From Pimelobacter simplex (lineage in GTDB: Bacteria; Actinomycetota; Actinomycetes; Propionibacteriales; Nocardioidaceae): 64,000 nt of DNA. Shown here piece by piece: positions 1-64,000 of this stretch. A program made the translations under genes and the position numbers. Under the pieces are notes generated by a model. It did no database searches. It had not been told where the DNA came from and worked only from the letters and a program-made list of their open reading frames with translations. The DNA is taken from the NCBI GenBank assembly GCA_016803235.1, contig JADCLI010000005.1, forward strand, positions 110,634 to 174,633, in the 5' to 3' direction. Numbering within the stretch: the stretch's first letter is position 1; each line of letters begins with the position of its first letter.

Positions 1-1
1 C

Positions 2-994
2 ACGCCGGACAAGCTCCACAAGGAGCTGCTCAAGAACACCGTCGAGGTGGTCACCGGCGTGTGCGGCACCGTCGGGGAGGCGATGGCCGACCTTCGCGAC
101 ACGCTGCAGTACGTCGCGAGCGCGGCCGACGACCTCGACCTCGACCTGTACGGCGCCGGGACGCACCCCTTCGCCGACTGGACCGGCCAGCAGCTGACCG
201 AGGGCCACCGGTACGCCGAGCTGATCAACCGCACCCAGTGGTGGGGCCGGCAGATGCTGATCTGGGGCGTCCACGTGCACGTGGGGCTGCCGGAGAAGGA
301 CCGCGTGATGCCCGTCCTCAACGGGCTGCTCACCTACTACCCGCACCTGCAGGCGCTCTCCGCGTCCTCGCCGATCTGGATGGGCGTGGACACCGGGTAC
401 GCCTCCAACCGGGCGCTGATGTTCCAGCAGCTGCCGACCGCGGGCCTGCCCTTCCAGTTCGACAAGTGGGAGGAGTTCGAGCACTTCGCCCACGACCAGC
501 TCACCACCGGCGTGATCGACGAGCTCAGCGAGATCCGCTGGGACCTGCGCCCGGCGATCAAGCACGGCACCCTCGAGAACCGGATCTGCGACGGCGTCTC
601 CACCCTGGCCGACATGCAGGGTCTGGTCGCGCTCATGCACTGCCTGGTGATCTGGCTCGACGAGCGCGTCGCGGCCGGCGAGCCGCTGACCACGATGCCG
701 CCGTGGCACGTGCAGGAGAACAAGTGGCGCGCGGCCCGGTACGGCGTCGACGCGATCGTCATCCTCGACAGCGAGTCGAACGAGCGGCTGGTCACCGACG
801 ACCTGGCCGACCTCGTGCCTCGCCTCGAGCCGGTCGCCGCCCGGCTGGGTTGCGAGTCCGAGCTGGCCTCGGTCCTCGACATCGCCACCCGCGGGCCGTC
901 GTACGTGCGCCAGCGCGGCGTGGCCGAGAGGACGGGCAACGACCTGGTCGCCGTCGTCGACTCGGTGGTGACCGAGCTCAAGGCCGGCCTCTAG
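2..994 (+). CDS. Carboxylate-amine ligase / glutamate-cysteine ligase family 2 (YbdK-like), 5'-truncated by the window
   Basis: The frame is open from the window edge, so only about the last 330 residues of a protein usually 370-380 residues long are present. The visible part has the composition and motifs of the GCS2/YbdK group: a histidine-rich strand (WGVHVHVG), the stretch WDLRPAIKHGTLENRICD that resembles the ATP/metal-binding region, and a helical C-terminus. Members form a gamma-glutamyl amide bond with ATP; in actinomycetes relatives range from gamma-glutamylcysteine ligases to enzymes of unknown substrate. No second thiol-pathway gene is visible nearby, so the substrate is left open. 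It ends 12 bp before the convergent stop of the next gene. Confidence 0.85.
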   Translation, partial: TPDKLHKELLKNTVEVVTGVCGTVGEAMADLRDTLQYVASAADDLDLDLYGAGTHPFADWTGQQLTEGHRYAELINRTQWWGRQMLIWGVHVHVGLPEKDRVMPVLNGLLTYYPHLQALSASSPIWMGVDTGYASNRALMFQQLPTAGLPFQFDKWEEFEHFAHDQLTTGVIDELSEIRWDLRPAIKHGTLENRICDGVSTLADMQGLVALMHCLVIWLDERVAAGEPLTTMPPWHVQENKWRAARYGVDAIVILDSESNERLVTDDLADLVPRLEPVAARLGCESELASVLDIATRGPSYVRQRGVAERTGNDLVAVVDSVVTELKAGL

Positions 995-1006
995 GAGGCT
1001 GCTGGA

Positions 1007-2476
1007 TCAGGACTCCGGGAACTCGATCCGGCAGTCGGAGCTCTCGCACGCCGGGGTCTCGGCCCAGACCGTCGCGCTCTCGAAGACGGTGCCGGTCGAC
1101 CTCATCACCTGCACCCCGGTGAACTTCGCCTCCTGCGGCGCCTTGACGACGAACACGACGTCGCCGTCGCCGTCGCCGTCCACGTCGCTCAGCGTCGCGC
1201 CCTCCAGGCTGCGCTGACCGATGGTGGAGGTACCGGTGAAGCCCGCGACCGCGCGCGGCCGGCCGTCGGCGAGGTCGTAGACGGTGAGCTCGACCTCCTC
1301 GTCGTAGGAGCTGGCCTGCACCGCGACCAGGCTGGTCGTGCCGTCGCCGGTGACGTCCCCGACGAGGTAGGCGTCGGCGTACAGGTCGTCCTCGACGACC
1401 GCGCCGACCTCGAAGTCCTTGCCCGTCGAGGTGAGCAGCGCGTAGCCCTGCTTCCCGGAGTAGTAGCCGGTGTAGTCCTCGTTCTCCACCTTCTCGGCCG
1501 GCAGCCGGGTCCACAGGTCGGCCTTGCCGTCGTGGTCGAAGTCGCCGGCCCGGATCTCGGTGGAGTCGATGGTCGCGTTGGTGAGCGAGGCCCAGCGCAC
1601 CGGGTCGGCGAAGCCGCCGGTGCCGTCGCCGAGGAGCACCTGGACCTCGACCGTGCGGTCGTGGGGCCCGACGAGGGCGAGGTCGAAGGTGCCGTCGCCG
1701 TCGAAGTCTCCGGCCTGGACCTGGATCCGGGTGCCGAACTCCTCCAGGGAGGACAGCGCCAGGCGGAAGGTCTGGTCGCCCGGGAACTCCTTGTCCGTCG
1801 ACGACAGGGTCAGCTGGTTGGCGTCGTCGACGAAGGTCCAGCCGAGCTGCTCGTTGGTGCCGTCGCCGTCCCAGTCGAAGGAGAGCTCGTCGGGCTTCGC
1901 GGACTCCTCGACGGCCAGCTCGCTGGTCGTGAACACCGTGCCGTTGCTGCTCGCGGTGACCCGGGTCGTCCGGTCGTAGTCAGGGGAGAAGTAGAAGACC
2001 GCGTCGCCGTGGCCGTCGCCGTCGAGGTCGCCCTGGATCGCCGCAGGCCGCTCGTCGCCGCCGTCGCCCCCACCGGCAGTCGGGTCGTCCTCCCACGGGC
2101 GCAGCGCGGCCAGGGTGCCGGAGGCGCCGGCGAGCAGGACGAGGACGACGGCGAGCGCGATCCACAGGCCGAGGCGGCGGCGCCGGGGCGGGGACGGCGC
2201 CGCGGCGTACGAAGGCTGCGGGCCGCCGTACCCGAGGGAAGGGATGTGGCCGTAGCCGGCCGGCGGAGCGGCCGGGGGCGGCGTCGGCGGTGGCGTCGGC
2301 GGTACGGCGGTCGGCGGGGTGGCCGGGGCCGGCGGGGCCGGGCGGACCCGGGTCGACTCGTCGGCCGGCGCGAACCGGGTCATGGGGCGGCGCTCGTCGG
2401 TCCAGCCGGAGCCGTCCCAGCGGCGCTCCATGCCGTCGCCGTCCGGGTACCAGCCGGGCGGGGTGATGTTGCTCAA
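1007..2476 (-). CDS. DUF2510 domain, single-TM, FG-GAP/VCBS-repeat protein
   Basis: About 489 residues from a TTG start (2476), chosen because it places a DUF2510 motif (PPGWYPDGDGMERRWDG) at the N-terminus. A Pro/Ala-rich linker follows, then one transmembrane segment (LGLWIALAVVLVLLAGASG) after an Arg cluster, then an extracellular region. That region has at least four Asp-rich calcium-loop repeats of FG-GAP/VCBS type (DLDGDGHGD, DFDGDGTFD, DFDHDGKAD, DVDGDGDGD), consistent with a beta-propeller facing outward. Cysteines near the C-terminus (CESSDC) may pair. DUF2510 is a cytoplasmic or membrane-proximal module common in actinobacteria; its ligand is unknown. It is divergent from the acyltransferase at 2624. 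The frame remains open upstream to 4018, but that extension is antisense to the acyltransferase. Confidence 0.8.
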   Translation of the reverse strand: MSNITPPGWYPDGDGMERRWDGSGWTDERRPMTRFAPADESTRVRPAPPAPATPPTAVPPTPPPTPPPAAPPAGYGHIPSLGYGGPQPSYAAAPSPPRRRRLGLWIALAVVLVLLAGASGTLAALRPWEDDPTAGGGDGGDERPAAIQGDLDGDGHGDAVFYFSPDYDRTTRVTASSNGTVFTTSELAVEESAKPDELSFDWDGDGTNEQLGWTFVDDANQLTLSSTDKEFPGDQTFRLALSSLEEFGTRIQVQAGDFDGDGTFDLALVGPHDRTVEVQVLLGDGTGGFADPVRWASLTNATIDSTEIRAGDFDHDGKADLWTRLPAEKVENEDYTGYYSGKQGYALLTSTGKDFEVGAVVEDDLYADAYLVGDVTGDGTTSLVAVQASSYDEEVELTVYDLADGRPRAVAGFTGTSTIGQRSLEGATLSDVDGDGDGDVVFVVKAPQEAKFTGVQVMRSTGTVFESATVWAETPACESSDCRIEFPES

Positions 2477-2623
2477 GGCCTGTTCCCATCCGTTCGCGTG
2501 CAGCCGGGGCCTTCCTACCCCGTGCCGCTGCCGGTCACGCCTCGCCACGCCACCCGATTCCCTTGTGGCGGCCGTCACGAAGCGCGAGGATCGGGACCCT
2601 CCTGCGACGAAAGGGGCTGCTCC

Positions 2624-4087
2624 ATGGTCTCCGTTCCCGGCAACCGCTTGATCGACCCGACCTCCGCGGCGTTCCTGCTCGCGGAGAACCGCAACATGCC
2701 GATGCACGTCGGCGGGCTCCAGCTCTTCGAGCGGCCCGCGGACGCCGGGCCGGGCTACGTGCGGGAGATGTTCGAGTCGATGCGCGACACGGACCGGATC
2801 GCGCCGCTCTTCCTCAAGCACCCCCACCGGTCGGTCAAGACCGGGGGCACGCTGGTCTGGCGCGACGACGAGCAGTTCGACATCGAGCACCACGTCCGGC
2901 ACAGCGCGCTCCCCCAGCCCGGCCGGGTCCGCGAGCTGCTCGAGCTGGTCGGCCGGCTGCACTCCACCCGGCTCGCGTGGGAGCGTCCGCTGTGGGAGAC
3001 CCACGTGATCGAGGGACTCGCCGACGGCCGGGTCGCGATGTACACCAAGCTCCACCACGCCCTGGTCGACGGCATCTCCGCGATGCGGCTCATGGCGAGC
3101 ACGCTCTCCTCCGACGCCGAGCGCCGCAACATGCTCGCGCCGTTCGCCGAGGGTGCCGCCGGCAGGCGCAGGCCGGAGCCCGAGAGCCCCGACTCCCTGC
3201 CCGCCGCGGCCGTCGACGCCGCGACCACGGCCGCCCGCACGCTCGCCGACCTGCCCGGTGACGCCGTCCGCACGGCGCTGTCGATCAGCGCCGACGCGGC
3301 CGGGATGCCGATGGCGCTGGTCAAGACGTTGCGCAAGGGCCTGAGGAACGAGACGTCGGCGGTCTCGCTGGCCGCGCCGCGCACGATCTTCAACCAGTCG
3401 ATCACCGGTGCCCGTCGCTTCGCCGCCCAGGACTGGCCGATCGAGCGGATCCGCGGCGTCGGCAGGGCCAGCGGTACGACGATCAACGACGTCGTCCTCG
3501 CCATGTGCAGCGGGGCGATGCGGACCTACCTCACCGAGCTCGACGCGCTGCCCGACCAGTCGATGGTGTCGATGGTCCCGGTCGGACTCAAGGCCAAGCA
3601 GGCCGGCACCGCCTCGGCCGAGGGCGGCAACGCGATCGGCTCGGTGATGGTGCGCCTGGCCACCGACAAGGCCGACCCGGCCGACCGGCTGCGCACGATC
3701 AGCCAGTCGATGAAGGACGGCAAGGAGGCGCTGTCGTCGATGACGCCGGCGCAGATCGTGGCGATGAGCGCGATCGGCATGGCGCCCTCGATCGTCGTGC
3801 CGATGCTGAAGATGCAGGGCATCGTGCGCCCGCCGTACAACCTCATCATCAGCAACGTGCCCGGGCCGCGGGTGCCGCACTACTGGAACGGCGCACAGCT
3901 GGTCGGCAACTACCCGGTCTCGATCCCGATCAACGGCATGGCGCTCAACATCACCTGCACGTCCTACGCCGGCAACATGGGCTTCGGCCTCACCGGCTGC
4001 CGGCGCACGGTGCCGCACCTGCAGCGGCTGCTGACCTTCCTCGACGACGAGCTCGCGGCGCTGGAGAAGGCCGCCGGGGTCAGCTGA
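2624..4087 (+). CDS. Wax ester synthase/diacylglycerol acyltransferase (WS/DGAT family)
   Basis: 487 residues, the usual family length. It makes triacylglycerol or wax ester by transferring an acyl group from acyl-CoA to diacylglycerol or a fatty alcohol, at the inner face of the membrane. The catalytic HHxxxDG motif is present as HHALVDG (His144, His145, Asp149). The N-terminus has the typical PTSAAFLLAE...MHVGGLQLF strand, and the C-terminal half has SNVPGP and PINGMALNIT, both characteristic of the family. The ATG at 2624 follows AAAGGGG at a suitable distance. Its last 8 bases overlap the end of the convergent DNA methyltransferase. No lipid gene is adjacent, so it is probably a single-gene unit. 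Confidence 0.9.
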   Translation: MVSVPGNRLIDPTSAAFLLAENRNMPMHVGGLQLFERPADAGPGYVREMFESMRDTDRIAPLFLKHPHRSVKTGGTLVWRDDEQFDIEHHVRHSALPQPGRVRELLELVGRLHSTRLAWERPLWETHVIEGLADGRVAMYTKLHHALVDGISAMRLMASTLSSDAERRNMLAPFAEGAAGRRRPEPESPDSLPAAAVDAATTAARTLADLPGDAVRTALSISADAAGMPMALVKTLRKGLRNETSAVSLAAPRTIFNQSITGARRFAAQDWPIERIRGVGRASGTTINDVVLAMCSGAMRTYLTELDALPDQSMVSMVPVGLKAKQAGTASAEGGNAIGSVMVRLATDKADPADRLRTISQSMKDGKEALSSMTPAQIVAMSAIGMAPSIVVPMLKMQGIVRPPYNLIISNVPGPRVPHYWNGAQLVGNYPVSIPINGMALNITCTSYAGNMGFGLTGCRRTVPHLQRLLTFLDDELAALEKAAGVS

Positions 4088-5264
4088 GCTCGGCGAAGCC
4101 GCCGCCGAGCCGCTCGGCGACCGCCCGCAGCCGGGCGCGGGTCACCGACGACACGGTGGCGTGGCCGGCGCGCTCGGCGTTGGAGCCGGGCCGGGTGGGC
4201 TCGGCGGAGTTGACCGAGAGGCAGGTACGACGCCCGCCGTCGGCCGCGTTCGCGAGCGCGACCGCGTGCCCGGTGGTCCCGCTGCCGGCGAAGTAGTCGA
4301 GGACCCGGGCGTCGTCGGGCATGGTGCCGATGACCCGCAGCAGCAGCCCGGTCGGCTTCGGCGACTCGAAGACGTGCCCGACCAGCTCCTTGAGCTCGGC
4401 GACCGCCGTGTCGGTGGAGCCGACCTCCTCGGCCAGCCAGATGGTCGGCAGCTTCTTGCGGCGACCGCCCACGGGGTGGCGCCAGTCGCGCTGGTAGACG
4501 TCAACCCGCGGGCCCCGCGCGCCCCGGACCACGCGGCACTCCAGGTCGTCGGGCCGCTCGTCGATCCGTGGGCGCGACCAGCGCCACACGGCCGGCGTAC
4601 CGTCCCCGAACACCGGCTTGATCTCCTCGGCACCCGCGAAGGGCGTCGTGGCGACCCGGCCCGTCGCCGGGTCGCCCCAGACCGGGAAGTGCAGGGTCGG
4701 CGTGGACAGCGGGTTGAACTTCTTGTTGGTGTTGCGCAGCGGCAGCCGGCGGTAGCGGCGCCCGTCGGGCGCCTCGAGCGGGAAGTCCGAGTCGACCACG
4801 GTGGTCGCCGAGGTCGCGTCGAGCACGCAGCGGGCGGCGTCCTTCGCGTAGACGAGGAGGTACTCGTGCGAGGTCGCGAACCCCTTCCCCAGCTGGCGGC
4901 CCTTGGGGTTGAGGTTGACCACGACCTGGGCGAGGAAGTTCGCCTCGCCGTACACCTCGTCGAGGAGCAGCCGCAGGTGGGCCACCTCGTGGTCGTCGAT
5001 GCTGACGAAGAGCGCGCCGGTGTCCGCGAGCACCCGATGGCCGGCCTCGACCCGGGGCCGCAGGTAGGCGACCCAGGCGGCGTGGCGCCCGGCGGCGCCC
5101 GCGCCGCGCTGCCCACGGAAGTCGTCGTGGTAGGTGAGGTCGTTGCCCGTGTTGTAGGGCGGGTCGAGGTAGATCAGGTCGTGCGACCCGTCGGGCAGCG
5201 TGGCGAGCACGTCGAGGTTGTCGCCCTCGACGAAGGTGTTCCAGGGTCCCGGCTCGTTGGCCAC
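4080..5264 (-). CDS. Solitary DNA methyltransferase, beta-type motif order (N6-adenine or N4-cytosine)
   Basis: 394 residues from GTG 5264. The catalytic motif IV, DPPY, lies near the N-terminus (residues 34-37 within LIYLDPPYNTGN), and the SAM-binding motif I, DYFAGSGTTGHA, lies near the C-terminus. That order defines beta-class amino-methyltransferases, as in type III Mod subunits and CcrM. DPPY favours adenine N6. The central part is the probable target-recognition region. No restriction endonuclease or Res helicase gene adjoins it, so it looks like an orphan (epigenetic or protective) enzyme. It is divergent from mug (25-bp gap) and overlaps the acyltransferase end by 8 bp. The recognition sequence cannot be read from the protein. 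Confidence 0.87.
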   Translation of the reverse strand: MANEPGPWNTFVEGDNLDVLATLPDGSHDLIYLDPPYNTGNDLTYHDDFRGQRGAGAAGRHAAWVAYLRPRVEAGHRVLADTGALFVSIDDHEVAHLRLLLDEVYGEANFLAQVVVNLNPKGRQLGKGFATSHEYLLVYAKDAARCVLDATSATTVVDSDFPLEAPDGRRYRRLPLRNTNKKFNPLSTPTLHFPVWGDPATGRVATTPFAGAEEIKPVFGDGTPAVWRWSRPRIDERPDDLECRVVRGARGPRVDVYQRDWRHPVGGRRKKLPTIWLAEEVGSTDTAVAELKELVGHVFESPKPTGLLLRVIGTMPDDARVLDYFAGSGTTGHAVALANAADGGRRTCLSVNSAEPTRPGSNAERAGHATVSSVTRARLRAVAERLGGGFAELS

Positions 5265-5289
5265 GGGCTCATCGTGACAGGCTCGATGC

Positions 5290-5886
5290 GTGGCGCGCCG
5301 TACCTTCTCCCGAGCCGAGCTCGAGTCCTACCGCGACGCCGTGGTCCCCGACCTGCTCCCGAACGCACCCGGCCAGGTGCTCAGGCTGCTGTTCGTCGGC
5401 ATCAACCCGGGGCTGTGGACCGCCGCGACCCAGACCCACTTCGCGCACCCCGGCAACCGCTTCTACCCGGCGCTGCTGCTCGGCGGCGTGATCACCGAGC
5501 CGGTCGACCCGGCCGACGGGATGACCGACGTCGAGCGGACGATGATGCGCGAGCGCGGGATCGGGATCAGCAACGTGGTGCACCGCGCGACCGCCAAGGC
5601 CTCCGAGCTCTCCGCCGAGGAGCTGCGGGCCGGCGGCCGGCAGCTGGTCGAGCTGGTGGCCAGGGAGCGGCCGAAGGTCGTGGCGATCGCCGGGATCACG
5701 GCGTACCGGACCGCCTTCGGGCTGCCCAAGGCCGTGCCGGGTCGGCAGCCGGAGACGATCGACGACGTGTGGTCCGGTGCCGAGCTGTGGGTCGTGCCCA
5801 ACCCCAGCGGCCTCAACGCCCACGAGACGGTCGCCTCGCTGGCCGCGGCCTACCGTGAGGTCGCCCTCGCCGCGGGGGTCATCTGA
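5290..5886 (+). CDS. mug: G/U mismatch-specific DNA glycosylase
   Basis: 198 residues, somewhat longer than the about 168-residue E. coli enzyme. Mug removes uracil, ethenocytosine or thymine opposite guanine, starting base-excision repair. Both family motifs are present: GINPG near the N-terminus (water-activating Asn in the family) and NPSGLNAHE near the C-terminus (the wedge that enters the helix). The GTG start at 5290 is the first in frame; an ATG at 5286 is in another frame. The gene is divergent from a DNA methyltransferase, a plausible but unproven functional pairing because methylated or deaminated bases are repair substrates. Confidence 0.92.
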   Translation: MARRTFSRAELESYRDAVVPDLLPNAPGQVLRLLFVGINPGLWTAATQTHFAHPGNRFYPALLLGGVITEPVDPADGMTDVERTMMRERGIGISNVVHRATAKASELSAEELRAGGRQLVELVARERPKVVAIAGITAYRTAFGLPKAVPGRQPETIDDVWSGAELWVVPNPSGLNAHETVASLAAAYREVALAAGVI

Positions 5887-5898
5887 TCCGGGCTCGCT

Positions 5899-6111
5899 CG
5901 CTTGTAACTAAGTGTTGCGTACCGAATTTCGGTGCAACAGCGCCGAGGTGGTAGCCACATCGCCCGGGTAGTGGTGATCGTGTCACCGCGCCAGGTGACC
6001 CGACGCCGACTGCTGCACTCAGTCGTGCCGTGTGTCATCCACCCGGGCGTCGTTGCCACCACCCGGGCGTTGTGGCACCGGTTTTCCTGCTGTAACCCTT
6101 AGTTACAAGCG
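5899..6111. repeat. 213-bp structured element bounded by perfect 14-bp inverted repeats
   Basis: CGCTTGTAACTAAG at 5899-5912 is repeated exactly in inverted orientation at 6098-6111. Inside are nested inverted sequences: TGTTGC...GCAACA around ACCGAATTTCGGT (5913-5939), GTCACC/GGTGAC near 5982-5999, and a diverged long inverted pair built on CACTACCCGGGCG versus CACCACCCGGGCG (about 5949-5980 and 6050-6080). The right repeat contains the last codons and TAA stop of the methyltransferase ending at 6099. The region is visibly richer in A+T than its neighbours. It resembles a miniature inverted-repeat element or REP-like sequence; no transposase is present. It could also act as a bidirectional terminator between two converging genes. 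Confidence 0.6.
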
Positions 6112-6740
6112 GTCGCGGCGCCCACGACCATCGGCGTGATCCGCGCCGGCGGGCCGGGCATCCGCAGGTGCTCGATCTCGGTGACCTCGAACGGCGAGCG
6201 GTCGAGCAGGCCGAGGAAGTCGCGGTTGAGGTGGCAGCCGTCGGCGATGCGCGACTGCAGCGGCGTGGCGACCTCGTGCAGCACGCGGAGCAGGCCCGTG
6301 CCGCGGACGTGCTCGTGGAACAGGAAGGTCCCGCCCGGCTTGGTGACCCGGGCCAGCTCGTCGAGCGCGGCCTCAGGGCGGTCGAGCGAGCAGAACACCA
6401 GGGACGCGCTGACCGTGTCGAAGGACGCGTCGGGGAACGGCAGGGCGTAGGCGTCGCCGTCGACGATCTCCCAGGCCGTGGCCCGGATGTCGGCGGTACG
6501 ACGCTGCAGCTGCTTGCGCAGGCCGGGGTTGGGCTCGACCATCACCAGCTCGCTGACCGCCGCCGTGTAGTGCGGGACCGAGAACCCGTTGCCGGTGCCG
6601 AGGTCGAGCGCCCGGCCCCGGGCCCGGGCGAGGTGCCGGGCGCGGATGTCGGCCTGGCCGGCGTCCTCGGCGCGCTGCATGAGGTCGGGGTACCAGCGCG
6701 CGAAGAACCGCTGGCTGCGGGTGCCGGGGCCGTCGGTCAT
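6099..6740 (-). CDS. Class I SAM-dependent methyltransferase (Methyltransf_11 type)
   Basis: 213 residues. Motif I, ALDLGTGNGFSVPHY, binds SAM; an acidic residue ends strand 2 (VEPNP); motif II is near DASFDTVSASLVFCSL and motif III near LARVTKPGGTFLFHEHVRG. The set matches small-molecule or lipid-headgroup methyltransferases (UbiE/PmtA-like), but the substrate cannot be told. The start lies 38 bp downstream of the last mce-associated gene in the same direction, so it may be the distal gene of the Mce transcript. The stop codon sits inside the right arm of the inverted repeat at 6098-6111, so an insertion may have supplied the C-terminal residues ACN. Confidence 0.85.
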   Translation of the reverse strand: MTDGPGTRSQRFFARWYPDLMQRAEDAGQADIRARHLARARGRALDLGTGNGFSVPHYTAAVSELVMVEPNPGLRKQLQRRTADIRATAWEIVDGDAYALPFPDASFDTVSASLVFCSLDRPEAALDELARVTKPGGTFLFHEHVRGTGLLRVLHEVATPLQSRIADGCHLNRDFLGLLDRSPFEVTEIEHLRMPGPPARITPMVVGAATACN

Positions 6741-6778
6741 GCGGGCGACCCTACCGACGCCGTCCCGCGGGGGCTGGG

Positions 6779-7294
6779 TCAGAGCGGCTCGATGCCGGTG
6801 ACCTTCCAGGTGTCGCCGGTCCTGGTCGCCCGCACCGAGAGCTGGGCCGCGGAGACCGCCGACTCCTGGTCGGTGGCGCGTTGCGAGGCCTGGTCGAGGA
6901 ACACCAGCAGGGTGGCGGAGCGCGCGGTGAGCTCCTTGACGGCGGCGACCTGCACCTGGGCGGTGAGCACGAGCTGCTGGCCGGGCGCCTTCTCCTCCAG
7001 CGCGGCGAAGAGCAGGTCGTACTGCTCGCGCGCCCTGCCGGCGAGCAGGTCGTCGGCCGCCTGCTGGGTCGGGGCCGGGTCGGCGTAGTCGTAGCTGAAG
7101 ACCCGGACCAGCGCGGAGGACACGGCGGACTGCACCTCGGTGGTCGCCGCGACCCCCACGACGGCGTGGTTGCCGACGTTGTCCCTGCCGCGGGCGACAT
7201 CGGCCTGCCAGAAGGCGACGGCAGCCGCCGCGACGAGGAGGGCGGCGAGCACGAGGACCCCGTGCCGGCGTACGACGGTCGTCAGCGCGGTCAC
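6779..7294 (-). CDS. Mce-associated membrane protein (Mas type), distal
   Basis: 171 residues from a GTG that overlaps the upstream stop (GTGA, 7291-7294), so translation is coupled. It has one N-terminal transmembrane helix (VLVLAALLVAAAAVAFW) and a periplasmic alpha+beta domain of the SnoaL/NTF2-like kind: a helix with SSALVRVFSYDYADP, strands with QLVLTAQVQVAAVKEL and TLLVFLDQASQRA, and a final TWKVTGIEPL strand. Such proteins occur in pairs at the ends of actinobacterial mce operons and are thought to stabilise the importer. It is the last gene of the operon unless the methyltransferase downstream is included. Confidence 0.85.
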   Translation of the reverse strand: MTALTTVVRRHGVLVLAALLVAAAAVAFWQADVARGRDNVGNHAVVGVAATTEVQSAVSSALVRVFSYDYADPAPTQQAADDLLAGRAREQYDLLFAALEEKAPGQQLVLTAQVQVAAVKELTARSATLLVFLDQASQRATDQESAVSAAQLSVRATRTGDTWKVTGIEPL

Positions 7295-7887
7295 TTGATC
7301 TCCACCGCCACCTGGTCGAGGCCCTCGAGGAGCCAGCGGTCGCCGACCTTGACCAGGTCGGCGGCGAACCGGTTGCGCTTCACGCTCGGCACGGCGGACG
7401 GGTCGGCGTCGTTGCGGACCGTGACCTCGACCGACGCGATCACCGTGGCGGTGCTGGCGGTGAGGTCGAGGACGGCGGCGTCGACGACCTTGCCGGTGGA
7501 GACCATCTGCTGGTCGGCCATCAGCTGGCGGGTCTCGGCGTCGGTCGCCGCGATCTGGTCCTTGAGGGTGCCGGTCGTGACGTCCTGCCACCTCTCCAGG
7601 CCACCATCGACGTCGTCGTGATCGAGGGTGTTCATCGTCTCGATGTGGCTGCGGGCCGTGATCAGCACCGTGTCGCGCAGAGCGGCTCGCGCCACGGCCG
7701 CCTCGTCGTGGTCGCCGGCACGCTGCCAGGAGACGACACCGGCGACCAGCGCCACCACGGCCAGCACCAGCAGGCCCAGCTCGACCGAGCGGCGTCCGGA
7801 CGACTGCGGTGACTCCGGGGGCCTCTGCGTCACGTCCTCGTCGCTGATCTCGATCTCCTCCACGTCGTGCCCGAATCCCGTGGTCAT
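7291..7887 (-). CDS. Mce-associated membrane protein (Mas type), proximal
   Basis: 198 residues. An acidic cytoplasmic head (EEIEISDED) is followed by a transmembrane helix (ELGLLVLAVVALVAGVVSW) and the same domain as the next gene, ending in DRWLLEGLDQVAVEIK, parallel to the TWKVTGIEPL ending of its neighbour. The two are therefore diverged duplicates. The ATG shares one base with the stop of the last Mce gene (TGATG), and the stop overlaps the next start, so three genes are tightly coupled. The expected role is an accessory of the Mce lipid importer at the membrane; this rests on family knowledge and position. Confidence 0.85.
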   Translation of the reverse strand: MTTGFGHDVEEIEISDEDVTQRPPESPQSSGRRSVELGLLVLAVVALVAGVVSWQRAGDHDEAAVARAALRDTVLITARSHIETMNTLDHDDVDGGLERWQDVTTGTLKDQIAATDAETRQLMADQQMVSTGKVVDAAVLDLTASTATVIASVEVTVRNDADPSAVPSVKRNRFAADLVKVGDRWLLEGLDQVAVEIK

Positions 7888-9065
7888 CACCGACCACCTC
7901 CCAGCAGGTCGTCGAGGTCCTCGACGACGTCGACGTCGGCGGGGCGCTGGGCGGTCCCGTCGCCGGTGCCACCGGCGACGGCCTGGGGACCGCGCACGTT
8001 GCCCTCGCCGCGTGGCGCGGTGCAACCCGCCTTGCGGTTGAGCGGCGGCCCCTCGGTCGCGTCGGTGCCCCGGCGCAGGGTCGTGCCACTGTAGCCAGTG
8101 GTGCACGGCAGCGGGTTGAAGAACGTCGGCACCATGCCGAGGTGGAACCCGCGCCCGCTGGTGGTGGCCCAGCCGACGCTCACCGCCTGCGGCAGCCGGA
8201 TCAGCGAGTCGCGCACCCCGGCGGCGTTGGCCCCGAAGATGGTCGCGGTCGACACCAGGTTGTCCATCAGGATCGACAGCGGTTGCCCCACGTCGCGGAT
8301 CAGCAGGCTCAGCTGCTCCGCCGCTCCCGGGGTGGCCGCGACCAGGGTGCGCAGGTCGGCGTCGGAGTCGGCGAGGGCCTGGGAGAACAGGGCGAGGTCC
8401 TTGCTGTAGGCGCCGATCGCGGCGCTGGAGTCCTCCTGGGTGGCCAGCACCCGGTCGGCGTTGCGGATCAGCGAGGCGCTGACCAGGAAGTTGTCGTCGG
8501 CCGCCTGCTGGAACTCGCGCGACGTCTCGACAAGTCGGCCGACGTCGTGGCTGATGCCCTGCGAGAGCAGGTAGCCCTCGTCGATGGCGGTGTCCAGCGA
8601 GTCCGAGGGCACCGACGCGACGAGGTCGCGACCGGCCCGGAGCACCTCGGAGAGGTCCTGCGGCAACGCCTCGGGACCACCGCTGAGGTGGTCGCCGTCG
8701 GCCAGGAGGTCCTTGGTCGAGGTGCCCGCCAGGTCGAGGTACTGCTCGCCGATCGAGGAGCGGTTGCGTACCCGGGCCGTCGCGTCGGCGGGGATGTCCG
8801 GTGCGTCCGGCTCGATCTCGGCGGTCACCTCCACCCCGTCGCCGGTCGGCTCCATCGCGGTCACCTTGCCGACCTGGACCCCGCGGTAGGTGACCTCCGA
8901 GTGGACGAACAGGCCCCCTGCCTCGGGCAGCGCCACGGTGACCCGGTAGCCGTCGGAGAAGGGGGTGAAGCCGACGTACGACGCCCCGAGGTAGCTGGTG
9001 CCGAGCAGCGCGACCAGCACGAACAGGCCGAGCTTGACGTGGACTCCGCGGGTGAGCTGCTGCAC
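7887..9065 (-). CDS. Mce family substrate-binding protein, sixth of operon (MceF position)
   Basis: 392 residues from GTG 9065, which follows a strong ribosome-binding site (AGGAGGCGAGTGAC). It has an uncleaved N-terminal membrane anchor (KLGLFVLVALLGTSYL), the MlaD/Mce beta-barrel domain including VTYRGVQVGKVTAMEP and RNRSSIGEQYLDL, and then a long helical region that in Mce proteins builds the lipid-conducting needle. The C-terminal tail is charged and Gly-rich and may be disordered. One base separates it from the preceding stop. The six Mce subunits probably form a hetero-hexamer bridging the cell envelope to the permease. Confidence 0.92.
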   Translation of the reverse strand: MQQLTRGVHVKLGLFVLVALLGTSYLGASYVGFTPFSDGYRVTVALPEAGGLFVHSEVTYRGVQVGKVTAMEPTGDGVEVTAEIEPDAPDIPADATARVRNRSSIGEQYLDLAGTSTKDLLADGDHLSGGPEALPQDLSEVLRAGRDLVASVPSDSLDTAIDEGYLLSQGISHDVGRLVETSREFQQAADDNFLVSASLIRNADRVLATQEDSSAAIGAYSKDLALFSQALADSDADLRTLVAATPGAAEQLSLLIRDVGQPLSILMDNLVSTATIFGANAAGVRDSLIRLPQAVSVGWATTSGRGFHLGMVPTFFNPLPCTTGYSGTTLRRGTDATEGPPLNRKAGCTAPRGEGNVRGPQAVAGGTGDGTAQRPADVDVVEDLDDLLGGGR

Positions 9066-9066
9066 G

Positions 9067-10458
9067 TCACTCGCCTCCTTCGCTGCTGGCCGAGTCACTG
9101 GCCGAGTCACTGGCCGAGCCACTGGGCGACCCGCCGGCGGTGCCGCTCGTCGAGCCACTCGGTGCACCGCTGGTCGCCGAGCCGCTCGGTGTCCCGCTCG
9201 GCGAGCCGCTCGAGGACCCGGAGCCGGACCCGGACGAGGAGGGTGCGCTCGGCAGGATCGACGGGCCGGGCACGGTCGGCGTGCCGGTGGCTGGCGTCGC
9301 GCTGTCGGTGGACGGCAGCATGGTCGGCGGCGCGTCCCCGGGGAGGGAGAGGTTGCGGGAGCGCGCCGCCGACCCACCGCCTGCCGTGGGCTGTGGCCAC
9401 AGGCAGCCAACCGCCGCACAGCCCGCAGGAAGGGTGCGGAAGTTGGTGGTCATGAAGACGTTCAGGTAGTCGCCGCGGATGGCGCCGAGCACCGAGTCGG
9501 GGAACGGGTAGGTCAGCAGGATCTCGAGGGAGTACGGCAGGTTCGCCCCCGCCTTCGCCAGCTCGGAGAGGATCGGGTCGAGCGCCCGCAGGTCGCGGAC
9601 CATGTCCTCCTGGGAGGCGTTCAGCGTGCGGACCGTGACCTTCGAGAGCCGGTCGAGCGACTCCAGCATCTTCGTGAGCTGGGGCCGCTGCTCGACGAGC
9701 ACCTTCATGCCGGGCGACAGCTCGTCGAGCACGGCCGCGATCTGAGCACGGTCCCCGTCGAGCACCGCGGAGAGCCGCGCCAGGCCGTCGATCGCGCCGG
9801 TGATGGCGCCCTTGCGCCGGTCGAGGACGCCGACGAACCGGTTGAGCTCGTCGAGGAAGGCCCGCACCTGCTCGGTCTGGCCGTCGCCGACCTGCTGCAG
9901 CTCGCGGGAGATCTCCTGGAACTGCCCGATCCCGCCCCCGTTGAGCACCAGGGACAGCGCACCGAGGACCTGCTCGGCGGTGGCTGCCGCGTCGGTGTCG
10001 GCCGTGGTGAGCACGGCGTGGTCCGCGAGCCGGCCGGGCGCCGGCATGGTCTCACCGCCGCCCTCCGGCCGGACCAGGGCGACGTACTTCTCCCCCAGCA
10101 GCGAGGTCTGCTGCAGCCGGGCGGTCGTCGCCGACGGCAGGTCGACGTCGCGTCGCACCTCCATGGTCACGACCGCGGTGCGGCCGTCGTCGCCGAGGTC
10201 GATGTCGGTGACCCGGCCGACCGCGACGTTGTCGACCCGCACGCTCGACTGCGGCACCAGGTCGAGCACGTCGGGGAACTCGGCGGTCACGGTGATCGGG
10301 TCCTTGCCGAGGTCGGCACCGCCCGGCAGCGAGGCGTCGTACACCCCGCCGCCGAGGATCCCGCACCCGCTCAACGCGAGCCCGAGCCCCGACGCGGCGA
10401 CCAGGGCCGCGACGCGCGCGGCCGGCGTACGACGGATGTGGCCGCGCACCTCACTCAC
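9067..10458 (-). CDS. Mce family lipoprotein, fifth of operon (MceE/LprK position)
   Basis: 463 residues. It is the lipoprotein member of the set: signal peptide with lipobox ALSGC (Cys32) matching MceE/LprK. The Mce domain follows (VRVDNVAVGRVTDIDLG, LQQTSLLGEKYVAL), then the helical needle region and an AGCAAVGCLW cysteine pair. The last 90 or so residues are an unusual Ser/Gly/Pro-rich tail containing short tandem repeats (SASDSASDSAS at the end), encoded by a repetitive stretch near 9080-9240. The GTG start gives an 8-bp overlap with the upstream gene. The tail may be an envelope-spanning linker; that is inference. Confidence 0.92.
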   Translation of the reverse strand: MSEVRGHIRRTPAARVAALVAASGLGLALSGCGILGGGVYDASLPGGADLGKDPITVTAEFPDVLDLVPQSSVRVDNVAVGRVTDIDLGDDGRTAVVTMEVRRDVDLPSATTARLQQTSLLGEKYVALVRPEGGGETMPAPGRLADHAVLTTADTDAAATAEQVLGALSLVLNGGGIGQFQEISRELQQVGDGQTEQVRAFLDELNRFVGVLDRRKGAITGAIDGLARLSAVLDGDRAQIAAVLDELSPGMKVLVEQRPQLTKMLESLDRLSKVTVRTLNASQEDMVRDLRALDPILSELAKAGANLPYSLEILLTYPFPDSVLGAIRGDYLNVFMTTNFRTLPAGCAAVGCLWPQPTAGGGSAARSRNLSLPGDAPPTMLPSTDSATPATGTPTVPGPSILPSAPSSSGSGSGSSSGSPSGTPSGSATSGAPSGSTSGTAGGSPSGSASDSASDSASSEGGE

Positions 10459-11482
10459 CCCCGCCCAGGCCGGGCAGCAGCAACGGCGGTGCGTCGTCCG
10501 ACGTACGGGCGGACTTGCCGTCGTCGCTCCACAGGGTGAGCTCGTTGAGGTTGCCCCGGCCCTGGAGGGTGTTGGAGGCCGGGTCGTAGGTGTTGAGGAA
10601 GTTCTGCAGCGCGAGCGGGATGGTGCGCACCGCCTCGGCGAGCGCTGCCTTCTGGTTGACCAGCACCTGGCTCGGCCCGCGCAGTGCGTCGACGCTGCGC
10701 TTGAGCGCGCCGCGGTTCTCCTTGACGAAGCCCTCGAGCAGGGCGAGCGCCTTGCCGAGCTCGGTGATCGCCGAGGTGAGGTTCCCGCGGTCCTCGGCGA
10801 GGTACTCCGACACGACGGCGAGCTGCTGGTTGGCCCCGGCCACGCCCTGGTCGTGGTCGAGCAGCGTCTGGTTGAGGGTGTCGAGGTTCTCGACGGTGGC
10901 GAAGAAGTCGTCGTCGACGCCGGAGACGGTCGCCGACGCCTTCGCGAAGTCGCGCAGCATGGTGTTGATGGAGGCTCCCTGGCCGTCGAGGTTCTCGGCG
11001 ATGGTGTCGAGGAGGTCGGAGAGCGCGCCGTTGCGGTTGGCGCCGTTGGGACCGAGCGCCTCCCCCACGTCGGCGAGGCTCTCGTACATCTCGTCGATCT
11101 CGACCGGCACCGCCGTGGTCGCGATCCGGTCGCCGTCCGCCAGCGCTGGCCCCCGGACCCACGGCGTCGTCAGCTGGACGTAGCGGTCGCTGACCAGGGT
11201 GGGCGCGACGATCACGGCACCGGTGCCCCGAGCGGCCTTGCGGCCCTCGTCGAGACGCATCGTGACCCGGACCTTCCCGCCCACCGGCGTGACCTCGGTG
11301 ACGGTGCCGACGGGCACGCCGAGCACCTGGACGTCGGAGCCCGGGTAGAGCCCGACCGCGGAGTCGAAGTCGGCTGTCAGCTCGGTGCCGGGGCGCAGCA
11401 GCCGCACGCCGACCACGGCCGCGGCGACGAGGAGCACCAGGCCGGCGGCGACCGCCGTCCAGCGCAGGGACCGGGACCTCAT
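10451..11482 (-). CDS. Mce family protein, fourth of operon (MceD position)
   Basis: 343 residues. N-terminal anchor (LRWTAVAAGLVLLVAAAVVG), then the Mce domain with VQVLGVPVGTVTEVTP and APTLVSDRYVQLT, then a long coiled/helical region with heptad-like leucines (NLDTLNQTLLDHDQ, ITELGKALALLEGF). Its ATG overlaps the preceding stop by four bases (11479-11482). The C-terminus is short and acidic-Gly (LLLPGLGGGE). It has no lipobox. It is one of six different Mce chains expected to assemble together; which slot it occupies in the ring is unknown. Confidence 0.92.
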   Translation of the reverse strand: MRSRSLRWTAVAAGLVLLVAAAVVGVRLLRPGTELTADFDSAVGLYPGSDVQVLGVPVGTVTEVTPVGGKVRVTMRLDEGRKAARGTGAVIVAPTLVSDRYVQLTTPWVRGPALADGDRIATTAVPVEIDEMYESLADVGEALGPNGANRNGALSDLLDTIAENLDGQGASINTMLRDFAKASATVSGVDDDFFATVENLDTLNQTLLDHDQGVAGANQQLAVVSEYLAEDRGNLTSAITELGKALALLEGFVKENRGALKRSVDALRGPSQVLVNQKAALAEAVRTIPLALQNFLNTYDPASNTLQGRGNLNELTLWSDDGKSARTSDDAPPLLLPGLGGGE

Positions 11483-12507
11483 GAGCCACCTCCGGGTCGG
11501 CAGTCGCGGACCACGTCGTTGTCGAGGACCGGCGCGCCCTGCGCGTCGAACAGGCCGCAGATGTAGGAGTCGAGCCAGCGGCCGTTGCCCATCGCCGCGG
11601 TGAGCATCCGGTAGTAGGGACCGAGCACCTCGAGCGCGTCGCCCAGGTGCTTCTGGTTGCGGCGCAGCATCGCCGCGACCTTGTCGAGCTTCTCCAGCGC
11701 GGGCCTCAGCTGCTCCCGGTTGTCGCGTACGACGCCCGCGAGCTCCCGCCCCAGGGTGGTGGTGGCCTCGAGCATCTGCCGGATCGACTCGCGCCGGTTG
11801 GCCAGCTCGGTGAGCAGCAGGTTGCCGTCGTCGACGAGCTTGCCGATCTCGTCGTTGCGGGCGGCGAGGGTGTCGGTGACGCCGGCCGTGGAGCGGAACA
11901 GCCTCGCCAGCTCCTCGTCGCGGCTGGAGATCGTGCGCGAGAGCCGGGTCAGTCCCTCGACCATGCCGCGCACCGACTCGGGGGTGTTGGCGAAGACCTG
12001 GGACAAGGTGGCCATGCCCTGCTCGAGCCGGGCGGTGTCGATCTCGCCGATGGTCGAGGACAGGTCGGAGAAGGCCGCGTTGACGTCGTACGGCGTCGTG
12101 GTGTGCTCGAGCGGGATCGGCTCGTCGAGCGCCTCGGTGCCGAGCGGGTCGACGGCGAGGTACTTCTGGCCGAGCAGGGTCTTGATCTTGACCGCCGCCG
12201 TCGACTCGCTGCCGATCTCGACGCCCTTGGCCCGGAAGCTGACCAGGACCCGGTCGCCGACGAGGTCGACGTCGGTCACCTTGCCGACCTTCACGCCGGC
12301 CACCCGCACCTCGTCGCCGGCCCGCAGGCCCGCGGCCTCGGCCAGGTAGGCCTGGTGCCTCGCTCCGCCGCCGACGACCGGCAGGTCCTCGGCGTAGAAG
12401 GTGGCGAAGAAGGTGGCGACGAGGGCGACGATGCCGATGACGGCGATCACCACCCGGTTCCGCTCCGCGAACGCGGTCGGGAACCGGCGCTGCGTGCGCG
12501 CGGCCAT
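11479..12507 (-). CDS. Mce family protein, third of operon (MceC position)
   Basis: 342 residues from ATG 12507, which shares a base with the upstream stop. The anchor (VVIAVIGIVALVATFFATF) is followed by the Mce domain (VRVAGVKVGKVTDVDL, KIKTLLGQKYLAVDP) and the helical needle region (TISSRDEELARLFRST, LEKLDKVAAMLRRNQ). The family C-terminal signature YICGLFD with a downstream Cys (VRDCRPG) suggests a disulfide in the periplasm. Pairing of the motif with its neighbour (NFYLCSIEG in MceB) shows the same ancestor. Confidence 0.92.
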   Translation of the reverse strand: MAARTQRRFPTAFAERNRVVIAVIGIVALVATFFATFYAEDLPVVGGGARHQAYLAEAAGLRAGDEVRVAGVKVGKVTDVDLVGDRVLVSFRAKGVEIGSESTAAVKIKTLLGQKYLAVDPLGTEALDEPIPLEHTTTPYDVNAAFSDLSSTIGEIDTARLEQGMATLSQVFANTPESVRGMVEGLTRLSRTISSRDEELARLFRSTAGVTDTLAARNDEIGKLVDDGNLLLTELANRRESIRQMLEATTTLGRELAGVVRDNREQLRPALEKLDKVAAMLRRNQKHLGDALEVLGPYYRMLTAAMGNGRWLDSYICGLFDAQGAPVLDNDVVRDCRPGGGS

Positions 12508-13544
12508 CAGCGGCACCTCCCCGCGACCGGCTGCACGCCGAGGTCGCCGTAGTAGCCCTCGGGCAGGGGGATCCGGCCCTCGATCGAGCAGAGGTAGAAG
12601 TTGACCCACGAGCCGTAGCTGGCGATCCTCGCGAGTCGCTGCACCTTCGTGGGCAGGGTCGCGAGTGCCTTGTCGATGACGTCCTCGTTGTTGGCCAGCA
12701 CTCCCGACAGGTCACCGAGCGCCCTGATGGAGCGCTTGAGCGGGGCGCGTCCCTCGTCGAGCAGGCCGGCGACGCTCTCGGACAGGTCGCCCATCCCGTC
12801 GATCGTCGAGCCGATGGTCTCGCGGTCCGCCGCGAGACCGCTGACCAGCTGCTGGAGGGTGACCAGCGTGGTGTCGAGCTGGCCGGAGCGCTCCTCGACG
12901 ACACCGAGGACCGAGGACAGGTTGGTGATCAGCTGGCCGATCACCTGGTCGCGGTCGGCGAGGGTCGAGGTGAGACTGGCGGTGCTCTTCAACAGCCCCT
13001 CGACGGTCGGGCCCTCGCCCTGGAAGACCGCGATGACCTGGGCGCTGAGGTTGTTGACGTCGGCGGGGTCGAGCAGCCGGAACAGCGGCTGGAAGCCGTT
13101 GAACAGCACGGTCAGGTCGAGCGCCGGCTGGGTCGCGTCGAGGCCGAACACGTGGCCGGGCGCGAGCCGCACGCCGGTCACGTCGCCGGGCTCGAGGGCG
13201 ACGTACCGCTGGCCGACGAGGTTGCGGAAGCGCAGCAGGGCGCGGGCGCCGGTGCCGAGGGGTGCGGTGTCGGCGACGGTGAAGCTCACCCGGGCGACCC
13301 GGTCGTCGCTGACCTCGACGCCGGTCACGGTGCCGACCTTGACGCCGGCCATCCGCACGTCGTCGCCCTTGTTGAGGCTGGTCGCGTCGCTGAACATCGC
13401 GACGTACTCGTTGCTGGGGCCGCTGGCTCCGTTGCGGATGGTGCCGGCCAGGGCCAGCGTCGCCAGGACCGTGACGACGGCGAAGACCAACGCCTTGGTC
13501 AGGGTCACGGCCAGCCCGGTGCGGGAACTGGTCACCCGGGTCAT
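12507..13544 (-). CDS. Mce family protein, second of operon (MceB position)
   Basis: 345 residues. Membrane anchor LVFAVVTVLATLALAG, Mce domain with VRMAGVKVGTVTGVEV and RFRNLVGQRYVALEPG, then a needle region with repeated small-residue helices. The C-terminus carries GSWVNFYLCSIEGRI, the conserved Mce end motif with a Cys, and ends QPVAGRCR. The ATG overlaps the MceA stop by four bases. Mce chains of this group bind and shuttle hydrophobic molecules (sterols, mycolates or phospholipids in mycobacteria); the cargo here is unknown. Confidence 0.92.
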   Translation of the reverse strand: MTRVTSSRTGLAVTLTKALVFAVVTVLATLALAGTIRNGASGPSNEYVAMFSDATSLNKGDDVRMAGVKVGTVTGVEVSDDRVARVSFTVADTAPLGTGARALLRFRNLVGQRYVALEPGDVTGVRLAPGHVFGLDATQPALDLTVLFNGFQPLFRLLDPADVNNLSAQVIAVFQGEGPTVEGLLKSTASLTSTLADRDQVIGQLITNLSSVLGVVEERSGQLDTTLVTLQQLVSGLAADRETIGSTIDGMGDLSESVAGLLDEGRAPLKRSIRALGDLSGVLANNEDVIDKALATLPTKVQRLARIASYGSWVNFYLCSIEGRIPLPEGYYGDLGVQPVAGRCR

Positions 13545-14836
13545 CGGACCTCCACCTCCGCGCCGCGCAGCAGCGGCCCGACCAGCAGGCTGCTCCAGGT
13601 CGGGTAGTCGGCCGGGCTGACCCCGGCCGCCGGGGCCATCAGCTCGGCGATCAGCTGGTTCTCGGCGGGCGAGTTCGCCTCGCCCAGCCCGGCGGCGTCG
13701 GCGAGCACGCGCTGCACCCGGTCGCTCGGCGGCGGCAGGATCCGCTCGGGCCCACCCTCGGTGCCGCGCGACGCCACCGGCTTGACGCTGCCGTCCTGGT
13801 AGGGACAGCGCGGCGCACCCTTCGCGAGGTAGGTCGGGTCGTCCTTGCCGAGGACGTAGCGGCCGCGATCGGGGGTCACGTTGAGCACGACGTGGACACC
13901 CGGCTCGGCGGTGCCCTTGCCGAGGGTCTTGTCCATGACCGGGACGAAGTCGCGCAGCGCCTTGAACAGGCAGGGGAACTGCACGGCGTACGGCGCCACC
14001 GCCTCCAGCGCCTTCCGGCTCTCCTTCGACAAGGTGATGACCGTGCCGGAGTTGGCGACCATCCAGCCGTTCGTGTCGTCGGCCGCGACGACGACGCCCG
14101 CGAACAACCTGGTCATCGCGGTCCGCTCGTCGGCGAGGGTGCGCGAGGTGGTCGTCATCGACTCCAGCGCGTCGAGCAGGTCAGGCGCGGCGTCGGCATA
14201 GGTCTGGGCGACCCGGCCGAAGGCGGCGAGGTCGTCGGACAGCTGCGGCGTCAGCGGGTTGAGCTTCGCGAGGTACTCGCCCCACGCGACGAGGTTGTCC
14301 CCGATGTCGCCACCCCGGCCGCGCAGCATCAGGGCCAGCTCGCCGAGGGTGGCGGACAGCTTGTCGGGCTGGATCGCCTGCAGGACGGGCAACAGCTCGT
14401 CGAACAGCTCCTCCAGCTCGACGGCCGAGGCCGAGGAGTCCTGCTCGATCGTGTCGCCGGCCCGGAGGGTGGCGCCACCGGCGCGCGGACGGACCAGGGC
14501 GACGTACCGCTCACCGAAGAGGGTCTTCGGCAGCAGCCGGGCGGTGGTGTCGACCGGCAGGTCGTCGAGCACGTCGGGCTCCAGGGCGAGGGTGAGGACC
14601 GCGCCGCCGTCGCGGGGCTCGATCTCGGTCACCTTGCCGACCGGGACGCCGTTGAGCTTCACGTCGGATCCTCTCTGCAGCGCGCTGCCGACGGTGCCGG
14701 TGGTCAGCCGGATGTCGCTGCGGTCGACGAACACCTGGTTGTAGGCGAGCCACGTGCCGGCGCCCAGGGCGAGCACCAGGCCGCCGTACCCCAGGCCGAG
14801 GAGGAGGTCGCGAGCCCGGCCCCAACCGCCGCTCAT
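13541..14836 (-). CDS. Mce family protein, first of operon (MceA position)
   Basis: 431 residues from ATG 14836, chosen over an ATG 33 bp upstream because it makes the usual ATGA overlap with yrbEB. It is the longest chain besides MceE. The anchor is LLLGLGYGGLVLALGAGTWLAY; the Mce domain has VKLNGVPVGKVTEIEP and LPKTLFGERYVAL; the helical region is followed by a C-terminal globular part that has AVQFPCLFKAL and APRCPYQDG, two Cys likely to be disulfide-bonded. The extended C-terminus (about residues 300-431) is typical of MceA-position proteins. Confidence 0.92.
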   Translation of the reverse strand: MSGGWGRARDLLLGLGYGGLVLALGAGTWLAYNQVFVDRSDIRLTTGTVGSALQRGSDVKLNGVPVGKVTEIEPRDGGAVLTLALEPDVLDDLPVDTTARLLPKTLFGERYVALVRPRAGGATLRAGDTIEQDSSASAVELEELFDELLPVLQAIQPDKLSATLGELALMLRGRGGDIGDNLVAWGEYLAKLNPLTPQLSDDLAAFGRVAQTYADAAPDLLDALESMTTTSRTLADERTAMTRLFAGVVVAADDTNGWMVANSGTVITLSKESRKALEAVAPYAVQFPCLFKALRDFVPVMDKTLGKGTAEPGVHVVLNVTPDRGRYVLGKDDPTYLAKGAPRCPYQDGSVKPVASRGTEGGPERILPPPSDRVQRVLADAAGLGEANSPAENQLIAELMAPAAGVSPADYPTWSSLLVGPLLRGAEVEVR

Positions 14837-15672
14837 CCGGCGATCCGCACGGTCGTGGTGGTGCCCCACATCGCCATCGACAGGGCGAGGTCGAGCACGG
14901 CGACGACGACGAGGGTGCGGCGCACCGACCGGCCCACGGCGACGCCGACGCCGGCCGGCCCGCCGCGGGCGAAGAAGCCGAGGCGGCAGTGGATGAGGAT
15001 GACCAGCACCGCGAAGACGAGCACCTTCCCGAAGCTGAGCAGGATGTCGACCGGGGGCAGGAAGAGCTGGAAGTAGTGGTCGTAGGTGCCCGCCGACTGC
15101 CCGCGCAGCTGCACGGTGACCATCCGGCTGCCGGCGTACGACGTCAGCAGGCCGATGACGTAGAGCGGGATGATCGCGATGAACCCGGCGACGACGCGGG
15201 TCGAGACGAGGAAGGGCACCGCGTCGAGCCCGATCACCTTGACCGCGTCGATCTCCTCACTGATCCGCATCGCGCCGAGCTGGGCGGTGAAGCCCGCGCC
15301 CACGGTGGCGGACATGGCCAGCGCCGCGACGAGCGGCGCGATCTCGCGGGTGTTGAAGTAGGCGGAGATGAAGCCGTTGAGGGTGCTGGTGCCGATCTGG
15401 TCGAGGGCGGCGTACCCCTGCAGGCCGACGACGGTGCCGACGAACAGGCTCATCCCGGTCATCACGCCGACGGTGCCGCCGATGACGGCGAGCGCGCCGG
15501 TGCCGAAGCTGACCTCGGACAGGACCCGCCAGACCTCCTTCGGGTAGAGCCGCACGGCGGTCGGGATGCCGGCGATCACCCGTCCGTAGAACCGGATGTC
15601 CTTGCCGGTCTGGGCGACCCGGTCGAGGCGGCGGTCCCACCAGGGCCGTTTGGCGACGGCGACGGTGCTCAT
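14833..15672 (-). CDS. YrbE/MlaE-family ABC permease, second permease of Mce operon (YrbEB)
   Basis: 279 residues, the normal MlaE length. Five to six membrane helices are visible, with the family core IAPLVAALAMSATVGAGFTA, then the coupling sequence ISEEIDAVKVIGLDAVPFLV, whose EEIDA-GLD pattern is diagnostic of MlaE permeases. It pairs with the permease half of the upstream fusion to form the transmembrane dimer of the Mce importer. It starts within the stop of the upstream gene (one shared base) and overlaps mceA by four bases. Confidence 0.93.
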   Translation of the reverse strand: MSTVAVAKRPWWDRRLDRVAQTGKDIRFYGRVIAGIPTAVRLYPKEVWRVLSEVSFGTGALAVIGGTVGVMTGMSLFVGTVVGLQGYAALDQIGTSTLNGFISAYFNTREIAPLVAALAMSATVGAGFTAQLGAMRISEEIDAVKVIGLDAVPFLVSTRVVAGFIAIIPLYVIGLLTSYAGSRMVTVQLRGQSAGTYDHYFQLFLPPVDILLSFGKVLVFAVLVILIHCRLGFFARGGPAGVGVAVGRSVRRTLVVVAVLDLALSMAMWGTTTTVRIAG

Positions 15673-17447
15673 CAGGCTCCCTTCCCGGGCACCAGCTCGA
15701 GGTAGAGCGTGGTGACGACGAAGTTGACGAAGAACAGCAGCAGGAAGGTGACGACGACCGACTGGTTGACCGACTCCCCCACCCCCTTCGGCCCGGGGCG
15801 CGTGTTGAGGCCGCGGTACGCCGCGACGACACCGGCGAGGAAGCCGAAGATGACCGCCTTGATCTCCCCCACGACGAGGTCGGGGATCTGGGCGAGCGCG
15901 GTGAAGCTCGCGAGGTAGGCGCCCGGCGTACCGCCCTGGATGACGACGTTGAAGAAGTAGCCGCCGAGGACGCCGACCACGGAGACCAGGCCGTTGAGCA
16001 GGACGGCGGCGACGACGCACGCGAGGACCCGGGGTACGACGAGCCGTTGCACCGGGTCGACGCCGATCACCCGCATCGCGTCGATCTCGTCGCGGATGGT
16101 CCGCGACCCGAGGTCCGCGCAGATGGCGGCACCTCCCGCTCCCGCGATCACCAGCGTGGTCACGATCGGCGCCGCCTGCTGCACGACGGCCAGCACCGAC
16201 GCCGCACCGGTGAACGACTGGGCACCGACCTGGACGGTCAGGGTGCCGAGCTGGAGCGCGATCACCGCGCCGAAGGGGATGGCGATCAGCATCGCCGGGA
16301 CCCACGAGACGCTGGTGACGAACCAGAACTGGTCGAGGGCCTCGCGCGCCGCGAACGGCCGGCGGAAGGCGGCCCGGATCGTGTCGAGCCCCAGCGCGAA
16401 GAAGGCACCCGTCTGGTCGAGGGCGCGGGAGACCGGGTCGGGCCGGACGACGGCAGGGGGTCGGTCCGCCTCCTCGTCGTCGGCGACGTACAGGCTCGCC
16501 TCGCCGCTCGCGACCCGGCGCGCGTGCCGCTCGGTCGCCGGGCGCGGCAGCCCGCTGGCGGGCAGCAGCTGGCGCGGCAGCACCTCGATCGCCCGGGCGC
16601 CGGCACGCACCATCGTCGGCGCCCCGGACGGGCCGTCGACCGGGTAGCCGTAGTCGTCGAGCAACGGCGCGTTGCTGGAGTGGTCGACCTCCTCGCTCAT
16701 GCCGATCGGGCCGACCGGGTCGCCGGCCATGAACTGCGAGACGACCGGGTGGTCGGTCAGCAGGAACTGCTCGCGCGGGCCGTACATCACCAGCTGGCGG
16801 CGGTAGAGCATGCCGAGGTTGTCCGGCAGGGTGCGGGCCAGCTCGATGTTGTGGGTGACCACGAGCATCGTCGCGTCGGTCTGCGCGTTGACGTCGAGCA
16901 GCAGCTGGGCGAGGTTGGCGGTGCGCACCGGGTCGAGGCCGGAGTCGGGCTCGTCGCAGAGGATGATCTCGGGCTCGGTGACCAGCGAGCGGGCCAGGCC
17001 GGCGCGCTTGCGCATGCCACCGGAGATCTCGCCCGGCAGCTTGTGCTCCTGACCGAGCAGGCCGACCATGTCCAGCTTCTGCATGGCGATCTCGCGCACC
17101 TGCGTCTCGTTCTTGCGGGTGTGGGCGCGCAGGGGGAAGGCGACGTTGTCGTAGACGCTCATCGAGCCGAACAGCGCGCCGTCCTGGAAGAGCACGCCGA
17201 ACTTCTTGCGCAGCTCGAGCCGGTGCGACTCCTTGGCCGTCACCATGTCCACCCCGTTGACCAGGCACCGCCCGGCCTCCGGCTTGAGCAGGCCCATCAA
17301 CGACTTGAGGAAGACCGACTTGCCGGTGCCGGACGGTCCCAGCAGCGCGGTGATCTCCCCCGGCTCGAGGGTGAGCGTCACGTCGCTCCAGATGTTCTGG
17401 GAGCCGAAGCTCTTCGTGAGTCCGGTGACCTCAACGGTGCCGCCCAT
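15672..17447 (-). CDS. Fused Mce ATPase (MceG/Mkl-like) and YrbE/MlaE permease (YrbEA)
   Basis: 591 residues in one uninterrupted frame. Residues 1 to about 255 are an ABC ATPase: Walker A GPSGTGKS (37-44), Q-loop LFQDGALFG, signature ISGGMRKRAGLARSL, Walker B IILCDEPDSGLDP, switch His VVTHN. A linker of roughly 90 residues, rich in Pro and acidic residues, follows. Then comes a complete MlaE permease (APIVTTLVIAGAGGAAICADLG, IRDEIDAMRVIGVDPVQRLV). In mycobacteria and most actinobacteria these are separate genes, with mceG often elsewhere. No stop or obvious internal ribosome-binding site interrupts the linker. The ATPase powers lipid import; as a fusion, the stoichiometry with the single YrbEB would give one or two ATPase domains per importer. 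Confidence 0.92.
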   Translation of the reverse strand: MGGTVEVTGLTKSFGSQNIWSDVTLTLEPGEITALLGPSGTGKSVFLKSLMGLLKPEAGRCLVNGVDMVTAKESHRLELRKKFGVLFQDGALFGSMSVYDNVAFPLRAHTRKNETQVREIAMQKLDMVGLLGQEHKLPGEISGGMRKRAGLARSLVTEPEIILCDEPDSGLDPVRTANLAQLLLDVNAQTDATMLVVTHNIELARTLPDNLGMLYRRQLVMYGPREQFLLTDHPVVSQFMAGDPVGPIGMSEEVDHSSNAPLLDDYGYPVDGPSGAPTMVRAGARAIEVLPRQLLPASGLPRPATERHARRVASGEASLYVADDEEADRPPAVVRPDPVSRALDQTGAFFALGLDTIRAAFRRPFAAREALDQFWFVTSVSWVPAMLIAIPFGAVIALQLGTLTVQVGAQSFTGAASVLAVVQQAAPIVTTLVIAGAGGAAICADLGSRTIRDEIDAMRVIGVDPVQRLVVPRVLACVVAAVLLNGLVSVVGVLGGYFFNVVIQGGTPGAYLASFTALAQIPDLVVGEIKAVIFGFLAGVVAAYRGLNTRPGPKGVGESVNQSVVVTFLLLFFVNFVVTTLYLELVPGKGA

Positions 17448-17486
17448 GGCGGGTCTCCTGCCTGTCGGTGCGCTGCTCGCGGGGAG

Positions 17487-18518
17487 TCATGGCTGCTCGG
17501 GGGTGGTCGGGCTGGTGGGCACGCCGGTGAACCCGGTCGTGGGCCCGTCGGTCGGCTCGCTCGTCGGGTCCTCCGACGCCTCGTCCGTGGGGGTGGGCGT
17601 GGGCGTCGGCGTGGGCGTCGGCACGGCCGGCATGCCGGTGGGCGGGGTCGCCGACGGCGTGCTCGGTGCCGCGAGCGCGTCGACCGGGTCGCCCAGGAGC
17701 CGGGCCCGGGTGCAGGCGCACTCCTCGGGCAGCACCGGCAGCGGCGAGGGGAGGGGTACGACGTCCAGCGGGGCAGACTGTCGCGCGTAGCGGTGCGCGA
17801 GGCGCAGCACGGTGCGCACGAAGCCCCGCGCCGGGTGGTACGCCGCCAGCGAGGCCCGCAGGCCGCGCCGGGTGTGGAGGTCGTGGCCCGCGCACAGCCG
17901 CACGGCGGCGGCCAGGGACGCATCGTCGATGTCGCGCGGGTCGCGGACTCCGTCGGCGTCGGCGTCGACCGCGGCGCTGGTCCAGGTCGTCGGCATCAGC
18001 CGGAACGGCCCGACGGGAGCGTCCCACCGCGGGTCCCCGTCGAGCACGCCGCCGTCGGTGTCGGCGACCTCTCCGCGCCGGCCGCCGCCGTCGAGCGGCC
18101 TCCCGACGGCGGGTCCGCGACCGTGGTCGGACTCGACCCGGCCGATCGCCGCCAGCACCGTCCAGTCCAGGCGGCAGGCACCGGCGGCGTCGAGCACCGC
18201 CGCCGCCCGCTGGTAGGCCGCGAGCGCCTCGGGCGGCGCGGAGCCGAGCGACCCCGGGAAGTCGCTCGGTCCCCCGACCCGCGGACGCCGTACGACGGCA
18301 GCCGGGTCCACCGCGACCGCGGGTGCGGCCGCGATGCTCGGCGCGGTGGTCGCGCTCCTCGGCGCCCCGTGGTGCGCCGGGGCCGGCGCGGCATCGTCGG
18401 CCGCGGTGCGCAGCACCTGGACGACGCCGCCGGCGAGCCCGGCGGTGGCGAGCACGACGCCGAGCACGGCGATGGCGACGCCGCGGCGGGTGTGCACCCT
18501 GCGAGCTGCCCGAGACAT
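17487..18518 (-). CDS. Secreted or membrane-anchored murein transglycosylase (MltB/SLT_2-like), first gene of Mce operon
   Basis: 343 residues. Signal anchor (GVAIAVLGVVLATAGLAGGVV), then a lysozyme-like domain with LDWTVLAAIGRVESDHGRG, whose Glu matches the catalytic acid, and VGPFRLMPTTW, the substrate-cleft GPFQ-MP motif. An Asp-rich DADADGVRDPRDIDDASLAA calcium-like loop follows, also typical of this group. The C-terminus is a Thr-Pro repeat tail, probably wall-spanning. It cleaves the glycan strand of peptidoglycan. It lies 39 bp before the ATPase-permease fusion in the same direction and is the first gene after a control region holding two TTGTCA-N6-TGACAA palindromes, which suggests it opens the wall for the Mce complex. 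Confidence 0.82.
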   Translation of the reverse strand: MSRAARRVHTRRGVAIAVLGVVLATAGLAGGVVQVLRTAADDAAPAPAHHGAPRSATTAPSIAAAPAVAVDPAAVVRRPRVGGPSDFPGSLGSAPPEALAAYQRAAAVLDAAGACRLDWTVLAAIGRVESDHGRGPAVGRPLDGGGRRGEVADTDGGVLDGDPRWDAPVGPFRLMPTTWTSAAVDADADGVRDPRDIDDASLAAAVRLCAGHDLHTRRGLRASLAAYHPARGFVRTVLRLAHRYARQSAPLDVVPLPSPLPVLPEECACTRARLLGDPVDALAAPSTPSATPPTGMPAVPTPTPTPTPTPTDEASEDPTSEPTDGPTTGFTGVPTSPTTPEQP

Positions 18519-18626
18519 GGCCCTCCCTCTCTGTGGCTACCGTCACACGACTCGCGGCTCAGTCAAGGCGGCACACGGGGGCGGAGCCAGAGTCCGCCGG
18601 CAATTCGCCGGGCGACGTGGCGGATG

Positions 18627-18644
18627 TTGTGACGCGGGTGACAA
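18627..18644. promoter_or_regulatory. Palindrome TTGTGA-N6-TGACAA, proposed operator of transglycosylase-mce operon
   Basis: The 18-bp site differs from the perfect half-site TTGTCA at one base and shares the CGCGGG spacer with the site at 22937. It is 109 bp from the ATG at 18518 (start to nearest edge), exactly the same distance as between the site at 22842 and the GTG of the minus-strand PucR gene. With flanking G and C the palindrome extends to 20 bp. Confidence 0.65.
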
Positions 18645-18710
18645 CTTTTGGCGCCGGCAGCCCGCAGGACTGACAGCCGGCGGCCGCGCGAGCGACCGCC
18701 GGCGACCGCG

Positions 18711-18728
18711 TTGTCAGCGCGGTGACAA
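18711..18728. promoter_or_regulatory. Palindrome TTGTCA-N6-TGACAA, second operator of transglycosylase-mce operon
   Basis: A perfect inverted repeat with spacer GCGCGG, extended by G/C to 20 bp. It starts 84 bp from the start of the proximal site, close to eight helical turns, so both copies face the same side of the DNA. It is in the region between the terminator of the preceding gene (18759-18789) and the transglycosylase start. Confidence 0.68.
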
Positions 18729-18758
18729 CGCGGTGCGCTCAGGGCAGGAAAGACGAAG

Positions 18759-18789
18759 GAGCCGCCGACCCGTCGCGGGCTGGCGGCTC
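18759..18789 (-). terminator. Hairpin terminator after the secreted protein gene
   Basis: GAGCCGCC (18759-18766) pairs with GGCGGCTC (18782-18789), and the loop itself contains CCCG/CGGG. On the minus strand it is followed by a T-rich stretch (CTTCGTCTTTCC), as expected for an intrinsic terminator. It separates the transcript of the 18815-19966 gene from the transglycosylase-mce operon. Confidence 0.65.
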
Positions 18790-18814
18790 TCTCGTCGCAG
18801 GATGGAGCGGGTCG

Positions 18815-19966
18815 TCAGTCGTCGTCCGGCAGCGGCGGGCGGTCCGGCGCGTCAGGGCCGGGCAGCGGGCACTGCCCGCCGAACGGCGAGCAGGCCGAGA
18901 TGTCCCGCAGCACCTCGCGGGGGAAGGGTTCGCCCGGGGCGACCTCGTGCGAGACGACGGGCTTCTGCACCGCCCGCACCGGGTTGTTCGGACCCGACGC
19001 CATGGCAGTCACCAGCGGGCTCAGGTCGTCGCCACCGGTGCCACAGCCGGTGAAGGGCGGCACGTCGACGCCGGTCGAGGCGGGAATCGTCCTGCCCCTG
19101 CTCTCGACGTAGACCGGCGAGTCGAGGGGGCCGAGACTGCCGGGGTGCAGACCGTCGTACGCACCGAGGGGCCCGCCGGAGTTGGGGCTGTAGGCCCCGC
19201 GGTCCGTCTCGCCCCACAGCCGCAGCTCGGTGGAGCGGACGGTTCGGCAGTGCGGGCCGAGGTCGACAGGGACGCCGTCGACCTCCAGGTCGGAGAGCGA
19301 GATGTCGATCCTCCCCTCGATGAGCGCGGTCAGTGCGGGCGCGTCGAACTCGGGATCGCAGCCGATCGTGGCCGCGCTGCTGGTGGACCAGATCTGAGCG
19401 AGCAAGGGGGTGACCTTGCCGCCCTCCCGAGCCGAGCGCATCGTGAGCGTCGCCGTCGCGGGGAGGGATCCGAAGGCGACCAGGCGGACCGGAACCCGCC
19501 CGACCAGTCCGACGTCGACGCCGCCGTCCACACGCCCGACGGGGTAGATCAGCGACCTGAAGAAGCTCCCGCGCTTCTGCGTGGAGAGGTCGTCGGTCGC
19601 GCACGCGGGCTGGTAGAAGGGGTCGGGAACGCAGGGCCGTCCGCGCGAGCAGAGGGCAGCGAACGTGCTCGGATCCTCGATCGGCCAGTTGTAGAGCCCG
19701 TTGTAGAGCAGTCCCCAGACCGGGGAGTCGCCACCCATGGTGATGTACATCCTCGAGCGGGGGACGACGGCGCCCTGGGAGGTGGTGACCACTCCTTCAC
19801 CGCCGCCGCTGATGCGGGTCTGCGGAAGGTCTTGCTCGCCGGGGATCGGGTCGCCCGGCGCGCTGCTGCTGGGCATCGACAGCAGGAGCAGCACCAGCCC
19901 GACGAGGCAGGTGACAGCGATCGCACGCTTCGTCCGGGGGGCGCTGCGGGGGTGGCGAGCTCGCAT
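18815..19966 (-). CDS. Secreted protein of unknown function, Mce-linked (paralogue of 20768-21511)
   Basis: 383 residues. Signal sequence (AIAVTCLVGLVLLLLSMPSSSA), then a predicted all-beta extracellular protein with six or more cysteines. Parts align by eye with the secreted protein at 20768-21511: IDISLSDLEVDG...GPHCRTVRSTELRL here matches YDIRLSSVEAKV...GSNCHTVEPVTINA there, and PPFTGCG matches SFTGCTP. This one adds about 130 residues (including a MYITMGGDSP stretch) at the N-terminal side. The tail is Pro/Asp-rich. No known domain is recognised. Its position just upstream of the Mce operon suggests an envelope role in the same lipid pathway. Confidence 0.7.
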   Translation of the reverse strand: MRARHPRSAPRTKRAIAVTCLVGLVLLLLSMPSSSAPGDPIPGEQDLPQTRISGGGEGVVTTSQGAVVPRSRMYITMGGDSPVWGLLYNGLYNWPIEDPSTFAALCSRGRPCVPDPFYQPACATDDLSTQKRGSFFRSLIYPVGRVDGGVDVGLVGRVPVRLVAFGSLPATATLTMRSAREGGKVTPLLAQIWSTSSAATIGCDPEFDAPALTALIEGRIDISLSDLEVDGVPVDLGPHCRTVRSTELRLWGETDRGAYSPNSGGPLGAYDGLHPGSLGPLDSPVYVESRGRTIPASTGVDVPPFTGCGTGGDDLSPLVTAMASGPNNPVRAVQKPVVSHEVAPGEPFPREVLRDISACSPFGGQCPLPGPDAPDRPPLPDDD

Positions 19967-20034
19967 GATGACCGGTGACCTCCGAGGGATCCGAGAGGGA
20001 CGTTAGTACAGGGCAGGTCCGGGTGGACGTGCCT

Positions 20035-20066
20035 CAGCCGGTGGCGCGGGTGCGCGCCACCGGCTG
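20035..20066 (-). terminator. Strong hairpin after the middle secreted protein gene
   Basis: CAGCCGGTGGCGC (20035-20047) pairs with GCGCCACCGGCTG (20054-20066), a 13-bp perfect stem with a 6-base loop, placed 16 bp after the stop at 20082 (minus strand). It lacks a clear T run. It likely ends the transcript of the two upstream secreted-protein genes. Confidence 0.6.
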
Positions 20067-20081
20067 GGGTTCAGGGCGGGC

Positions 20082-20735
20082 TCACGGGTTGGAGATGTCC
20101 AGGGCCGCGCTGCCGGTGGGCGGGGTGTTGGTCCAGTAGCCGCCGACCGCGATCGTGTCGCCGGGCTGCAGGTCGAGGGTCACGCACATGCTGCCGGTCG
20201 GCGCGCCCGCGCCGCCGTCGATGGTGAGCCCGGACGCTCCGGAGGCGGGCGTGAACCGCTGGTTGCTGTCGTCGAACCTGCCGTTGACGACACCGGTGAC
20301 GCCGAAGGTGCAGTTGGCGGCGCTGACCGTCGCCTTGACGTTCTTCAGCTGGGCGGGCCACGAGGTCCCGGTGGCGTCGCCGGTGACCGCCACGGTCCAG
20401 GTGCCCACCGGGGTGACGGTGGTGGCACCGGCGAGCGGGTTGGTGCAGCCGCTCGAGGACAGGCTGCCGAGCGTGCCGCCGTCGGCGCCGTAGGGCCGGC
20501 TCGAGCCGGAGCTGATGATCGATCCGCTCAGGTCGAACGTCGTGCAGGTGAGCGTCTGTGCCGCCTCGATGTCGGTGAAGCTGACGCTGGTGCCGACGAA
20601 GCTGGCGCTGAGGCCGCCGGTCGGCGTGTACGTCGTGGCGGCCTGCGCGGCGGTGGCGGTCATCGCGACGACCGTGCTGGCGGCGGCGGCCGTCGCGAGG
20701 AGGCCGGTCGCGAGGCGGTGGGTGCGGTTCTTCAT
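20082..20735 (-). CDS. Secreted beta-rich protein of unknown function, Mce-linked
   Basis: 217 residues from ATG 20735, preceded by GAAGGAG. It has a clear Sec signal peptide ending AQAATTYTPT (cleavage near Ala30). The mature protein is Thr/Ser/Gly-rich with five or so cysteines (TLTCTTFDLSG, SSSGCTNPL, AANCTFGV, SMCVTLDLQ) and a Gly-rich DGGAGAPTG turn, probably a beta-sandwich. It ends ALDISNP, parallel to LDLSNPRPPA in the neighbour, a weak sign of common origin. It lies 32 bp after that gene in the same direction, so the two are likely one transcript. No recognised domain. Confidence 0.72.
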   Translation of the reverse strand: MKNRTHRLATGLLATAAAASTVVAMTATAAQAATTYTPTGGLSASFVGTSVSFTDIEAAQTLTCTTFDLSGSIISSGSSRPYGADGGTLGSLSSSGCTNPLAGATTVTPVGTWTVAVTGDATGTSWPAQLKNVKATVSAANCTFGVTGVVNGRFDDSNQRFTPASGASGLTIDGGAGAPTGSMCVTLDLQPGDTIAVGGYWTNTPPTGSAALDISNP

Positions 20736-20767
20736 GGGGTTCTCCTTCGTGGGGTGGGGGGTGGAGC

Positions 20768-21511
20768 TCACGCCGGGGGGCGCGGGTTGGAGAGGTCGAG
20801 CGACAGCGTGTTGTCGGTGCCGGGCACGAGCGCGTTGATCGGGATCGACCCGAAGGTCGGGAAGAAGCCGGGGATGTCGAAGAAGTTCAGCGGCGTGCAG
20901 CCGGTGAAGCTCCCGATCGTGTACGTCGCGGTGAGCGGGCCGCCGCCGTTGATGGTGAAGTAGCCGGTCGGCGGGGTGGTGCTGTCGTCGATCGGGCTGC
21001 TGGCGTTGATCGTGACCGGCTCGACGGTGTGGCAGTTGCTGCCGACGGCCAGCGGCCACCAGATCCCGAACACCTTGGCCTCGACGCTGCTCAGCCGGAT
21101 GTCGTACTTGACCTGCGACTCGAGGTCGAGCGCCTGGCGCGGCGAGGGCAGCTTGGTCAGCGTGCCCGTGACGGGGCCGACCTGGGTCATGGTGACGGTG
21201 GCCCGGGTCGGGATGCCGAAGACGTCGAAGGTCATCACCTGGCTGGGGATGCTCATCGTGCCGTCGACGATCGGCGTCGGGAGCGCCGCGAGCGTGTCGA
21301 TGGTGACCTCGATGGTGGTCGGGCCGATGGGCATGTCGGCGTCGACGTGGGCACCGACGTGCGTGGAGCCGACGGCGTCGTACACGACGGAGAGGTGGCC
21401 GGTGTCGTCGGCCTGCGCGGCGGGTACGGCGACCGCGCTCGCCATCGCGGCGAGCACGGCGACCGCGCCCACGAGCAGCGAGCGCCGGCGTCGGCGGGGG
21501 GTGGTGGTCAC
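20768..21511 (-). CDS. Secreted beta-rich protein of unknown function, Mce-linked
   Basis: 247 residues from GTG 21511, chosen because AGGAGGA precedes it at the right distance and it leads directly into an Arg-rich signal peptide (TPRRRRRSLLVGAVAVLAAM) ending AQADD. The mature chain alternates polar and hydrophobic residues, with MPIGPTTIEVTIDT, IPTRATVTMTQVGP and an NCHTVEP...SFTGCTPLNFFDIPGF pair of cysteines. It aligns by eye with the protein at 18815-19966. It is the first gene on the minus strand after the regulator pair. Function unknown; a role in presenting or binding the Mce substrate outside the membrane is possible. Confidence 0.74.
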   Translation of the reverse strand: MTTTPRRRRRSLLVGAVAVLAAMASAVAVPAAQADDTGHLSVVYDAVGSTHVGAHVDADMPIGPTTIEVTIDTLAALPTPIVDGTMSIPSQVMTFDVFGIPTRATVTMTQVGPVTGTLTKLPSPRQALDLESQVKYDIRLSSVEAKVFGIWWPLAVGSNCHTVEPVTINASSPIDDSTTPPTGYFTINGGGPLTATYTIGSFTGCTPLNFFDIPGFFPTFGSIPINALVPGTDNTLSLDLSNPRPPA

Positions 21512-21623
21512 GGGGGTCCTCCTGGGGGTTCGGGTGCTGTCACTCTTCGAAGCGGCATCGGGGCGGGTCAACGAGGAAGCCCCGCAGGTGCGGGAAATCC
21601 GGACGCCCGTCCGGACGGTGTGC

Positions 21624-22733
21624 TCATCCACGCGCCACCTCCGCGCGCCAGCCGTCGAGTGCGGCGTGGAGGGCCAGGACGACGGCCGCGTGGGACGCGG
21701 GCTCGTCGATCGCGGGCCCCAGCAGCCGCCGGCCCTGCCGGAGCCGGTCGTGGGCGGTCTGCTTGGCGATGTGGTGCGCCGCGGCGACCTCCGCGAGCGA
21801 GGCCCGGGTCTCCAGCCACGTCAGCAGCACCTCGCCGATCTCGACGCGCCGGGCGGGCCGGAGCGCACGCAGCTGGGCGAGGTACTTGTCGACGAGCAGG
21901 TCGGCGAGAGCGGGGCGCCCGGCGACGAGCAGCTCGGCGGCGACGTCGGCGCACGACGTGACGGGACGCTCGGTGCGGATCACCCCGGCCCGGATCGCGG
22001 CGGCGGCCTGCCGGGCGAGCTGGAGCGACTCGGCGACGTCGGCGGCCGGCCGGGCCGGCCCGGTGACGACCCGGTCCTCGGGCTCGAGCCCGGGCACGGA
22101 CCCGTCCGGCACGAGCAGGGCGCGGCCGGTCGGGTCGACGAGCACGTCGGGAGGAGGATCGGGCGGACGCGGCGCCGTGCCGGACACCCACACCACCGGC
22201 AGGTACGCCGCGGCCGGGTCGATGCCGGCCAGCACCAACAGCTCCTCGGGCACCGCCGCCGACGCGAAGACCGCCCGCGCGACCATGTCGCGCCGTGCGT
22301 CGGGGGCCAGCGCCATCATCGTGCGGGCCTGGCGGTGCCCGGCGAGCGCGGCACGGTGCAGCTGGTCGAGGAAGCGCTCCAGTCCGCCGCGCAGCGCGTC
22401 GCGCTCCTCGCGCGGGCAGACCCGGGCGATCACCTGGTCGGCACGCCTGGTCCGCTCGTCGACGACCTGGCGCAGGTCCCGGCTGAGCCGCTCCGCGCTG
22501 TGTCCCCTGACGGCGGCCCTCCGGCCGATCCCCATCAGGGTCGGGCCGACCTGGCGCACGGCGTCCTCGAACCGCCCGTCGGCCACGACGAACGCGCGGG
22601 TGGCGACCACGACCGAGTGGGCGACCGCGGGAGGCAGCGGCCGGTCGGCCGCATCCAGGTCGCCGCACAGCACGGCCACCAGGGCGTCGCCGTCGGCGAC
22701 GTCCCCCCACCGGCGGATCGCGCTCCCGATCAC
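21624..22733 (-). CDS. PucR-type (CdaR/PucR C-terminal HTH) transcriptional regulator
   Basis: 369 residues from GTG 22733, chosen because AGGAGGGAG precedes it; an in-frame upstream start at 22826 lacks such a signal and would run into a palindrome-bearing control region. The C-terminus matches the PucR HTH family: VLLTWLETRASLAEVAAAHHIAKQTAHDRLRQGRRLLG. The N-terminal two-thirds is helical, resembling the divergent regulator at 23122, and probably senses a ligand. The two regulators are diverged paralogues on either side of two palindromic sites. The target is probably the neighbouring lipid-import locus. Confidence 0.82.
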   Translation of the reverse strand: MIGSAIRRWGDVADGDALVAVLCGDLDAADRPLPPAVAHSVVVATRAFVVADGRFEDAVRQVGPTLMGIGRRAAVRGHSAERLSRDLRQVVDERTRRADQVIARVCPREERDALRGGLERFLDQLHRAALAGHRQARTMMALAPDARRDMVARAVFASAAVPEELLVLAGIDPAAAYLPVVWVSGTAPRPPDPPPDVLVDPTGRALLVPDGSVPGLEPEDRVVTGPARPAADVAESLQLARQAAAAIRAGVIRTERPVTSCADVAAELLVAGRPALADLLVDKYLAQLRALRPARRVEIGEVLLTWLETRASLAEVAAAHHIAKQTAHDRLRQGRRLLGPAIDEPASHAAVVLALHAALDGWRAEVARG

Positions 22734-22841
22734 GTCGGCTCCCTCCTGCGGCGCCCGGGCTGGTCCGCGGTACGAGCCAGCCACAGCGCTCTCGCCGCGG
22801 GCAAGGGCCGACCGCTCCGGCGGCACTCGGTGGCCCTTTCC

Positions 22842-22859
22842 TTGTCAGGCACGTGACAA
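22842..22859. promoter_or_regulatory. Palindrome TTGTCA-N6-TGACAA between divergent PucR genes, copy 1
   Basis: Perfect half-sites with spacer GGCACG. It begins 109 bp from the GTG of the minus-strand regulator, the same offset as the site at 18627 from its gene. It is followed by a CGTCACGTG partial half-site. Confidence 0.68.
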
Positions 22860-22936
22860 CCGTCACGTGGTCGGCGGCCCGGGCCCGGCGCCCCTCCCCC
22901 AGCGGTACGACGCCCGCGGCCCCGGCCGCCCGAGAC

Positions 22937-22954
22937 TTGTCACGCGGGTGACAA
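22937..22954. promoter_or_regulatory. Palindrome TTGTCA-N6-TGACAA between divergent PucR genes, copy 2
   Basis: Perfect half-sites with spacer CGCGGG, identical in spacer to the site at 18627. It starts 95 bp from copy 1, near nine helical turns, and lies 168 bp before the chosen start of the plus-strand regulator. The 388-bp gap 22734-23121 holds no gene; these two sites are its only recognisable content. Confidence 0.68.
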
Positions 22955-23121
22955 ATTCCCCCGTGCGTCGACGGGCGGAGGTATGTTCCACGACACACCG
23001 GTGGGGCCGGTGGGGAGGGACTGGACATGCACGCGAGCAACTCGGGCCGCCCGTCCACGGCGACCACGGGCTGGTGAGCCGCAAGGCGCTGGAGTCCGGC
23101 GATGAGGCAGGGCGGGAGTCG

Positions 23122-24354
23122 ATGAGGGCGGCGCCGCCGCGGGCCGCACTGCCCGGCTCGGCCCAGTGGATGATCAGCAGCTTGGAGGGCCGGGTCCGCG
23201 AGGTCGCCGAGCAGGTGACCGACCAGGTCCGCTCCGGCGTACCCGGGCTCGAGGACCCCGCCGACGCGCGCCTGCTCGACCTGGTCTTCACCGCGGTGCA
23301 CAACGCGATGCGGGTCTTCGTCGACGAGGCGCTGGGCCGCGAGGTGTCCTACCTGCCGGTCGAGGACATGTTCCGCAAGGTCGGCTACCGGGTCGCCCTG
23401 CGCGGCCGCGACCTGGACACGATCGACCAGGGCATGGGCATCGCGGTCGGGGTGATCTCCGACGAGCTGCGGGTCAGCGCCGCCGAGAACGAGCTCTCTG
23501 CCGGTGCCCTCAACGCCATCAACGACGCGGTCACCCTCTTCGTCGGCCAGCTCACCGAGCAGATCGGGGTGGGCTACCGCGCCGGCGCCCAGGCGCGCAG
23601 CACCGACACCGGACTGGCCCGCGCCCGCCTGCTGGCCGCCCTGCTGTCCGGTGCCGACGCCGACGAGGTCGAGACCCAGGCCGCGATCGCCGGCTGGGAC
23701 GTGCCCGACCAGGTCACCGTGATCGCCGTCGAGACCGGCGGCGCGGCGCTGCGCGCCGATGCCCTCGGCCCGCAGGCGCTCACCCGGACCGGGCGCAGTC
23801 CGCAGCCGGTCGTCTGCGCGACCGCCGACGCCGACGAGGTGGTCGCGGCGATCCACCGGGCCGCGCCGAAGGCGCGGGCGTCCGTGTGCTGGCCGGTTCC
23901 CCACGGCGACGCGAGCGCCGCATGGACCTGGGCCACCCGCGCGCTGTCCCTCGTCGAGGCCCGCGTGATCCCGGCACGGCCGGTCGTGGAGTGTGTCCGC
24001 TTCCGCACCGAGATCTGGCTGCACGCCGAGCCGGTGCTGCGCCGCCAGCTCGCGCAGGAGCTGCTGCAGCCGCTGTTCAACGAGACCGAGAACTCCCGCG
24101 AGATCCTCTCCGAGACCCTGCTCGTCTGGCTCGAGACGCGCGACAGCGCGCCCGCCATCGCGGCCCGGCTGGGCGTGCACCCCCAGACCGTGCGCTACCG
24201 CTGGAAGCGGATCAACGAGCTGTTCGGCGACGCGCTGCACGATCCCGACTTCGTCGTCCAGCTGACCCTGCTGCTCAAGGCCAGCGTCCCGCTGTGGATC
24301 GCCGGCGACCAGAGCGACTTCCGGAGGTTCCGCGAGCAGGAGGAGACCGGATGA
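23122..24354 (+). CDS. PucR-type transcriptional regulator, likely regulator of the Mce locus
   Basis: 410 residues from ATG 23122, preceded by GGGCGGGAG at rather short spacing; a GTG at 23074 is an alternative. The N-terminal half is a helical RsbT-like/PucR sensory region; the C-terminus is the typical PucR HTH_30 domain (ETLLVWLETRDSAPAIAARLGVHPQTVRYRWKRINELFG). PucR proteins often act as activators responding to a metabolite. Its stop overlaps the start of the P-type-ATPase-like gene by four bases, so both are made together. It is divergent from the other PucR gene with two shared palindromes between. Confidence 0.85.
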   Translation: MRAAPPRAALPGSAQWMISSLEGRVREVAEQVTDQVRSGVPGLEDPADARLLDLVFTAVHNAMRVFVDEALGREVSYLPVEDMFRKVGYRVALRGRDLDTIDQGMGIAVGVISDELRVSAAENELSAGALNAINDAVTLFVGQLTEQIGVGYRAGAQARSTDTGLARARLLAALLSGADADEVETQAAIAGWDVPDQVTVIAVETGGAALRADALGPQALTRTGRSPQPVVCATADADEVVAAIHRAAPKARASVCWPVPHGDASAAWTWATRALSLVEARVIPARPVVECVRFRTEIWLHAEPVLRRQLAQELLQPLFNETENSREILSETLLVWLETRDSAPAIAARLGVHPQTVRYRWKRINELFGDALHDPDFVVQLTLLLKASVPLWIAGDQSDFRRFREQEETG

Positions 24355-25346
24355 CCCCAGCCCTGGTCGCCTGCGTGCTCCTCGCCGCGCTGCCTGCGGT
24401 GTTCGCCCACGCCGTCCCCGTGGCCCGGTGGGTGGCCCGCGCGCGCGGCCGGGCGGCGGGCGTCTTCCTCGACGACCGCGCGGCCCTGGCGCTCGGCCCG
24501 CGGGTCGACACGGTGCTCCTCGACCGGTGGGGCACGGTCACGACCGGTCAGCTGCGGGTGGTGGCGGTCGACCCGGTCGAGCCCGACCACGAGCGCAACC
24601 TGCGCTGGTTCGCCGGCGCCCTCGGCCACGCCGCCGACGACCCGGTCGGCCGGGCCATCGCCCGGCTCTCCTCGCGCGGCAAGCTCAGCCAGGTCGAGCG
24701 GCACGGCGGCAGCGGCATCAGCGGCTCGGTCGACCGGCACCCCGTACGCCTCGGCCGCCCCGACTGGCTCGGCATGGACGCCCGCGACGACGCCGGTGTC
24801 ACCGTCGGCGTCCAGGTCGACTCCCGCCCGATCGGCTACATCACGGTCGCCGACGACGTCCGTCCCCACGCACCGGAGGACGTCGCCCGGCTGCGCGCCG
24901 ACGGCGTCGAGCCGGTCCTGGTCTCCGAGGACACCGAGCGCAACACCCGCGGCCTGGCCGAGGCCTGCGGCATCGGGCAGTGGTACGCCGACCGGCCGGC
25001 CGACGACCGCGCCGAGCTGGTCGACGAGCGGCGGCGCGGTGGTCACGTCGTCGCGGTCGCCGGTCCCGCAACGGTCCCGGAGGCCGACCTCGTGCTCACC
25101 GACGCCGACGTCGGCCACGGGATCCGGCTCGCCGACCTCGACGTCGGCCGGGTCGCGACCGCGCTCGCCCTCACCCGGAGCGCGGCCCGCGCGGCGACCC
25201 GCTCACGTCGTACCGGACTCGGGGTGGGGGTCGCCGGCGCGGCACTGGCAGCGGCCGGCGTCCTGGCCCTGCCCCTGGCGATCGGCTGGGCGGTCGTCGG
25301 CTGTGGAGCCGTGGCCCTGGTCGCGGTCGGTCGCGCCCCGTCGTGA
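24351..25346 (+). CDS. P-type-ATPase-like HAD protein with degenerate motifs, coupled to the PucR gene
   Basis: 331 residues. It resembles the catalytic P- and N-domains of a heavy-metal P-type ATPase without the transport helices. One hydrophobic segment starts the protein, and a helix pair ends it (GLGVGVAGAALAAAGVLALPLAIGWAVVG). The phosphorylation motif DKTGT appears as DRWGT (Asp58); the region of TGD appears as LVSEDTERN and the GDG(V)ND region as VAGPATVPEADLVLTDAD. The N-domain glycine motif is GGSGISGSV. Asp58 remains but the hinge motifs are altered, so ATP-driven transport is unlikely; a sensory or signalling role is possible. The ATGA overlap with the PucR regulator argues for a joint function. 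Confidence 0.72.
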   Translation: MTPALVACVLLAALPAVFAHAVPVARWVARARGRAAGVFLDDRAALALGPRVDTVLLDRWGTVTTGQLRVVAVDPVEPDHERNLRWFAGALGHAADDPVGRAIARLSSRGKLSQVERHGGSGISGSVDRHPVRLGRPDWLGMDARDDAGVTVGVQVDSRPIGYITVADDVRPHAPEDVARLRADGVEPVLVSEDTERNTRGLAEACGIGQWYADRPADDRAELVDERRRGGHVVAVAGPATVPEADLVLTDADVGHGIRLADLDVGRVATALALTRSAARAATRSRRTGLGVGVAGAALAAAGVLALPLAIGWAVVGCGAVALVAVGRAPS

Positions 25347-25349
25347 CGC

Positions 25350-25898
25350 TCACGCCTCCTGCAGCAGGCCCTCCTGCTGCGCGGCGGCCACGACCCGTCG
25401 TACGTTCTCGACGGAGCCGCAGCCCTCGTCGATCAGCGCGTTGCGGCGCCGGGCCCACTTGGCGCCGAGGTCCCAGCGCGTCCTGGTCGACACCTCGGTG
25501 CGCGACGGCTCGAGGATGCTGAGCTCCTCCTCCGCGATGTGGTGCGCGACGACGTTGCTCAGCTCCTCGACCGCGTCGGCGAACGCCTGGGAGTCGGTGG
25601 CCTTGAGCTCGAGCAGCACCAGCAGGGCGTCATTGCCCTCGGCGTGCTCCTCCCGGCCGTGCTCGATGTCGTGCGCGTCGACGTCGGAGGCCGCCCTGCG
25701 CAGCACCGGGTAGACGATCTCCTCCTCCGCCTCGCCATGGGCCACCAGGACGGCGGCGAACGCCTTGCGGACGGCATCGCGGTCGACGGTTCCGAGCCGC
25801 ATCTGCGAGAGGAGCTGCTCGAAGCGGCGGTGGTCGTCGCTGATCAGGTCGATGACGTCGCCCGACGTGGGGCGGCCCAGGTCGATTCCGGAGCTCAT
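25350..25898 (-). CDS. Hemerythrin HHE-domain protein
   Basis: 182 residues. HHE-type iron-binding pattern: the first helix has DLISDDHRRFEQLLSQ, the second HGEAEEEIVYPVL, then HDIEHGREEHAEG and VVAHHIAEEELSIL, giving the His and Glu/Asp ligands of a di-iron site. The C-terminal basic tail (KWARRRNAL) is extra. HHE proteins sense or bind oxygen or nitric oxide. Its start overlaps the stop of the upstream FAD oxidoreductase by four bases (25895-25898), so the two are co-translated and probably act together. Confidence 0.87.
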   Translation of the reverse strand: MSSGIDLGRPTSGDVIDLISDDHRRFEQLLSQMRLGTVDRDAVRKAFAAVLVAHGEAEEEIVYPVLRRAASDVDAHDIEHGREEHAEGNDALLVLLELKATDSQAFADAVEELSNVVAHHIAEEELSILEPSRTEVSTRTRWDLGAKWARRRNALIDEGCGSVENVRRVVAAAQQEGLLQEA

Positions 25899-27616
25899 GG
25901 CGCGGTCGGTACCCGCAACCCCTCGAGGTATCCGTGCACGAGGGAGACGGCCGAGGCGCCCTCGCCGCTGGCGGAGGCGACCCGCTTCATCGATCCCGAG
26001 CGGATGTCGCCTGCGGCGAAGATCCCGGGCACGCAGGTGCCGAGGTTCTCGGGCGGCAGGCCGTCGACCCAGCACTCGGTGGGGACGTCGCGGCCGGTCA
26101 GCACGAAGCCGTGCTCGTCGCGCTGGACGTCGGCCGGCAGCCAGTCGCAGTGGGGCGCGGCACCGATGAGCAGGAACAGCCCGCCGGCGCTGACCCGCTC
26201 CTCCTGCCGGGTGCGGACGTCGCACAGCTGGAGCCAGCCGAGCTGGCCGCTGTCGTCGGCACCGCCGTCGACGATCTCGGTGCACGGGCGCACGTCGATG
26301 CGCGGGTTCCAGGCGATCTCGTCGATGAGGTACTTCGACATGGTCGCGGCCAGGTCCTCGCGCCGGATCAGGATGGTCACCGAGCGTGCGAACCGGGCGA
26401 GGTGGACGGCGGCCTGGCCGGCGGAGTTGCCACCGCCGACGACGTACACGTCGCGGTCCTCCATCTCGCGGGCCGCGGTCATCGCGGCGCCGTAGTTGAC
26501 GCCCGCGCCGAGCAGCTCCTCGAGCGGCGCGATGCCGAGGCGCCGGTAGGCGACCCCGGCCGCGACGAGCACGGAGCGGGCGCGGACCTCGCCGCCCTCG
26601 GTGACCAGGGTGTGCGGCTCGCCGTCGACGCCCGGCCTGAGCTCGACGACCGGCCAGCCGGTGAAGAAGCGGGCCCCGAACCGGATCGCCTGGGTGCGGG
26701 CGCGCTGGCCGAGGCGCTGGCCGGAGATGCCGCGCGGGAAGCCGAGGTAGTTGCGGATCATCGAGCTGGTGCCAGCCTGGCCGCCGATCACCTCGGACTC
26801 GATGACGACGGTCGACAGGCCCTCGGAGGCGCCGTACACCGCCGCGGCGAGGCCGGCCGGCCCGGCACCCACCACGGCGAGGTCGACGACCGTGTCGACC
26901 TCGATGTCGGAGGGGCGGCCGTAGATCATCGCGCCGAGCTCGCGGGTCGAGGTCGGCATGAGCACCGGACGGTCGACGAACGCGCCCGAGGTCATGTGCA
27001 CCAGCGGGTACGACGCCGGCCCGCCGAGCCGCGCCAGCGCCTCCTGCCCCTGCGGGCTCTCCGGGGCGTAGGTCCGGTGCGGCAGGCCCTGCCGGTCCAG
27101 GAAGTCGCGGATGGCGAGTGCCAGCGGCAGTCCGTCGGGGGTGATGATCCGGACCGAGTCGACCTCGGAGGTCGCCACGGTCGCGCCCCAGTCGCTGAGC
27201 ATCTCGGTCACCGCGTAGTGGAACTCCTCGTCGCGGACGCCCTGCGGGAGCACGAGGTAGGTGTCGAACTTGCCCTTCTGCAGGTACGGACGCAGCGCCG
27301 TTGTCTCCTCGGCGAACCGGGCGATCGGGATGACCACCAGCCGGCGGGCGGTCGGCACCAGCGCCCGCCAGTCGTGCATCGCCATCAGCACCTGCTCGTC
27401 GGGCAGCTGCGACTCGGTGACGATCAGCGCGACGGGCTGCCCGGAGCGGCGGGCCTGCTTGAGGACGGCGTTCGCCTCGGCGGCACTCGCGGCTGCGCGG
27501 ACGTCGTACTCGCGCTCGTAGCGGTGGAACTGCGCGGTGAGGACGTCGAGGTGGTCGCCGGAGACCAGCAGGACGACGGGCGCGGCGGCGGGCTCGGGGG
27601 CCGGTGCGTTCACCAC
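25895..27616 (-). CDS. Thioredoxin-reductase-like FAD oxidoreductase with N-terminal receiver-like domain, no CxxC
   Basis: 573 residues. Residues 1 to about 130 look like a response-regulator fold (VVLLVSGDHLDVLTAQF) but the phospho-acceptor position appears as Glu in LIVTESQLPDE, so phosphorylation is doubtful. After a linker, a TrxR-like FAD/NAD(P)H module begins: DLAVVGAGPAGLAAAVYGASEG binds FAD, VYVVGGGNSAGQAAVHLARF binds NAD(P)H, and the C-terminus has GIFAAGDIRSGSMKRV. The usual redox CxxC, expected before the second Rossmann motif, is replaced by GVNYGAAMTA. The start is a GTG pair (27616 or 27613). It is co-translated with the hemerythrin, suggesting oxygen or NO chemistry. Confidence 0.85.
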   Translation of the reverse strand: MVNAPAPEPAAAPVVLLVSGDHLDVLTAQFHRYEREYDVRAAASAAEANAVLKQARRSGQPVALIVTESQLPDEQVLMAMHDWRALVPTARRLVVIPIARFAEETTALRPYLQKGKFDTYLVLPQGVRDEEFHYAVTEMLSDWGATVATSEVDSVRIITPDGLPLALAIRDFLDRQGLPHRTYAPESPQGQEALARLGGPASYPLVHMTSGAFVDRPVLMPTSTRELGAMIYGRPSDIEVDTVVDLAVVGAGPAGLAAAVYGASEGLSTVVIESEVIGGQAGTSSMIRNYLGFPRGISGQRLGQRARTQAIRFGARFFTGWPVVELRPGVDGEPHTLVTEGGEVRARSVLVAAGVAYRRLGIAPLEELLGAGVNYGAAMTAAREMEDRDVYVVGGGNSAGQAAVHLARFARSVTILIRREDLAATMSKYLIDEIAWNPRIDVRPCTEIVDGGADDSGQLGWLQLCDVRTRQEERVSAGGLFLLIGAAPHCDWLPADVQRDEHGFVLTGRDVPTECWVDGLPPENLGTCVPGIFAAGDIRSGSMKRVASASGEGASAVSLVHGYLEGLRVPTAP

Positions 27617-27684
27617 GCAAGTCTGACAGCGCGGACCTCGCGGATCGACCCACTTCTGCCGGGGGTCGGCCCTACGGTGGCGCC

Positions 27685-28353
27685 GTGACGCGGTGGTGGG
27701 TGCTGGCGGTGGTCCTCGGCCTGCTGTCCGCCTGCGCGCCCGCGCCCCGCACCACGCCGGAGGCGGCGCCGACCGACGCGAGCCTCGCGCTGGCCGGACT
27801 GAGCGTGAGCGACCGGCCGCGCCCGGCCGGCGACTACGACCGCGACGCCTTCGGCCGCCCGTGGGCCGACACCGACGGCAACGGCTGCAACCAGCGCGAC
27901 GACGTGCTGCTCCGCGACGCCGAGCCGGGGACGGTCCGCACGGCCCGGCAGGGCAGGTGCGACCACGACGTGCTGGCCGGGTCCTGGCGCGATCCCTACA
28001 CCGGCAGGGAGCTGGTCCTCGACGACCTCAAGGTCCTCGGCCAGGCCCAGGCGATCCAGATCGACCACGTCGTGCCGCTCGCCGAGGCCTGGGTGTCCGG
28101 CGCCGCGGGCTGGGACGACGCGCGGCGGGCGGCGTACGCCAACGACCTCGACGGGCTGCTGGCGGTCGACGGCCCGGTCAACGCCGCCAAGGGCGCGGAC
28201 GACCCGGCCGCGTGGCGCCCCCGCAAGGCCTTCCAGTGCGCCTACGCCCGCCGCTGGATCGCCGTGAAGTCCCGGTGGGACCTGGCTGTCGACCCGAGCG
28301 AGGTGGTCGCGCTGGAGGACATGCTCGGCCGCTGTCCCGGACCGCTCAGATGA
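27685..28353 (+). CDS. Exported lipoprotein with HNH nuclease-like domain (DUF1524/GmrSD C-terminal type)
   Basis: 222 residues from GTG 27685, which places a lipoprotein signal (VLAVVLGLLSACAP, lipobox LSAC) at the very N-terminus. The rest is a DUF1524-like domain: DGNGCNQRDDVLLR, then IQIDHVVPLAEAWVSGA, whose DH-P is the HNH-like core, and VDGPVNAAKGADDPAAWRP. Members are common, exported, and thought to be nucleases acting outside the cell; substrates are not defined. It stands alone between the oxidoreductase and the gluconate transporter, overlapping the transporter's end by 8 bp. Confidence 0.85.
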   Translation: MTRWWVLAVVLGLLSACAPAPRTTPEAAPTDASLALAGLSVSDRPRPAGDYDRDAFGRPWADTDGNGCNQRDDVLLRDAEPGTVRTARQGRCDHDVLAGSWRDPYTGRELVLDDLKVLGQAQAIQIDHVVPLAEAWVSGAAGWDDARRAAYANDLDGLLAVDGPVNAAKGADDPAAWRPRKAFQCAYARRWIAVKSRWDLAVDPSEVVALEDMLGRCPGPLR

Positions 28354-29728
28354 CCAGGTTGAGGCCGAGCACGAACACCAGGCCCGAGACCGACAGCAGC
28401 GTCTCCATCGCCGACCAGGTCTTGAGGGTCTGCCCGACGCTCATCCCGAAGTACTCCTTGACCAGCCAGAAGCCGGCGTCGTTGACGTGGGAGAAGAACA
28501 CCGATCCGGCGCCGATCGCGAGCACCATCAGGGACACCTCACCGCCGGAGAGCTGCGCGGTCAGGGGGGCGAGCAGGCCGGACGCGGTGACGGTCGCGAC
28601 GGTGGCGGAGCCGGTGGCGAGGCGGATCAGGACGGCGACGAACCAGGCCAGCACGAGCACCGAGATGTTGGAGTCGGCGACCCGCTCGGCCACGATCGTG
28701 CCGATCCCGGTGTCGACGAGCGACTGCTTGAAGCCACCACCGGCGGCGACGATGAGCAGGATGCCGGCGACGCCGGGCAGCGAGGACTCGAGCGACTTCG
28801 ACACCCCGTCGCGGCCCATGCCGGAGCCGAGGCCGAGGGTGAACATGCCGACGACGACGGCCAGCGCGAGCGCGATGAGCGGGGTGCCGAGCACGTCGAG
28901 GGTACGGCGCAGCGGGTCGGTCGCGTCGTCGATGAAGATGTCGGCCAGGGCCTTGCCCATCATCAGCACGACCGGCAGCAGCACCGAGGCGAGGGTGACG
29001 ACGAACGACGGCCGGACCGGCAGGTCCTCCTGGTCGGTCGCCTCGAACCGGTGCGGCGCCTCGACGACGACGTAGCGACCGACGATGCCGAACACCGGGC
29101 CGGCGATGATCACGGTCGGGATCGCGACGGCGACGCCGAGCGCGAGCGTGGTGCCGAGGTCGGCGCCGAGGTAGTCGATCGCGGTGAGCGGGCCGGGGTG
29201 CGGCGGGACCAGGCCGTGCATGGCCGACAGGCCGGCGAGGGCGGGGATGCCGATGGTGACCAGCGACTGGCCGGAGCGCCTCGCGACGAGGTAGATGACC
29301 GGCATCAGCAGCACCAGGCCGATCTCGAAGAACATCGGCAGGCCGATGATGGCGCCCACCACCGCCATCGCCCACGGCAGCGCGCGCGGCGCGGCGTGGC
29401 CGATGATCGTGTCGACGATCTGGTCGGCGCCGCCGCTGTCGGCGAGCAGCTTGCCGAACATCGCGCCGAGCGCGATCAGGATGCCGACGCCGGCTGCCGT
29501 CGTGCCGAACCCCGTGGTGAAGCTGGCGATCGCGGTCTCCACGTCGACGCCGGCGACCACGCCGACCGTCAGCGCGCCACCGGTCAGGGCGAGGAAGGGG
29601 TGCACCTTCGCGGCGATGATGAGGGCGACGATGACACCGATGCCGAGCAGGGCGGCGAGGACCAGGCGGCCCTCGGAGGCGACCGGGTCGACGAGGTCGG
29701 TGCCGGCGGCGATGAGCGGGACGGACAT
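28346..29728 (-). CDS. Gluconate:H+ symporter, GntP family
   Basis: 460 residues with about twelve to fourteen hydrophobic helices. Family hallmarks include GFGTTAAGVGILIALGAMFG near the N-terminus, MHGLVPPHPGPLTA in the middle, and VFFSHVNDAGFWLVKEY near the C-terminus. GntP permeases import gluconate with a proton. The gene starts 12 bp after gluconokinase in the same direction, so uptake and phosphorylation form one transcript. It is controlled most likely by the GntR-type repressor encoded divergently from 30384. Confidence 0.93.
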   Translation of the reverse strand: MSVPLIAAGTDLVDPVASEGRLVLAALLGIGVIVALIIAAKVHPFLALTGGALTVGVVAGVDVETAIASFTTGFGTTAAGVGILIALGAMFGKLLADSGGADQIVDTIIGHAAPRALPWAMAVVGAIIGLPMFFEIGLVLLMPVIYLVARRSGQSLVTIGIPALAGLSAMHGLVPPHPGPLTAIDYLGADLGTTLALGVAVAIPTVIIAGPVFGIVGRYVVVEAPHRFEATDQEDLPVRPSFVVTLASVLLPVVLMMGKALADIFIDDATDPLRRTLDVLGTPLIALALAVVVGMFTLGLGSGMGRDGVSKSLESSLPGVAGILLIVAAGGGFKQSLVDTGIGTIVAERVADSNISVLVLAWFVAVLIRLATGSATVATVTASGLLAPLTAQLSGGEVSLMVLAIGAGSVFFSHVNDAGFWLVKEYFGMSVGQTLKTWSAMETLLSVSGLVFVLGLNLVI

Positions 29729-29739
29729 GCGGGGACTCC

Positions 29740-30279
29740 TCAGGCCGGGCTGCCGGACGGTCCGGTGGACCGGGCGACGTACTCGTGGACGATGGCGTCG
29801 ACGGACTGGTCGACGTCGATGACGAGGCCGGCCTCGTCGGGACCCAGCGGCTCGAGCGTGTCGAACTGCGAGTCCAGCAACGAGGCCGGCATGAAGTGGC
29901 CAGGACGGCTGGCCTGGCGCCGCGCGATGACCTCGCGGGTGCCGTGCAGGTGGACGAACCGGACCCGCGGCGCGTGCGCGCGGAGCCGGTCGCGGTAGGC
30001 GACCTTGAGCGCGGAGCAGCTGATCACCCCGCCCTGGTCGTCGTGCTCGGCGAGCCACCGGCCGATGGCCTCGAGCCACGGGATCCGGTCGTCGTCGTCG
30101 AGCGGGACGCCGCTGGTCATCTTGGCGATGTTGGCCGGCGGGTGGAAGTCGTCGGCGTCGCCGAACGGGACGCCGAGCCGCTGGGCGATCGCGGCGCCCA
30201 CGGTCGACTTGCCCGAGCCGGACACCCCCATGACGACGAGGAGTGCGGTCGGCCTACCGTCGGTGCGGGTGCTGCTCAT
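29740..30279 (-). CDS. gntK: Gluconokinase
   Basis: 179 residues, the normal size. It phosphorylates gluconate to 6-phosphogluconate. The Walker A motif GVSGSGKST and the substrate motif GDADDFHPPANIAKM are intact; the lid region has RQASRPGHFMPASLLDSQF. The first gene of a gntK-gntP pair, divergent from the GntR regulator. The spacer 30280-30383 is visibly A+T-rich (TTAATCTGCTTTTAAC, GAAATAAATC), fitting a shared promoter with operator sites. Confidence 0.94.
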   Translation of the reverse strand: MSSTRTDGRPTALLVVMGVSGSGKSTVGAAIAQRLGVPFGDADDFHPPANIAKMTSGVPLDDDDRIPWLEAIGRWLAEHDDQGGVISCSALKVAYRDRLRAHAPRVRFVHLHGTREVIARRQASRPGHFMPASLLDSQFDTLEPLGPDEAGLVIDVDQSVDAIVHEYVARSTGPSGSPA

Positions 30280-30383
30280 GGGAACCTCTCGGTGGTGTGC
30301 TGGCCGTCACAGTCTGCATCCATTAATCTGCTTTTAACAAGATCGATCCCGAAATAAATCAGATCTTTTCTGGAGGTGTGCCC
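30280..30383. promoter_or_regulatory. A+T-rich divergent promoter region of gluconate genes
   Basis: Between about 30315 and 30370 base composition falls well below that of the surrounding DNA, with the motif AAGATC repeated in inverted orientation (AAGATC 30339-30344 and GATCTT 30362-30367). The strong ribosome-binding site TGGAGG at 30371-30376 belongs to the plus-strand regulator. This is where the GntR repressor would be expected to bind; the exact operator is not certain. Confidence 0.5.
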
Positions 30384-31109
30384 GTGGCCGCGCTGCACGA
30401 CGACGTCCTCGACGCGCTCGGGCGCCGCATCGTCTCCGGCGACCTCGCGCCGGGCGCGGTGCTGACGCTCGACGACATCGACACCGAGTACGACGTCAGC
30501 CGCTCGGTGTCCCGCGAGGCGGTCCGGGTGCTGGCCTCGATGGGCATGGTCGCCTCGCGCCGCCGGGTCGGGCTGACCGTGCAGCCGCGCACCGGCTGGC
30601 GGGTCTTCGACCCGCGACTGATCCGCTGGCGCCTCGACTCCGAGGACCGGGCGGCGCAACTGCGCTCGTTGGGCGAGCTGCGCAGCGGGTTCGAGCCGGT
30701 CGCAGCCGCGCTGGCCGCCGTCCGCGCGACGCCGGAGCAGTGCGGCGCACTGACCGCCGCCGTCGGCGACATGGTGGTGCACGGCCGGGCCGGTGACCTC
30801 GAGGCATTCCTGGCCGCCGACATCGTCTTCCACCGGGTGCTGCTGGAGGCGTCGGGCAACGAGATGCTGGCCGCCCTCGACGGCGTGGTCGCCGAGGTGC
30901 TCGCCGGGCGGACCCACCACCACCTGATGCCGACCAAGCCCAAGGACGAGGCGATCGAGCTGCACGTCGAGGTGGCCCGTGCGGTCCGCGCCGGCGACGC
31001 CGCCGCCGCCCGGGCGGCGATGGAGACGATCATCTCCGAGGCGACCGACGCGGTCGTGGCGGACGCCGCGTCCTCGACTATCCTCGGAGGCGATGGAGAA
31101 CACGCCTGA
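30384..31109 (+). CDS. gntR: FadR-subfamily GntR repressor of gluconate genes
   Basis: 241 residues from GTG 30384, favoured because GGAGG lies 7 bp upstream; GTG 30378 would sit almost on it. The N-terminal winged helix is GRRIVSGDLAPGAVLTLDDI...VSRSVSREAVRVLASMGMV. The FCD domain follows: LRSGFEPVAAALAAV, AADIVFHRVLLEASGN, and EAIELHVEVARAV, containing the metal/ligand histidines. It is divergent from gntK-gntP and almost certainly represses them until gluconate or its phosphate is present. Its last 17 bases overlap the next gene. Confidence 0.88.
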   Translation: MAALHDDVLDALGRRIVSGDLAPGAVLTLDDIDTEYDVSRSVSREAVRVLASMGMVASRRRVGLTVQPRTGWRVFDPRLIRWRLDSEDRAAQLRSLGELRSGFEPVAAALAAVRATPEQCGALTAAVGDMVVHGRAGDLEAFLAADIVFHRVLLEASGNEMLAALDGVVAEVLAGRTHHHLMPTKPKDEAIELHVEVARAVRAGDAAAARAAMETIISEATDAVVADAASSTILGGDGEHA

Positions 31110-31725
31110 CCTCGCGAAGCTGATCACCCACCTGCAGGGCGAGGAGTACGACGTCTCCGAGCCGCTGCCCGGCGTCCTCCACGTCAAGGGCCGGTTCTCG
31201 AACCCCGAGCGGATCGCCCTGCGCGCGGCCGCCGACGCGGGCGACGTACCGCTCGCGGTGTGGGCCACCAGCCACCACGACGACTGGGCGCTCGTCGCCT
31301 GGGACCGGCCCGAGCTGGTGACCATCACCCAGAAGGGCGCGACCCCGCAGCGCTGGCGGCACCGCCGGCCACCGGCCACGCTGCGCCCCGACGCGCAGAC
31401 CTTCCTCGAGGGCGCGTCGTCGCCGTTCGACATCGTCACCCGCCCCAAGCACCAGCCGACCGACGCGGCCCGCGAGGTGCTCGGCCGCTTCGGCATCACC
31501 GACCCGCCGCCGCCGGGCTGGGTCCCGCCGGTCGTCGAAGCCCCGACGGTCCCCACCGTCCGCGAGAGCCGGGTCCCCGCCGCCAGCGAGAAGGCGGCCC
31601 GCGCGCCCCGCGCGACCAAGCCCAAGGCGCTCGCCAGGCCGGCCGCCGCCGAGCCCGTGGTCGCGATCTGCCCCACGTGTTTCATGGCACTGCCGGCCAC
31701 GGGCGTGTGCGACAACTGCGGCTAG
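31093..31725 (+). CDS. Uncharacterised protein with C-terminal zinc ribbon
   Basis: 210 residues from ATG 31093 after TCGGAGG. The N-terminal part (about residues 1-140) includes HVKGRFSNPERIALRAAAD and FLEGASSPFDIVTRPKHQP and is predicted mixed alpha-beta. A Pro/Ala/Lys-rich linker leads to a CPTC...CDNC pair with nine residues between, a small zinc ribbon at the extreme C-terminus. No family is recognised with certainty; such ribbons often bind nucleic acid or partner proteins. It overlaps the regulator upstream by 17 bp, so they share a transcript, but the two need not work together. Confidence 0.75.
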   Translation: MENTPDLAKLITHLQGEEYDVSEPLPGVLHVKGRFSNPERIALRAAADAGDVPLAVWATSHHDDWALVAWDRPELVTITQKGATPQRWRHRRPPATLRPDAQTFLEGASSPFDIVTRPKHQPTDAAREVLGRFGITDPPPPGWVPPVVEAPTVPTVRESRVPAASEKAARAPRATKPKALARPAAAEPVVAICPTCFMALPATGVCDNCG

Positions 31726-31747
31726 GGAAATCCGCGATGCTCTGACC

Positions 31748-32836
31748 ATGAGCGACGCACCTGCTCCCGTCGGACTCCGCAAGCTGTCCAGGCTCGGCCT
31801 GGCGATCGCCGCGGTCGGCGCGCTGATCCAGCTCGTCCTCGGCGTCTACTACCTCGCCATGGCGCACTCCCCCGCGCCCAACGACCTGCCCGTCGGCATC
31901 GTCGGCACCGCCGAGCAGCGCGCCCAGCTGGCGACCGCACTCGAGGAGGGCGGCGACTTCAAGGTCGAGGAGTACGACGACGCGACCGCCCTGCAGGCCG
32001 CGATCCGCGAGCGCAAGGCCTACGGCGGCGTCGCGTTCAGCGGCCAGCAGCCGACCCTGTACGTCGCCACGGCGGCCTCGCCCTCGGTGGCCAACCTGTT
32101 CAAGGCCTCCTTCTCGACGGCCTACCAGGACCAGGTGCAGGCCCAGGTCGACCAGCTCGTCGCCGCCGGAGCGCCGGTGCCGGTCGAGACCGCCGCCCAG
32201 CTCGCCTCGGCGCCCCCGGTGACGGACGTCGTACCGCTGCCGAAGTCGGACAGCGCCGGCAGCTCCCTCGGCTTCGTCATCCAGGCCCTGTGCCTGGGCG
32301 GCTCGATCGCGTCGCTCGCCCTCGGCCGGCTGCGCGGCCTCACCGAGCGCTCGACCGCCCGCGGCCTGGGCCATGCGGCGCTGCTCGTCGTCTACGCGCT
32401 CGCGTCCGCCGGCGTCGCGCTGCTCGCGATGGCCCTGTTCGGCGTCGGCGAGGGCGCCGACCACCTGACCCTGTTCGGCGGGCTGGCACTCATCTCGCTC
32501 GCGGTGACCGCCTCGACCGCCGCGTTCGTCGCGCTCTTCGGCCCCGCCGGGTCGCTGGTCGGCGGCCTCTACTTCACCCTCGGACTGATCATCTCCGGCT
32601 CCTCGATCGCGCCCGAGATGCTGCCCCGGGCCGGCAACGCGGTCGGCCAGCTGCTGCCGCCGGGTGCCGGCGCGACAGTGGCCCGCGACGCGATGTACTT
32701 CCCCGACGCCTCGACCGTCCCGGCGTTCGTGGTGCTCGGCGTGTACGCCGGGGTGGGCCTGCTGGTCATCCTGCTCACGAACACCGCGGCCAACCGCACC
32801 CGGTCGACACACCGGCTGGCCCGGGGCGAGGATTGA
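31748..32836 (+). CDS. Multi-pass membrane protein, ABC-2/YhgE-Pip-like (DUF3533-like)
   Basis: 362 residues. One N-terminal helix (LGLAIAAVGALIQLVLGVYYLAM), an extracytoplasmic domain of about 130 residues with VGIVGTAEQRAQLATALEEG and a repeated YGGVAFSG/TLYVATAASP pattern, then five or so C-terminal helices. This arrangement is that of ABC-2-type or YhgE/Pip membrane proteins, often tied to export or phage receptors. No ATPase is adjacent. It begins 22 bp after the zinc-ribbon gene and is 4 bp before the DUF2237 gene, so these three may be one operon. Confidence 0.75.
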   Translation: MSDAPAPVGLRKLSRLGLAIAAVGALIQLVLGVYYLAMAHSPAPNDLPVGIVGTAEQRAQLATALEEGGDFKVEEYDDATALQAAIRERKAYGGVAFSGQQPTLYVATAASPSVANLFKASFSTAYQDQVQAQVDQLVAAGAPVPVETAAQLASAPPVTDVVPLPKSDSAGSSLGFVIQALCLGGSIASLALGRLRGLTERSTARGLGHAALLVVYALASAGVALLAMALFGVGEGADHLTLFGGLALISLAVTASTAAFVALFGPAGSLVGGLYFTLGLIISGSSIAPEMLPRAGNAVGQLLPPGAGATVARDAMYFPDASTVPAFVVLGVYAGVGLLVILLTNTAANRTRSTHRLARGED

Positions 32837-32840
32837 TCCC

Positions 32841-33245
32841 GTGACCGAGCCCGGCGGATCCCCCGAGCGCAACGTCCTGGGCGGGCCGCTCCAGCCGTGC
32901 GGCACCGACCCGATGACCGGCTTCCACCGCGACGGGAGCTGCGCGTGCGGCCCGCAGGACCTCGGCGTGCACGCCGTGTGCGCCGTGATGACCGAGGAGT
33001 TCCTGGCCCACCAGCGGGCGGTCGGCAACGACCTGTCGACGCCGCGCCCCGAGTGGCAGTTCCCGGGCCTGCACCCGGGCGACCGGTGGTGCGTGGTCGC
33101 CGGGCGTTGGCTCCAGGCGTACGCCGACGGGGTCGCCGCCCCGGTCGTGCTCGCCTCCACGAACGCCCAGGCGCTCCGGCTGATCCCGATCGAGGCGCTG
33201 CGGGAGCACGCCGTCGACGTACCCGACGACCTGAGCGGGCTCTAG
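32841..33245 (+). CDS. DUF2237 family protein
   Basis: 134 residues from GTG 32841. It matches the DUF2237 pattern closely: NVLGGPLQPCGTDPMTGFHRDG, DLGVHAVCAVMTEEFL, GNDLSTPRPEWQFPGL and GDRWCVVAGRWLQA, with conserved Cys and Trp. Members are small, widely spread, and of unknown function. It overlaps the end of a convergent MarR gene by four bases. Confidence 0.88.
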   Translation: MTEPGGSPERNVLGGPLQPCGTDPMTGFHRDGSCACGPQDLGVHAVCAVMTEEFLAHQRAVGNDLSTPRPEWQFPGLHPGDRWCVVAGRWLQAYADGVAAPVVLASTNAQALRLIPIEALREHAVDVPDDLSGL

Positions 33246-33625
33246 CAGTCCCAGCTGCCCTCGAGCACCGCTCGGTGCGTGGGCAGCGCCTCGTCGTACA
33301 ACGCGCGGCCGGCGTCGGTCAGGCAGACGAAGACGCTGCGCCGGTCCTGCTCGCAGGCGGAGCGCTCGACGAGGCCGTCCTTCTCCAGGCGGGTGATCGC
33401 CCGGGACAGCGCGCTCTGGCTGAGGTGGATGTCGCCGGCGAGGTCGGCCATGCGGTACTTGCCACAGTTGGCGTCGACGACCCGGTCGAGCGTCTCGAAC
33501 TCGCTCAGCCCGATCCCGTGCCGGTCCTGCAGCGCCTTCTCGAGCGCGCAGCTCACGGCCGCGTGACGGTCCAGCAGCTGGCGCCACTCGGCGACCAGCG
33601 GACTCACGACAGGGGCCTTGGGCAC
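33242..33625 (-). CDS. MarR family repressor of the adjacent exporter
   Basis: 127 residues. The winged helix is MADLAGDIHLSQSALSRAITRLEKDGLVERSACEQDRR, with the beta-wing VFVCLTDAGRALY. It is divergent from an MFS exporter at 33713, with palindromes in between, so the usual arrangement of a drug- or phenolic-sensing repressor and its exporter applies. Cys residues (Cys26, Cys54, Cys93-region and terminal DC) could allow redox sensing, but this is speculative. Confidence 0.88.
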   Translation of the reverse strand: MPKAPVVSPLVAEWRQLLDRHAAVSCALEKALQDRHGIGLSEFETLDRVVDANCGKYRMADLAGDIHLSQSALSRAITRLEKDGLVERSACEQDRRSVFVCLTDAGRALYDEALPTHRAVLEGSWDC

Positions 33626-33655
33626 GCGTGCATCCTAGCCAGCCGATGAACTTCA

Positions 33656-33689
33656 TGCAAACGCATTATTTGCGCTTGCATTGAATGCA
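33656..33689. promoter_or_regulatory. Palindromic operators between MarR and the MFS exporter
   Basis: TGCAAACGCA (33656-33665) faces TGCGCTTGCA (33671-33680) across a TTATT spacer, nine of ten positions complementary. Overlapping its end, TGCATTGAATGCA (33677-33689) is a perfect palindrome around a central G. Half-site TGCA is repeated again at 33693. MarR repressors bind such sites; this position lies between divergent starts at 33625 and 33713. Confidence 0.62.
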
Positions 33690-33712
33690 CATGCATGGAA
33701 GTCTTCCGTGCC

Positions 33713-35200
33713 ATGTCCACGACCTCCCCCTCCCTCCACTCCCCCGCGGCCGGCACGACCCGCTGGTCCCGGCGTACCTGGGGCCTGCTGATGACCCTGT
33801 GCGTGGTCCTCTTCCTCGACGGGCTCGACGTCTCGATGATCGGCGTGGCGCTGCCGTCCATCGGCGCCGAGCTCGACCTGTCGACCTCGTCCCTGCAGTG
33901 GCTGATCAGCGGCTACGTCCTGGGGTACGGCGGCCTGCTGCTCGTCGGCGGCCGGACCGCCGACCTGCTCGGCCGGCGCCGGGTCTTCCTGATTGCGCTC
34001 GCCGTCTTCGCCGCCGCCTCCCTGCTCGGCGGGCTGGTCAGCTCCGGCCCGCTGCTCATCGCGACCCGGTTCATCAAGGGCCTGGCGGCCGCGTTCACCG
34101 CGCCGACCGGACTGTCGATCATCACCACCAACTTCGCCGAGGGCCCGGCCCGCAACAAGGCGCTGTCGATCTACACCGTGTTCGGCGCCGGCGGCTACTC
34201 CTCCGGCCTGCTGTTCGGTGGCCTGATGACCGGCGTCGGCTGGCGCTGGACCTTCCTGCTGCCCGTGCCGATCGCGCTGCTCGCCCTGGCCGCGGCGTGG
34301 GTCCTGGTGCCCCGCGACGAGCCGGTCGAGGAGGGCGGGCACGACCTGCTCGGCGCCCTCACCTCCGGGGCCGCGATGCTGCTGCTCGTCTACACCGTGG
34401 TCTCCGCGCCCGAGGTGGGCTGGGGTTCGGCACGCACTGTGCTGTCGTTCGTCGCCGTGGCCGCCCTGTTCGGCGCCTTCCTGGCGATCGAGCGCCGGAT
34501 CGCCCACCCGCTGGTGCGCCTGGGCATCCTGCGCAAGGCCACCCTGGTCCGCGCCAGCCTGGCCATCGTCGCGGTCGGCGGCTCGTACTTCAGCTGGCAG
34601 TTCATCGTGACGCTGTTCCTCCAGGACGGCCTGGGCTGGACGCCGCTCGAGCTGGCCCTCGCGCTGCTCCCGATCGGACTGATGGTCACCCTGTCGGCGG
34701 TGTTCTCCGACAAGCTCGTCGACCGCTTCGGCACCGGCCCGATCATCGCGGTCACCATGACCGTGATGGCGGTGGGCTACCTGCTCTTCACGCTCGGGCT
34801 CGACACCACGCCGTCGTACCTCGCCATGCTGCTGCCCACCCTGGTCCTGATCGGCATCGGCTGGGTCGGCTTCCCGGCCATCAACATCCAGGCCACCAGC
34901 GGGATCGCCGACGACGAGCAGGGTCTCGCCGCCGGCGTGCTGCAGACCTCGATGCAGGTCGGCGCGGCCATCGTGCTGGCCGTCACCACCGCCGTCATCG
35001 CCTCCAACGCCGGGGTCGCGACGTCGCCGGCCGCGGTGCTCGACGGCTTCCGGCCGGGCCTGGTGTTCGCCACCGCGGTCAGTGCCGCGGGCGCGCTGGT
35101 CGCGATCGGTGGGCTGGTCCTCGACCGGCGGGCTGCCGCCCGGGCGCGCGACGACGAGCCGGTCACCGACGCCGAGCCGGAGCTCGCCGGAGCGGCCTGA
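33713..35200 (+). CDS. MFS exporter, DHA2 (14-TM, EmrB/QacA) family
   Basis: 495 residues from ATG 33713; an in-frame ATG at 33695 would add six residues and lies close to the operator. About 14 membrane helices. It has motif A as GGRTADLLGRRRVF, the DHA2 motif LDVSMIGVALPSI, and a helix-5 motif GGYSSGLLFGGLM. These pump drugs or other hydrophobic compounds out using the proton gradient. Repressed presumably by the divergent MarR protein. A perfect hairpin follows the gene. Confidence 0.9.
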   Translation: MSTTSPSLHSPAAGTTRWSRRTWGLLMTLCVVLFLDGLDVSMIGVALPSIGAELDLSTSSLQWLISGYVLGYGGLLLVGGRTADLLGRRRVFLIALAVFAAASLLGGLVSSGPLLIATRFIKGLAAAFTAPTGLSIITTNFAEGPARNKALSIYTVFGAGGYSSGLLFGGLMTGVGWRWTFLLPVPIALLALAAAWVLVPRDEPVEEGGHDLLGALTSGAAMLLLVYTVVSAPEVGWGSARTVLSFVAVAALFGAFLAIERRIAHPLVRLGILRKATLVRASLAIVAVGGSYFSWQFIVTLFLQDGLGWTPLELALALLPIGLMVTLSAVFSDKLVDRFGTGPIIAVTMTVMAVGYLLFTLGLDTTPSYLAMLLPTLVLIGIGWVGFPAINIQATSGIADDEQGLAAGVLQTSMQVGAAIVLAVTTAVIASNAGVATSPAAVLDGFRPGLVFATAVSAAGALVAIGGLVLDRRAAARARDDEPVTDAEPELAGAA

Positions 35201-35230
35201 TCGACTCCCCTCCGCCCGACGCACCAGCGC

Positions 35231-35271
35231 CACGACACCTCCCCGGAAAAAGATTCCGGGGAGGTGTCGTG
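35231..35271. terminator. 18-bp-stem hairpin terminator after the exporter
   Basis: The arms at 35231-35248 and 35254-35271 are perfectly complementary (start CACGACACC), with loop AAAGA. It is the strongest simple hairpin in the window and works in either direction. It separates the exporter from the YCII gene. Confidence 0.8.
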
Positions 35272-35332
35272 TTGGGGTCCTCCGGTACGTAGAGGTGGTG
35301 AGACCCACCCTCACCACCCCTCAGGAGAAGTC

Positions 35333-35704
35333 ATGACCCAGTACCTGCTGTCCCTCCCCCACGACTCCGCCGCCGAGCCGACCATGGCCACCATGGACCC
35401 GGCCGAGCTGGAGGCCGCGATGGCGGCCGCCGGGGCCTTCATCGAGGAGCTCATGCAGTCGGGATCCTTCGTGTTCGCCGGCGGCCTGATGCCGCCCTCG
35501 ACGGCGACCACGGTCGACAACACCGGCGAGAGCCTGCAGACGACGAGCGGCCCGTTCGTCGAGGCGCCGGAGTACCTCGGTGGCTTCTGGGTGATCGACG
35601 TGCCCGACGAGGAGACCGCCGTCGGCTGGGCCGCGAAGGCGTCGAAGGCGCTCACGTCGCGGGTCGAGGTGCGGGCACTGCAGGAGGCGCCGGCCGAGGA
35701 GTGA
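35333..35704 (+). CDS. YCII-related small protein
   Basis: 123 residues from ATG 35333 after TCAGGAGAAG. It has the YCII pattern: TQYLLSLPHD strand, AGAFIEELMQSGSFVFAGGL, then GPFVEAPEYLGGFWVIDVPDEETAVGWAAK. Homologues of this kind are often encoded with ECF sigma factors in actinobacteria and are annotated as DGPF or PhnB-like stress proteins. Here a sigma factor pair follows on the opposite strand, a possible link. The exact reaction is unknown. Confidence 0.88.
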   Translation: MTQYLLSLPHDSAAEPTMATMDPAELEAAMAAAGAFIEELMQSGSFVFAGGLMPPSTATTVDNTGESLQTTSGPFVEAPEYLGGFWVIDVPDEETAVGWAAKASKALTSRVEVRALQEAPAEE

Positions 35705-35745
35705 TCCTCCTCGGCCGCCGGCCGCCGGGCACAGGGAGCGCGAGG

Positions 35746-36414
35746 TCAGCCCACGCCGGCCTGTGCCTCGGTGGTCACGGTGACCCCCTCGGCGAACTCG
35801 ACGACCTGCTCGTCGCTGAGGCCGAGCGACTTCCACGCCTGGACGACGACGCGGTGCTCGCCGTCGTCGTAGGTCAGGATCTGGGTGCCGCCCTCGACGG
35901 TGCGCAGCCAGCCGTCGTGCTCGCCGACCGCGACCGGGGCGCCCTCCGGCTCGCCGGTGACCGACTGCGACTCGAGCATCACGACGAGCTTGTCCTCGAA
36001 GACGTCGAGGCCGCTGCGGTCCTCGGCGCGGGCGACATTGAGGTTGTAGGGCGTCGCGCCCTCGAGCACGAAGCCCGCCGGGACCTTGGCGACGACGAAG
36101 CCGGGCTGCTGCTCGCCGGTGTAGGCGACCAGCCGGACGGCCTGGTCCGACGGGTCGGACGGTTCGGTGCTCGGCGCGGTGATCGACGGAGCCGGGGTCG
36201 GCGTGCGCTCGGCGTTGACCGCGATCGCCGTGCCGACCCCGGCGACGGCGACCAGGGCGAGCCCGGCGGTGCCGACCCGGAGCGCGCGGCGGCGCGAGGC
36301 GCCCCGGCCTCGGGCCAGGTCGCGGCGGACGGTCTCCTCGGACGGGGCGGGCGTGTCGCCGCCGAGGCGGCGCAGCCGGTCAGCGAGGTCGGGGCGGTCG
36401 TGGAGGTCGCTCAT
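35746..36414 (-). CDS. Membrane-anchored protein coupled to ECF sigma factor (putative anti-sigma)
   Basis: 222 residues from ATG 36414, in ATGA overlap with the sigma factor. Cytoplasmic N-terminus (DLADRLRRLGGDTPAPSEETVRRDLARGR), one transmembrane helix (ALRVGTAGLALVAVAGVGTAIAV), Pro/Thr linker, and an extracytoplasmic domain of about 130 residues ending LSDEQVVEFAEGVTVTTEA. The topology is that of membrane anti-sigma factors, though no HxxxCxxC zinc motif is present. It probably controls the upstream sigma factor. Confidence 0.78.
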   Translation of the reverse strand: MSDLHDRPDLADRLRRLGGDTPAPSEETVRRDLARGRGASRRRALRVGTAGLALVAVAGVGTAIAVNAERTPTPAPSITAPSTEPSDPSDQAVRLVAYTGEQQPGFVVAKVPAGFVLEGATPYNLNVARAEDRSGLDVFEDKLVVMLESQSVTGEPEGAPVAVGEHDGWLRTVEGGTQILTYDDGEHRVVVQAWKSLGLSDEQVVEFAEGVTVTTEAQAGVG

Positions 36415-36944
36415 GACGGGTCTCCTTCGTAGGGGGCGGCCGCGAGCGGTGCGGCCTGCGGGAGGAGCTCCCGCAGCTTGGCAAGACCGCGAGCCGTCTG
36501 GCTCTTGACCGTTCCCGGGCTGCACCCGAGCGCGTCCGCGGCGTCCTCGACGCTGAGGTCGGCGACGTGGCGCAGCACGACGGCCGCCCGCATCCGCTCG
36601 GGCAGTGCCTCGAGGGCCGCGAGCAGCTCGGCGTCGACCGCCTCCTCGCCGAGCACCGCGGCGGCCCGGTCCGGGACCGTGTCGGTCACCGTCTCCCGGG
36701 CCACCGACGGACGGCGGCGATGGTCGATGAAGGCGTTGACGAGCGCCCGTCGGGCATAGGCGTCGACGCCACCCCGCCGGGTCGCCCGTCCCCAGGCGAG
36801 GTACAGCCGCACCAGCACACCCTGGACCAGGTCCTCGGCGAGGTGGTGGTCACCGGCGGTCAGCACCACGGCGGTGCCGAGCAGGTGGGAGCGGCGGCGG
36901 CGTACGAAATCCTCGAACTCGGCGTCGCGGGCCTTCGGTCTCAT
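36411..36944 (-). CDS. ECF RNA polymerase sigma factor, SigE-like family
   Basis: 177 residues. Region 2: FEDFVRRRRSHLLGTAVVLTAGDHHLAEDLVQGVLVRLYLAW; region 4: LEALPERMRAAVVLRHVADLSVEDAADALGCSPGTVKSQTARGLAKLR, a clear helix-turn-helix. It lies in the subgroup called SigE-type (SigE70) in Streptomyces annotation. Its stop overlaps the start of the membrane protein gene. Target promoters are not recognisable. Confidence 0.9.
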   Translation of the reverse strand: MRPKARDAEFEDFVRRRRSHLLGTAVVLTAGDHHLAEDLVQGVLVRLYLAWGRATRRGGVDAYARRALVNAFIDHRRRPSVARETVTDTVPDRAAAVLGEEAVDAELLAALEALPERMRAAVVLRHVADLSVEDAADALGCSPGTVKSQTARGLAKLRELLPQAAPLAAAPYEGDPS

Positions 36945-36996
36945 GCTCCCTACACGTGCGGCGGTCGTCCCGGGGTTGCATCCCCGGTCGGGACCG

Positions 36997-37320
36997 TCAG
37001 CCGTAGTGGCAGACGTACCCGAGCGTCTCGGTGACCTCGATGTCGAACGACGAGTCGCCCGGCACGCTGAACGACTCGCCGGCGCCGTACTCCTGCCACT
37101 CCTGCGCGCCCGCGAGCCGGATCCGGCACGCGCCGGCGTTGAGCTCCATCACCTCGGGCGCCGCCGTGCCGAAGGTCAGGCTGGCCGGGAAGATCACGCC
37201 GGCGGACTTGCGGGTGCCGTCGGCGAGGAAGAAGGTGTGGCTGACGCAGGCGCCGTCGAAGTAGACGTTGGCCTGCGGGTCGAGGGTGACGTTCTCGTAC
37301 GTCGGGTGCTCACTGGTCAC
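36997..37320 (-). CDS. ppnP: Pyrimidine/purine nucleoside phosphorylase (PpnP, cupin)
   Basis: 107 residues. It matches the small cupin PpnP (formerly YaiE): [66 protein letters not shown]. It is about 13 residues longer than the E. coli protein at the N-terminus. PpnP phosphorolyses several nucleosides for salvage. It stands alone between the sigma factor and a reductase gene. Confidence 0.88.
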
Positions 37321-37341
37321 GGGCGCGAAGCCTACTGGCGC

Positions 37342-37914
37342 CTACGCCCGGACGTACTCGAGCACGGCGCAGCCGTTGTCGAAGGTGCGCACCCCCTCGA
37401 GCCGGAGCTGCTCGGGCGCGAAGGCGCGGTCGATCATCCGCACCCCGCTGCCGGCGACCACCGGGTACTTCTTCACCACGAGGCGGTCGATCTCGCCGCT
37501 CACCTCCCCGGCCAACCGGCCCCCGCCGGCGAGGTAGACGTCGTACGGCGAGTCGCTCGCCTTGAGGCGGCGGACCACGTCCAGCGGCGGCTCCGGCGTG
37601 ACCTCGACCGGGCCGTCGCCGGCCGGCAGCGTGGTGCTCACGACGACCGTGCGCAGGTGTGCGTAGGGGTCGGCGATCCCGGCCTCGAGCGCCGGCTCGT
37701 AGGTGCGCCGGCCCATCACGACGGTGTCGTGGCGCGTCAGTGGCGCGTCGGCCACGCCGAGCGCGGCGCGCAGGTGGGTGGGCTGGAGGTCGGCGTGCTC
37801 CTCCCCCAGGTGGGCCAGGAAGTCGTCGGAGAGTCCGAAGAAGTCGACCTCGTCCTGCGGGCCGGCGATGAAGCCGTCGAGCGTGACGCCGATGTAGTAG
37901 GTGAGCTCAGGCAT
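37342..37914 (-). CDS. RibD C-terminal/dihydrofolate reductase-like protein
   Basis: 190 residues from ATG 37914 (an in-frame start at 37926 is possible). Pattern: YYIGVTLDGFIAGPQDEVDFFG, VMGRRTYEPAL, TVVVSTTLPAG, VYLAGGGRLAGEV and KKYPVVAGSGV, typical of RibD_C/DHFR-like NADPH-dependent reductases of unknown substrate. It is divergent from a TetR regulator 77 bp away; the pair may form a small inducible unit. Confidence 0.85.
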   Translation of the reverse strand: MPELTYYIGVTLDGFIAGPQDEVDFFGLSDDFLAHLGEEHADLQPTHLRAALGVADAPLTRHDTVVMGRRTYEPALEAGIADPYAHLRTVVVSTTLPAGDGPVEVTPEPPLDVVRRLKASDSPYDVYLAGGGRLAGEVSGEIDRLVVKKYPVVAGSGVRMIDRAFAPEQLRLEGVRTFDNGCAVLEYVRA

Positions 37915-37991
37915 GCCGGAAGCCAACCACTACATTCGAAGTACGTCAACCGTAGTTGTCATCTGGGCACCCGCTTCGGCAGGATGCGGCC
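37915..37991. promoter_or_regulatory. Divergent control region with inverted repeats for the TetR/reductase pair
   Basis: Within this 77-bp gap ACTAC (37930-37934) and GTAGT form an inverted pair about 18 bp apart, and CAACCGTAGTTG contains inverted ends CAAC/GTTG. The DNA is A+T-richer than its surroundings. A TetR dimer could bind here and control both genes; the half-site is not certain. Confidence 0.45.
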
Positions 37992-38573
37992 ATGGCCCGC
38001 AACCCCGCCCGGCGCACCGAGCTCCTCGACGCCGCCACCGACCTCCTCGCTGCCGTCGGAGCGCGCGGCCTCACCTTCCGCGGGGTCGACGAGCAGGCCG
38101 GGGCACCCACCGGGACCACCTCCAACTACTTCCGCACCCGCGACGACCTGCTGCGCGAGCTGTGCGACCACGTGTTCACGCGGCTCACCCCGGACCCGGA
38201 GCACGTCGCGGAGCGTCTCGACGCGCCGCGCACCCGCGACCTGGAGACCACCCTGATGCACGACCTGGTCGCGCGCGCCGACGCCGACCGGGCCGGGCAC
38301 CTGGCCCTCTTCGAGCTCCGCATGGAGGCCTCGCGCCACCCCGAGCTGCGCGAGGTGTTCACCGCCCGGTTCCGCGCGAACCTCGAGGCGATCACCGCCG
38401 ACCACGTCGACGGCGGCTTCCCCGGCGGACCCGACGCGGCCCGGGCGCTCTACCTCGCGATGACCGGACTGCTCTTCGAGCACCTCACCCTGCCCGGCCT
38501 GCACGGCAGCAGCCCGGACGAGCTGGCCGCGCTGGTCTCCGCGCTCGTCGCGCGGGTCGTCCCCGAGGACTGA
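37992..38573 (+). CDS. TetR family regulator
   Basis: 193 residues from ATG 37992. N-terminal HTH: RRTELLDAATDLLAAVGARGLTFRGVDEQAGAPTGTTSNYFRTRDDLL. The C-terminal helical domain (residues 60-190) is a ligand-binding dimer interface. It is divergent from the RibD-like reductase and most likely represses it. It ends 25 bp before a convergent glycosylase gene. Confidence 0.9.
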   Translation: MARNPARRTELLDAATDLLAAVGARGLTFRGVDEQAGAPTGTTSNYFRTRDDLLRELCDHVFTRLTPDPEHVAERLDAPRTRDLETTLMHDLVARADADRAGHLALFELRMEASRHPELREVFTARFRANLEAITADHVDGGFPGGPDAARALYLAMTGLLFEHLTLPGLHGSSPDELAALVSALVARVVPED

Positions 38574-38597
38574 GCCGTGCGCGCCCGGTCGGGTCCC

Positions 38598-39215
38598 TCA
38601 GCTCTGCTCCACCTTCGGGGCCCTGGGGCTGCGCTTGTAGGCCGACACGGTGGGGTCGCCCTCCAGCCAGAACCGCCACGGGACGTCCGCCGCCTTGGAG
38701 ACGCCGACGCGGGGACCGGCGCTCACTCGCCGCCGGACGCGGGTCTCCGGGCCGAGGCGGACGCCGGTGAAGCCCTGCTCCTCGTCGTGGTCGGCGAGCA
38801 GGTCGGTGCCGAGGTCGTCGAGGGTGATCCCCAGCGCCTGGGCGAGGTTCCCCGGTCCCCGCGCGAGATTCACGTCCCGCTCGGGTGGCGTCTCCCCGCG
38901 CCGGAAGCGTGCCAGCTCGTGGCCGTCGACCACCTCGCCGGCCCGCAGCAGCACCGCCGCACCGATGTCGGTCGGGCCGGTGACGACGTTCGCGCAGAAG
39001 TGGATCCCGTAGGACCGGTACACGTAGAGCCGGTAGGCCGGGCCGTACATGATCTCCGAGCGCGGCGTGCGCGTGAACGCGTGCGACGCGGGGTCCTCCA
39101 CGCCGCCGTACGCCTCCACCTCGGTGATCCGCACGGTCACGCCGTGGCCGGCGATGGTCCGGTCGAGGAGGGCCTTCGCTCGTCGTACGACGTCGGCGCG
39201 GTCGGCTGCACTCAT
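38598..39215 (-). CDS. 3-methyladenine DNA glycosylase (AAG/MPG type)
   Basis: 205 residues, the usual length. It removes alkylated purines from DNA. Conserved stretches include ITEVEAYGGVEDPASHAFTR (the catalytic Glu lies in EVEAY), MYGPAYRLYVYRSYGIHFCANVV, and LARGPGNLAQALGIT. It is a repair gene separated from the mug and lexA sets, divergent from the NUDIX gene with a 38-bp gap. Confidence 0.93.
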   Translation of the reverse strand: MSAADRADVVRRAKALLDRTIAGHGVTVRITEVEAYGGVEDPASHAFTRTPRSEIMYGPAYRLYVYRSYGIHFCANVVTGPTDIGAAVLLRAGEVVDGHELARFRRGETPPERDVNLARGPGNLAQALGITLDDLGTDLLADHDEEQGFTGVRLGPETRVRRRVSAGPRVGVSKAADVPWRFWLEGDPTVSAYKRSPRAPKVEQS

Positions 39216-39253
39216 CCGGCCGACCCTAGCCTGCGCAGTGGGAGGATCACGCC

Positions 39254-39643
39254 GTGGAGATCGAGGTCGTCGGCGCCGTCATCGTCCAGGACGGGCTGGT
39301 CCTGTGCGCCCAGCGCGGGCCCGGTGGCGAGGCCGGCGGGCTCTGGGAGTTCCCGGGCGGCAAGGTCGAGCCGGGCGAGAGCCCTGCGGCCGCCCTGGCC
39401 CGGGAGATCCACGAGGAGCTCGGCTGCGTCGTCGAGGTCGGCGACCCGGTCACCACCACGCGACACGTCGGGGCCTCGGTCGTGGTCGTGCTGTCGACGT
39501 ACTGGTGCCGGGTCGTGTCGGGGACCCCGGCGCCCGTCGAGCACGCCGTGGTCCGGTGGCTGCCGCCTGGTCGGCTCGACGGGCTCGCCTGGGCGCCCGC
39601 AGACCTGCCGGCGGTCGAGCTGGTCGGCCGCGCACTGGCCTGA
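39254..39643 (+). CDS. NUDIX hydrolase (MutT-like)
   Basis: 129 residues. The NUDIX box is complete as GGKVEPGESPAAALAREIHEELG, flanked by EIEVVGAVIVQDGLVLCAQRGP. The length and the start fit MutT-like (deoxy)nucleoside triphosphate pyrophosphatases that remove oxidised nucleotides or CTP variants. It is divergent from the alkyladenine glycosylase, another genome-protection gene, and 45 bp before a metallopeptidase-like gene. Confidence 0.92.
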   Translation: MEIEVVGAVIVQDGLVLCAQRGPGGEAGGLWEFPGGKVEPGESPAAALAREIHEELGCVVEVGDPVTTTRHVGASVVVVLSTYWCRVVSGTPAPVEHAVVRWLPPGRLDGLAWAPADLPAVELVGRALA

Positions 39644-39687
39644 TCGGACCCTTCCCACGGGCTTCCTGCGGCATTAGTGTCCCGAAC

Positions 39688-40743
39688 GTGCAACTTCGCC
39701 CGGCCATCGCCGCTCTCGCCGTCATCCTTCCGCTCGTGGCCGCGACCGCCCCGGCCGGCGCCAAGCCCGCCCCCGGCATCACCACCGGCAGCGGACTGGT
39801 CTTCAAGGTCAACCCGGTGCAGTCCAGCGGCGACCAGTCGCTGGTCGACGCCAAGGACGCGGCGAGCGCCGTGCCGGACAGCGAGTACGCGACCGTCCCG
39901 CTGCGGAACCTGGACGGCTCGGGCTACCTGCGCGGCAGGTGGGTCACCGTCGAGTCGGCGACCGGCACGCCGGCGTACTCGGCCACCGGCGTGTACGACT
40001 ACAACCGCAAGGACGACCAGTTCGAGCAGGTCATGGCCTACTTCTGGGTGAACCAGGCACAGGAGTACATCCAGTCCCTCGGCTTCGGCTCCACGTTGCG
40101 CCCGGTCATCAAGCAGTCGTTCAGCGTCAAGATCGACCAGTACGGCGGCGACAACAGCTACCAGACCGACAAGCCGTACCGGATCCGGCTGGGCAAGGGC
40201 GGGGTGGACGACGCCGAGGACGCCGAGGTGATCGTGCACGAGTACGGCCACGCGGTCCACGCCTCCCAGGTGCCGGGCTACGGCACCTCCCTGGACGCCG
40301 GCTCGATCGGCGAGGCGTGGGGCGACTACCTCGCCGTGTCGGTCGGGCTGGACGCGGCGCACGAGTACGGCTGGCCGGTGCAGGCGCCCGAGGCCTGCGT
40401 CATGGACTGGGACGCCACGTCGTACACCGCCGGGCCGGTGCACTGCCTGCGTCGCCTCGACACCGACCTGACGGTCGCGGACCGCAAGAACCAGGTGCAC
40501 CACGACGGCCAGATCTGGAGCCGCGGCCTGTGGGACGCCCGGGCGGGATACGAGGCGCTCGGGCTGACCTCGCGCGACTTCGACACCACCGTCATCGACG
40601 CCCAGTTCGACTTCGCGCCGGACACCTCGTTCGACGCGGCGGCGACCGCGATCCACGACAAGGCGCTCGCGCGTGACGGCGCGGCGGCCGCGGGTGTCAT
40701 CGAGGAGGCGTTCGCCGCCCGCGGCATCACCGTGACGCCCTGA
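39688..40743 (+). CDS. Secreted gluzincin-type metallopeptidase
   Basis: 351 residues from GTG 39688. Signal peptide (LRPAIAALAVILPLVAATAPAGA). The zinc motif is HEYGHAVH (His184, Glu185, His188), with downstream GSIGEAWGDYLAV supplying Glu209 as the third ligand, the HEXXH...E arrangement of gluzincins related to fungalysin/M36. A Cys pair (EACVMDW, VHCLRR) probably forms a disulfide. It is shorter than thermolysin-like secreted proteases and lacks their N-terminal FTP domain, so it may be a minimal form. Confidence 0.85.
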   Translation: MQLRPAIAALAVILPLVAATAPAGAKPAPGITTGSGLVFKVNPVQSSGDQSLVDAKDAASAVPDSEYATVPLRNLDGSGYLRGRWVTVESATGTPAYSATGVYDYNRKDDQFEQVMAYFWVNQAQEYIQSLGFGSTLRPVIKQSFSVKIDQYGGDNSYQTDKPYRIRLGKGGVDDAEDAEVIVHEYGHAVHASQVPGYGTSLDAGSIGEAWGDYLAVSVGLDAAHEYGWPVQAPEACVMDWDATSYTAGPVHCLRRLDTDLTVADRKNQVHHDGQIWSRGLWDARAGYEALGLTSRDFDTTVIDAQFDFAPDTSFDAAATAIHDKALARDGAAAAGVIEEAFAARGITVTP

Positions 40744-40779
40744 TCGCAGGACCCCGGGCGGCCCTCGACGAGACGAGGC

Positions 40780-41601
40780 TCAAGCCGGGCCGCCACCGAG
40801 CCGCACCCGCTGGACGGCCGTCTCGCCCCCGGCGTAGGTGACGGTCAGCTCGACGCCGTCACGAGATGCGCTCTCCAGCTCCGAGCCGGGGAGCCAGAGC
40901 GCGAATCGCCCGCCCGACACCGTGGCGGCGACGTCGCCCCGAGCGGCGCTGTGATAGCTGATGCCGGTGACGTCGGCCCCGACGATGCCCGCCGCCACGG
41001 ACAGGTCACCCGCACGCGCACTGCCCACGCCGAGGTCGGTGACCTCGATCGATCGTGACGTCGGCTCGACGTGGTCGGCCGGTGCGCCGATCGAGCCGAA
41101 CATGTCGCGGAACAGGTGGGTCGAGTCGTCGGTGATGCAGGTGGCGGCGAACCCGTCGGCGCCGGCGAGAACCACTGTCGTCCAGGTGCCGCGCCGCTCC
41201 GCGATGGCGGTCTCGGCCGCAGCCAGCTGGGCCGAGGCGTCGGCACCCGCTCCGTCGAGCATCGCCTCGCGGCACCGCTCGCCCGCCTGCGTCGCCTCGC
41301 TCGCCGTCAGGCCCGTCGGGGCGCCGGTCCAGGATGCGAAGGCGCGGTCGCCGCCGGTCAGGGACGGGAGGGCGACGAACACCCCCACCGTGGCCGCGGC
41401 CACAGCCCCGGTCCCGACGGCGAGACGAATGACGGTACGCCGCCGCGGAGACGGGAGGCCGGGGTCGGGCGAGCCCGAGTGCTCGCAGTGGGCGTCGCCC
41501 AGGATGCTGGCCAGGTCGGCCTGTGCACGGGGCGAGGCCGCGCTGGCGTGAGGGTCGGCGACGTCGAGGCGGCGCAGGGCGGAGTCGAGGGTGGTGGTCA
41601 T
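40780..41601 (-). CDS. Membrane protein coupled to ECF sigma factor (putative anti-sigma)
   Basis: 273 residues. It has a cytoplasmic segment of about 55 residues, a single transmembrane helix (TVIRLAVGTGAVAAATVGVFVAL), and an exported domain with WTGAPTGLTASEATQAGERC, several Cys and an IVGADVTGISYHSAARGDVA strand pair. Its ATG overlaps the stop of the sigma factor gene. It has no zinc-binding anti-sigma motif, so a new or divergent type is possible. The partnership with the sigma factor is inferred from translational coupling. Confidence 0.72.
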   Translation of the reverse strand: MTTTLDSALRRLDVADPHASAASPRAQADLASILGDAHCEHSGSPDPGLPSPRRRTVIRLAVGTGAVAAATVGVFVALPSLTGGDRAFASWTGAPTGLTASEATQAGERCREAMLDGAGADASAQLAAAETAIAERRGTWTTVVLAGADGFAATCITDDSTHLFRDMFGSIGAPADHVEPTSRSIEVTDLGVGSARAGDLSVAAGIVGADVTGISYHSAARGDVAATVSGGRFALWLPGSELESASRDGVELTVTYAGGETAVQRVRLGGGPA

Positions 41602-42164
41602 CGGATCACGGTCCTTTCCACAGTGGCGAGAGGGCCCGGGGACGAGGCGGGAGGAAGGCGAAGGTGCAGCCGCAGTGCGCGCCGGGCGCGGCTGAGCCGC
41701 AGCCGGTAGGCGACCGGCGAGATCTCGAGGATCCGTGCCGCCGTCGGCGCGTCGAGGTCGTCGAGGACCGCCAGGGAGAGCGCCTCCTGGTGCACCGCCG
41801 ACAGGCGCGGCCAGACGCGCTGCAGGTCCACGACGAGCGTCAGGTCCTCGGCGTCGACCGCCGCGCCCCGCACCGACGCCTCGTCGGCGAGGCGAACACC
41901 GAGGGCCCGTTGCCGCTGGTCCCCGCGGCGCTGATTGAGCAGCACGTGGCGCGCGATGCCGAACAGCCAGGCCCGCGAAGCGTCGTGTCCGGCGGGGATC
42001 TCCTCCAGGCGCCGCCAGGCGACGAGGAAGGTCTCCGCCGCGGCGTCCTCCGCGCGGTCGGGGCCGGCCCTGCGCTGGATGAACCTGAGGACGTCGCCGT
42101 ACTCGCGTTCATAGAGGGTGGTGAACTCCTGCTGCCCGCTCGGGGACCGTGACGACTCGCTCAT
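41598..42164 (-). CDS. ECF RNA polymerase sigma factor
   Basis: 188 residues from ATG 42164. Region 2: EFTTLYEREYGDVLRFIQRRAGPDRAEDAAAETFLVAWRRL; region 4: AVHQEALSLAVLDDLDAPTAARILEISPVAYRLRLSRARRALRLHL. It lacks a SnoaL or other C-terminal extension. Co-translated with the membrane protein downstream. Its stop is at 41598. The upstream region 42165-42237 carries no recognised motif. Confidence 0.9.
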   Translation of the reverse strand: MSESSRSPSGQQEFTTLYEREYGDVLRFIQRRAGPDRAEDAAAETFLVAWRRLEEIPAGHDASRAWLFGIARHVLLNQRRGDQRQRALGVRLADEASVRGAAVDAEDLTLVVDLQRVWPRLSAVHQEALSLAVLDDLDAPTAARILEISPVAYRLRLSRARRALRLHLRLPPASSPGPLATVERTVIR

Positions 42165-42237
42165 GTCCCGTACCTGTCCGTCAGCCTGGCTGGTGTGTCG
42201 CGCCTGTCGTGCTCCGCCATCGGGGGCGAAATGCGCC

Positions 42238-42273
42238 GACGGCCCGGCTCCTCCGAGGAGGAGCCGGGCCGTC
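42238..42273 (-). terminator. 16-bp-stem hairpin after nrdJ
   Basis: The arms at 42238-42253 and 42258-42273 are perfectly complementary (GACGGCCCGGCTCCTC and its reverse complement) around loop CGAG, 12 bp beyond the nrdJ stop. There is no T tract, common for actinobacterial terminators. Confidence 0.65.
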
Positions 42274-42285
42274 GTTCGCCCTGGA

Positions 42286-45177
42286 TCAGCTGCAGCCCGA
42301 GGTGCTGCCACAACCCTCACACACGTAGCAGGACCCGGCCGGCCGCATCTTCGTGCCGCAGGTCATGCACAGCGGCGAGTCGACGGCGTGGCCGGTGATC
42401 TGCTCGAGGAGCTCGGCGGTGGTCTTGGCGACCTTGACCTCGGGGGCGCCGGCGAGGGGGTCCTCGTCGGCGACCTCGATGACCTCGGCCTCGACGGGGG
42501 CGCCCTTGGCGGTGGGGGCGGTCTCGACGAGCTCGGAGGCGTTGCCGGTCTCGCCGATGGGCTCGTAGGACCCGGTCTCGAGGTGGCGCTGACGCTCGTC
42601 GGCGGAGTAGATGCCGAGGGCGGAGCGCTCGTCGAAGGACAGGTAGTCCAGGGCCAGGCGGCGGAAGACGTAGTCCATGATCGACTGCGCCATCCGGACG
42701 TCCGGGTCGTCGGTGAGGCCGGCGGGCTCGAAGCGCAGGTTGGTGAACTTCGAGACGTAGGTCTCGAGCGGGACGCCGTACTGGAGGCCGATCGAGACGG
42801 CGATCGAGAAGGCGTCCATCACGCCGGCGAGGGTCGAGCCCTGCTTGCCGAGCTTGAGGAAGATCTCGCCGAGCGTGTTGTCGTCGTGGGCACCGGAGGT
42901 CATGTAGCCCTCGGCGCCGGCGACGGTGAAGGACGTCGTCCGCGCGGTGCGCGACTTGGGGAGGCGCTTGCGGGTCGGGGCGTAGACGACCTTCTCCACG
43001 ACCTTCTCCACGACCTTGGTGTCGGCGTCCGCGGCCTCGGCGGCGTCCTTCTTGGCCTTGCCGCCGCCGTCGGCCAGCGGCTGGCCGACCTTGCAGTTGT
43101 CGCGGTAGATCGCGGTGGCCTTGAGGCCGAGCTTCCAGGACTCGAGGTAGATCTGCTCGATGTCCTCGATGGAGGCGGACTCGGGCAGGTTGACCGTCTT
43201 GGAGATGGCACCCGACAGGAACGGCTGGCAGGCGGCCATCATCAGGACGTGGCCCATGGGCTTGAGTGCGCGCTCGCCCATGGCGGTGTCGAAGACCTCG
43301 TAGTGCTCGGGCTTGAGGCCGGGGGCGTCGACGACGTGGCCGTGCTCGCCGATGTAGGCGACGATCGCCTCGATCTTCTCGGCGTCGTAGCCGAGCTTCT
43401 TCAGCGCCCGCGGGATGGTCTGGTTGACGATCTGCAGCGAGCCGCCGCCGACGAGCTTCTTGAACTTCACCAGGGAGAAGTCGGGCTCGATGCCGGTGGT
43501 GTCGCAGTCCATCATGAAGCCGATGGTGCCGGTCGGCGCGAGCACCGAGGCCTGCGCGTTGCGGAAGCCGTTGGTCTTGCCCAGGTCGATGACCTTGGCC
43601 CACTCCTCGGTGGCCAGCTTGTGGACCTCGGCGTCGGCGATGTGAAGGGTGCGCACGTCGTCGTTGGCGGCCTGGTGCTTGCGCATCACGCGCTGGTGGG
43701 CCTCGGCGTTGCGGGCGTAGCCGTTGTAGGGGCCGACGATCGCGGCGAGCTCGGCCGAGCGGCGGTACGACGTACCGGTCATCAGCGACGTGACGGTGGC
43801 CGCCATCGCACGACCGCCCTCGGAGTCGTAGCCGAGGCCCATCGCCATGAGCAGGGCGCCCAGGTTGGCGTAGCCGATGCCGAGCTGGCGGTAGTTGCGG
43901 GTGGTCTCGCCGATCGGCTCGGTCGGGAAGTCGGCGAAGCAGATCGAGATGTCCATCGCGGTGATGATCAGCTCGACGGCCTTCGCGAACAGCGGAGCGT
44001 CGAAGGTGTCGTCGTCGCGCAGGAACTTGAGCAGGTTGAGCGAGGCCAGGTTGCACGAGGAGTTGTCGAGCGACATGTACTCCGAGCACGGGTTGGACGC
44101 GGTGATCCGGCCGGTCTCGGGGTTCGTGTGCCAGTCGTTGATCGTGTCGTCGTACTGCAGGCCGGGGTCGGCGCAGGCCCAGGCGGCCTCGCTGATCTTG
44201 CGGAACAGGGTGCGGGCGTCGACGGTCTCGATGACCTCGCCGGTCATCCGCGAGCGCAGGCCGAACTCGCCACCGTTCTCGACGGCGCGCATGAACTCGT
44301 CGTTGACGCGGACCGAGTTGTTGGCGTTCTGGTACTGGACCGAGGTGATGTCCTTGCCGCCGAGGTCCATGTCGTAGCCGGCGTCGCGCAGGGCGCGGAT
44401 CTTGTCCTCCTCGCGCCACTTGGTCTCGACGAACTCCTCGATGTCGGGGTGGTCGACGTCGAGGACGACCATCTTGGCCGCGCGACGGGTCGCGCCACCC
44501 GACTTGATGGTGCCCGCCGAGGCGTCGGCACCGCGCATGAAGGAGACCGGGCCGGACGCCGTGCCGCCGCTGCTGAGGAGCTCCTTGGAGGACCGGATCC
44601 GGGAGAGGTTCAGACCGGCGCCGGAGCCGCCCTTGAAGATGAAGCCCTCCTCCTTGTACCAGTTGAGGATCGAGTCCATCGAGTCATCGACCGAGAGGAT
44701 GAAGCACGCCGAGACCTGCTGCGGAGCGGTGGTGCCGACGTTGAACCAGACCGGGGAGTTGAAGGAGAAGTACTGGTTGGCCAGCAGCCAGGTCAGCTCG
44801 TGCTCGAAGACCTCCGCGTCCGCCGCGCTCGCGAAGTAGCCGTGCTCCTTGCCCGCCTTGACGTACGTCGACACGACCCGGTCGATCAGCTGCTTGAGGC
44901 CACGCTCCCGCTCGGGCGTGCCGACGGCGCCGCGGAAGTACTTGGTGGTGACGATGGTGGAGGCGTTGAGCGACCAGAACTCGGGGAACTCGACACCGAG
45001 CTGCTCGAAGACGGTCTCGCCGGTCTTCCAGTTGGTCTGGACGACGTCGCGCCGCTCCCAGGTGATCTCGTCGTACGGGTGCACACCCTCGGTGCTGAAG
45101 ACCCGCTGGATCTTCAGTCCCTTCTTGGTGTAGCGGGCCGTCTCGCTGGGCGTCTGGCTGCGGGCCGTCTCGGTCAT
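42286..45177 (-). CDS. nrdJ: Vitamin B12-dependent (class II) ribonucleoside-diphosphate reductase
   Basis: 963 residues from ATG 45177, the normal size for actinobacterial NrdJ. It makes deoxyribonucleotides using adenosylcobalamin. Conserved core: YFSFNSPVWFNVG, GGSGAGLNLSRIRSS, SNPCSEYMSLDNSSCNLASLNL with active-site Cys, and APTGTIGFMMDCDTTGIEPD. The C-terminus has a Cys-rich zinc ribbon (CMTCGTKMRPAGSCYVCEGC) that re-reduces the active site. No nrdAB or nrdHIEF genes are in the window. It is transcribed after nrdR with a structured 158-base gap, and both lie below NrdR boxes. Confidence 0.96.
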   Translation of the reverse strand: MTETARSQTPSETARYTKKGLKIQRVFSTEGVHPYDEITWERRDVVQTNWKTGETVFEQLGVEFPEFWSLNASTIVTTKYFRGAVGTPERERGLKQLIDRVVSTYVKAGKEHGYFASAADAEVFEHELTWLLANQYFSFNSPVWFNVGTTAPQQVSACFILSVDDSMDSILNWYKEEGFIFKGGSGAGLNLSRIRSSKELLSSGGTASGPVSFMRGADASAGTIKSGGATRRAAKMVVLDVDHPDIEEFVETKWREEDKIRALRDAGYDMDLGGKDITSVQYQNANNSVRVNDEFMRAVENGGEFGLRSRMTGEVIETVDARTLFRKISEAAWACADPGLQYDDTINDWHTNPETGRITASNPCSEYMSLDNSSCNLASLNLLKFLRDDDTFDAPLFAKAVELIITAMDISICFADFPTEPIGETTRNYRQLGIGYANLGALLMAMGLGYDSEGGRAMAATVTSLMTGTSYRRSAELAAIVGPYNGYARNAEAHQRVMRKHQAANDDVRTLHIADAEVHKLATEEWAKVIDLGKTNGFRNAQASVLAPTGTIGFMMDCDTTGIEPDFSLVKFKKLVGGGSLQIVNQTIPRALKKLGYDAEKIEAIVAYIGEHGHVVDAPGLKPEHYEVFDTAMGERALKPMGHVLMMAACQPFLSGAISKTVNLPESASIEDIEQIYLESWKLGLKATAIYRDNCKVGQPLADGGGKAKKDAAEAADADTKVVEKVVEKVVYAPTRKRLPKSRTARTTSFTVAGAEGYMTSGAHDDNTLGEIFLKLGKQGSTLAGVMDAFSIAVSIGLQYGVPLETYVSKFTNLRFEPAGLTDDPDVRMAQSIMDYVFRRLALDYLSFDERSALGIYSADERQRHLETGSYEPIGETGNASELVETAPTAKGAPVEAEVIEVADEDPLAGAPEVKVAKTTAELLEQITGHAVDSPLCMTCGTKMRPAGSCYVCEGCGSTSGCS

Positions 45178-45250
45178 GGCTCTCCTGGTCTCCTCTGTCG
45201 GCGTGCTGGTCGGCGGTGGTCGGCGGTGGTCGGCGGTCGTCGGCGATGCG

Positions 45251-45273
45251 GCAGGAGCGGCCGAGGCTCCTGC
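45251..45273 (-). promoter_or_regulatory. Hairpin in the nrdJ leader
   Basis: GCAGGAGC (45251-45258) pairs with GCTCCTGC (45266-45273) with a 7-base loop. It lies 74 bases before the nrdJ start and just after the pseudoknot-like structure at 45280-45327. Confidence 0.5.
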
Positions 45274-45279
45274 GAAAAC

Positions 45280-45327
45280 TGGGGAAGGTGGTGGCCCGGC
45301 AGGCAGCTTCCCCACTACCTGCCGGGC
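45280..45327 (-). promoter_or_regulatory. Potential H-type pseudoknot in the nrdR-nrdJ intergenic leader
   Basis: A 10-bp stem (45294-45303 with 45318-45327, GCCCGGCAGG/CCTGCCGGGC) encloses a 14-base loop. Eight of those bases (45307-45314, CTTCCCCA) are exactly complementary to 45280-45287 (TGGGGAAG) downstream in the transcript. Connecting loops would be 3, 3 and 6 bases, suitable for an H-type pseudoknot. No B12-box consensus was found, so a standard cobalamin riboswitch is not supported. Confidence 0.45.
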
Positions 45328-45335
45328 GTCTGTGG

Positions 45336-45827
45336 TCAGCCCGTCGCGGCGGGCTGGGCTCCCTCGGACTGCAGCTGGCGCTCGGCCCGCATCAGGGAGA
45401 TCTCGTTCTCGAAGTCGGCGGCCGAGTCGAAGCCGCGGTAGACGGAGGCGAAGCGGAGGTAGGCGACCTCGTCGAGGCGACGCAGCGGGGGCAGGATCGC
45501 CAGGCCCACCTCGTGGGCGGCGATCTCGGGGCTTCCGGCCAGCCGCAGCTGGTCCTCGACCTCCTGGCCCAGCCGGGCCAGGTCGTCCTCGTCCACCGGG
45601 CGACCCTTGCAGGCCTTGCGGACGCCGGCGACGGCCTTCTCACGGGTGAACGGCTCGGTCGCGCCGGAGCGCTTGAGCACGGTCAGCTGCATGGCCTCGA
45701 CGGTCGTGAACCGCTTCTCACAGCTCGGCGCCTGGCAGACCCGGCGACGCCGGATCGAGCAGCCGTCGTCGGAGACGCGGGAGTCGAGGACCTTGGTGTC
45801 GTGGTGCTTGCAGTACGGACAGTGCAT
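45336..45827 (-). CDS. nrdR: Transcriptional repressor NrdR
   Basis: 163 residues from ATG 45827, which is the usual start ([17 protein letters not shown]). N-terminal zinc ribbon (CPYC...C-X..C from [12 protein letters not shown]), then an ATP-cone domain ([29 protein letters not shown]). NrdR binds ATP or dATP and represses ribonucleotide reductase genes when dNTPs suffice. It is upstream of nrdJ on the same strand, and two NrdR boxes precede it, so autoregulation together with nrdJ is expected. Confidence 0.96.
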
Positions 45828-45938
45828 GGTTCCCCTCCTCTCGAGGCTACGAGCTGTGGACAACTCCCCGCCTGTGGAAAAGGTGGGGCGAACTGTGCGT
45901 TTCCGCCCTGGTCCTGTGGGTGACGAACGGTCGCCCTG

Positions 45939-45985
45939 TGGACTAGATGTGGAGAACTACATCGTTGTAACTACTAGATGTAGTG
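45939..45985. promoter_or_regulatory. Tandem NrdR boxes upstream of nrdR
   Basis: Two 16-bp sites share the core CTAGATGT: 45939-45954 and 45970-45985. They start exactly 31 bp apart, the classical three-turn spacing of NrdR-box pairs, and lie 112-158 bp upstream of the nrdR ATG. Between them is a related inverted sequence ACTACATC. The intervening gap 45828-46234 holds no gene. Confidence 0.72.
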
Positions 45986-46234
45986 GTAACCGTACGCCCC
46001 GGCCACCAGTGATGCAAGCGCGGGTCGCGGCGAGTTCGGCGAGGGGTCCGTCGTGACCGAGTTTGTGCAGGTCACGCGCACAACGGCCATCTGGCGACGG
46101 GTCCCGGCCCGGCGTCTCGCACGCCTCGGAGGGCCCGGGCAGCGCCCCGATCTCGTCGATCATCACCTCGACCGGGCGACCGGAGGCAGCTCACAGGCGC
46201 GTTGACTGAGCATTCCACCCACCCATCGGCAACA

Positions 46235-46573
46235 ATGACCGCCGTGACGGGTGGCAAGCGCGCTGGCGACCGGGCGAAGGCGACGTTCCGCCCCGCCCTG
46301 CTGCTGATCGCCTTCGGCGCGACCGCGTCGATCGTGGCCTGGGGATACCTCGTGGTCGCCGCCATCGACTTCGGCGCGACCGCACGCCACGACGGCAAGG
46401 GCAGTGCGTGGGCGTTCATGGGGATCGCCTCGCTGGGCGCCATGCTCTGCCTCTTCCTCACCTTCATGCTGGCCATCCGCCTGTCCCGCGCACTCGGAGC
46501 GGGCACGCACCACGAGCCGCGCCCCCAGCGCGACCCCGCCGCCCCCAAGGGCGGCAAGCGCGCCGCCCGCTGA
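46235..46573 (+). CDS. Small two-helix membrane protein
   Basis: 112 residues from ATG 46235 (a TTG at 46202 would add eleven). Two hydrophobic helices: PALLLIAFGATASIVAWGYLVVAAI and MGIASLGAMLCLFLTFMLAI, with a basic cytoplasmic tail (PKGGKRAAR). It lies between nrdR and the lexA-linked LysM gene, a position where actinobacteria often encode a short membrane protein of unknown function. A strong hairpin follows. Confidence 0.72.
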   Translation: MTAVTGGKRAGDRAKATFRPALLLIAFGATASIVAWGYLVVAAIDFGATARHDGKGSAWAFMGIASLGAMLCLFLTFMLAIRLSRALGAGTHHEPRPQRDPAAPKGGKRAAR

Positions 46574-46608
46574 GCACCGCTGCCGACACACCCGCGACGA
46601 CGAACGCG

Positions 46609-46647
46609 CGAAGGGCGGGATCCGGTTCGGTCGGATCCCGCCCTTCG
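46609..46647. terminator. 16-bp-stem hairpin terminator
   Basis: The arms at 46609-46624 and 46632-46647 are perfectly complementary (CGAAGGGCGGGATCCG and its reverse complement), loop of 7 bases, followed on the plus strand by TCTTCCCC. It ends the short membrane gene transcript and could also stop transcripts from the LysM gene on the other strand. Confidence 0.75.
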
Positions 46648-46654
46648 TCTTCCC

Positions 46655-46685
46655 CATCTCCGCTGGGGTCGAGGCAGCGGAGATG
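46655..46685. repeat. Small inverted repeat
   Basis: CATCTCCGCT (46655-46664) and AGCGGAGATG (46676-46685) pair perfectly with an 11-base loop. It adjoins the dispersed repeat at 46685-46721. It may form a second terminator for the converging LysM gene. Confidence 0.5.
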
Positions 46686-46721
46686 TCTCGAGACGGTCGC
46701 TGCGCGACCTCCTCGACAACC
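46685..46721. repeat. Diverged copy of the dispersed GTCGC-TGC-GCGAC repeat
   Basis: The sequence carries GGTCGC-TGC-GCGACC at its centre, the same palindromic core as the repeats at 63871-64000 read on the other strand, with flanks CTCGAGAC and CCTCGACAACC matching the repeat's CTCGAAACC and CTCAACCAC parts. It lies between the membrane gene and the LysM gene, both of which end nearby. Confidence 0.55.
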
Positions 46722-46755
46722 GGGGCGTGAGCGGCGCGAGTGCCGCTCGGCGCAC

Positions 46756-47142
46756 TCAGTGCGTGGGGACCCGCAGCTCCTGGCCGACGTAGACCAGGCT
46801 GCCGTCGAGGGTGTTGAGCTGCTGGATGGTCTCCATCGTGTCGCGCACGTCGTCACCGGAGGTCGCGGCGGCGTCGCTGGCGATGTCCCACAGGGTGTCG
46901 CCGGGGCCGACGGTCACCAGCTGCACCTGCGGCGTGCCGCCGTCCGCACGCGTGGCGGCCGAGCCGGCGGCCAGCCAGATCGCCGCGAGGGCGACGGCGG
47001 CGAGCGCCAGCAGGAAGACGACCGCGCGACCGCGGCGGGTCAGGCGGACTTGGCCCCGGGCGACGGGGCGGGCCGCGACGGGCCGGGCGGGCGTCGTACG
47101 ACGGGCGGTGGCGACGCGGGGCGCGACGGTGATGGTGCTCAT
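46756..47142 (-). CDS. LysM-domain cell-division inhibitor, ChiZ (Rv2719c)-like
   Basis: 128 residues from ATG 47142. A basic Pro/Arg/Ala-rich N-terminus, one transmembrane helix (RAVVFLLALAAVALAAIWLA), then a LysM module (VTVGPGDTLWDIASDAAATS...IQQLNTLDGSLVYVGQELRVP). The same gene, in the same place next to lexA, is ChiZ of mycobacteria and YneA of Bacillus, which halt division during the SOS response. Here it is divergent from lexA across five SOS boxes, so it should be DNA-damage induced. The ChiZ designation is based on synteny and architecture. Confidence 0.82.
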   Translation of the reverse strand: MSTITVAPRVATARRTTPARPVAARPVARGQVRLTRRGRAVVFLLALAAVALAAIWLAAGSAATRADGGTPQVQLVTVGPGDTLWDIASDAAATSGDDVRDTMETIQQLNTLDGSLVYVGQELRVPTH

Positions 47143-47205
47143 GGTGTGGACCTCCGGGGGAAGTGGACGACCCCCGTTGTATCGAGGGGGTCCGACGGAA
47201 GGTGT

Positions 47206-47327
47206 TCGATCAGGCGTTCGATCGAACATGTGTACGAGACTAGATCAGGTGTTCGAACATTTCCAGCACCGATTCGAAAGTCCGTTCGACCGGCGTGTCG
47301 CGACACGCGGTTCGAACAGGTGTTTGA
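47206..47327. promoter_or_regulatory. Array of five SOS (LexA) boxes between lexA and the LysM gene
   Basis: Against the actinobacterial consensus TCGAAC-N4-GTTCGA: TCGATCaggcGTTCGA (47206-47221), TCGAACatgtGTACGA (47222-47237, directly abutting), TAGATCaggtGTTCGA (47241-47256, two mismatches), TCGAAAgtccGTTCGA (47274-47289) and TCGAACaggtGTTTGA (47312-47327). The other four each differ at one position. Such clusters allow cooperative LexA binding and graded repression of both divergent genes. Confidence 0.85.
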
Positions 47328-47411
47328 AACCGGGGTGCGGGTTCGGTTAGCGTCGGCACACGGGCCGGTCGATCCGGGCCGCACCACCCGAGCCGATCTG
47401 GAGGGCGATCC

Positions 47412-48167
47412 ATGGCCGAGCGCAAGAGCACGGAGCGCAAGGGCGCCAAGGCGAGCAGCGTCACCGAGCTGCCCGACGGACCCGCCGACGCGACCGGGCT
47501 GACCCCGCGTCAGCAGCGGGTGCTGGCCCACATCAAGGACAGCATCGAGAAGCGGGGCTACCCGCCGAGCATGCGCGAGATCGGCCAGGCCGTCGGACTG
47601 ACCAGCACCTCCAGCGTCGCCCACCAGCTGCGCACCCTCGAGGAGAAGGGCTTCCTCAAGCGCGACCCCAACCGGCCACGCGCCCTCGAGGTGTTCCTGC
47701 CCGAGGTGATGGCGGCCCGCCGTGCGATCGGCAACGTCGAGGACCCCGACCGCCAGGAGTACGACGAGACCGGGATCGGCGACGCTGCCCCGGCCCCCGC
47801 CAACGTCCCGGTCGTCGGCCGGATCGCCGCCGGCGGCCCGATCCTCGCCGAGGAGCGGGTCGAGGACGTCTTCCCCCTGCCCCGCCAGCTCGTGGGCGAC
47901 GGCCAGCTGTTCCTGCTCGAGGTCAGCGGCGAGTCGATGATCGAGGCCGCGATCTGCGACGGCGACTACGTCGTCATCCGCCAGCAGCCCACCGCCGAGA
48001 ACGGGGAGATCGTCGCCGCGATGATCGACGGCGAGGCCACGGTCAAGACCTTCCAGCGCAAGGACGGCCAGGTCTGGCTGCTCCCCCACAACCCCGCGTT
48101 CGAGCCGATCGACGGCACCAACGCGACCATCCTCGGCAAGGTGACGGCGGTGCTGCGGCGGGTATGA
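47412..48167 (+). CDS. lexA: LexA repressor/self-cleaving protease
   Basis: 251 residues, with the short N-terminal basic extension usual in actinobacteria. DNA-binding winged helix: [48 protein letters not shown]. The cleavage site is Ala140-Gly141 in RIAAGGP; catalytic Ser175 (VSGESM) and Lys212 (ATVKTF) form the dyad that cleaves LexA on contact with RecA filaments. It represses SOS genes and itself. The preceding region has five SOS boxes. Confidence 0.97.
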
Positions 48168-48233
48168 GCCCGCGCTGCTCAGGCGTGACATAGGGTCGGA
48201 CCGTCCTGTCGCCTCGTCCCTAGGCCGGTCCTG

Positions 48234-49811
48234 ATGCCTCGTCGCAGCCACTTCCCCTTCATCGGGCTGCTGTCCGCGTTCCTCGCTGCCCTGCTCACGG
48301 TGTCGGTCCTCGGCACCGCCGCCCAGGCGGACGACGCCGATCCCGTCGTCCCGGTCGTCCCGGTCGTCCCGGCCGACCCTGCGGTCCCGGTCGGCGTCGA
48401 CGACTCCGTCGACCAGACCACGGCCGAGCAGGCGCTGGAGACGGTGCAGGAGATCGTCGAGACGGCGCCGGGCTCCGTGGCGACCGACCCGACGACCGGC
48501 GCGGACCTCACCATGGCGCTGCGCGACCTCGCGCTCACCCGCGACGACCTGCCGAAGAGCCTGCAGGACGACGCGGCCCGGCTGCTGGCACGCCCCGGGA
48601 CCACCGGGTACCGGCCGCCCCCGGGCTCGGGCGGCATCGAGTGCACCAACGGCTCCGGTCTGCCGTGCTACACCGCTCCCGAGGCCGCGCCCGTGTGCGG
48701 CAGCGGCATCTGCGTCCACTACGTGCAGGGTCCCTACGCGCCCGCCTCGGGCTCCGACGCCCCGCCGGTCAACTACCCCACCGCCGTGCTCAACGTGATG
48801 AAGAACGTCGCGAGCCGGTACGTCGCCGCGGGCTACCGCGCGCCGGTCAGCGACGGCAGCGAGTTCGACGTCTACCTCGCCGACCTCGGCAAGCGCGGCC
48901 TCTACGGCTACTGCACGACCGACCAGCGGGTCGCCGGCCACGTCACGGCCGCGGCGTACTGCGTGCTCGACAACGACTACGCCGAGTTCGGCTCGGTGCC
49001 CGGTCCGCTGGGCAACCTGCAGGTGACCGCGGCCCACGAGTACTTCCACGCCGTGCAGTTCGCCTACGACGTCAACGAGGACGGCTGGCTGCTGGAGGCC
49101 ACGGCCACCTGGGCCGAGGACGAGGTCTACCCGGAGATCAACGACAACCGCCAGTACCTCAAGGGCGGCCCGCTCGGACAGCCGGCGCAGTCGATGGACC
49201 ACCGTCGGGGCATCGCTCCGTACGGCGCGTGGATCTTCTTCCGCTACCTCAGCGAGCGCTTCCCCGCCGTCAACGGCCCGGGCGGGATGCCGACGATCGT
49301 CAACGACGTCTGGAACCTGGCGGCCGGCCCGGCGAACTCGCGACAGGCCATCAACGCCGCCCTGGCGGCACGCGGCACCGACCTGCGCACCCAGTTCGGC
49401 TGGTTCGCGGCGGCCAACCGCCGCCCGGCGCAGAACTACACGGAGGGCGCGTACTACCCGCGGGCCAAGCTGTGGCGTGGCGTGAAGCTGTCGAGCTCGC
49501 GCCGGTCGGTCTCCGACTCGGTCGAGGTCAGGCACCTGGCGTCGCGGACCATCCGGTTCAAGTCGAAGGTCCGCGGCAAGGCGCACCTGCGGGTCCACGT
49601 GAACGGGCCCAAGCGCAAGAAGGGCGGCTACGTCCTGGTCACGATCAAGCGCAAGGGCCACGCCCCGCTCACCCGGGCGGTCAAGATCAACCGCAAGGGC
49701 GACAAGACCAAGCGCTACCCGTTCGGCAAGAAGGTGCAGTGGGTGGAGATCACCTTCGCCAACGCAGGCAAGAAGGACGCCACCGCGAAGGTCAGCGCTA
49801 CCGTCCGCTGA
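48234..49811 (+). CDS. Secreted putative metalloprotease with HEYFH motif
   Basis: 525 residues. Signal peptide (FIGLLSAFLAALLTVSVLGTAAQA) followed by a Pro-Val repeat (VPVVPVVPADP). The middle has HEYFHAVQFAYD (His268, Glu269, His272) and a downstream EATATWAEDEVYP, an HEXXH...E arrangement that occurs in a large group of uncharacterised secreted metalloproteases. The C-terminal 110 or so residues are very basic (KRKKGGYVLVTIKRKGH), a beta-sandwich-like cell-wall or surface-binding region. It ends in a 14-bp convergent overlap with the helicase gene. Confidence 0.78.
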   Translation: MPRRSHFPFIGLLSAFLAALLTVSVLGTAAQADDADPVVPVVPVVPADPAVPVGVDDSVDQTTAEQALETVQEIVETAPGSVATDPTTGADLTMALRDLALTRDDLPKSLQDDAARLLARPGTTGYRPPPGSGGIECTNGSGLPCYTAPEAAPVCGSGICVHYVQGPYAPASGSDAPPVNYPTAVLNVMKNVASRYVAAGYRAPVSDGSEFDVYLADLGKRGLYGYCTTDQRVAGHVTAAAYCVLDNDYAEFGSVPGPLGNLQVTAAHEYFHAVQFAYDVNEDGWLLEATATWAEDEVYPEINDNRQYLKGGPLGQPAQSMDHRRGIAPYGAWIFFRYLSERFPAVNGPGGMPTIVNDVWNLAAGPANSRQAINAALAARGTDLRTQFGWFAAANRRPAQNYTEGAYYPRAKLWRGVKLSSSRRSVSDSVEVRHLASRTIRFKSKVRGKAHLRVHVNGPKRKKGGYVLVTIKRKGHAPLTRAVKINRKGDKTKRYPFGKKVQWVEITFANAGKKDATAKVSATVR

Positions 49812-51792
49812 GCCGACCCAGGGCCTGGCGCACGACCTTCGGGTCGTGCGTCGGCCACATGGGCGGCAGGCTGGCCTTGAGGAACGAGCCGTAGCGGGCG
49901 GTCGCCAGCCGCGGATCGAGCACGGCCACGACGCCGCGGTCGCTGGTCGTGCGGATCAGCCGCCCGGCGCCCTGCGCGAGCAGGAGCGCGGCATGGGTCG
50001 CGGCGACCTGCATGAAGCCGTTGCCGCCGGCCTGGTCGGCGGCCTTCTGCCGCGCGCTCATCAGCGGGTCGTCGGGGCGCGGGAACGGGATCCGGTCGAT
50101 GATCACCAGCTGGCAGGTGTCACCGGGGACGTCGAGCCCCTGCCACAGGCCGAGCGTGCCGAACAGGCAGGTGTGCGGGTCCTCGACGAACTGGCGGGCC
50201 AGCTCGGGCAGCTGCGCCTCCCCCTGGGCGAGGGTGGTGAGGTGCGGCAGCGCCTTGCGGACGTGCTCGGCCGCGGCCTCCGCGGCGCGACGGCTGGAGA
50301 ACAGCCCGAGGGTGCGCCCGTCGGCCCGGTCGACCAGCTCGGTGATCTCGTCGAGCTGCGCCGGCCCGAGCCCGTCGCGCCCCGGCGGCGGCAGGTGGCG
50401 GGCGACGTACAGGATGCCCTGCTTGGCGTAGTCGAAGGGGCTGCCGACGTCGAGGCCGCGCCACGGCTGGGCGTCGTCGGGCCACTCCTGGCGCGGCGCC
50501 CCGGGCGCGACCCGCTCGGACGGCTTGAGCCCGACCGAGCCGGCCACGGTCGCGAAGTCACCGCCGAGCATCAACGTGGCCGAGGTCAGCACGACGGTGT
50601 TGTCGGAGAGCAGCTTGTCGCGCATCTGCGCCCAGACCTGGAGCGGTGCGATGCAGAGCATCGGCGGGATCCGGTCGGTGCCCTCGGTGCGCCACAGCAC
50701 GTCGGCCTCGGAGTTGGCGGCCATCCGCTCGGCGGTGGTGAGGACCTCCTGGACCATGCCCTTGGCCTGGGTCATCGCCGCGTCGGGGTCGCTGCCGGAC
50801 TCCGCCTTGGGGAACGCGCCGACGCAGGCGCGGGCAGCGTCACGGACCAGCACCAGCGCGTCGGCGAGCGCCTCGGGGACCTGCTCGAAGCGGCCCGCCG
50901 GAGCGTCGCTCACCGCGGCGCGCAGCGCGTCGGCGGCGTCGGCGAGGTCCTCGGCCTCGTCGCCCTCCACGTGACGGATGCTGCGCCGGGCCGCCCGCTC
51001 CACCTCGGCCGCCCACAGCTCGTCGGTGGCGGCCTGGGTGACCCGGGCGGCGAGCTCGTGGGCCTCGTCGATCACGACGGCGTCGTACTCGGGGATCATC
51101 GGGATCCCCTCGATCGCGTCGATCGCGAGCAGCGAGTGGTTGGTGACGATGAGGTGGGACTTCTGCGCCTTCTCCTTGGCGCGCTCGGCGAAGCACTCCT
51201 CGCCGAACGGGCACTTCGCCGCGCCGACGCACTCGCGGGCGGTGACGCTGACCTGGCGCCACTCCTTGTCGGTGTGCCGCGGGGCGTCGTCGCGCTCCCC
51301 CGTGCCGCGGCCCTCGGCGGCCTTCTCGGCCCACGAGCGCAGCTCGAGGACCTTGCGGCCCATCGCGCCCATCGCGTCCTCGGCCTGGATCAGCTCGCCC
51401 TGGTCGTCGGGAGCGCCCTCGCGGACCCGGTGCAGGCAGGCGTAGTTGGAGCGGCCCTTGAGCACGGCGTACGACGCGTCGACGCCCGGGACGGTGCCGA
51501 CGGCCTTCACCAGGCGCGGCAGGTCGCGCTCGACGAGCTGGTGCTGCAGCGCGAGGGTGGCGGTGGCGATGACGACGCGCTGGTCGTGGAGCAGGGCAGG
51601 GACGAGATAGCCGAGGGACTTGCCGGTGCCGGTGCCGGCCTGGACGAGGAGGTGCTCCTTGTCGGCGAACGCGTCGGCGACGGCCTCGGCCATGGCGACC
51701 TGGCCGTCACGCTGCTGGCCGCCGAGCGCGGCCACCGCCGTCGCGAGGAGGTCGCGGACCGGCGAGGTCCGGTCGGCAGCGGTGGTGGTCAC
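49798..51792 (-). CDS. dinG: DinG/XPD-family ATP-dependent DNA helicase
   Basis: 664 residues. Motif I AGTGTGKSLGYL, then an Fe-S cluster domain suggested by Cys residues (YACLHR, RECVGAAKCPFGEECFAE), DEAH in VVIDEAHELAARV, and C-terminal motifs SRRAAEAAAEHV and GAGRLIRTTSDRGVVAVLD. DinG unwinds DNA with 5'-3' polarity, including R-loops and G-quadruplexes, and is SOS-linked in E. coli. It neighbours lexA, but no SOS box was seen at its own start (51792). The gene symbol is by family. Confidence 0.9.
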   Translation of the reverse strand: MTTTAADRTSPVRDLLATAVAALGGQQRDGQVAMAEAVADAFADKEHLLVQAGTGTGKSLGYLVPALLHDQRVVIATATLALQHQLVERDLPRLVKAVGTVPGVDASYAVLKGRSNYACLHRVREGAPDDQGELIQAEDAMGAMGRKVLELRSWAEKAAEGRGTGERDDAPRHTDKEWRQVSVTARECVGAAKCPFGEECFAERAKEKAQKSHLIVTNHSLLAIDAIEGIPMIPEYDAVVIDEAHELAARVTQAATDELWAAEVERAARRSIRHVEGDEAEDLADAADALRAAVSDAPAGRFEQVPEALADALVLVRDAARACVGAFPKAESGSDPDAAMTQAKGMVQEVLTTAERMAANSEADVLWRTEGTDRIPPMLCIAPLQVWAQMRDKLLSDNTVVLTSATLMLGGDFATVAGSVGLKPSERVAPGAPRQEWPDDAQPWRGLDVGSPFDYAKQGILYVARHLPPPGRDGLGPAQLDEITELVDRADGRTLGLFSSRRAAEAAAEHVRKALPHLTTLAQGEAQLPELARQFVEDPHTCLFGTLGLWQGLDVPGDTCQLVIIDRIPFPRPDDPLMSARQKAADQAGGNGFMQVAATHAALLLAQGAGRLIRTTSDRGVVAVLDPRLATARYGSFLKASLPPMWPTHDPKVVRQALGRLSGR

Positions 51793-51850
51793 CGGGAAAC
51801 CCTAGAGGGTGGCGCCGACGCTCCCGCGCGCCCCTCCACAGGGCTTCGGC

Positions 51851-52567
51851 CTATCGCGCGGCGAGCAGCGCCCGGACCCGCTCGGCGACCCGGTCGCCGA
51901 ACACCCGGTGCCCCTCGGCGTCGGGGTGCAGCAGGTCGGGCAGGAAGCTCAGCTCCGCGTCCAGCATCGAGAGGTACGGCGTCCCGTGGCTCGCCGCCAG
52001 CCCGGCCAGCCGGGCGTCGACGGCCGCGACGTCGTCGTACGGCAGCAGCGGGACGGCCGGCGGCCCCACCACGAGCACCGGGTGATCGCCGAGCGCGCGC
52101 ATCAACCGGTCGTACCCGGCAGCCAGGTCGGCCGGCGGCTGGTCGGCGTCGTTGAGCCCGCCCTCGACCACGACCAGGTCGACCCCGGCGAGCCGGTCGA
52201 GCGTGGCCGCCCGCGTCGCACGGGTCGCGTACGAGACGTCGCCGCAGGGGCTGGCGCCGATCGTGAACCCGCTCCCGGAGAAGCCGTCCACCTCGACCCG
52301 GCCCGGCAGCCGGACCGGCCACGACTGCTCGGGCCGGACCCCGGCGCCGACGGAGTAGGAGTCGCCGATCACCAGGACCCGTGCCCCCGTACCGCTCACC
52401 AGCGCTCCCCTCTCCTGGGCCTGCTCCCCCTTCGTCGCGCACGGGTCCGGACGCGCGCCGGCGCGCGCCAGCAGCGTCGTGCTCGCCACGGTGGCGAGCA
52501 CGAGCGCGAGCAGCGCGAGCAGGAGTCGGTGCCGAGTCACGCCCGGATCATCCGTCGTACCGGACAT
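51851..52567 (-). CDS. Secreted SGNH/GDSL hydrolase
   Basis: 238 residues. An N-terminal signal-anchor (RLLLALLALVLATVASTTLLA) starts after a short polar leader; GTG 52540 is an alternative start. The catalytic pattern is VLVIGDSYSVGAG (Ser), a Gly turn (SGSGFTIGASP), EGGLNDA (Asn), and DLLHPDAEGHRVFGD (Asp and His). Substrates in this family are esters on glycans or lipids. The gap upstream (52568-52704) carries no gene. Confidence 0.85.
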   Translation of the reverse strand: MSGTTDDPGVTRHRLLLALLALVLATVASTTLLARAGARPDPCATKGEQAQERGALVSGTGARVLVIGDSYSVGAGVRPEQSWPVRLPGRVEVDGFSGSGFTIGASPCGDVSYATRATRAATLDRLAGVDLVVVEGGLNDADQPPADLAAGYDRLMRALGDHPVLVVGPPAVPLLPYDDVAAVDARLAGLAASHGTPYLSMLDAELSFLPDLLHPDAEGHRVFGDRVAERVRALLAAR

Positions 52568-52704
52568 CCGGGTTGCCGAATTGGGGAAATCGGAACCGAA
52601 TTGTCCGCTACGACGAGGGGACCCGAGCCCAGGACAGGACGACCACCCCGAGCAGCACGAAGCGCTCGTCGCCGTCGGGTGTGGTCGTGGCGGCCCGGTC
52701 CGGG

Positions 52705-54195
52705 TCAGACGGCGTAGGCCGCCAGCTCGCCGGCGAGCGCCTCGGTGGCGCGGCCGGTGACCCGGGTGCCCTCGGCGGTGTGCTCGAGGGTGCCGATCTC
52801 GCCGTCCTTGTGGATCCGGTCGATGAGGTCGCCGCGGGCGTAGGGCACGAGCGCGGTGAACTCGACCCGCGGGCGCGGGAGCTCGGACTCGACGGCCGCG
52901 ATGGCCTCCGCGATGCCCTCGCCGGTGCGGGCGGAGACCGCGACGGAGTGGGGCTCGCGGCGCAGCACCCGGTCGACCACGACCGGGTCGGCGGCGTCGA
53001 CCTTGTTGACCACGACCAGCTCGGGGACGTCGGTCGCGCCGATCTCGGCGAGCACCTCGCGCACCGCGGCCAGCTGGCCCTCGGGGTCGGGGTGCGAGCC
53101 GTCGACGACGTGGACGATCAGGTCGGCGTCGGCGACCTCCTCCAGGGTCGAGCGGAAGGCCTCGACCAGCTGGTGCGGGAGGTGCCGGACGAAGCCGACG
53201 GTGTCGCTCATCGTGTAGACGCGACCGTCCGCGGTCGACGTACGACGGGTGGTCGGGTCGAGCGTCGCGAACAGCGCGTCCTCGACGAGCACGCCGGCGC
53301 CGGTGAGGCGGTTGAGCAGCGAGGACTTGCCCGCGTTGGTGTAGCCGGCGATCGCGACGGACGGGATCTCGTTGCGACGACGCTCCTGGCGCTTGGTGTC
53401 GCGGGTGCCCTTCATCGCCTTGAGCTCCTTGCGGAGCTTGGCGATCTTGTCGTTGATCCGGCGGCGGTCGGTCTCGATCTTGGTCTCACCGGGACCACGA
53501 CCACCGATGCCCTCACCGCCGGCGGCACGGCCACCGGCCTGGCGGGAGAGGTTGCCACCCCACCCACGCAGGCGCTGCTTCATGTAGTTGAGCTGCGCGA
53601 GCTCGACCTGGGCCTGGCCCTCCTTGGACTTCGCGTGCTGGGCGAAGATGTCGAGGATCAGCGCGGTCCGGTCGACGACCTTGACCTTGACCCGGTCCTC
53701 CAGGTTGCGCAGCTGGGAGGGCGCGAGCTCGCCGTCGCAGATCACCGTGTCGGCGCCGGTGGCCTGCACGATCTCGCGCAGGGCGTCGACCTTGCCGCGA
53801 CCGATGTACGTCGCCGGGTCGGGCGACTGCCGGCGCTGGTAGATCGCGTCGAGCACCTCGGAGCCCGCGGTCTCGGCGAGCAGGGCGAGCTCGGCCATCG
53901 CGTTCTCGATCTCGGAGATGGCACCGCCGGTCCAGACACCGACGAGCACCACGCGCTCCAGGCGGAGCTGGCGGTACTCGACCTCGGTGATGTCCTCGAG
54001 CTCGGTGCGCAGGCCGGCGACACGGCGCAGCTCGTGGCGCTCGACCAGGTCGAGGTCGCCGGTGGTCAGGTCCTCGGGATCGGGCTGGTCGGCGTACCCG
54101 GACTCGAAGTCGTCGAATTCGGTGTCGGGGTCGTCCCAGCCCTCGGTGGCTCGCAGCGCGGCGGCGAGGGAGAAGTCTTCAGCACGGTTCGTCAT
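52705..54195 (-). CDS. hflX: GTPase HflX
   Basis: 496 residues from ATG 54195. HflX N-terminal domain (ATYIGRGKVDALREIVQATG, VICDGELAPSQLRNLED) and glycine-rich linker (GGRGPGETKIETDRR), then the GTPase domain with G1 GYTNAGKSSLLN, G3 DTVGF and G4 NKVD. HflX splits stalled ribosomes, mainly in stress. It sits in the lexA-hflX-dapF neighbourhood known from mycobacteria. Confidence 0.95.
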   Translation of the reverse strand: MTNRAEDFSLAAALRATEGWDDPDTEFDDFESGYADQPDPEDLTTGDLDLVERHELRRVAGLRTELEDITEVEYRQLRLERVVLVGVWTGGAISEIENAMAELALLAETAGSEVLDAIYQRRQSPDPATYIGRGKVDALREIVQATGADTVICDGELAPSQLRNLEDRVKVKVVDRTALILDIFAQHAKSKEGQAQVELAQLNYMKQRLRGWGGNLSRQAGGRAAGGEGIGGRGPGETKIETDRRRINDKIAKLRKELKAMKGTRDTKRQERRRNEIPSVAIAGYTNAGKSSLLNRLTGAGVLVEDALFATLDPTTRRTSTADGRVYTMSDTVGFVRHLPHQLVEAFRSTLEEVADADLIVHVVDGSHPDPEGQLAAVREVLAEIGATDVPELVVVNKVDAADPVVVDRVLRREPHSVAVSARTGEGIAEAIAAVESELPRPRVEFTALVPYARGDLIDRIHKDGEIGTLEHTAEGTRVTGRATEALAGELAAYAV

Positions 54196-54253
54196 AGGCG
54201 TATCCAGCGTAACGACGAGAGCGCCGAGATGCTTCCCGATTACCTCGCCGTGG

Positions 54254-55882
54254 TCAGCGGCTGACCGGGTCCGGCTCGAGCGCCCGCTCCCACAGCACGC
54301 TGCCGGCGCCGTCGTAGAGCCGCACGGTGAGGACGCCGGAGGCCGCGATGTCGAGGTGGCCGAAGTACTGGTTGGTGGGCGCCGGTGCGACGTCCAGCCT
54401 GCCGACCTCGGACTCGCCCTGCGAGAAGACGACCTCGGGTCCGAAGGTCCGGTCGAGCTCGTCGTCCTTGCGCCAGAACGGCGAGGAGGCGACCGGGCCG
54501 GAGATGAACTCCCAGAACGGGTCGAAGTCGGTGAACGTGGCGTTCTCGGGCGTGTAGCGATGGGCGGCGGTGTAGTGGACGTCGCCGGTGAGCCACACGA
54601 CATTGCGGACGCCGTGCCGCTTGAGGGCGGACAGGATCCGGGCCAGCTCCGGCTCGCGGCCGAGCGGGCGGCCGCCGTCCTTGTTGGCGTAGCCGTCGAG
54701 GTCGGTGACCCGGTTGGTGGGCGCCGACAGGGGCATGTCGGCGCAGACCGCCTTCCAGGTCGCGGTCGAGGAGCGCAGGCTGCGGACCAGCCACTCCTCC
54801 TGCTCCTGGCCGAGCAGCCCCGCCTGGGGCCGGTCGGCGGCGACGGCCGGATCGGTGTCGGGGTTGGGGCCGCGCCAGCTGCGCATGTCGAGGCAGAACA
54901 GGTCGAGGTGCTGCCCGCGCGGGACCTTGCGGTAGAGCCGCTGCGCGACGAACCCGTCCCCGCCGGCCGCCGCGAGCCGCTTCACGGGAACCGGCTGGTA
55001 CTCCTGCCACGCACGCCGGCCCCGCAGCGCGAGCACGTCGGCGCGGCGCTCGCCGTACCGCTCGTCGTCGATGGTCTCGCCCGGCCACCAGTTGTTGCAG
55101 GTCTCGTGGTCGTCCCACATCGAGACGGTCGGGATGGACGCGTAGAAGTCGCGGACGTTGTCGTCGCGCAGCGGGTAGCGGTGCCGGCCGCGGAGCTGGT
55201 CGAGGGTCTCGGAGACGACCATGACGTCCTCGGTGAGCTCGTTGCGCCAGGTGGTGCCGTCGGGCAGCAGCACCGTCTCGTCCATGGGCTCGTCGGCGTA
55301 GATGGTGTCGCCGACGTGGACGAACAGGTCGGGACGCAGGCCGAGCATGGTGCGGTACGTCGTCAGGCCGCCTCGGGCGCGGTCGATCCCCCACCCCTGG
55401 CCGCAGGTGTCGCCCGACCACACGATCGACTGCGCCGCGGCGTGGACGGGCGCGGTCGCGAAGGTCAGCTGCTGGGCGGCGCTGCGCTCGCCGTCGGGAC
55501 TCTCGAACCAGACCTCGGCGTCGTACGGGCGGCCGGGTGCCAGACCGGTCAGGTGCACCCGTGCCGTGAGGTCGGCGCGCTCGTCGGTCCACGGCCCGCG
55601 GACCAGGCGACGGTGCCGGCCGTTGCTCCGCACCCGCACCATCAGCCGGCCCGGGACCACCGCGCGCGACCAGATCACCGCGGAGCTGGTGGTGACCTCG
55701 CCGCTGCGCACGCCGGAGGTGAGGTCGCGGCGGCGCTCGATGAGGGCGGGCGAGCGGCCGAGGACCCCCAGCGCGGGGATCGAGGCGCCGGAGAGGCCGG
55801 CCACGATCGTCGTACGGCGCCCGACCCGGAGGTCGCCCAGGCGTTCGGTCAGGCGGGTCTGGTCGTCCCAGAGCAGCGTCAC
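54254..55882 (-). CDS. PhoD-like alkaline phosphatase/phosphodiesterase
   Basis: 542 residues from GTG 55882. A Tat-like twin-arginine stretch (RVGRRTTIVAGLSGASIPA) appears near residue 22, with a moderate hydrophobic segment. The N-terminal beta domain (VTTSSAVIWSRA) precedes a PhoD catalytic core: WSGDTCGQG, HVGDTIYADE, MWDDHETCNN, DVHYTAAHR, which carry Fe3+/Ca2+ ligands. It releases phosphate from monoesters or diesters outside the membrane. Inserted between hflX and dapF, which in mycobacteria are neighbours with only miaA nearby. No Pho box was identified. Confidence 0.88.
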   Translation of the reverse strand: MTLLWDDQTRLTERLGDLRVGRRTTIVAGLSGASIPALGVLGRSPALIERRRDLTSGVRSGEVTTSSAVIWSRAVVPGRLMVRVRSNGRHRRLVRGPWTDERADLTARVHLTGLAPGRPYDAEVWFESPDGERSAAQQLTFATAPVHAAAQSIVWSGDTCGQGWGIDRARGGLTTYRTMLGLRPDLFVHVGDTIYADEPMDETVLLPDGTTWRNELTEDVMVVSETLDQLRGRHRYPLRDDNVRDFYASIPTVSMWDDHETCNNWWPGETIDDERYGERRADVLALRGRRAWQEYQPVPVKRLAAAGGDGFVAQRLYRKVPRGQHLDLFCLDMRSWRGPNPDTDPAVAADRPQAGLLGQEQEEWLVRSLRSSTATWKAVCADMPLSAPTNRVTDLDGYANKDGGRPLGREPELARILSALKRHGVRNVVWLTGDVHYTAAHRYTPENATFTDFDPFWEFISGPVASSPFWRKDDELDRTFGPEVVFSQGESEVGRLDVAPAPTNQYFGHLDIAASGVLTVRLYDGAGSVLWERALEPDPVSR

Positions 55883-56018
55883 GTTGCGTCAGGGAACCGG
55901 CTCGGGACGACCGGCCCCTGAGCGGGACGCAGCGCGTCGGTGAACACGGCAGGGACAGCGTGGGACGGAACACGCCTGATGCCCATAGCGAGGGACGGGG
56001 GTCGGTCGTTGCCGTGGT

Positions 56019-56600
56019 GTGCGTGCTCTACGGCCGGGGGGCGAGAGCAGGACCTTCGTGCTGTTCGCCTCCGTCATCATCCTCGTCATCGTCGGCAGCT
56101 TCCTCTTCCTGCGCCCCGGGTCGCCGGAGAGCGCCATCGACCCCGATGCGGGCGACGGCGGTGAGGTGAGCGTCCCGACCGACCTGCCGTCCACGGCGGA
56201 GCCGAGCGCGTCGGCGTCGGCGAGCGCGACCGGCGAGGCGACCGGGCTGTTCGGCGGGCACACCGGCGGGCTCGGCGTACCGCCGGGGCTGCAGGGGGCC
56301 GGCGACTACTCGCAGCTGCCCAAGCACAAGCTGACCGTGACCATGTCCACCCAGGGCGTGCTCGGCACGGTCGCCTGGATCATCCCGACCAGCGTGGAGA
56401 ACCACGAGGGCACCGCGGTCGTGCGCGGCGGAACCTGGTCGCTGAGCACCACGGTCTACGGGAACCCGAACTACGCGGTGGTGTTCGCCCAGCAGGGGCG
56501 GGTCGACCAGCCGGTGCACTGCACCATCACGGTCGACGGTCGAGTCACCGAGCGGCGCTCGACCAAGGGGGCCTACAGCGCGATGTGGTGCGAGGGCTGA
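56019..56600 (+). CDS. Membrane-anchored MmpS-like protein
   Basis: 193 residues from GTG 56019. One transmembrane helix (TFVLFASVIILVIVGSFLFL), a Ser/Ala/Thr-rich linker, then a beta-sandwich domain: KLTVTMSTQGVLGTVAWIIPTSV, NYAVVFAQQGRVDQPVHCTITVDGRVTERR, GAYSAMWCEG. The last part resembles the transport accessory MmpS proteins (paired Cys, CxIxVDG motif). No MmpL partner is in the window, so it is an orphan or serves another exporter. Confidence 0.62.
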   Translation: MRALRPGGESRTFVLFASVIILVIVGSFLFLRPGSPESAIDPDAGDGGEVSVPTDLPSTAEPSASASASATGEATGLFGGHTGGLGVPPGLQGAGDYSQLPKHKLTVTMSTQGVLGTVAWIIPTSVENHEGTAVVRGGTWSLSTTVYGNPNYAVVFAQQGRVDQPVHCTITVDGRVTERRSTKGAYSAMWCEG

Positions 56601-56628
56601 GCACAGCCCCCGCACCCACCGCTGCGGA

Positions 56629-57405
56629 CTACTTCGGGGGCATCCGGATGCCGCCGTCGACGCGGACGACCTCGCCGTTCATGTACGAGTTGGTCAGGCA
56701 CTCGATGACCATGCTCGCCAGCTCGGCGCCGGTGCCGAGGCGCTTCGGGAACAGCACGTTCTGGCCGAGGTTGGCCTTGAACGCCTCGGAGGCCTCGCCC
56801 TCGCCGTAGATCGGGGTGTCGATCAGGCCGGGGGCGACGGTGTTGAGGCGGATGCCGGAGGCGGCGAGGTCGCGGGCGACCGGGAGGGTCATGCCGACGA
56901 CGCCGCCCTTGGAGGCGGAGTACGACGCCTGGCCGATCTGGCCGTCGAACGCCGCCACGCTGGCGAGGTTGACGATCGCGCCACGGCAGCCGTCCGCGTC
57001 GGGCTCGTTGAGGCTCATCACGGTGGCGGCCTGGCGGACCATGTCGAAGGTGCCGATCAGGTTGATCGCGATCACCTTCGTGAACGCCTCGAGCGAGTGC
57101 GCGGACTCGAGCTGGCCGTCGCGGCCGATGGTGCGCTGCGCCCAGCCGATGCCGGCCGAGTTGACCACCGCGCGGAGCGGGGCGATCTCGGCGGCGGCCT
57201 TGACGGCACCCGCGATCTGCTCGGTGTTGGTGACGTCGACCTGGGCGAAGACGCCCTTGATCTCGGCGGCAAGGGCCTCGCCCTTGTCGGCCTGCAGGTC
57301 GGCGACGACGACGGTGGCGCCCTGGGCGGCGAGCGCGCGGGCGGTGGCCGCGCCGATGCCCGAAGCGGCGCCGGTGACGATGGCGGAGGATCCGGTGAGT
57401 TCCAT
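56629..57405 (-). CDS. Short-chain dehydrogenase/reductase, 3-hydroxyacyl-CoA dehydrogenase type 2-like
   Basis: 258 residues from ATG 57405. NAD-binding TGAASGIG, catalytic Tyr-Lys in YSASKGG, and substrate loop APGLIDTPIYGEG. The inserted stretch WAQRTIGRDGQLESAHSL is typical of the 17beta-HSD10/3-hydroxyacyl-CoA dehydrogenase group, which oxidises 3-hydroxyacyl-CoA or hydroxysteroids. A link to the Mce locus is tempting but distance and orientation give no support. The start ATG at 57405 fits the family; an ATG at 57417 is possible. Confidence 0.88.
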   Translation of the reverse strand: MELTGSSAIVTGAASGIGAATARALAAQGATVVVADLQADKGEALAAEIKGVFAQVDVTNTEQIAGAVKAAAEIAPLRAVVNSAGIGWAQRTIGRDGQLESAHSLEAFTKVIAINLIGTFDMVRQAATVMSLNEPDADGCRGAIVNLASVAAFDGQIGQASYSASKGGVVGMTLPVARDLAASGIRLNTVAPGLIDTPIYGEGEASEAFKANLGQNVLFPKRLGTGAELASMVIECLTNSYMNGEVVRVDGGIRMPPK

Positions 57406-57475
57406 GGTCGGGAGCATAGGACCCCGCCGAGACCGTGACACCGTCGGTGTCACTGTCGGTGTCACCGTCAGGGAC

Positions 57476-58318
57476 TCACAGGTCCGTGGCTCCCTCGGCG
57501 ACCATGACGGCGGGCCCGGTCATCAGGATCCGGTCGTCGGCGGTCCAGGTGATCCGCAGGGTGCCGCCGGGCAGGTCGACGCGGTACGCCGTGTCGCGGG
57601 CCGCGCCGTCGGCCAGGGCCGCGGCGACCATGACCGCGCAGGCGCCGGTGCCGCACGAGCGGGTCTCGCCCGAGCCCCGCTCGTGGACCCGCATCGCGAC
57701 GTGCCCCGGCGCGCGTCGTACGACGAACTCGACGTTGACCCCCGCCGGGTAGACCGCGCGGTCGTGGGCCGGTGCCTCGAGCAGCGGGCCGATGTCGTCG
57801 AGGTCGTCGACGAAGGCGACGGCGTGCGGGTTGCCCATGTCGACGTTGAGGGCGTGCCAGGAACGGACCCGACCGTCGACCCGGACGGCGACCGACGTCT
57901 CCTCGAGCACCTTCGGGATGCCCATGTCGACGGTGATCTCGCCGTCGGCGGCACCGCCGGCGAAGGTCAGCACCTTGACCCCGGCGCGGGTCGCGACCGG
58001 GACGGTCGTCGCCGGGTCGACCAGGCCCTCGATGGCCAGGTGGCGGCCGAAGACCCGCACCCCGTTGCCGCACATCTCGGAGACCGAGCCGTCGGCGTTG
58101 CGGTAGTCCATGAACCACTCGGCGTCCTGGCCGGCGCCGGCCTCGCCGATGGCGGCGGTGCGGATGACGCGGAGCACTCCGTCGCCGCCGATGCCGGCGC
58201 GGCGGTCGCACAGCGCACGGACGCGATCGGCGCTCAGCTCGCCGTGGACGGTGCCGTCGGGGTCGGGCAGCAGGACGAAGTCGTTCTCGGTGCCGTGGCC
58301 CTTGAGGAAGGGGTACAC
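57476..58318 (-). CDS. dapF: Diaminopimelate epimerase
   Basis: 280 residues from GTG 58318. It converts L,L- to meso-diaminopimelate for lysine and peptidoglycan. The two catalytic cysteines are in SEMCGNGVRV and RSCGTGACAV; substrate contacts include GTENDFVLL and NPHAVAFVDD. Usually found near hflX in actinobacteria, as here (with PhoD, SDR and MmpS-like genes in between). Confidence 0.96.
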   Translation of the reverse strand: MYPFLKGHGTENDFVLLPDPDGTVHGELSADRVRALCDRRAGIGGDGVLRVIRTAAIGEAGAGQDAEWFMDYRNADGSVSEMCGNGVRVFGRHLAIEGLVDPATTVPVATRAGVKVLTFAGGAADGEITVDMGIPKVLEETSVAVRVDGRVRSWHALNVDMGNPHAVAFVDDLDDIGPLLEAPAHDRAVYPAGVNVEFVVRRAPGHVAMRVHERGSGETRSCGTGACAVMVAAALADGAARDTAYRVDLPGGTLRITWTADDRILMTGPAVMVAEGATDL

Positions 58319-58416
58319 GCCTCAAGGGTAGTGGGACCACGGGTGGACGCCGCTCTCCGCGGGATCAGCCCGCGGACCGACGCGGACCGAGGTGGCCGGC
58401 TCCTAGCGTCGTCGCC

Positions 58417-59085
58417 ATGTCACGCACCCTGACCCTGACCACCGCCACCCTCGTCGCTGCCGTCGTGCTGGCACCCGAGCTGCTCGCCACGCTGCTCGTC
58501 GGTGACTATGCCAACGTCGGGGCGCTGCGGGAGGCGCTGCCCAGCGCCTTCGCCGAGCACTGGCGTGCCGGCGAGGGCCCCGTCACCGGCGACCTGGCGG
58601 ACGCGGTCCGCTACTGGGCGACCTTCCACGTCGTGAAGGCCCTCGCCGCCGGCGCACTCCTCGGCGTGCTGGTCGTCGCGCTCGGGCGGGTACGACGCGG
58701 CCCCGGCCGGGTGGCCCTGCTGTCCCTCGCCGTCCTCGCCGCGGTCGTGCTGGTCGCCAACGTCCAGGGGGCGGTCGCTCCCCTGTCCTCCCTGCTCTCG
58801 ATGCTGTCCGGGGGAACTGCCGACCTCGCCCTGGCCTCGTCCGGGACGCCGGCGTTCGCGGCGCTGGTGCGGGACTTCGCGCTCTACCACCTCGCGATGG
58901 TCGTGCTCGCGGGTGCCTCCACCCTCGCGCTGGCGTGGCTGGCCCTGCGGGCCGGTCGCGGCGGACGCCGAGCGGCCGCGGGCGCGGCAGCGGTGGCCGC
59001 CGTGCTGCTGGGCGTGGTGGCGCTGGCGAACATCACCACCGTCGCGGACCCGGAGCCCGCGCTGGTCGCCTTCCTCCGGGCCTGA
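58417..59085 (+). CDS. Uncharacterised four-helix membrane protein
   Basis: 222 residues. Four hydrophobic helices: TLVAAVVLAPELLATLLVG, VKALAAGALLGVLVVAL, VALLSLAVLAAVVLVANVQG, and a C-terminal pair around LAMVVLAGASTLALAWLAL/AVAAVLLGVVALANITTV. Between helices 1 and 2 lies a polar loop with RYWATFH. No family recognised. It may be a lone gene, 98 bp from dapF in the divergent direction. Confidence 0.72.
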   Translation: MSRTLTLTTATLVAAVVLAPELLATLLVGDYANVGALREALPSAFAEHWRAGEGPVTGDLADAVRYWATFHVVKALAAGALLGVLVVALGRVRRGPGRVALLSLAVLAAVVLVANVQGAVAPLSSLLSMLSGGTADLALASSGTPAFAALVRDFALYHLAMVVLAGASTLALAWLALRAGRGGRRAAAGAAAVAAVLLGVVALANITTVADPEPALVAFLRA

Positions 59086-59111
59086 GCCCGGCCGCGGCCG
59101 GCCGAGGCGGG

Positions 59112-59555
59112 CTAGCGGCAGTGCTTGACGCCGGTCACGTCGATCCAGCCGGTCATGGCCGGCTTGTCGGACCGCGTCCTGATCCGGACCTTGATCAGCA
59201 CCGAGGTCTTGCTCCCGGACCCGAAGCTGTCGAACTTCACGACCCCGTCACGCCGCCACGGCGACGAGGAGCCGGGGAAGTCCTGCCACATCCCCTGCAC
59301 CAGGAACTGGGTGCGGGACCGTGCCTTCACCCACTTCCTGGCCTTGCGCGCGTCGAGCCTCATCTCCAGGCCCCAGCCCCAGCTCTCCCGGTGCTGGCAG
59401 ACCTGGATCTTCGCGCCCACCCGCTGGTGGACCGTGGTCCAGCCACGGTTCGCGCTCGCCGCGGCGGACGCGGACGGGACGGTGGCAGGGGCCGTCGTCA
59501 GGACGAGGGCTGCGACCAGCCCGGCGACCAGCCCGAGGATCGTCGTACGACGCAT
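59112..59555 (-). CDS. Small secreted protein of unknown function
   Basis: 147 residues. Signal peptide (TTILGLVAGLVAALVLTTAPATVPSASA), mature chain of about 115 residues with two Cys (VCQHRESWGWGLEMRL and KHCR at the C-terminus), and several Trp and Lys residues (FLVQGMWQDFPGSSSPWRRDG). Predicted beta-rich and disulfide-linked. No family recognised; the pattern is common in Nocardioides-like secretomes. It converges on the membrane protein gene and lies 32 bp upstream of the flavin protein gene. Confidence 0.72.
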   Translation of the reverse strand: MRRTTILGLVAGLVAALVLTTAPATVPSASAAASANRGWTTVHQRVGAKIQVCQHRESWGWGLEMRLDARKARKWVKARSRTQFLVQGMWQDFPGSSSPWRRDGVVKFDSFGSGSKTSVLIKVRIRTRSDKPAMTGWIDVTGVKHCR

Positions 59556-59587
59556 GGGAACCTCCCGAGATCGATGAGTGGGGGCCG

Positions 59588-60235
59588 TCAGCCGTAGAGG
59601 CGCTCGGCGTAGCCCGGACCGTAGTAGGCGTCGAGCTCCTCGAGACTATCGTCGGGCCGCTCCAGCCGCTGGGCCAGCACGGCCCGGCGCGGCACCCGAG
59701 CCTCCGGGTCCCAGGTCTCGGGGCGCCACAGCTGGGAGCGCAGGAAGGCCTTGGCGCAGTGGAAGAAGACCGTCTCGACCTCGACGACGACCGCCAGCAG
59801 CGGCCGGTGCTCCTTGACCACCATCTCGTCGAAGAAGGGTGCCTCGCTGACCAGGCGGGCGCGGCCGTTGACCCGCAACGTGTCGCCGCGGCCGGGGATG
59901 AGGAAGTTCAGCCCGACCTGCGGGTTGGCGAGGATGTTGCGATACCCGTCAGCCCGCCGGTTGCCGGGACGCTCGGCGATCGCGATGGTCGTGTCGTCGA
60001 GGACGTGGACCAACCGGCCGGCCGGGTCGCCCTTCGGCGAGACGTCGCACCGGCCCTCGGCGTCGGCGGTCGCGAGCATGCAGAACGGGGAGGAGGCGAG
60101 CCAGTCCCGGTCGACGTCGGTCAGCGCGGACCGCTCCTTGTCACGGGCCGCGTCGGTCGGCACGCCCAGCAGCGCGGTGAGGGCGGCGGCGTCGGTGATC
60201 TCGGTCCAGTCCCTGCGCGGCGCCTCGGTGGTCAC
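59588..60235 (-). CDS. FMN-dependent pyridoxamine-5'-phosphate oxidase-family protein
   Basis: 215 residues from GTG 60235, in GTGA overlap with the upstream gamma-glutamyltransferase. The split-barrel FMN fold shows in FCMLATADAEGRCDVSPKGD, LVHVLDDTTIAIAERPGNRRADGYRNILANPQVGLNFLIPGR and NGRARLVSE. This pattern fits the PPOX-class MSMEG_1061-type group of actinobacterial flavin/deazaflavin reductases, not a true PdxH. The gene is coupled to the transferase. Confidence 0.85.
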   Translation of the reverse strand: MTTEAPRRDWTEITDAAALTALLGVPTDAARDKERSALTDVDRDWLASSPFCMLATADAEGRCDVSPKGDPAGRLVHVLDDTTIAIAERPGNRRADGYRNILANPQVGLNFLIPGRGDTLRVNGRARLVSEAPFFDEMVVKEHRPLLAVVVEVETVFFHCAKAFLRSQLWRPETWDPEARVPRRAVLAQRLERPDDSLEELDAYYGPGYAERLYG

Positions 60236-62064
60236 GGTGCCAGCGTAGGTGCGACCACCCCCGCCGACCCGCCCCCACGACGCGTGGGCTCGGCCACAGC
60301 CGTCAACCTGCCGTCGGGACCGAGCTCGATCGCCGCGACGGCACCGATCTCCGCGGCGCTCGTCCCGGGCGGGCCCGCGACCGCGAAGGTGTGCCCGTAC
60401 GGCGCCAGCGCGGCGCCGTAGGCGTCGATGAACGCCTGCTCGGCGGTGACGGTGACCGTGTTGCGCTGAGACGCGCGGGGGGCGGCGACGGCCGCGAAGA
60501 GGGACAGTCCGAGGTCGATCCGGTTGACCAGCACCTGCAGCACGGTGGTGATGATCGTCGACCCGCCCGGCGACCCCAGGGCCAGGACCGGGCGCCCGTC
60601 GCTCAGCACGATCGTCGGCGACATCGAGCTGCGCGGCCGCTTGCCCGGCTGGATCCGGTTCGGGTCGACCGGGTCGTAGACGGTCGAGAAGTCCGTCAGC
60701 TCGTTGTTGAGCAGGAAGCCGCGGCCGGGCACCACGATGCCGGACCCGCCGGTCTGCTCGATGGTCAGCGTGTAGGCGACGACGTTGCCCCACCTGTCGG
60801 CGGTGGTGAGGTGCGTGGTCGAGAGGTTCTCGGTGTCGGCGTCCGCGGTGCCGCCGGCCGCGAGGGTGTCGCACACGCCGTCGTACGACGTCACGTCGCC
60901 CGCCGGGACCGGCTTGGTCGCGGCGGTGTCCGGGTCGAGGGAGCAGCCGCGCTCCTTGGCGTAGGTGTCGTCGAGGAGGGCGTCGACGGGGACGTCCACG
61001 AAGGCGGGGTCGCCGACGTACCTCCCGCGGTCGGCGAAGGCGAGCGCCGTCGACTCGAGGTAGCGGTGCAGGGTCGGAACCACGCCCTGGGGCGGGGCCT
61101 GCTCGAGGATGTTGAGGGACTCCCCGACGGTCGTCCCGCCGGACGACGAGGGGGCCATGCCGTAGACGTCGTGGTCGCGGTAGCCCACGGAGGTCGGCGC
61201 CTGGACCAGCGCGCGGTAGGCCGCGAGGTCCTCGGTGGTCATGCTGCCGGGCGGCACCGGCAGGTCGGTGGCGCCGCTGAGGGGCGGGTCCTGCACGGTC
61301 CGGGCGACCTCGCGGCCGAGCCTGCCGTCGTACAGCCAGCGGGTGCCCTTGGCCCCGAGCAGCTTGTAGGTGCGAGCGAGGTCGGGGTTGCGGAAGGTGG
61401 TGCCGGGCTCGGGCACGCCGCCGGCCAGGAACAGGTCGGCGCTGCTGGTGAAGGTGCGGAACCGTTCGGCGTTCTCGCGGGTCTGCAGCGCGAACGTGTC
61501 GTCGACGACGAAGCCGTCCCGGGCGAGCCGAGCGGCGGGGCGCAGTGCCTCGGCGAGCGACACGGTGCCCCACCGGTCGAGCGCCGTCTCCCAGGTCGCG
61601 GGCGTCCCGGGGACGCCGACCGAGACGCCGCTGGTGACCAGGTCGGGCGCGAACGGGTAGGGCTTGCCGGTCGCCGGGTCGATGAAGGCGTCGGGCCGGA
61701 TCGCCGCCGGCGCCGTCTCGCGACCGTCGATCGTCTCCACCCGGCCGGTCCGCGCGTCGTAGTGGACGAGGTAGCCACCGCCGCCGACCCCGGCGCTGTA
61801 GGGCTCGGTCACGCCCAGCGCGGCCGCCGTCGCGACCGCGGCGTCGACCGCGTTGCCCCCGCGCCGCAGCACCTCGAGACCGATCGCGGTCGCGTCGGGG
61901 TCGACCGAGCTGACCGCGCCGCCGTAGCCGGTGGCGGTCGGCACCTTGGGTGGCGGCTGCGGCCCCGGCTTCGCGGCGACCGGGGCGGCCGGCACGAAGG
62001 TGCCGAGGGCGGCGGCGAGCGCGGTGGCGGTCGAGGCGACCAGGACGGTGAAGGTACGGCGCAC
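60232..62064 (-). CDS. ggt: Secreted gamma-glutamyltransferase
   Basis: 610 residues from GTG 62064, preceded by CGGGAGGACATC. Signal peptide (TFTVLVASTATALAAALGTFVPAAPVAA). The large subunit has the Arg/Gly motifs (GGAVSSVDPDATAIGLEVLRRGGNAVDAAVA). Autoprocessing occurs before the nucleophile Thr in LSTTHLTTADRWGN; the small subunit follows with RPRSSMSPTIVL and LGSPGGSTIITTV. GGT hydrolyses or transfers gamma-glutamyl groups of glutathione-like peptides outside the cell. In an operon with the FMN protein. Actinomycetes mostly use mycothiol, so the substrate may be another gamma-glutamyl compound. Confidence 0.93.
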   Translation of the reverse strand: MRRTFTVLVASTATALAAALGTFVPAAPVAAKPGPQPPPKVPTATGYGGAVSSVDPDATAIGLEVLRRGGNAVDAAVATAAALGVTEPYSAGVGGGGYLVHYDARTGRVETIDGRETAPAAIRPDAFIDPATGKPYPFAPDLVTSGVSVGVPGTPATWETALDRWGTVSLAEALRPAARLARDGFVVDDTFALQTRENAERFRTFTSSADLFLAGGVPEPGTTFRNPDLARTYKLLGAKGTRWLYDGRLGREVARTVQDPPLSGATDLPVPPGSMTTEDLAAYRALVQAPTSVGYRDHDVYGMAPSSSGGTTVGESLNILEQAPPQGVVPTLHRYLESTALAFADRGRYVGDPAFVDVPVDALLDDTYAKERGCSLDPDTAATKPVPAGDVTSYDGVCDTLAAGGTADADTENLSTTHLTTADRWGNVVAYTLTIEQTGGSGIVVPGRGFLLNNELTDFSTVYDPVDPNRIQPGKRPRSSMSPTIVLSDGRPVLALGSPGGSTIITTVLQVLVNRIDLGLSLFAAVAAPRASQRNTVTVTAEQAFIDAYGAALAPYGHTFAVAGPPGTSAAEIGAVAAIELGPDGRLTAVAEPTRRGGGSAGVVAPTLAP

Positions 62065-62114
62065 GATGTCCTCCCGAGACAAGTGGACCTGCTTCCTCCA
62101 CCATCCCCCCGCTG

Positions 62115-62675
62115 TCAACCCGTGCGGTCCTCCTGCAGCGGGCCGTCGACGGTGTAGCGGGCGGTGACGAACGCCCCGTTGCGGGCGGTCTCCTCCAGCC
62201 GCAGGTCCAGGCGGCGCGGCAGCAGGGGGCGGCCGGCGCCGAGCACGACCGGGGCGATCGACACGATCACCCCGTCGAGCAGGCCCGCGTCGGCGAACTG
62301 CCCGGCGAGGTCGCCGCCACCGACCACCCACACGTCCTGCTCCCCCGCAGCGGCCCGCAGGTCGTCGTACACGGTGGTGACATCGCCCTTCGCGAACCGG
62401 ACGTCGGCGCCGGCGAGGACGGGCAGCTCGCGGGTGGTCATCACCCAGGTGGGCTGGGAGTAGTACCAGGCCTCCCCGGTCTCGGCGAGGTGCGCCAGGA
62501 CCCACTCGTAGGTCGTCGAGCCCATGACCAGCGCGCCGACGGTGGCGAAGAAGGCGCCGTAGTTCTGGGGTCCCTGCTCGTCGAGGTCCTGGCGCATCAG
62601 CCAGGCCAGCGAGTCGTCGGGGTCGGCGAGGAAGCCGTCGAGGGTGGTGGCGGTGTAGTAGACGGTGCTGGTCAT
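62115..62675 (-). CDS. RibD C-terminal/dihydrofolate reductase-like protein
   Basis: 186 residues from ATG 62675. VYYTATTLDGFLADPDDSLAWL, ALVMGSTTYEWVL, VWVVGGGDLAGQFADAGLLD and SIAPVVLGAGRPLLPRR show the fold; it is a paralogue of the reductase at 37342. Small NADPH-binding proteins of this type have mostly unknown roles. It is 50 bp upstream of the GGT start on the same strand, and 179 bp after the AraC regulator, so a regulator-reductase unit is possible. Confidence 0.85.
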   Translation of the reverse strand: MTSTVYYTATTLDGFLADPDDSLAWLMRQDLDEQGPQNYGAFFATVGALVMGSTTYEWVLAHLAETGEAWYYSQPTWVMTTRELPVLAGADVRFAKGDVTTVYDDLRAAAGEQDVWVVGGGDLAGQFADAGLLDGVIVSIAPVVLGAGRPLLPRRLDLRLEETARNGAFVTARYTVDGPLQEDRTG

Positions 62676-62854
62676 CGGTGGTTGCCTCCGGAAGTCGTTC
62701 GGGGGTGGCCCGGGTCGGGACGAAGTGGCCCCTGGGTGCGTGCGTGGCAAGGTGGCGGAGCGAGGTCGCACCCGGTCGTCCATCGAGCGACGCCGACGCC
62801 GCCAGGTGCGTGCCCGGGGCGCGGGCCACACGAGCGACTTGCCGAGGCGACCAC

Positions 62855-63766
62855 CTAGTCCTCCCCGAGCTCGCGGCGCAGCCAGTTGATCGGGTCGCCG
62901 TCGTCCACCTCGACGCCGGCCGCGCGCAGCCAGACCCGGGTCAGCTGGCGGCGGTACGCCGAGAAGGTCAGCACGTGCGCCACGATGCTGCTCAGCACGA
63001 ACGACTCCGGCGGATCGCAGAGAGCATCGACGATCCGGTCGTCCCACGCGTCGCGCCGGTCGATGTCGCGGATCGCCGCCAACCAGCGCGCGGCCGCGGC
63101 GTCGTGCCGCTCGAGCAGACCGGCCGTGTCGGCCTGCCGGTCGACGTCGGGGAAGTCGGTGCCCTCGATCGCCGCGAGCCAGACCTCCTTGGCGAACACG
63201 GTCCTCTCGAGCACCGCCGCGATCGACTCCTCCGGACCCTCCCACGACGCGACCTGGTGGCCCGGGCCGCGGACCTCGCGCCACTGCGCTCCGGAGAGGC
63301 CCTTCGCGTGCTCGATGAGCTCGCGCGTGTCGTCGAGGTCGTGGCGCACCATCTGGTCGGTGACGGGACTCATGGTCTGCTCCCCTGCGTGGACCCACAG
63401 GCTCGTGGGCGGGTGGAAGTGGATGCCGTTGGCCGCGGGCAGCCAGACGCTGCCGGTGTCCGCGCCGGCCTCGCTCGGCGGGTGTCCGTAGGCTCGGGCG
63501 AACGCGCGGCTGAAGCCCTCCACCGACTCGTAGCCCGCCTCCCACGCGGCGTCCGTGACGTTGCCGCCCTGCCGGATCCGCCAGGCCGCACGCTCGAGCA
63601 TCACCCGCCGCCGCATCGCCACCGGCGCCTCGCCGGCGTCGCGGGAGAGCACCCGGCTGAAGTGGTACGGCGACGCGAACGCCCCGTCCGCCATCGCGCC
63701 GAGGGTGCGGTTGTCCTCGTCGAGGACCGCGTCGAGAAGCTCACGGAGGCGGTCACGGCCGGTCAT
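62855..63766 (-). CDS. AraC-type HTH regulator fused to a DinB-like domain
   Basis: 303 residues from ATG 63766. AraC HTH at the N-terminus (LGAMADGAFASPYHFSRVLSRDAG, VTDAAWEAGYESVEGFSRAFARAYGHPP), then a four-helix DinB/YfiT-like domain (HDLDDTRELIEHAKGLS, SSIVAHVLTFSAYRRQLTRVWL) with His residues for a metal site. Fusions of AraC and DinB are known in actinobacteria and Firmicutes; the ligand is unclear. Probably controls the RibD-like reductase downstream. Confidence 0.83.
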   Translation of the reverse strand: MTGRDRLRELLDAVLDEDNRTLGAMADGAFASPYHFSRVLSRDAGEAPVAMRRRVMLERAAWRIRQGGNVTDAAWEAGYESVEGFSRAFARAYGHPPSEAGADTGSVWLPAANGIHFHPPTSLWVHAGEQTMSPVTDQMVRHDLDDTRELIEHAKGLSGAQWREVRGPGHQVASWEGPEESIAAVLERTVFAKEVWLAAIEGTDFPDVDRQADTAGLLERHDAAAARWLAAIRDIDRRDAWDDRIVDALCDPPESFVLSSIVAHVLTFSAYRRQLTRVWLRAAGVEVDDGDPINWLRRELGED

Positions 63767-63870
63767 GGGACCAGTGTGCTGGGCGCCGGGGTGGTCGCGC
63801 TTGACCGTTCTTGCGCATCGCTGGCCGAGGAGGTCGCGCAGTGTTCTCCGGTGGTTGAGGGGTCGCGCCT

Positions 63871-64000
63871 GCTCCTGCGGTGGTTGAGGTGCGAGCGTCG
63901 CGCAGCGACCGAGCCTCGAAACCACTGGTCGTGCTGCCGTGACTGTGCTCCTGCGGTGGTTGAGGTGCGAGCGTCGCGCAGCGACCGAGCCTCGAAACCA
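63871..64000. repeat. Tandem copies of a 54-bp dispersed palindromic repeat
   Basis: Copies at 63871-63924 and 63947-64000 are identical over 54 bp (starting GCTCCTGCGGTGGTTGAGG), period 76 bp, separated by a 22-bp spacer. Within each, TGGTT and AACCA bound an imperfect inverted repeat around GTCGC-GCA-GCGAC. A third, truncated start (GGTGGTTGAGGGGTCGCGCC) lies at 63850. The repeat may continue past the window. Confidence 0.8.

Follow-up and report, generated by a model that had tools for sequence, protein, structure and literature searches.

The palindromic motif TTGTCA-N6-TGACAA, which precedes a lipid-import gene cluster and its regulator genes in Pimelobacter simplex and in many relatives, is probably bound by one or the other of two regulators encoded nearby, which would switch import on. 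Sequence comparisons point to a conserved operator tied to the mce locus, and its likely binder is PucR1, one of the two PucR-type regulators encoded there. Taken as a whole, inferred parts included, it is fairly probable that PucR1 acts through four palindromes to activate the mce operon, genes for secreted proteins, its own gene and the PucR genes.

Operator sites and genes of the mce locus

A scan of the window, i.e. the whole 64,000-nt stretch analysed, with up to two mismatches gives exactly four matches, at 18627, 18711, 22842 and 22937. As the initial annotation described, three are perfect and one, at 18627, has a single mismatch (TTGTGA in one half). Dinucleotide shuffles of the window lead to an expectation of 0.24 matches, and none of 100 shuffles reached four. 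Throughout the genome (5,361,574 bases, 82 contigs) these four sites are the sole matches with at most one mismatch, compared with two for the reversed pattern, and the chance of four randomly placed sites all falling in 4.4 kb is ~2e-9. The motif had been called private to the Mce locus; this holds in this genome at that threshold, but in some relatives sites are also found at distant genes outside the locus (e.g. G081, G062, G120 and G144). With two mismatches allowed, the genome has 30 such places versus eight for the control. These were considered as hidden regulon members and set aside: 11 of the 26 extra places were inspected, and five are inside called genes and six between genes. One of the intergenic places resembles a CRP site.

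Operators 1 (18627..18644) and 2 (18711..18728; perfect) are the promoter-proximal and distal sites of the transglycosylase-mce control region; operator 1 reads TTGTGA-N6-TGACAA on the plus strand. Operators 3 (22842..22859) and 4 (22937..22954), both perfect, are the PucR2-proximal and PucR1-proximal sites of the divergent PucR2/PucR1 region. All four are given without strand. The operon on the minus strand begins with a lytic-transglycosylase-like gene (17487..18518), which has a weak SLT_2 match below cut-off (E 0.0063); a related gene in locus L025 matches SLT_2 at 6e-14. The genes that follow have the layout of a Mce importer. MlaFE (15672..17447, minus), an ABC ATPase fused to the first MlaE/YrbE permease, is succeeded by a second MlaE/YrbE permease (14833..15672, minus), six Mce protein genes in order (7887..14836, minus) and, at the operon end, two genes for Mce-associated small proteins (6779..7887, minus). 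MCE-type domains are found in the first and last Mce proteins, the two tested, and the middle four are assigned by order and by BLAST similarity to one another.

Between the two control regions are three minus-strand genes for secreted proteins, S383 (18815..19966), SecA (20082..20735) and SecB (20768..21511), and then PucR2 (21624..22733, minus). Of the 184 sites in the fetched loci, 20 have a S383 homolog immediately behind them. Homologs of SecB, which represents a secreted beta-rich protein family of the regulon (model pLDDT 85), are also found behind sites; SecB has no Pfam family at E up to 1, and a fold search with it gave no confident relative (best E 0.12). PucR1 (23074..24354, plus; start GTG 23074 or ATG 23122) is followed by its usual partner gene, which encodes a HAD/P-type-ATPase-like protein (24351..25346, plus). 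Gene calls are from a simple in-house caller that may miss genes, and start codons are therefore approximate.

Conservation and spacing in relatives

Among 215 genomes of the genus, perfect sites are present in 31 of the 34 with a fused ATPase-permease (MlaFE) mce operon and in four of the 181 others. Perfect sites total 102 in these genomes, against three for the reversed pattern. The genome-list counts for sites, MlaFE and PucR1 were re-made from transcribed genome numbers; the control was the pattern read backward in genome searches and the palindrome ACTGTT-N6-AACAGT in tests on fetched loci. The initial annotation had proposed the operator of a defined regulator near mce and a scan of related genomes for its conservation there. 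That conservation proves strong, and random occurrences unrelated to mce, named beforehand as a sign against the proposal, are few.

All 34 MlaFE fusions of the genus were fetched. In 25, a site with at most one mismatch is within 420 bp upstream; in seven more, an inserted first gene separates site and MlaFE, and the distance is up to 1.7 kb. Two (G170 and G133) have no upstream site with at most one mismatch. These 34 fusions and a set of 44 PucR1 loci, many from the same genomes again, were chosen regardless of sites; a set of 47 MlaFE genes mixes site-chosen and site-blind loci, and site frequencies in L025-L032 and L117-L136 are not unbiased because those loci were chosen partly around sites. 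The genes preceded by sites in relatives are mce operons, PucR genes and secreted-protein genes. The locus is also present in the laboratory strain P. simplex ATCC 6946 (L138). Among 75 distinct one-mismatch sites of the fetched loci, 40 have C5 replaced by G in one half, which makes this the commonest natural variant, and the single mismatch in the window is this same variant.

None of the 184 sites in the fetched loci is wholly inside a called gene, and five overlap a gene end. Could the palindromes be RNA hairpins, terminators or copies of a small repeat? Several sites in G081 have longer matching arms and some are between convergent genes, but the window sites are in upstream or divergent control regions, flanks differ between the sites compared and the distance from mce sites to a -10-like element is fixed. 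This origin is very improbable in general; for the window it was rejected, and the remote G081 sites may still fit it.

Operator 1 is kept in all seven aligned genomes, and operators 3 and 4 are each kept in six. A counterpart of operator 2 is present at a spacing of 84-117 bp in six of seven and is degenerate in L067. The initial annotation drew attention to identical distances from the nearest site to the start codon, and in the window both are indeed 109 bp (18627-18518 and 22842-22733), a value that depends on the start codons chosen. Among relatives, the distance to the PucR2 gene is 109 and 110 in the nearest (L060 and L059) but 115, 152 and 158 in L067, L063 and L062, and thus 109 bp is not a rule. 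The intersite spacings are 84 and 95 bp, as described. Five of six genomes have a spacing of exactly 95 bp and the remaining one has 94, even though identity of the intervening DNA drops to 39-47% in the more distant pairs. Three genomes share the 84-bp spacing (intersite identity to the window 41-48%); two others have 105 bp and one has 117. Across 20 distinct spacings, a tendency towards whole helical turns is not significant at 10.5 bp (R 0.32, p ~0.13; p ~0.04 at 10.3 bp). Twin-site pairing is not obligatory: for the 25 MlaFE genes of the genus that have a site within 420 bp, there is one such site in 21 cases and there are two in four. The conserved 95-bp spacing is compatible with looping or cooperation.

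PucR1 as the candidate binder

At the protein level, both regulators have a C-terminal HTH_30 domain, with 59.9 bits (E 2.1e-16) for PucR1 and 34.5 bits (E 1.7e-8) for PucR2 (cut-off 27). Neither matches the N-terminal PucR domain PF07905 at E up to 0.001, a domain described as the mark of the PucR family (PMC7652997, in part). A domain search found no TetR or GntR domain in either protein, and TetR- or GntR-type control by the pair was rejected on that ground.

The sites track PucR1. Perfect sites are found in 33 of 36 genus genomes that have PucR1 (at least 180 bits; two of the 36 genes are partial) versus two of 179 without it. In an order-wide sample, perfect sites are present in 34 of 42 PucR1-positive genomes versus 13 of 349 others, with the reversed pattern in 10 of 391. 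In three other genera, each of the 19 PucR1-positive genomes has sites with at most one mismatch (76 sites; control 4). There are exceptions. G111, G125 and G133 have PucR1 and no perfect site, G133 having just a 2-mismatch site before MlaFE. Thirteen of the 44 PucR1 loci lack a site with at most one mismatch within the stretch fetched, and most of these stretches contain no mce operon; L156 has a mce operon with 2-mismatch sites only. Conversely, G141 and G227 have a perfect site and no PucR1; the G141 site overlaps the end of a distant PucR-like gene (27% identity).

The recognition helix of PucR1 is near-invariant. Pairwise identity in the HTH and in the rest of the protein is 92 and 44% for PucR1 (49 sequences), 45 and 35% for the PucR2 clade (16) and 61 and 40% for PucR-B (24), a type found in the place of PucR2 in relatives; nine of the 98 PucR rows, ambiguous or truncated, were left out, and with six PucR1-like paralogs added back the PucR1 values are 90 and 43%. 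These data bear on whether PucR2 or PucR-B binds the sites, with PucR1 merely a target. PucR2 is divergent from PucR1 across two window sites, and PucR-B genes face mce across a site in several relatives, but genomes with one and the same operator differ strongly in the HTHs of both types, and in G080, G081 and G120 the sites are kept with PucR1 as the only PucR called in the fetched mce region. It is improbable that either is the binder. Co-occurrence and HTH conservation thus support the initial suggestion that one of the PucR pair is probably the regulator and favour PucR1, with PucR2 a probable target.

The PucR1 model (pLDDT 92) suggests a three-part build: an all-helical, non-heme-globin-like N-terminal sensor, a GGDEF-like domain and the HTH. 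The first two parts rest on the model, as Pfam gives no match to them. The best solved-structure match of both profile and model is MabR (Rv2242, the mycobacterial fasII regulator; 9f80, E 1.2e-5 by sequence and by fold), which has the same build, including the globin-like N-terminus; the TM-score is only 0.32/0.49, and domains align better than the whole. Foldseek also lists pXO1-118 (prob 1.00, E 0.19) and the RsbR N-domain (prob 0.95, E 1.3). PucR1 and MabR share a VHPxTVRYRxKRI helix, but sequence similarity is found only in the HTH. MabR targets fasII, next to which an orthologue would be expected; PucR1 has mce and secreted-protein genes as neighbours and proposed targets, and a HAD protein gene as partner. 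MabR binds inverted repeats and is an activator helped by acyl-CoAs longer than C18, with sites at -87 and -147 (PMC5541348, in part), an upstream position like that proposed here for PucR1. Its test DNA, which we read as TTTTGT-N9-ACAAAA (PMC11617747, in part), is close to TTGT-N10-ACAA of the present operator, a resemblance only; in the latter the arms are one base further apart and the inner bases are specifically CA/TG.

Other PucR-type regulators bind inverted repeats of 21 bp (GabR), 24 bp (AdeR) and 17 bp (PutR) (PMC7652997, in part). GabR of Corynebacterium glutamicum resembles the present case in its divergent regulator/target arrangement and two inverted repeats in one control region, and is an activator that binds more strongly with both repeats; it differs in having no GGDEF-like domain, 21-bp repeats that both fit a 55-bp fragment, and GABA genes as targets (same source, in part).

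Three mycobacterial transcription factors, Mce1R, Mce3R and KstR (Rv3574), are linked to Mce lipid importers, KstR to mce4. Mce1R is of the GntR type, Rv3574 is of the TetR type and Mce3R is TetR-like with a non-palindromic site; PucR1 and PucR2 have neither kind of domain. Main-text passages of a transcript study of Pimelobacter (Nocardioides) simplex present one mce operon, linked to KstR, which may or may not be the window operon. A literature search found no report of PucR-type control of mce, and among the papers listed in a search with the two half-site words, none is on the subject by title.

Promoter geometry and regulatory role

At 30 non-redundant mce promoters, 21 of 240 tests give a -10-like TANNNT at an offset of 58-61 or 69-72 bp past the site, versus 2 of 3159 elsewhere; the two registers are one helical turn apart. 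The offset windows were picked on mce promoters and then tried on the other 160 site-gene stretches, where the counts are 9 of 1218 versus 18 of 15864 (p 7e-5). This geometry is best read as activation from near -82 or -92: a site upstream of the putative core promoter, in two positions one turn apart, is as expected for an activator that contacts RNA polymerase. The window departs from the pattern. A TTGACT block (18561..18566, minus), 60 bp past operator 1 and at offset 60 or 61 in seven of seven genomes, occupies the register of the TANNNT, leaving the window mce promoter unexplained. For PucR1, the candidate -10 is TATGTT (22982..22987, plus), 27 bp past operator 4; the surrounding block GAGGTATGTTCCA is identical in six genomes, and only two of the 18 non-redundant PucR1 promoters have a TANNNT at offset 27.

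Just before the transglycosylase start is a GTGA-N7-CACA element (18532..18546, minus) of CRP-like geometry, retained as GTGA-N7-CAC in six of seven aligned genomes. In 1.28 Mb, all 25 matches to GTGA-N7-CACA-N2-TA are 41-54 bp past a site, in 24 cases preceding MlaFE and in the other at a locus end; in 44 further, partly overlapping loci, 11 of 13 matches are near a site. The CRP consensus is TGTGA-N6-TCACA, which the outer bases of the element match only partly. GTGA-N7-CACA shares its half-site geometry with TTGTGA-N6-TCACAA, and among the genes that follow sites, one in G314 codes for an adenylate/guanylate cyclase; even so, CRP or another global regulator is a very unlikely binder of the palindromes themselves, which are few per genome and nearly absent from relatives that lack PucR1.

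Might PucR1 bind the sites and repress the mce operon and its own gene, a lipid ligand then releasing it? A divergent, autoregulated layout is common for repressors, and MabR was first described as one (PMC11617747, in part). The two positions upstream of the putative core promoter speak against this, as does the fact that the PucR-type regulators discussed in PMC7652997 (in part) are activators, B. subtilis PucR doing both. Repression is accordingly rather unlikely.

For PucR1 as activator, the two subunits of a dimer would each read a TTGT(C/G)A half-site, the half-sites being separated by roughly one helical turn, and the operator would be centred around -82 or -92 in mce promoters and around -49 in front of the PucR1 gene. 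PucR1 would thereby turn on its own gene and the companion PucR genes, together with the operon for the Mce lipid importer and genes for secreted envelope proteins. A lipid-derived signal probably tunes it, possibly a long-chain acyl-CoA by analogy with MabR.

A more far-reaching reading is tentative: in Nocardioidaceae, a regulator of the MabR type, hitherto associated with the control of lipid synthesis, may have become the master switch for lipid import, with two registers, a CRP-like second gate and acyl-CoA positive feedback. If so, one operator word and one near-invariant helix would control the Mce importer, several uncharacterised secreted beta-rich proteins and the switch itself; the CRP-like element over the core promoter would be the second gate, and acyl-CoA from imported lipid would close the feedback loop.

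To our knowledge, the switch-on of Mce lipid importers is known for few systems, mostly in pathogens. Environmental bacteria here offer a testable switch, with an exact operator, a named candidate binder, a target list and a geometry that predicts the effect of simple insertions. The target list includes candidates for secreted partners of an Mce importer, and the link to MabR would make one type of regulator the connection between the control of lipid import and that of lipid synthesis.

Operators in the genome and in related species

The initial annotation had placed four TTGTCA-N6-TGACAA palindromes in two control regions of the mce locus, and a pattern scan of the window recovers all four (18627, 18711, 22842 and 22937). 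The first pair is flanked by the start of a transglycosylase-like gene (18518) and the end of another gene (18815), and the second lies between the divergent regulator genes PucR2 (start 22733, minus strand) and PucR1 (start 23074 or 23122, plus strand). The operon behind the first pair encodes, in order, the transglycosylase-like protein, a fused ATPase-permease (MlaFE), a second permease, six Mce proteins and two small proteins. These sites are the sole matches at up to one mismatch in the 5.36-Mb genome. The proposal that they are private to mce thus holds for this genome, but remote sites in some relatives, G081 among them, show that it does not hold for all.

When the genus, the order and three further genera were scanned, the motif was found to be conserved near mce and rare in genomes without the MlaFE fusion or PucR1. 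Perfect matches are present in 35 of 215 genus genomes (102 sites, compared with three for the reversed pattern). With the fusion counted at 77% identity or more, they occur in 31 of 34 genomes that have it vs. four of the 181 others (G034, G141, G213 and G227); G141 has a fusion at 70%, below the threshold. Across 391 genomes drawn from the order, perfect sites are found in 34 of 42 with PucR1 and in 13 of 349 without, and the reversed pattern in 10 of all these genomes. In the three further genera, each of the 19 genomes with PucR1 contains sites at ≤1 mismatch. The 44 PucR1 relatives in the scan, at one genome per species, belong to Nocardioides, Pimelobacter, Mumia, Aeromicrobium or assemblies without a genus name. 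Nocardioides is a member of the Nocardioidaceae, as are the other three genera. G034 and G062 have incomplete PucR1 genes (L115 and L081-L082); G034 lacks a fused mce operon and has one perfect site, elsewhere in the genome.

The fusion is a single open reading frame (15672-17447, minus strand) of ABC ATPase and MlaE permease. It is found at 77% identity or more in the 34 genomes, and in many others of the genus a ∼60% relative is interrupted by a stop, either between the two parts or inside them. One ATPase-permease fusion, in Rhodopirellula, is noted in the accessible text of a survey of mce operons from 2007.

Genes and promoters behind the operators

In fetched loci, sites precede genes for MlaFE, PucR1, PucR2, PucR-B (which replaces PucR2 in relatives), the transglycosylase and the secreted proteins S383, SecA and SecB. 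In the Mumia loci L125 and L126, sites were seen only between PucR2 and MlaFE. SecB (20768-21511, minus strand) is a secreted protein with an all-beta model (pLDDT 85); no Pfam family matched, and Foldseek gave no significant match to the model, the best ones including barrel proteins.

Twenty-five of the 34 genus fusions have a site (≤1 mismatch) within 420 bp upstream; in seven a first gene is inserted and the site precedes it, at a distance of up to 1.7 kb; and two (G170, G133) have none upstream. When the MlaFE genes of all loci are pooled (47 distinct), a site lies within 420 bp of 38 and at 1.1–1.3 kb from six more; the remaining three (L068, L111, L156) have none at ≤1 mismatch within 1.7 kb, and L111 and L156 have two-mismatch sites. 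The control palindrome (≤1 mismatch) is within 420 bp of none of the 47. No site of 184 is wholly inside a called gene, and five overlap a gene end.

Ten perfect sites occur in G081, several of them next to unrelated genes. Several in this genome (L092-L098) are distant from mce and have a common spacer and longer matching arms, and some lie between convergent genes. G001 has a perfect site (L027:9255) between IMP-dehydrogenase-like and short-chain-dehydrogenase genes, the latter being first in a same-strand gene run.

Among close relatives, the 95-bp intersite distance of the PucR region is exact in five genomes and 94 in a sixth. In more distant pairs the intersite DNA falls to 39–47% identity and the sites remain 81–97% identical. 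Many mce promoters contain a second element, GTGA-N7-CACA-N2-TANNNT, 41–44 or 53–54 bp after the site. GTGA-N7-CACA-N2-TA has 25 matches in the 1.28 Mb of locus sequence, and every one follows a site at that distance: 24 stand immediately ahead of MlaFE and the other at the end of a locus; in 44 further loci, partly repeating the same genomes, two of 13 matches have no nearby site. TANNNT alone, in 30 non-redundant mce promoters, is found in 21 of 240 tests at offsets 58–61 and 69–72 vs. 2 of 3159 elsewhere. The same windows are also enriched in the other 160 site-gene stretches, with 9/1218 vs. 18/15864 at other offsets (p = 7e-5). If TANNNT is taken as the -10 element, site centres would be near -82 and -92, one helical turn apart. 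A fixed DNA face is typical of activators that contact RNA polymerase (class I activation). MabR sites are reported at -87 and -147 in the accessible text of PMC5541348.

In the window, TTGACT is conserved at offset 60 of the transglycosylase promoter, and GTGA-N7-CACA occurs further down, at offset 80. Downstream of operator 1 (18627..18644), at 18532-18566 (minus strand), the block CCTTGACT is conserved in seven of seven genomes and a GTGA-N7-CAC element in six of the seven. GTGA-N7-CACA could represent a binding site for CRP, a second, weak site for PucR1, or a portion of the promoter. In G314 an adenylate/guanylate cyclase gene (L121:3458-4282) lies behind a perfect site, near a PucR2-type gene, and CRP therefore deserves consideration as a binder of GTGA-N7-CACA.

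PucR1 as the candidate regulator

In a tree of 98 PucR proteins, PucR1 splits from PucR2 and PucR-B. PucR1 is usually directly followed by a HAD gene, present in 43 of the 98 rows; in the window (24351-25346, plus strand) its product is similar to metal P-type ATPases in their catalytic core (TIGR01525 match at E 2.5e-31, well short of the family cut-off). With nine of the 98 rows set aside, PucR1 (n = 49) has a mean identity of 92% in the 28-residue HTH vs. 44% elsewhere; the values are 45% and 35% for the PucR2 clade and 61% and 40% for PucR-B. Adding back six PucR1-like paralogs gives 90% and 43% for PucR1. As the operator is common to all these genomes and the HTH is constant in PucR1, PucR1 is the best-matched protein. 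It is also the sole PucR called within the fetched mce region of G080, G081 and G120.

The PucR1 structure model (pLDDT 92) shows two resemblances: to the solved C-terminal region of MabR (Rv2242) and, for the N-terminal half, to sensors of the non-heme globin type. PucR1 has VHPxTVRYRxKRI in common with the MabR recognition helix, and by our reading of the oligonucleotide in the accessible text of PMC11617747, the MabR test DNA contains TTTTGT-N9-ACAAAA. For the PucR1 ligand, acyl-CoA is a possibility suggested by MabR alone.

Inverted-repeat operators are already known for PucR-type regulators (PMC7652997, PMC11617747, PMC5541348), as are Mce regulators belonging to other families. Among the matches listed in searches of the open-access literature, no report of PucR-type control of mce or of this operator was found. 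The best reading is that PucR1 activates mce via the 18-bp operators: PucR1 dimers would bind them and, once bound, would switch on lipid import and the secreted envelope proteins, together with the genes of the regulators themselves.
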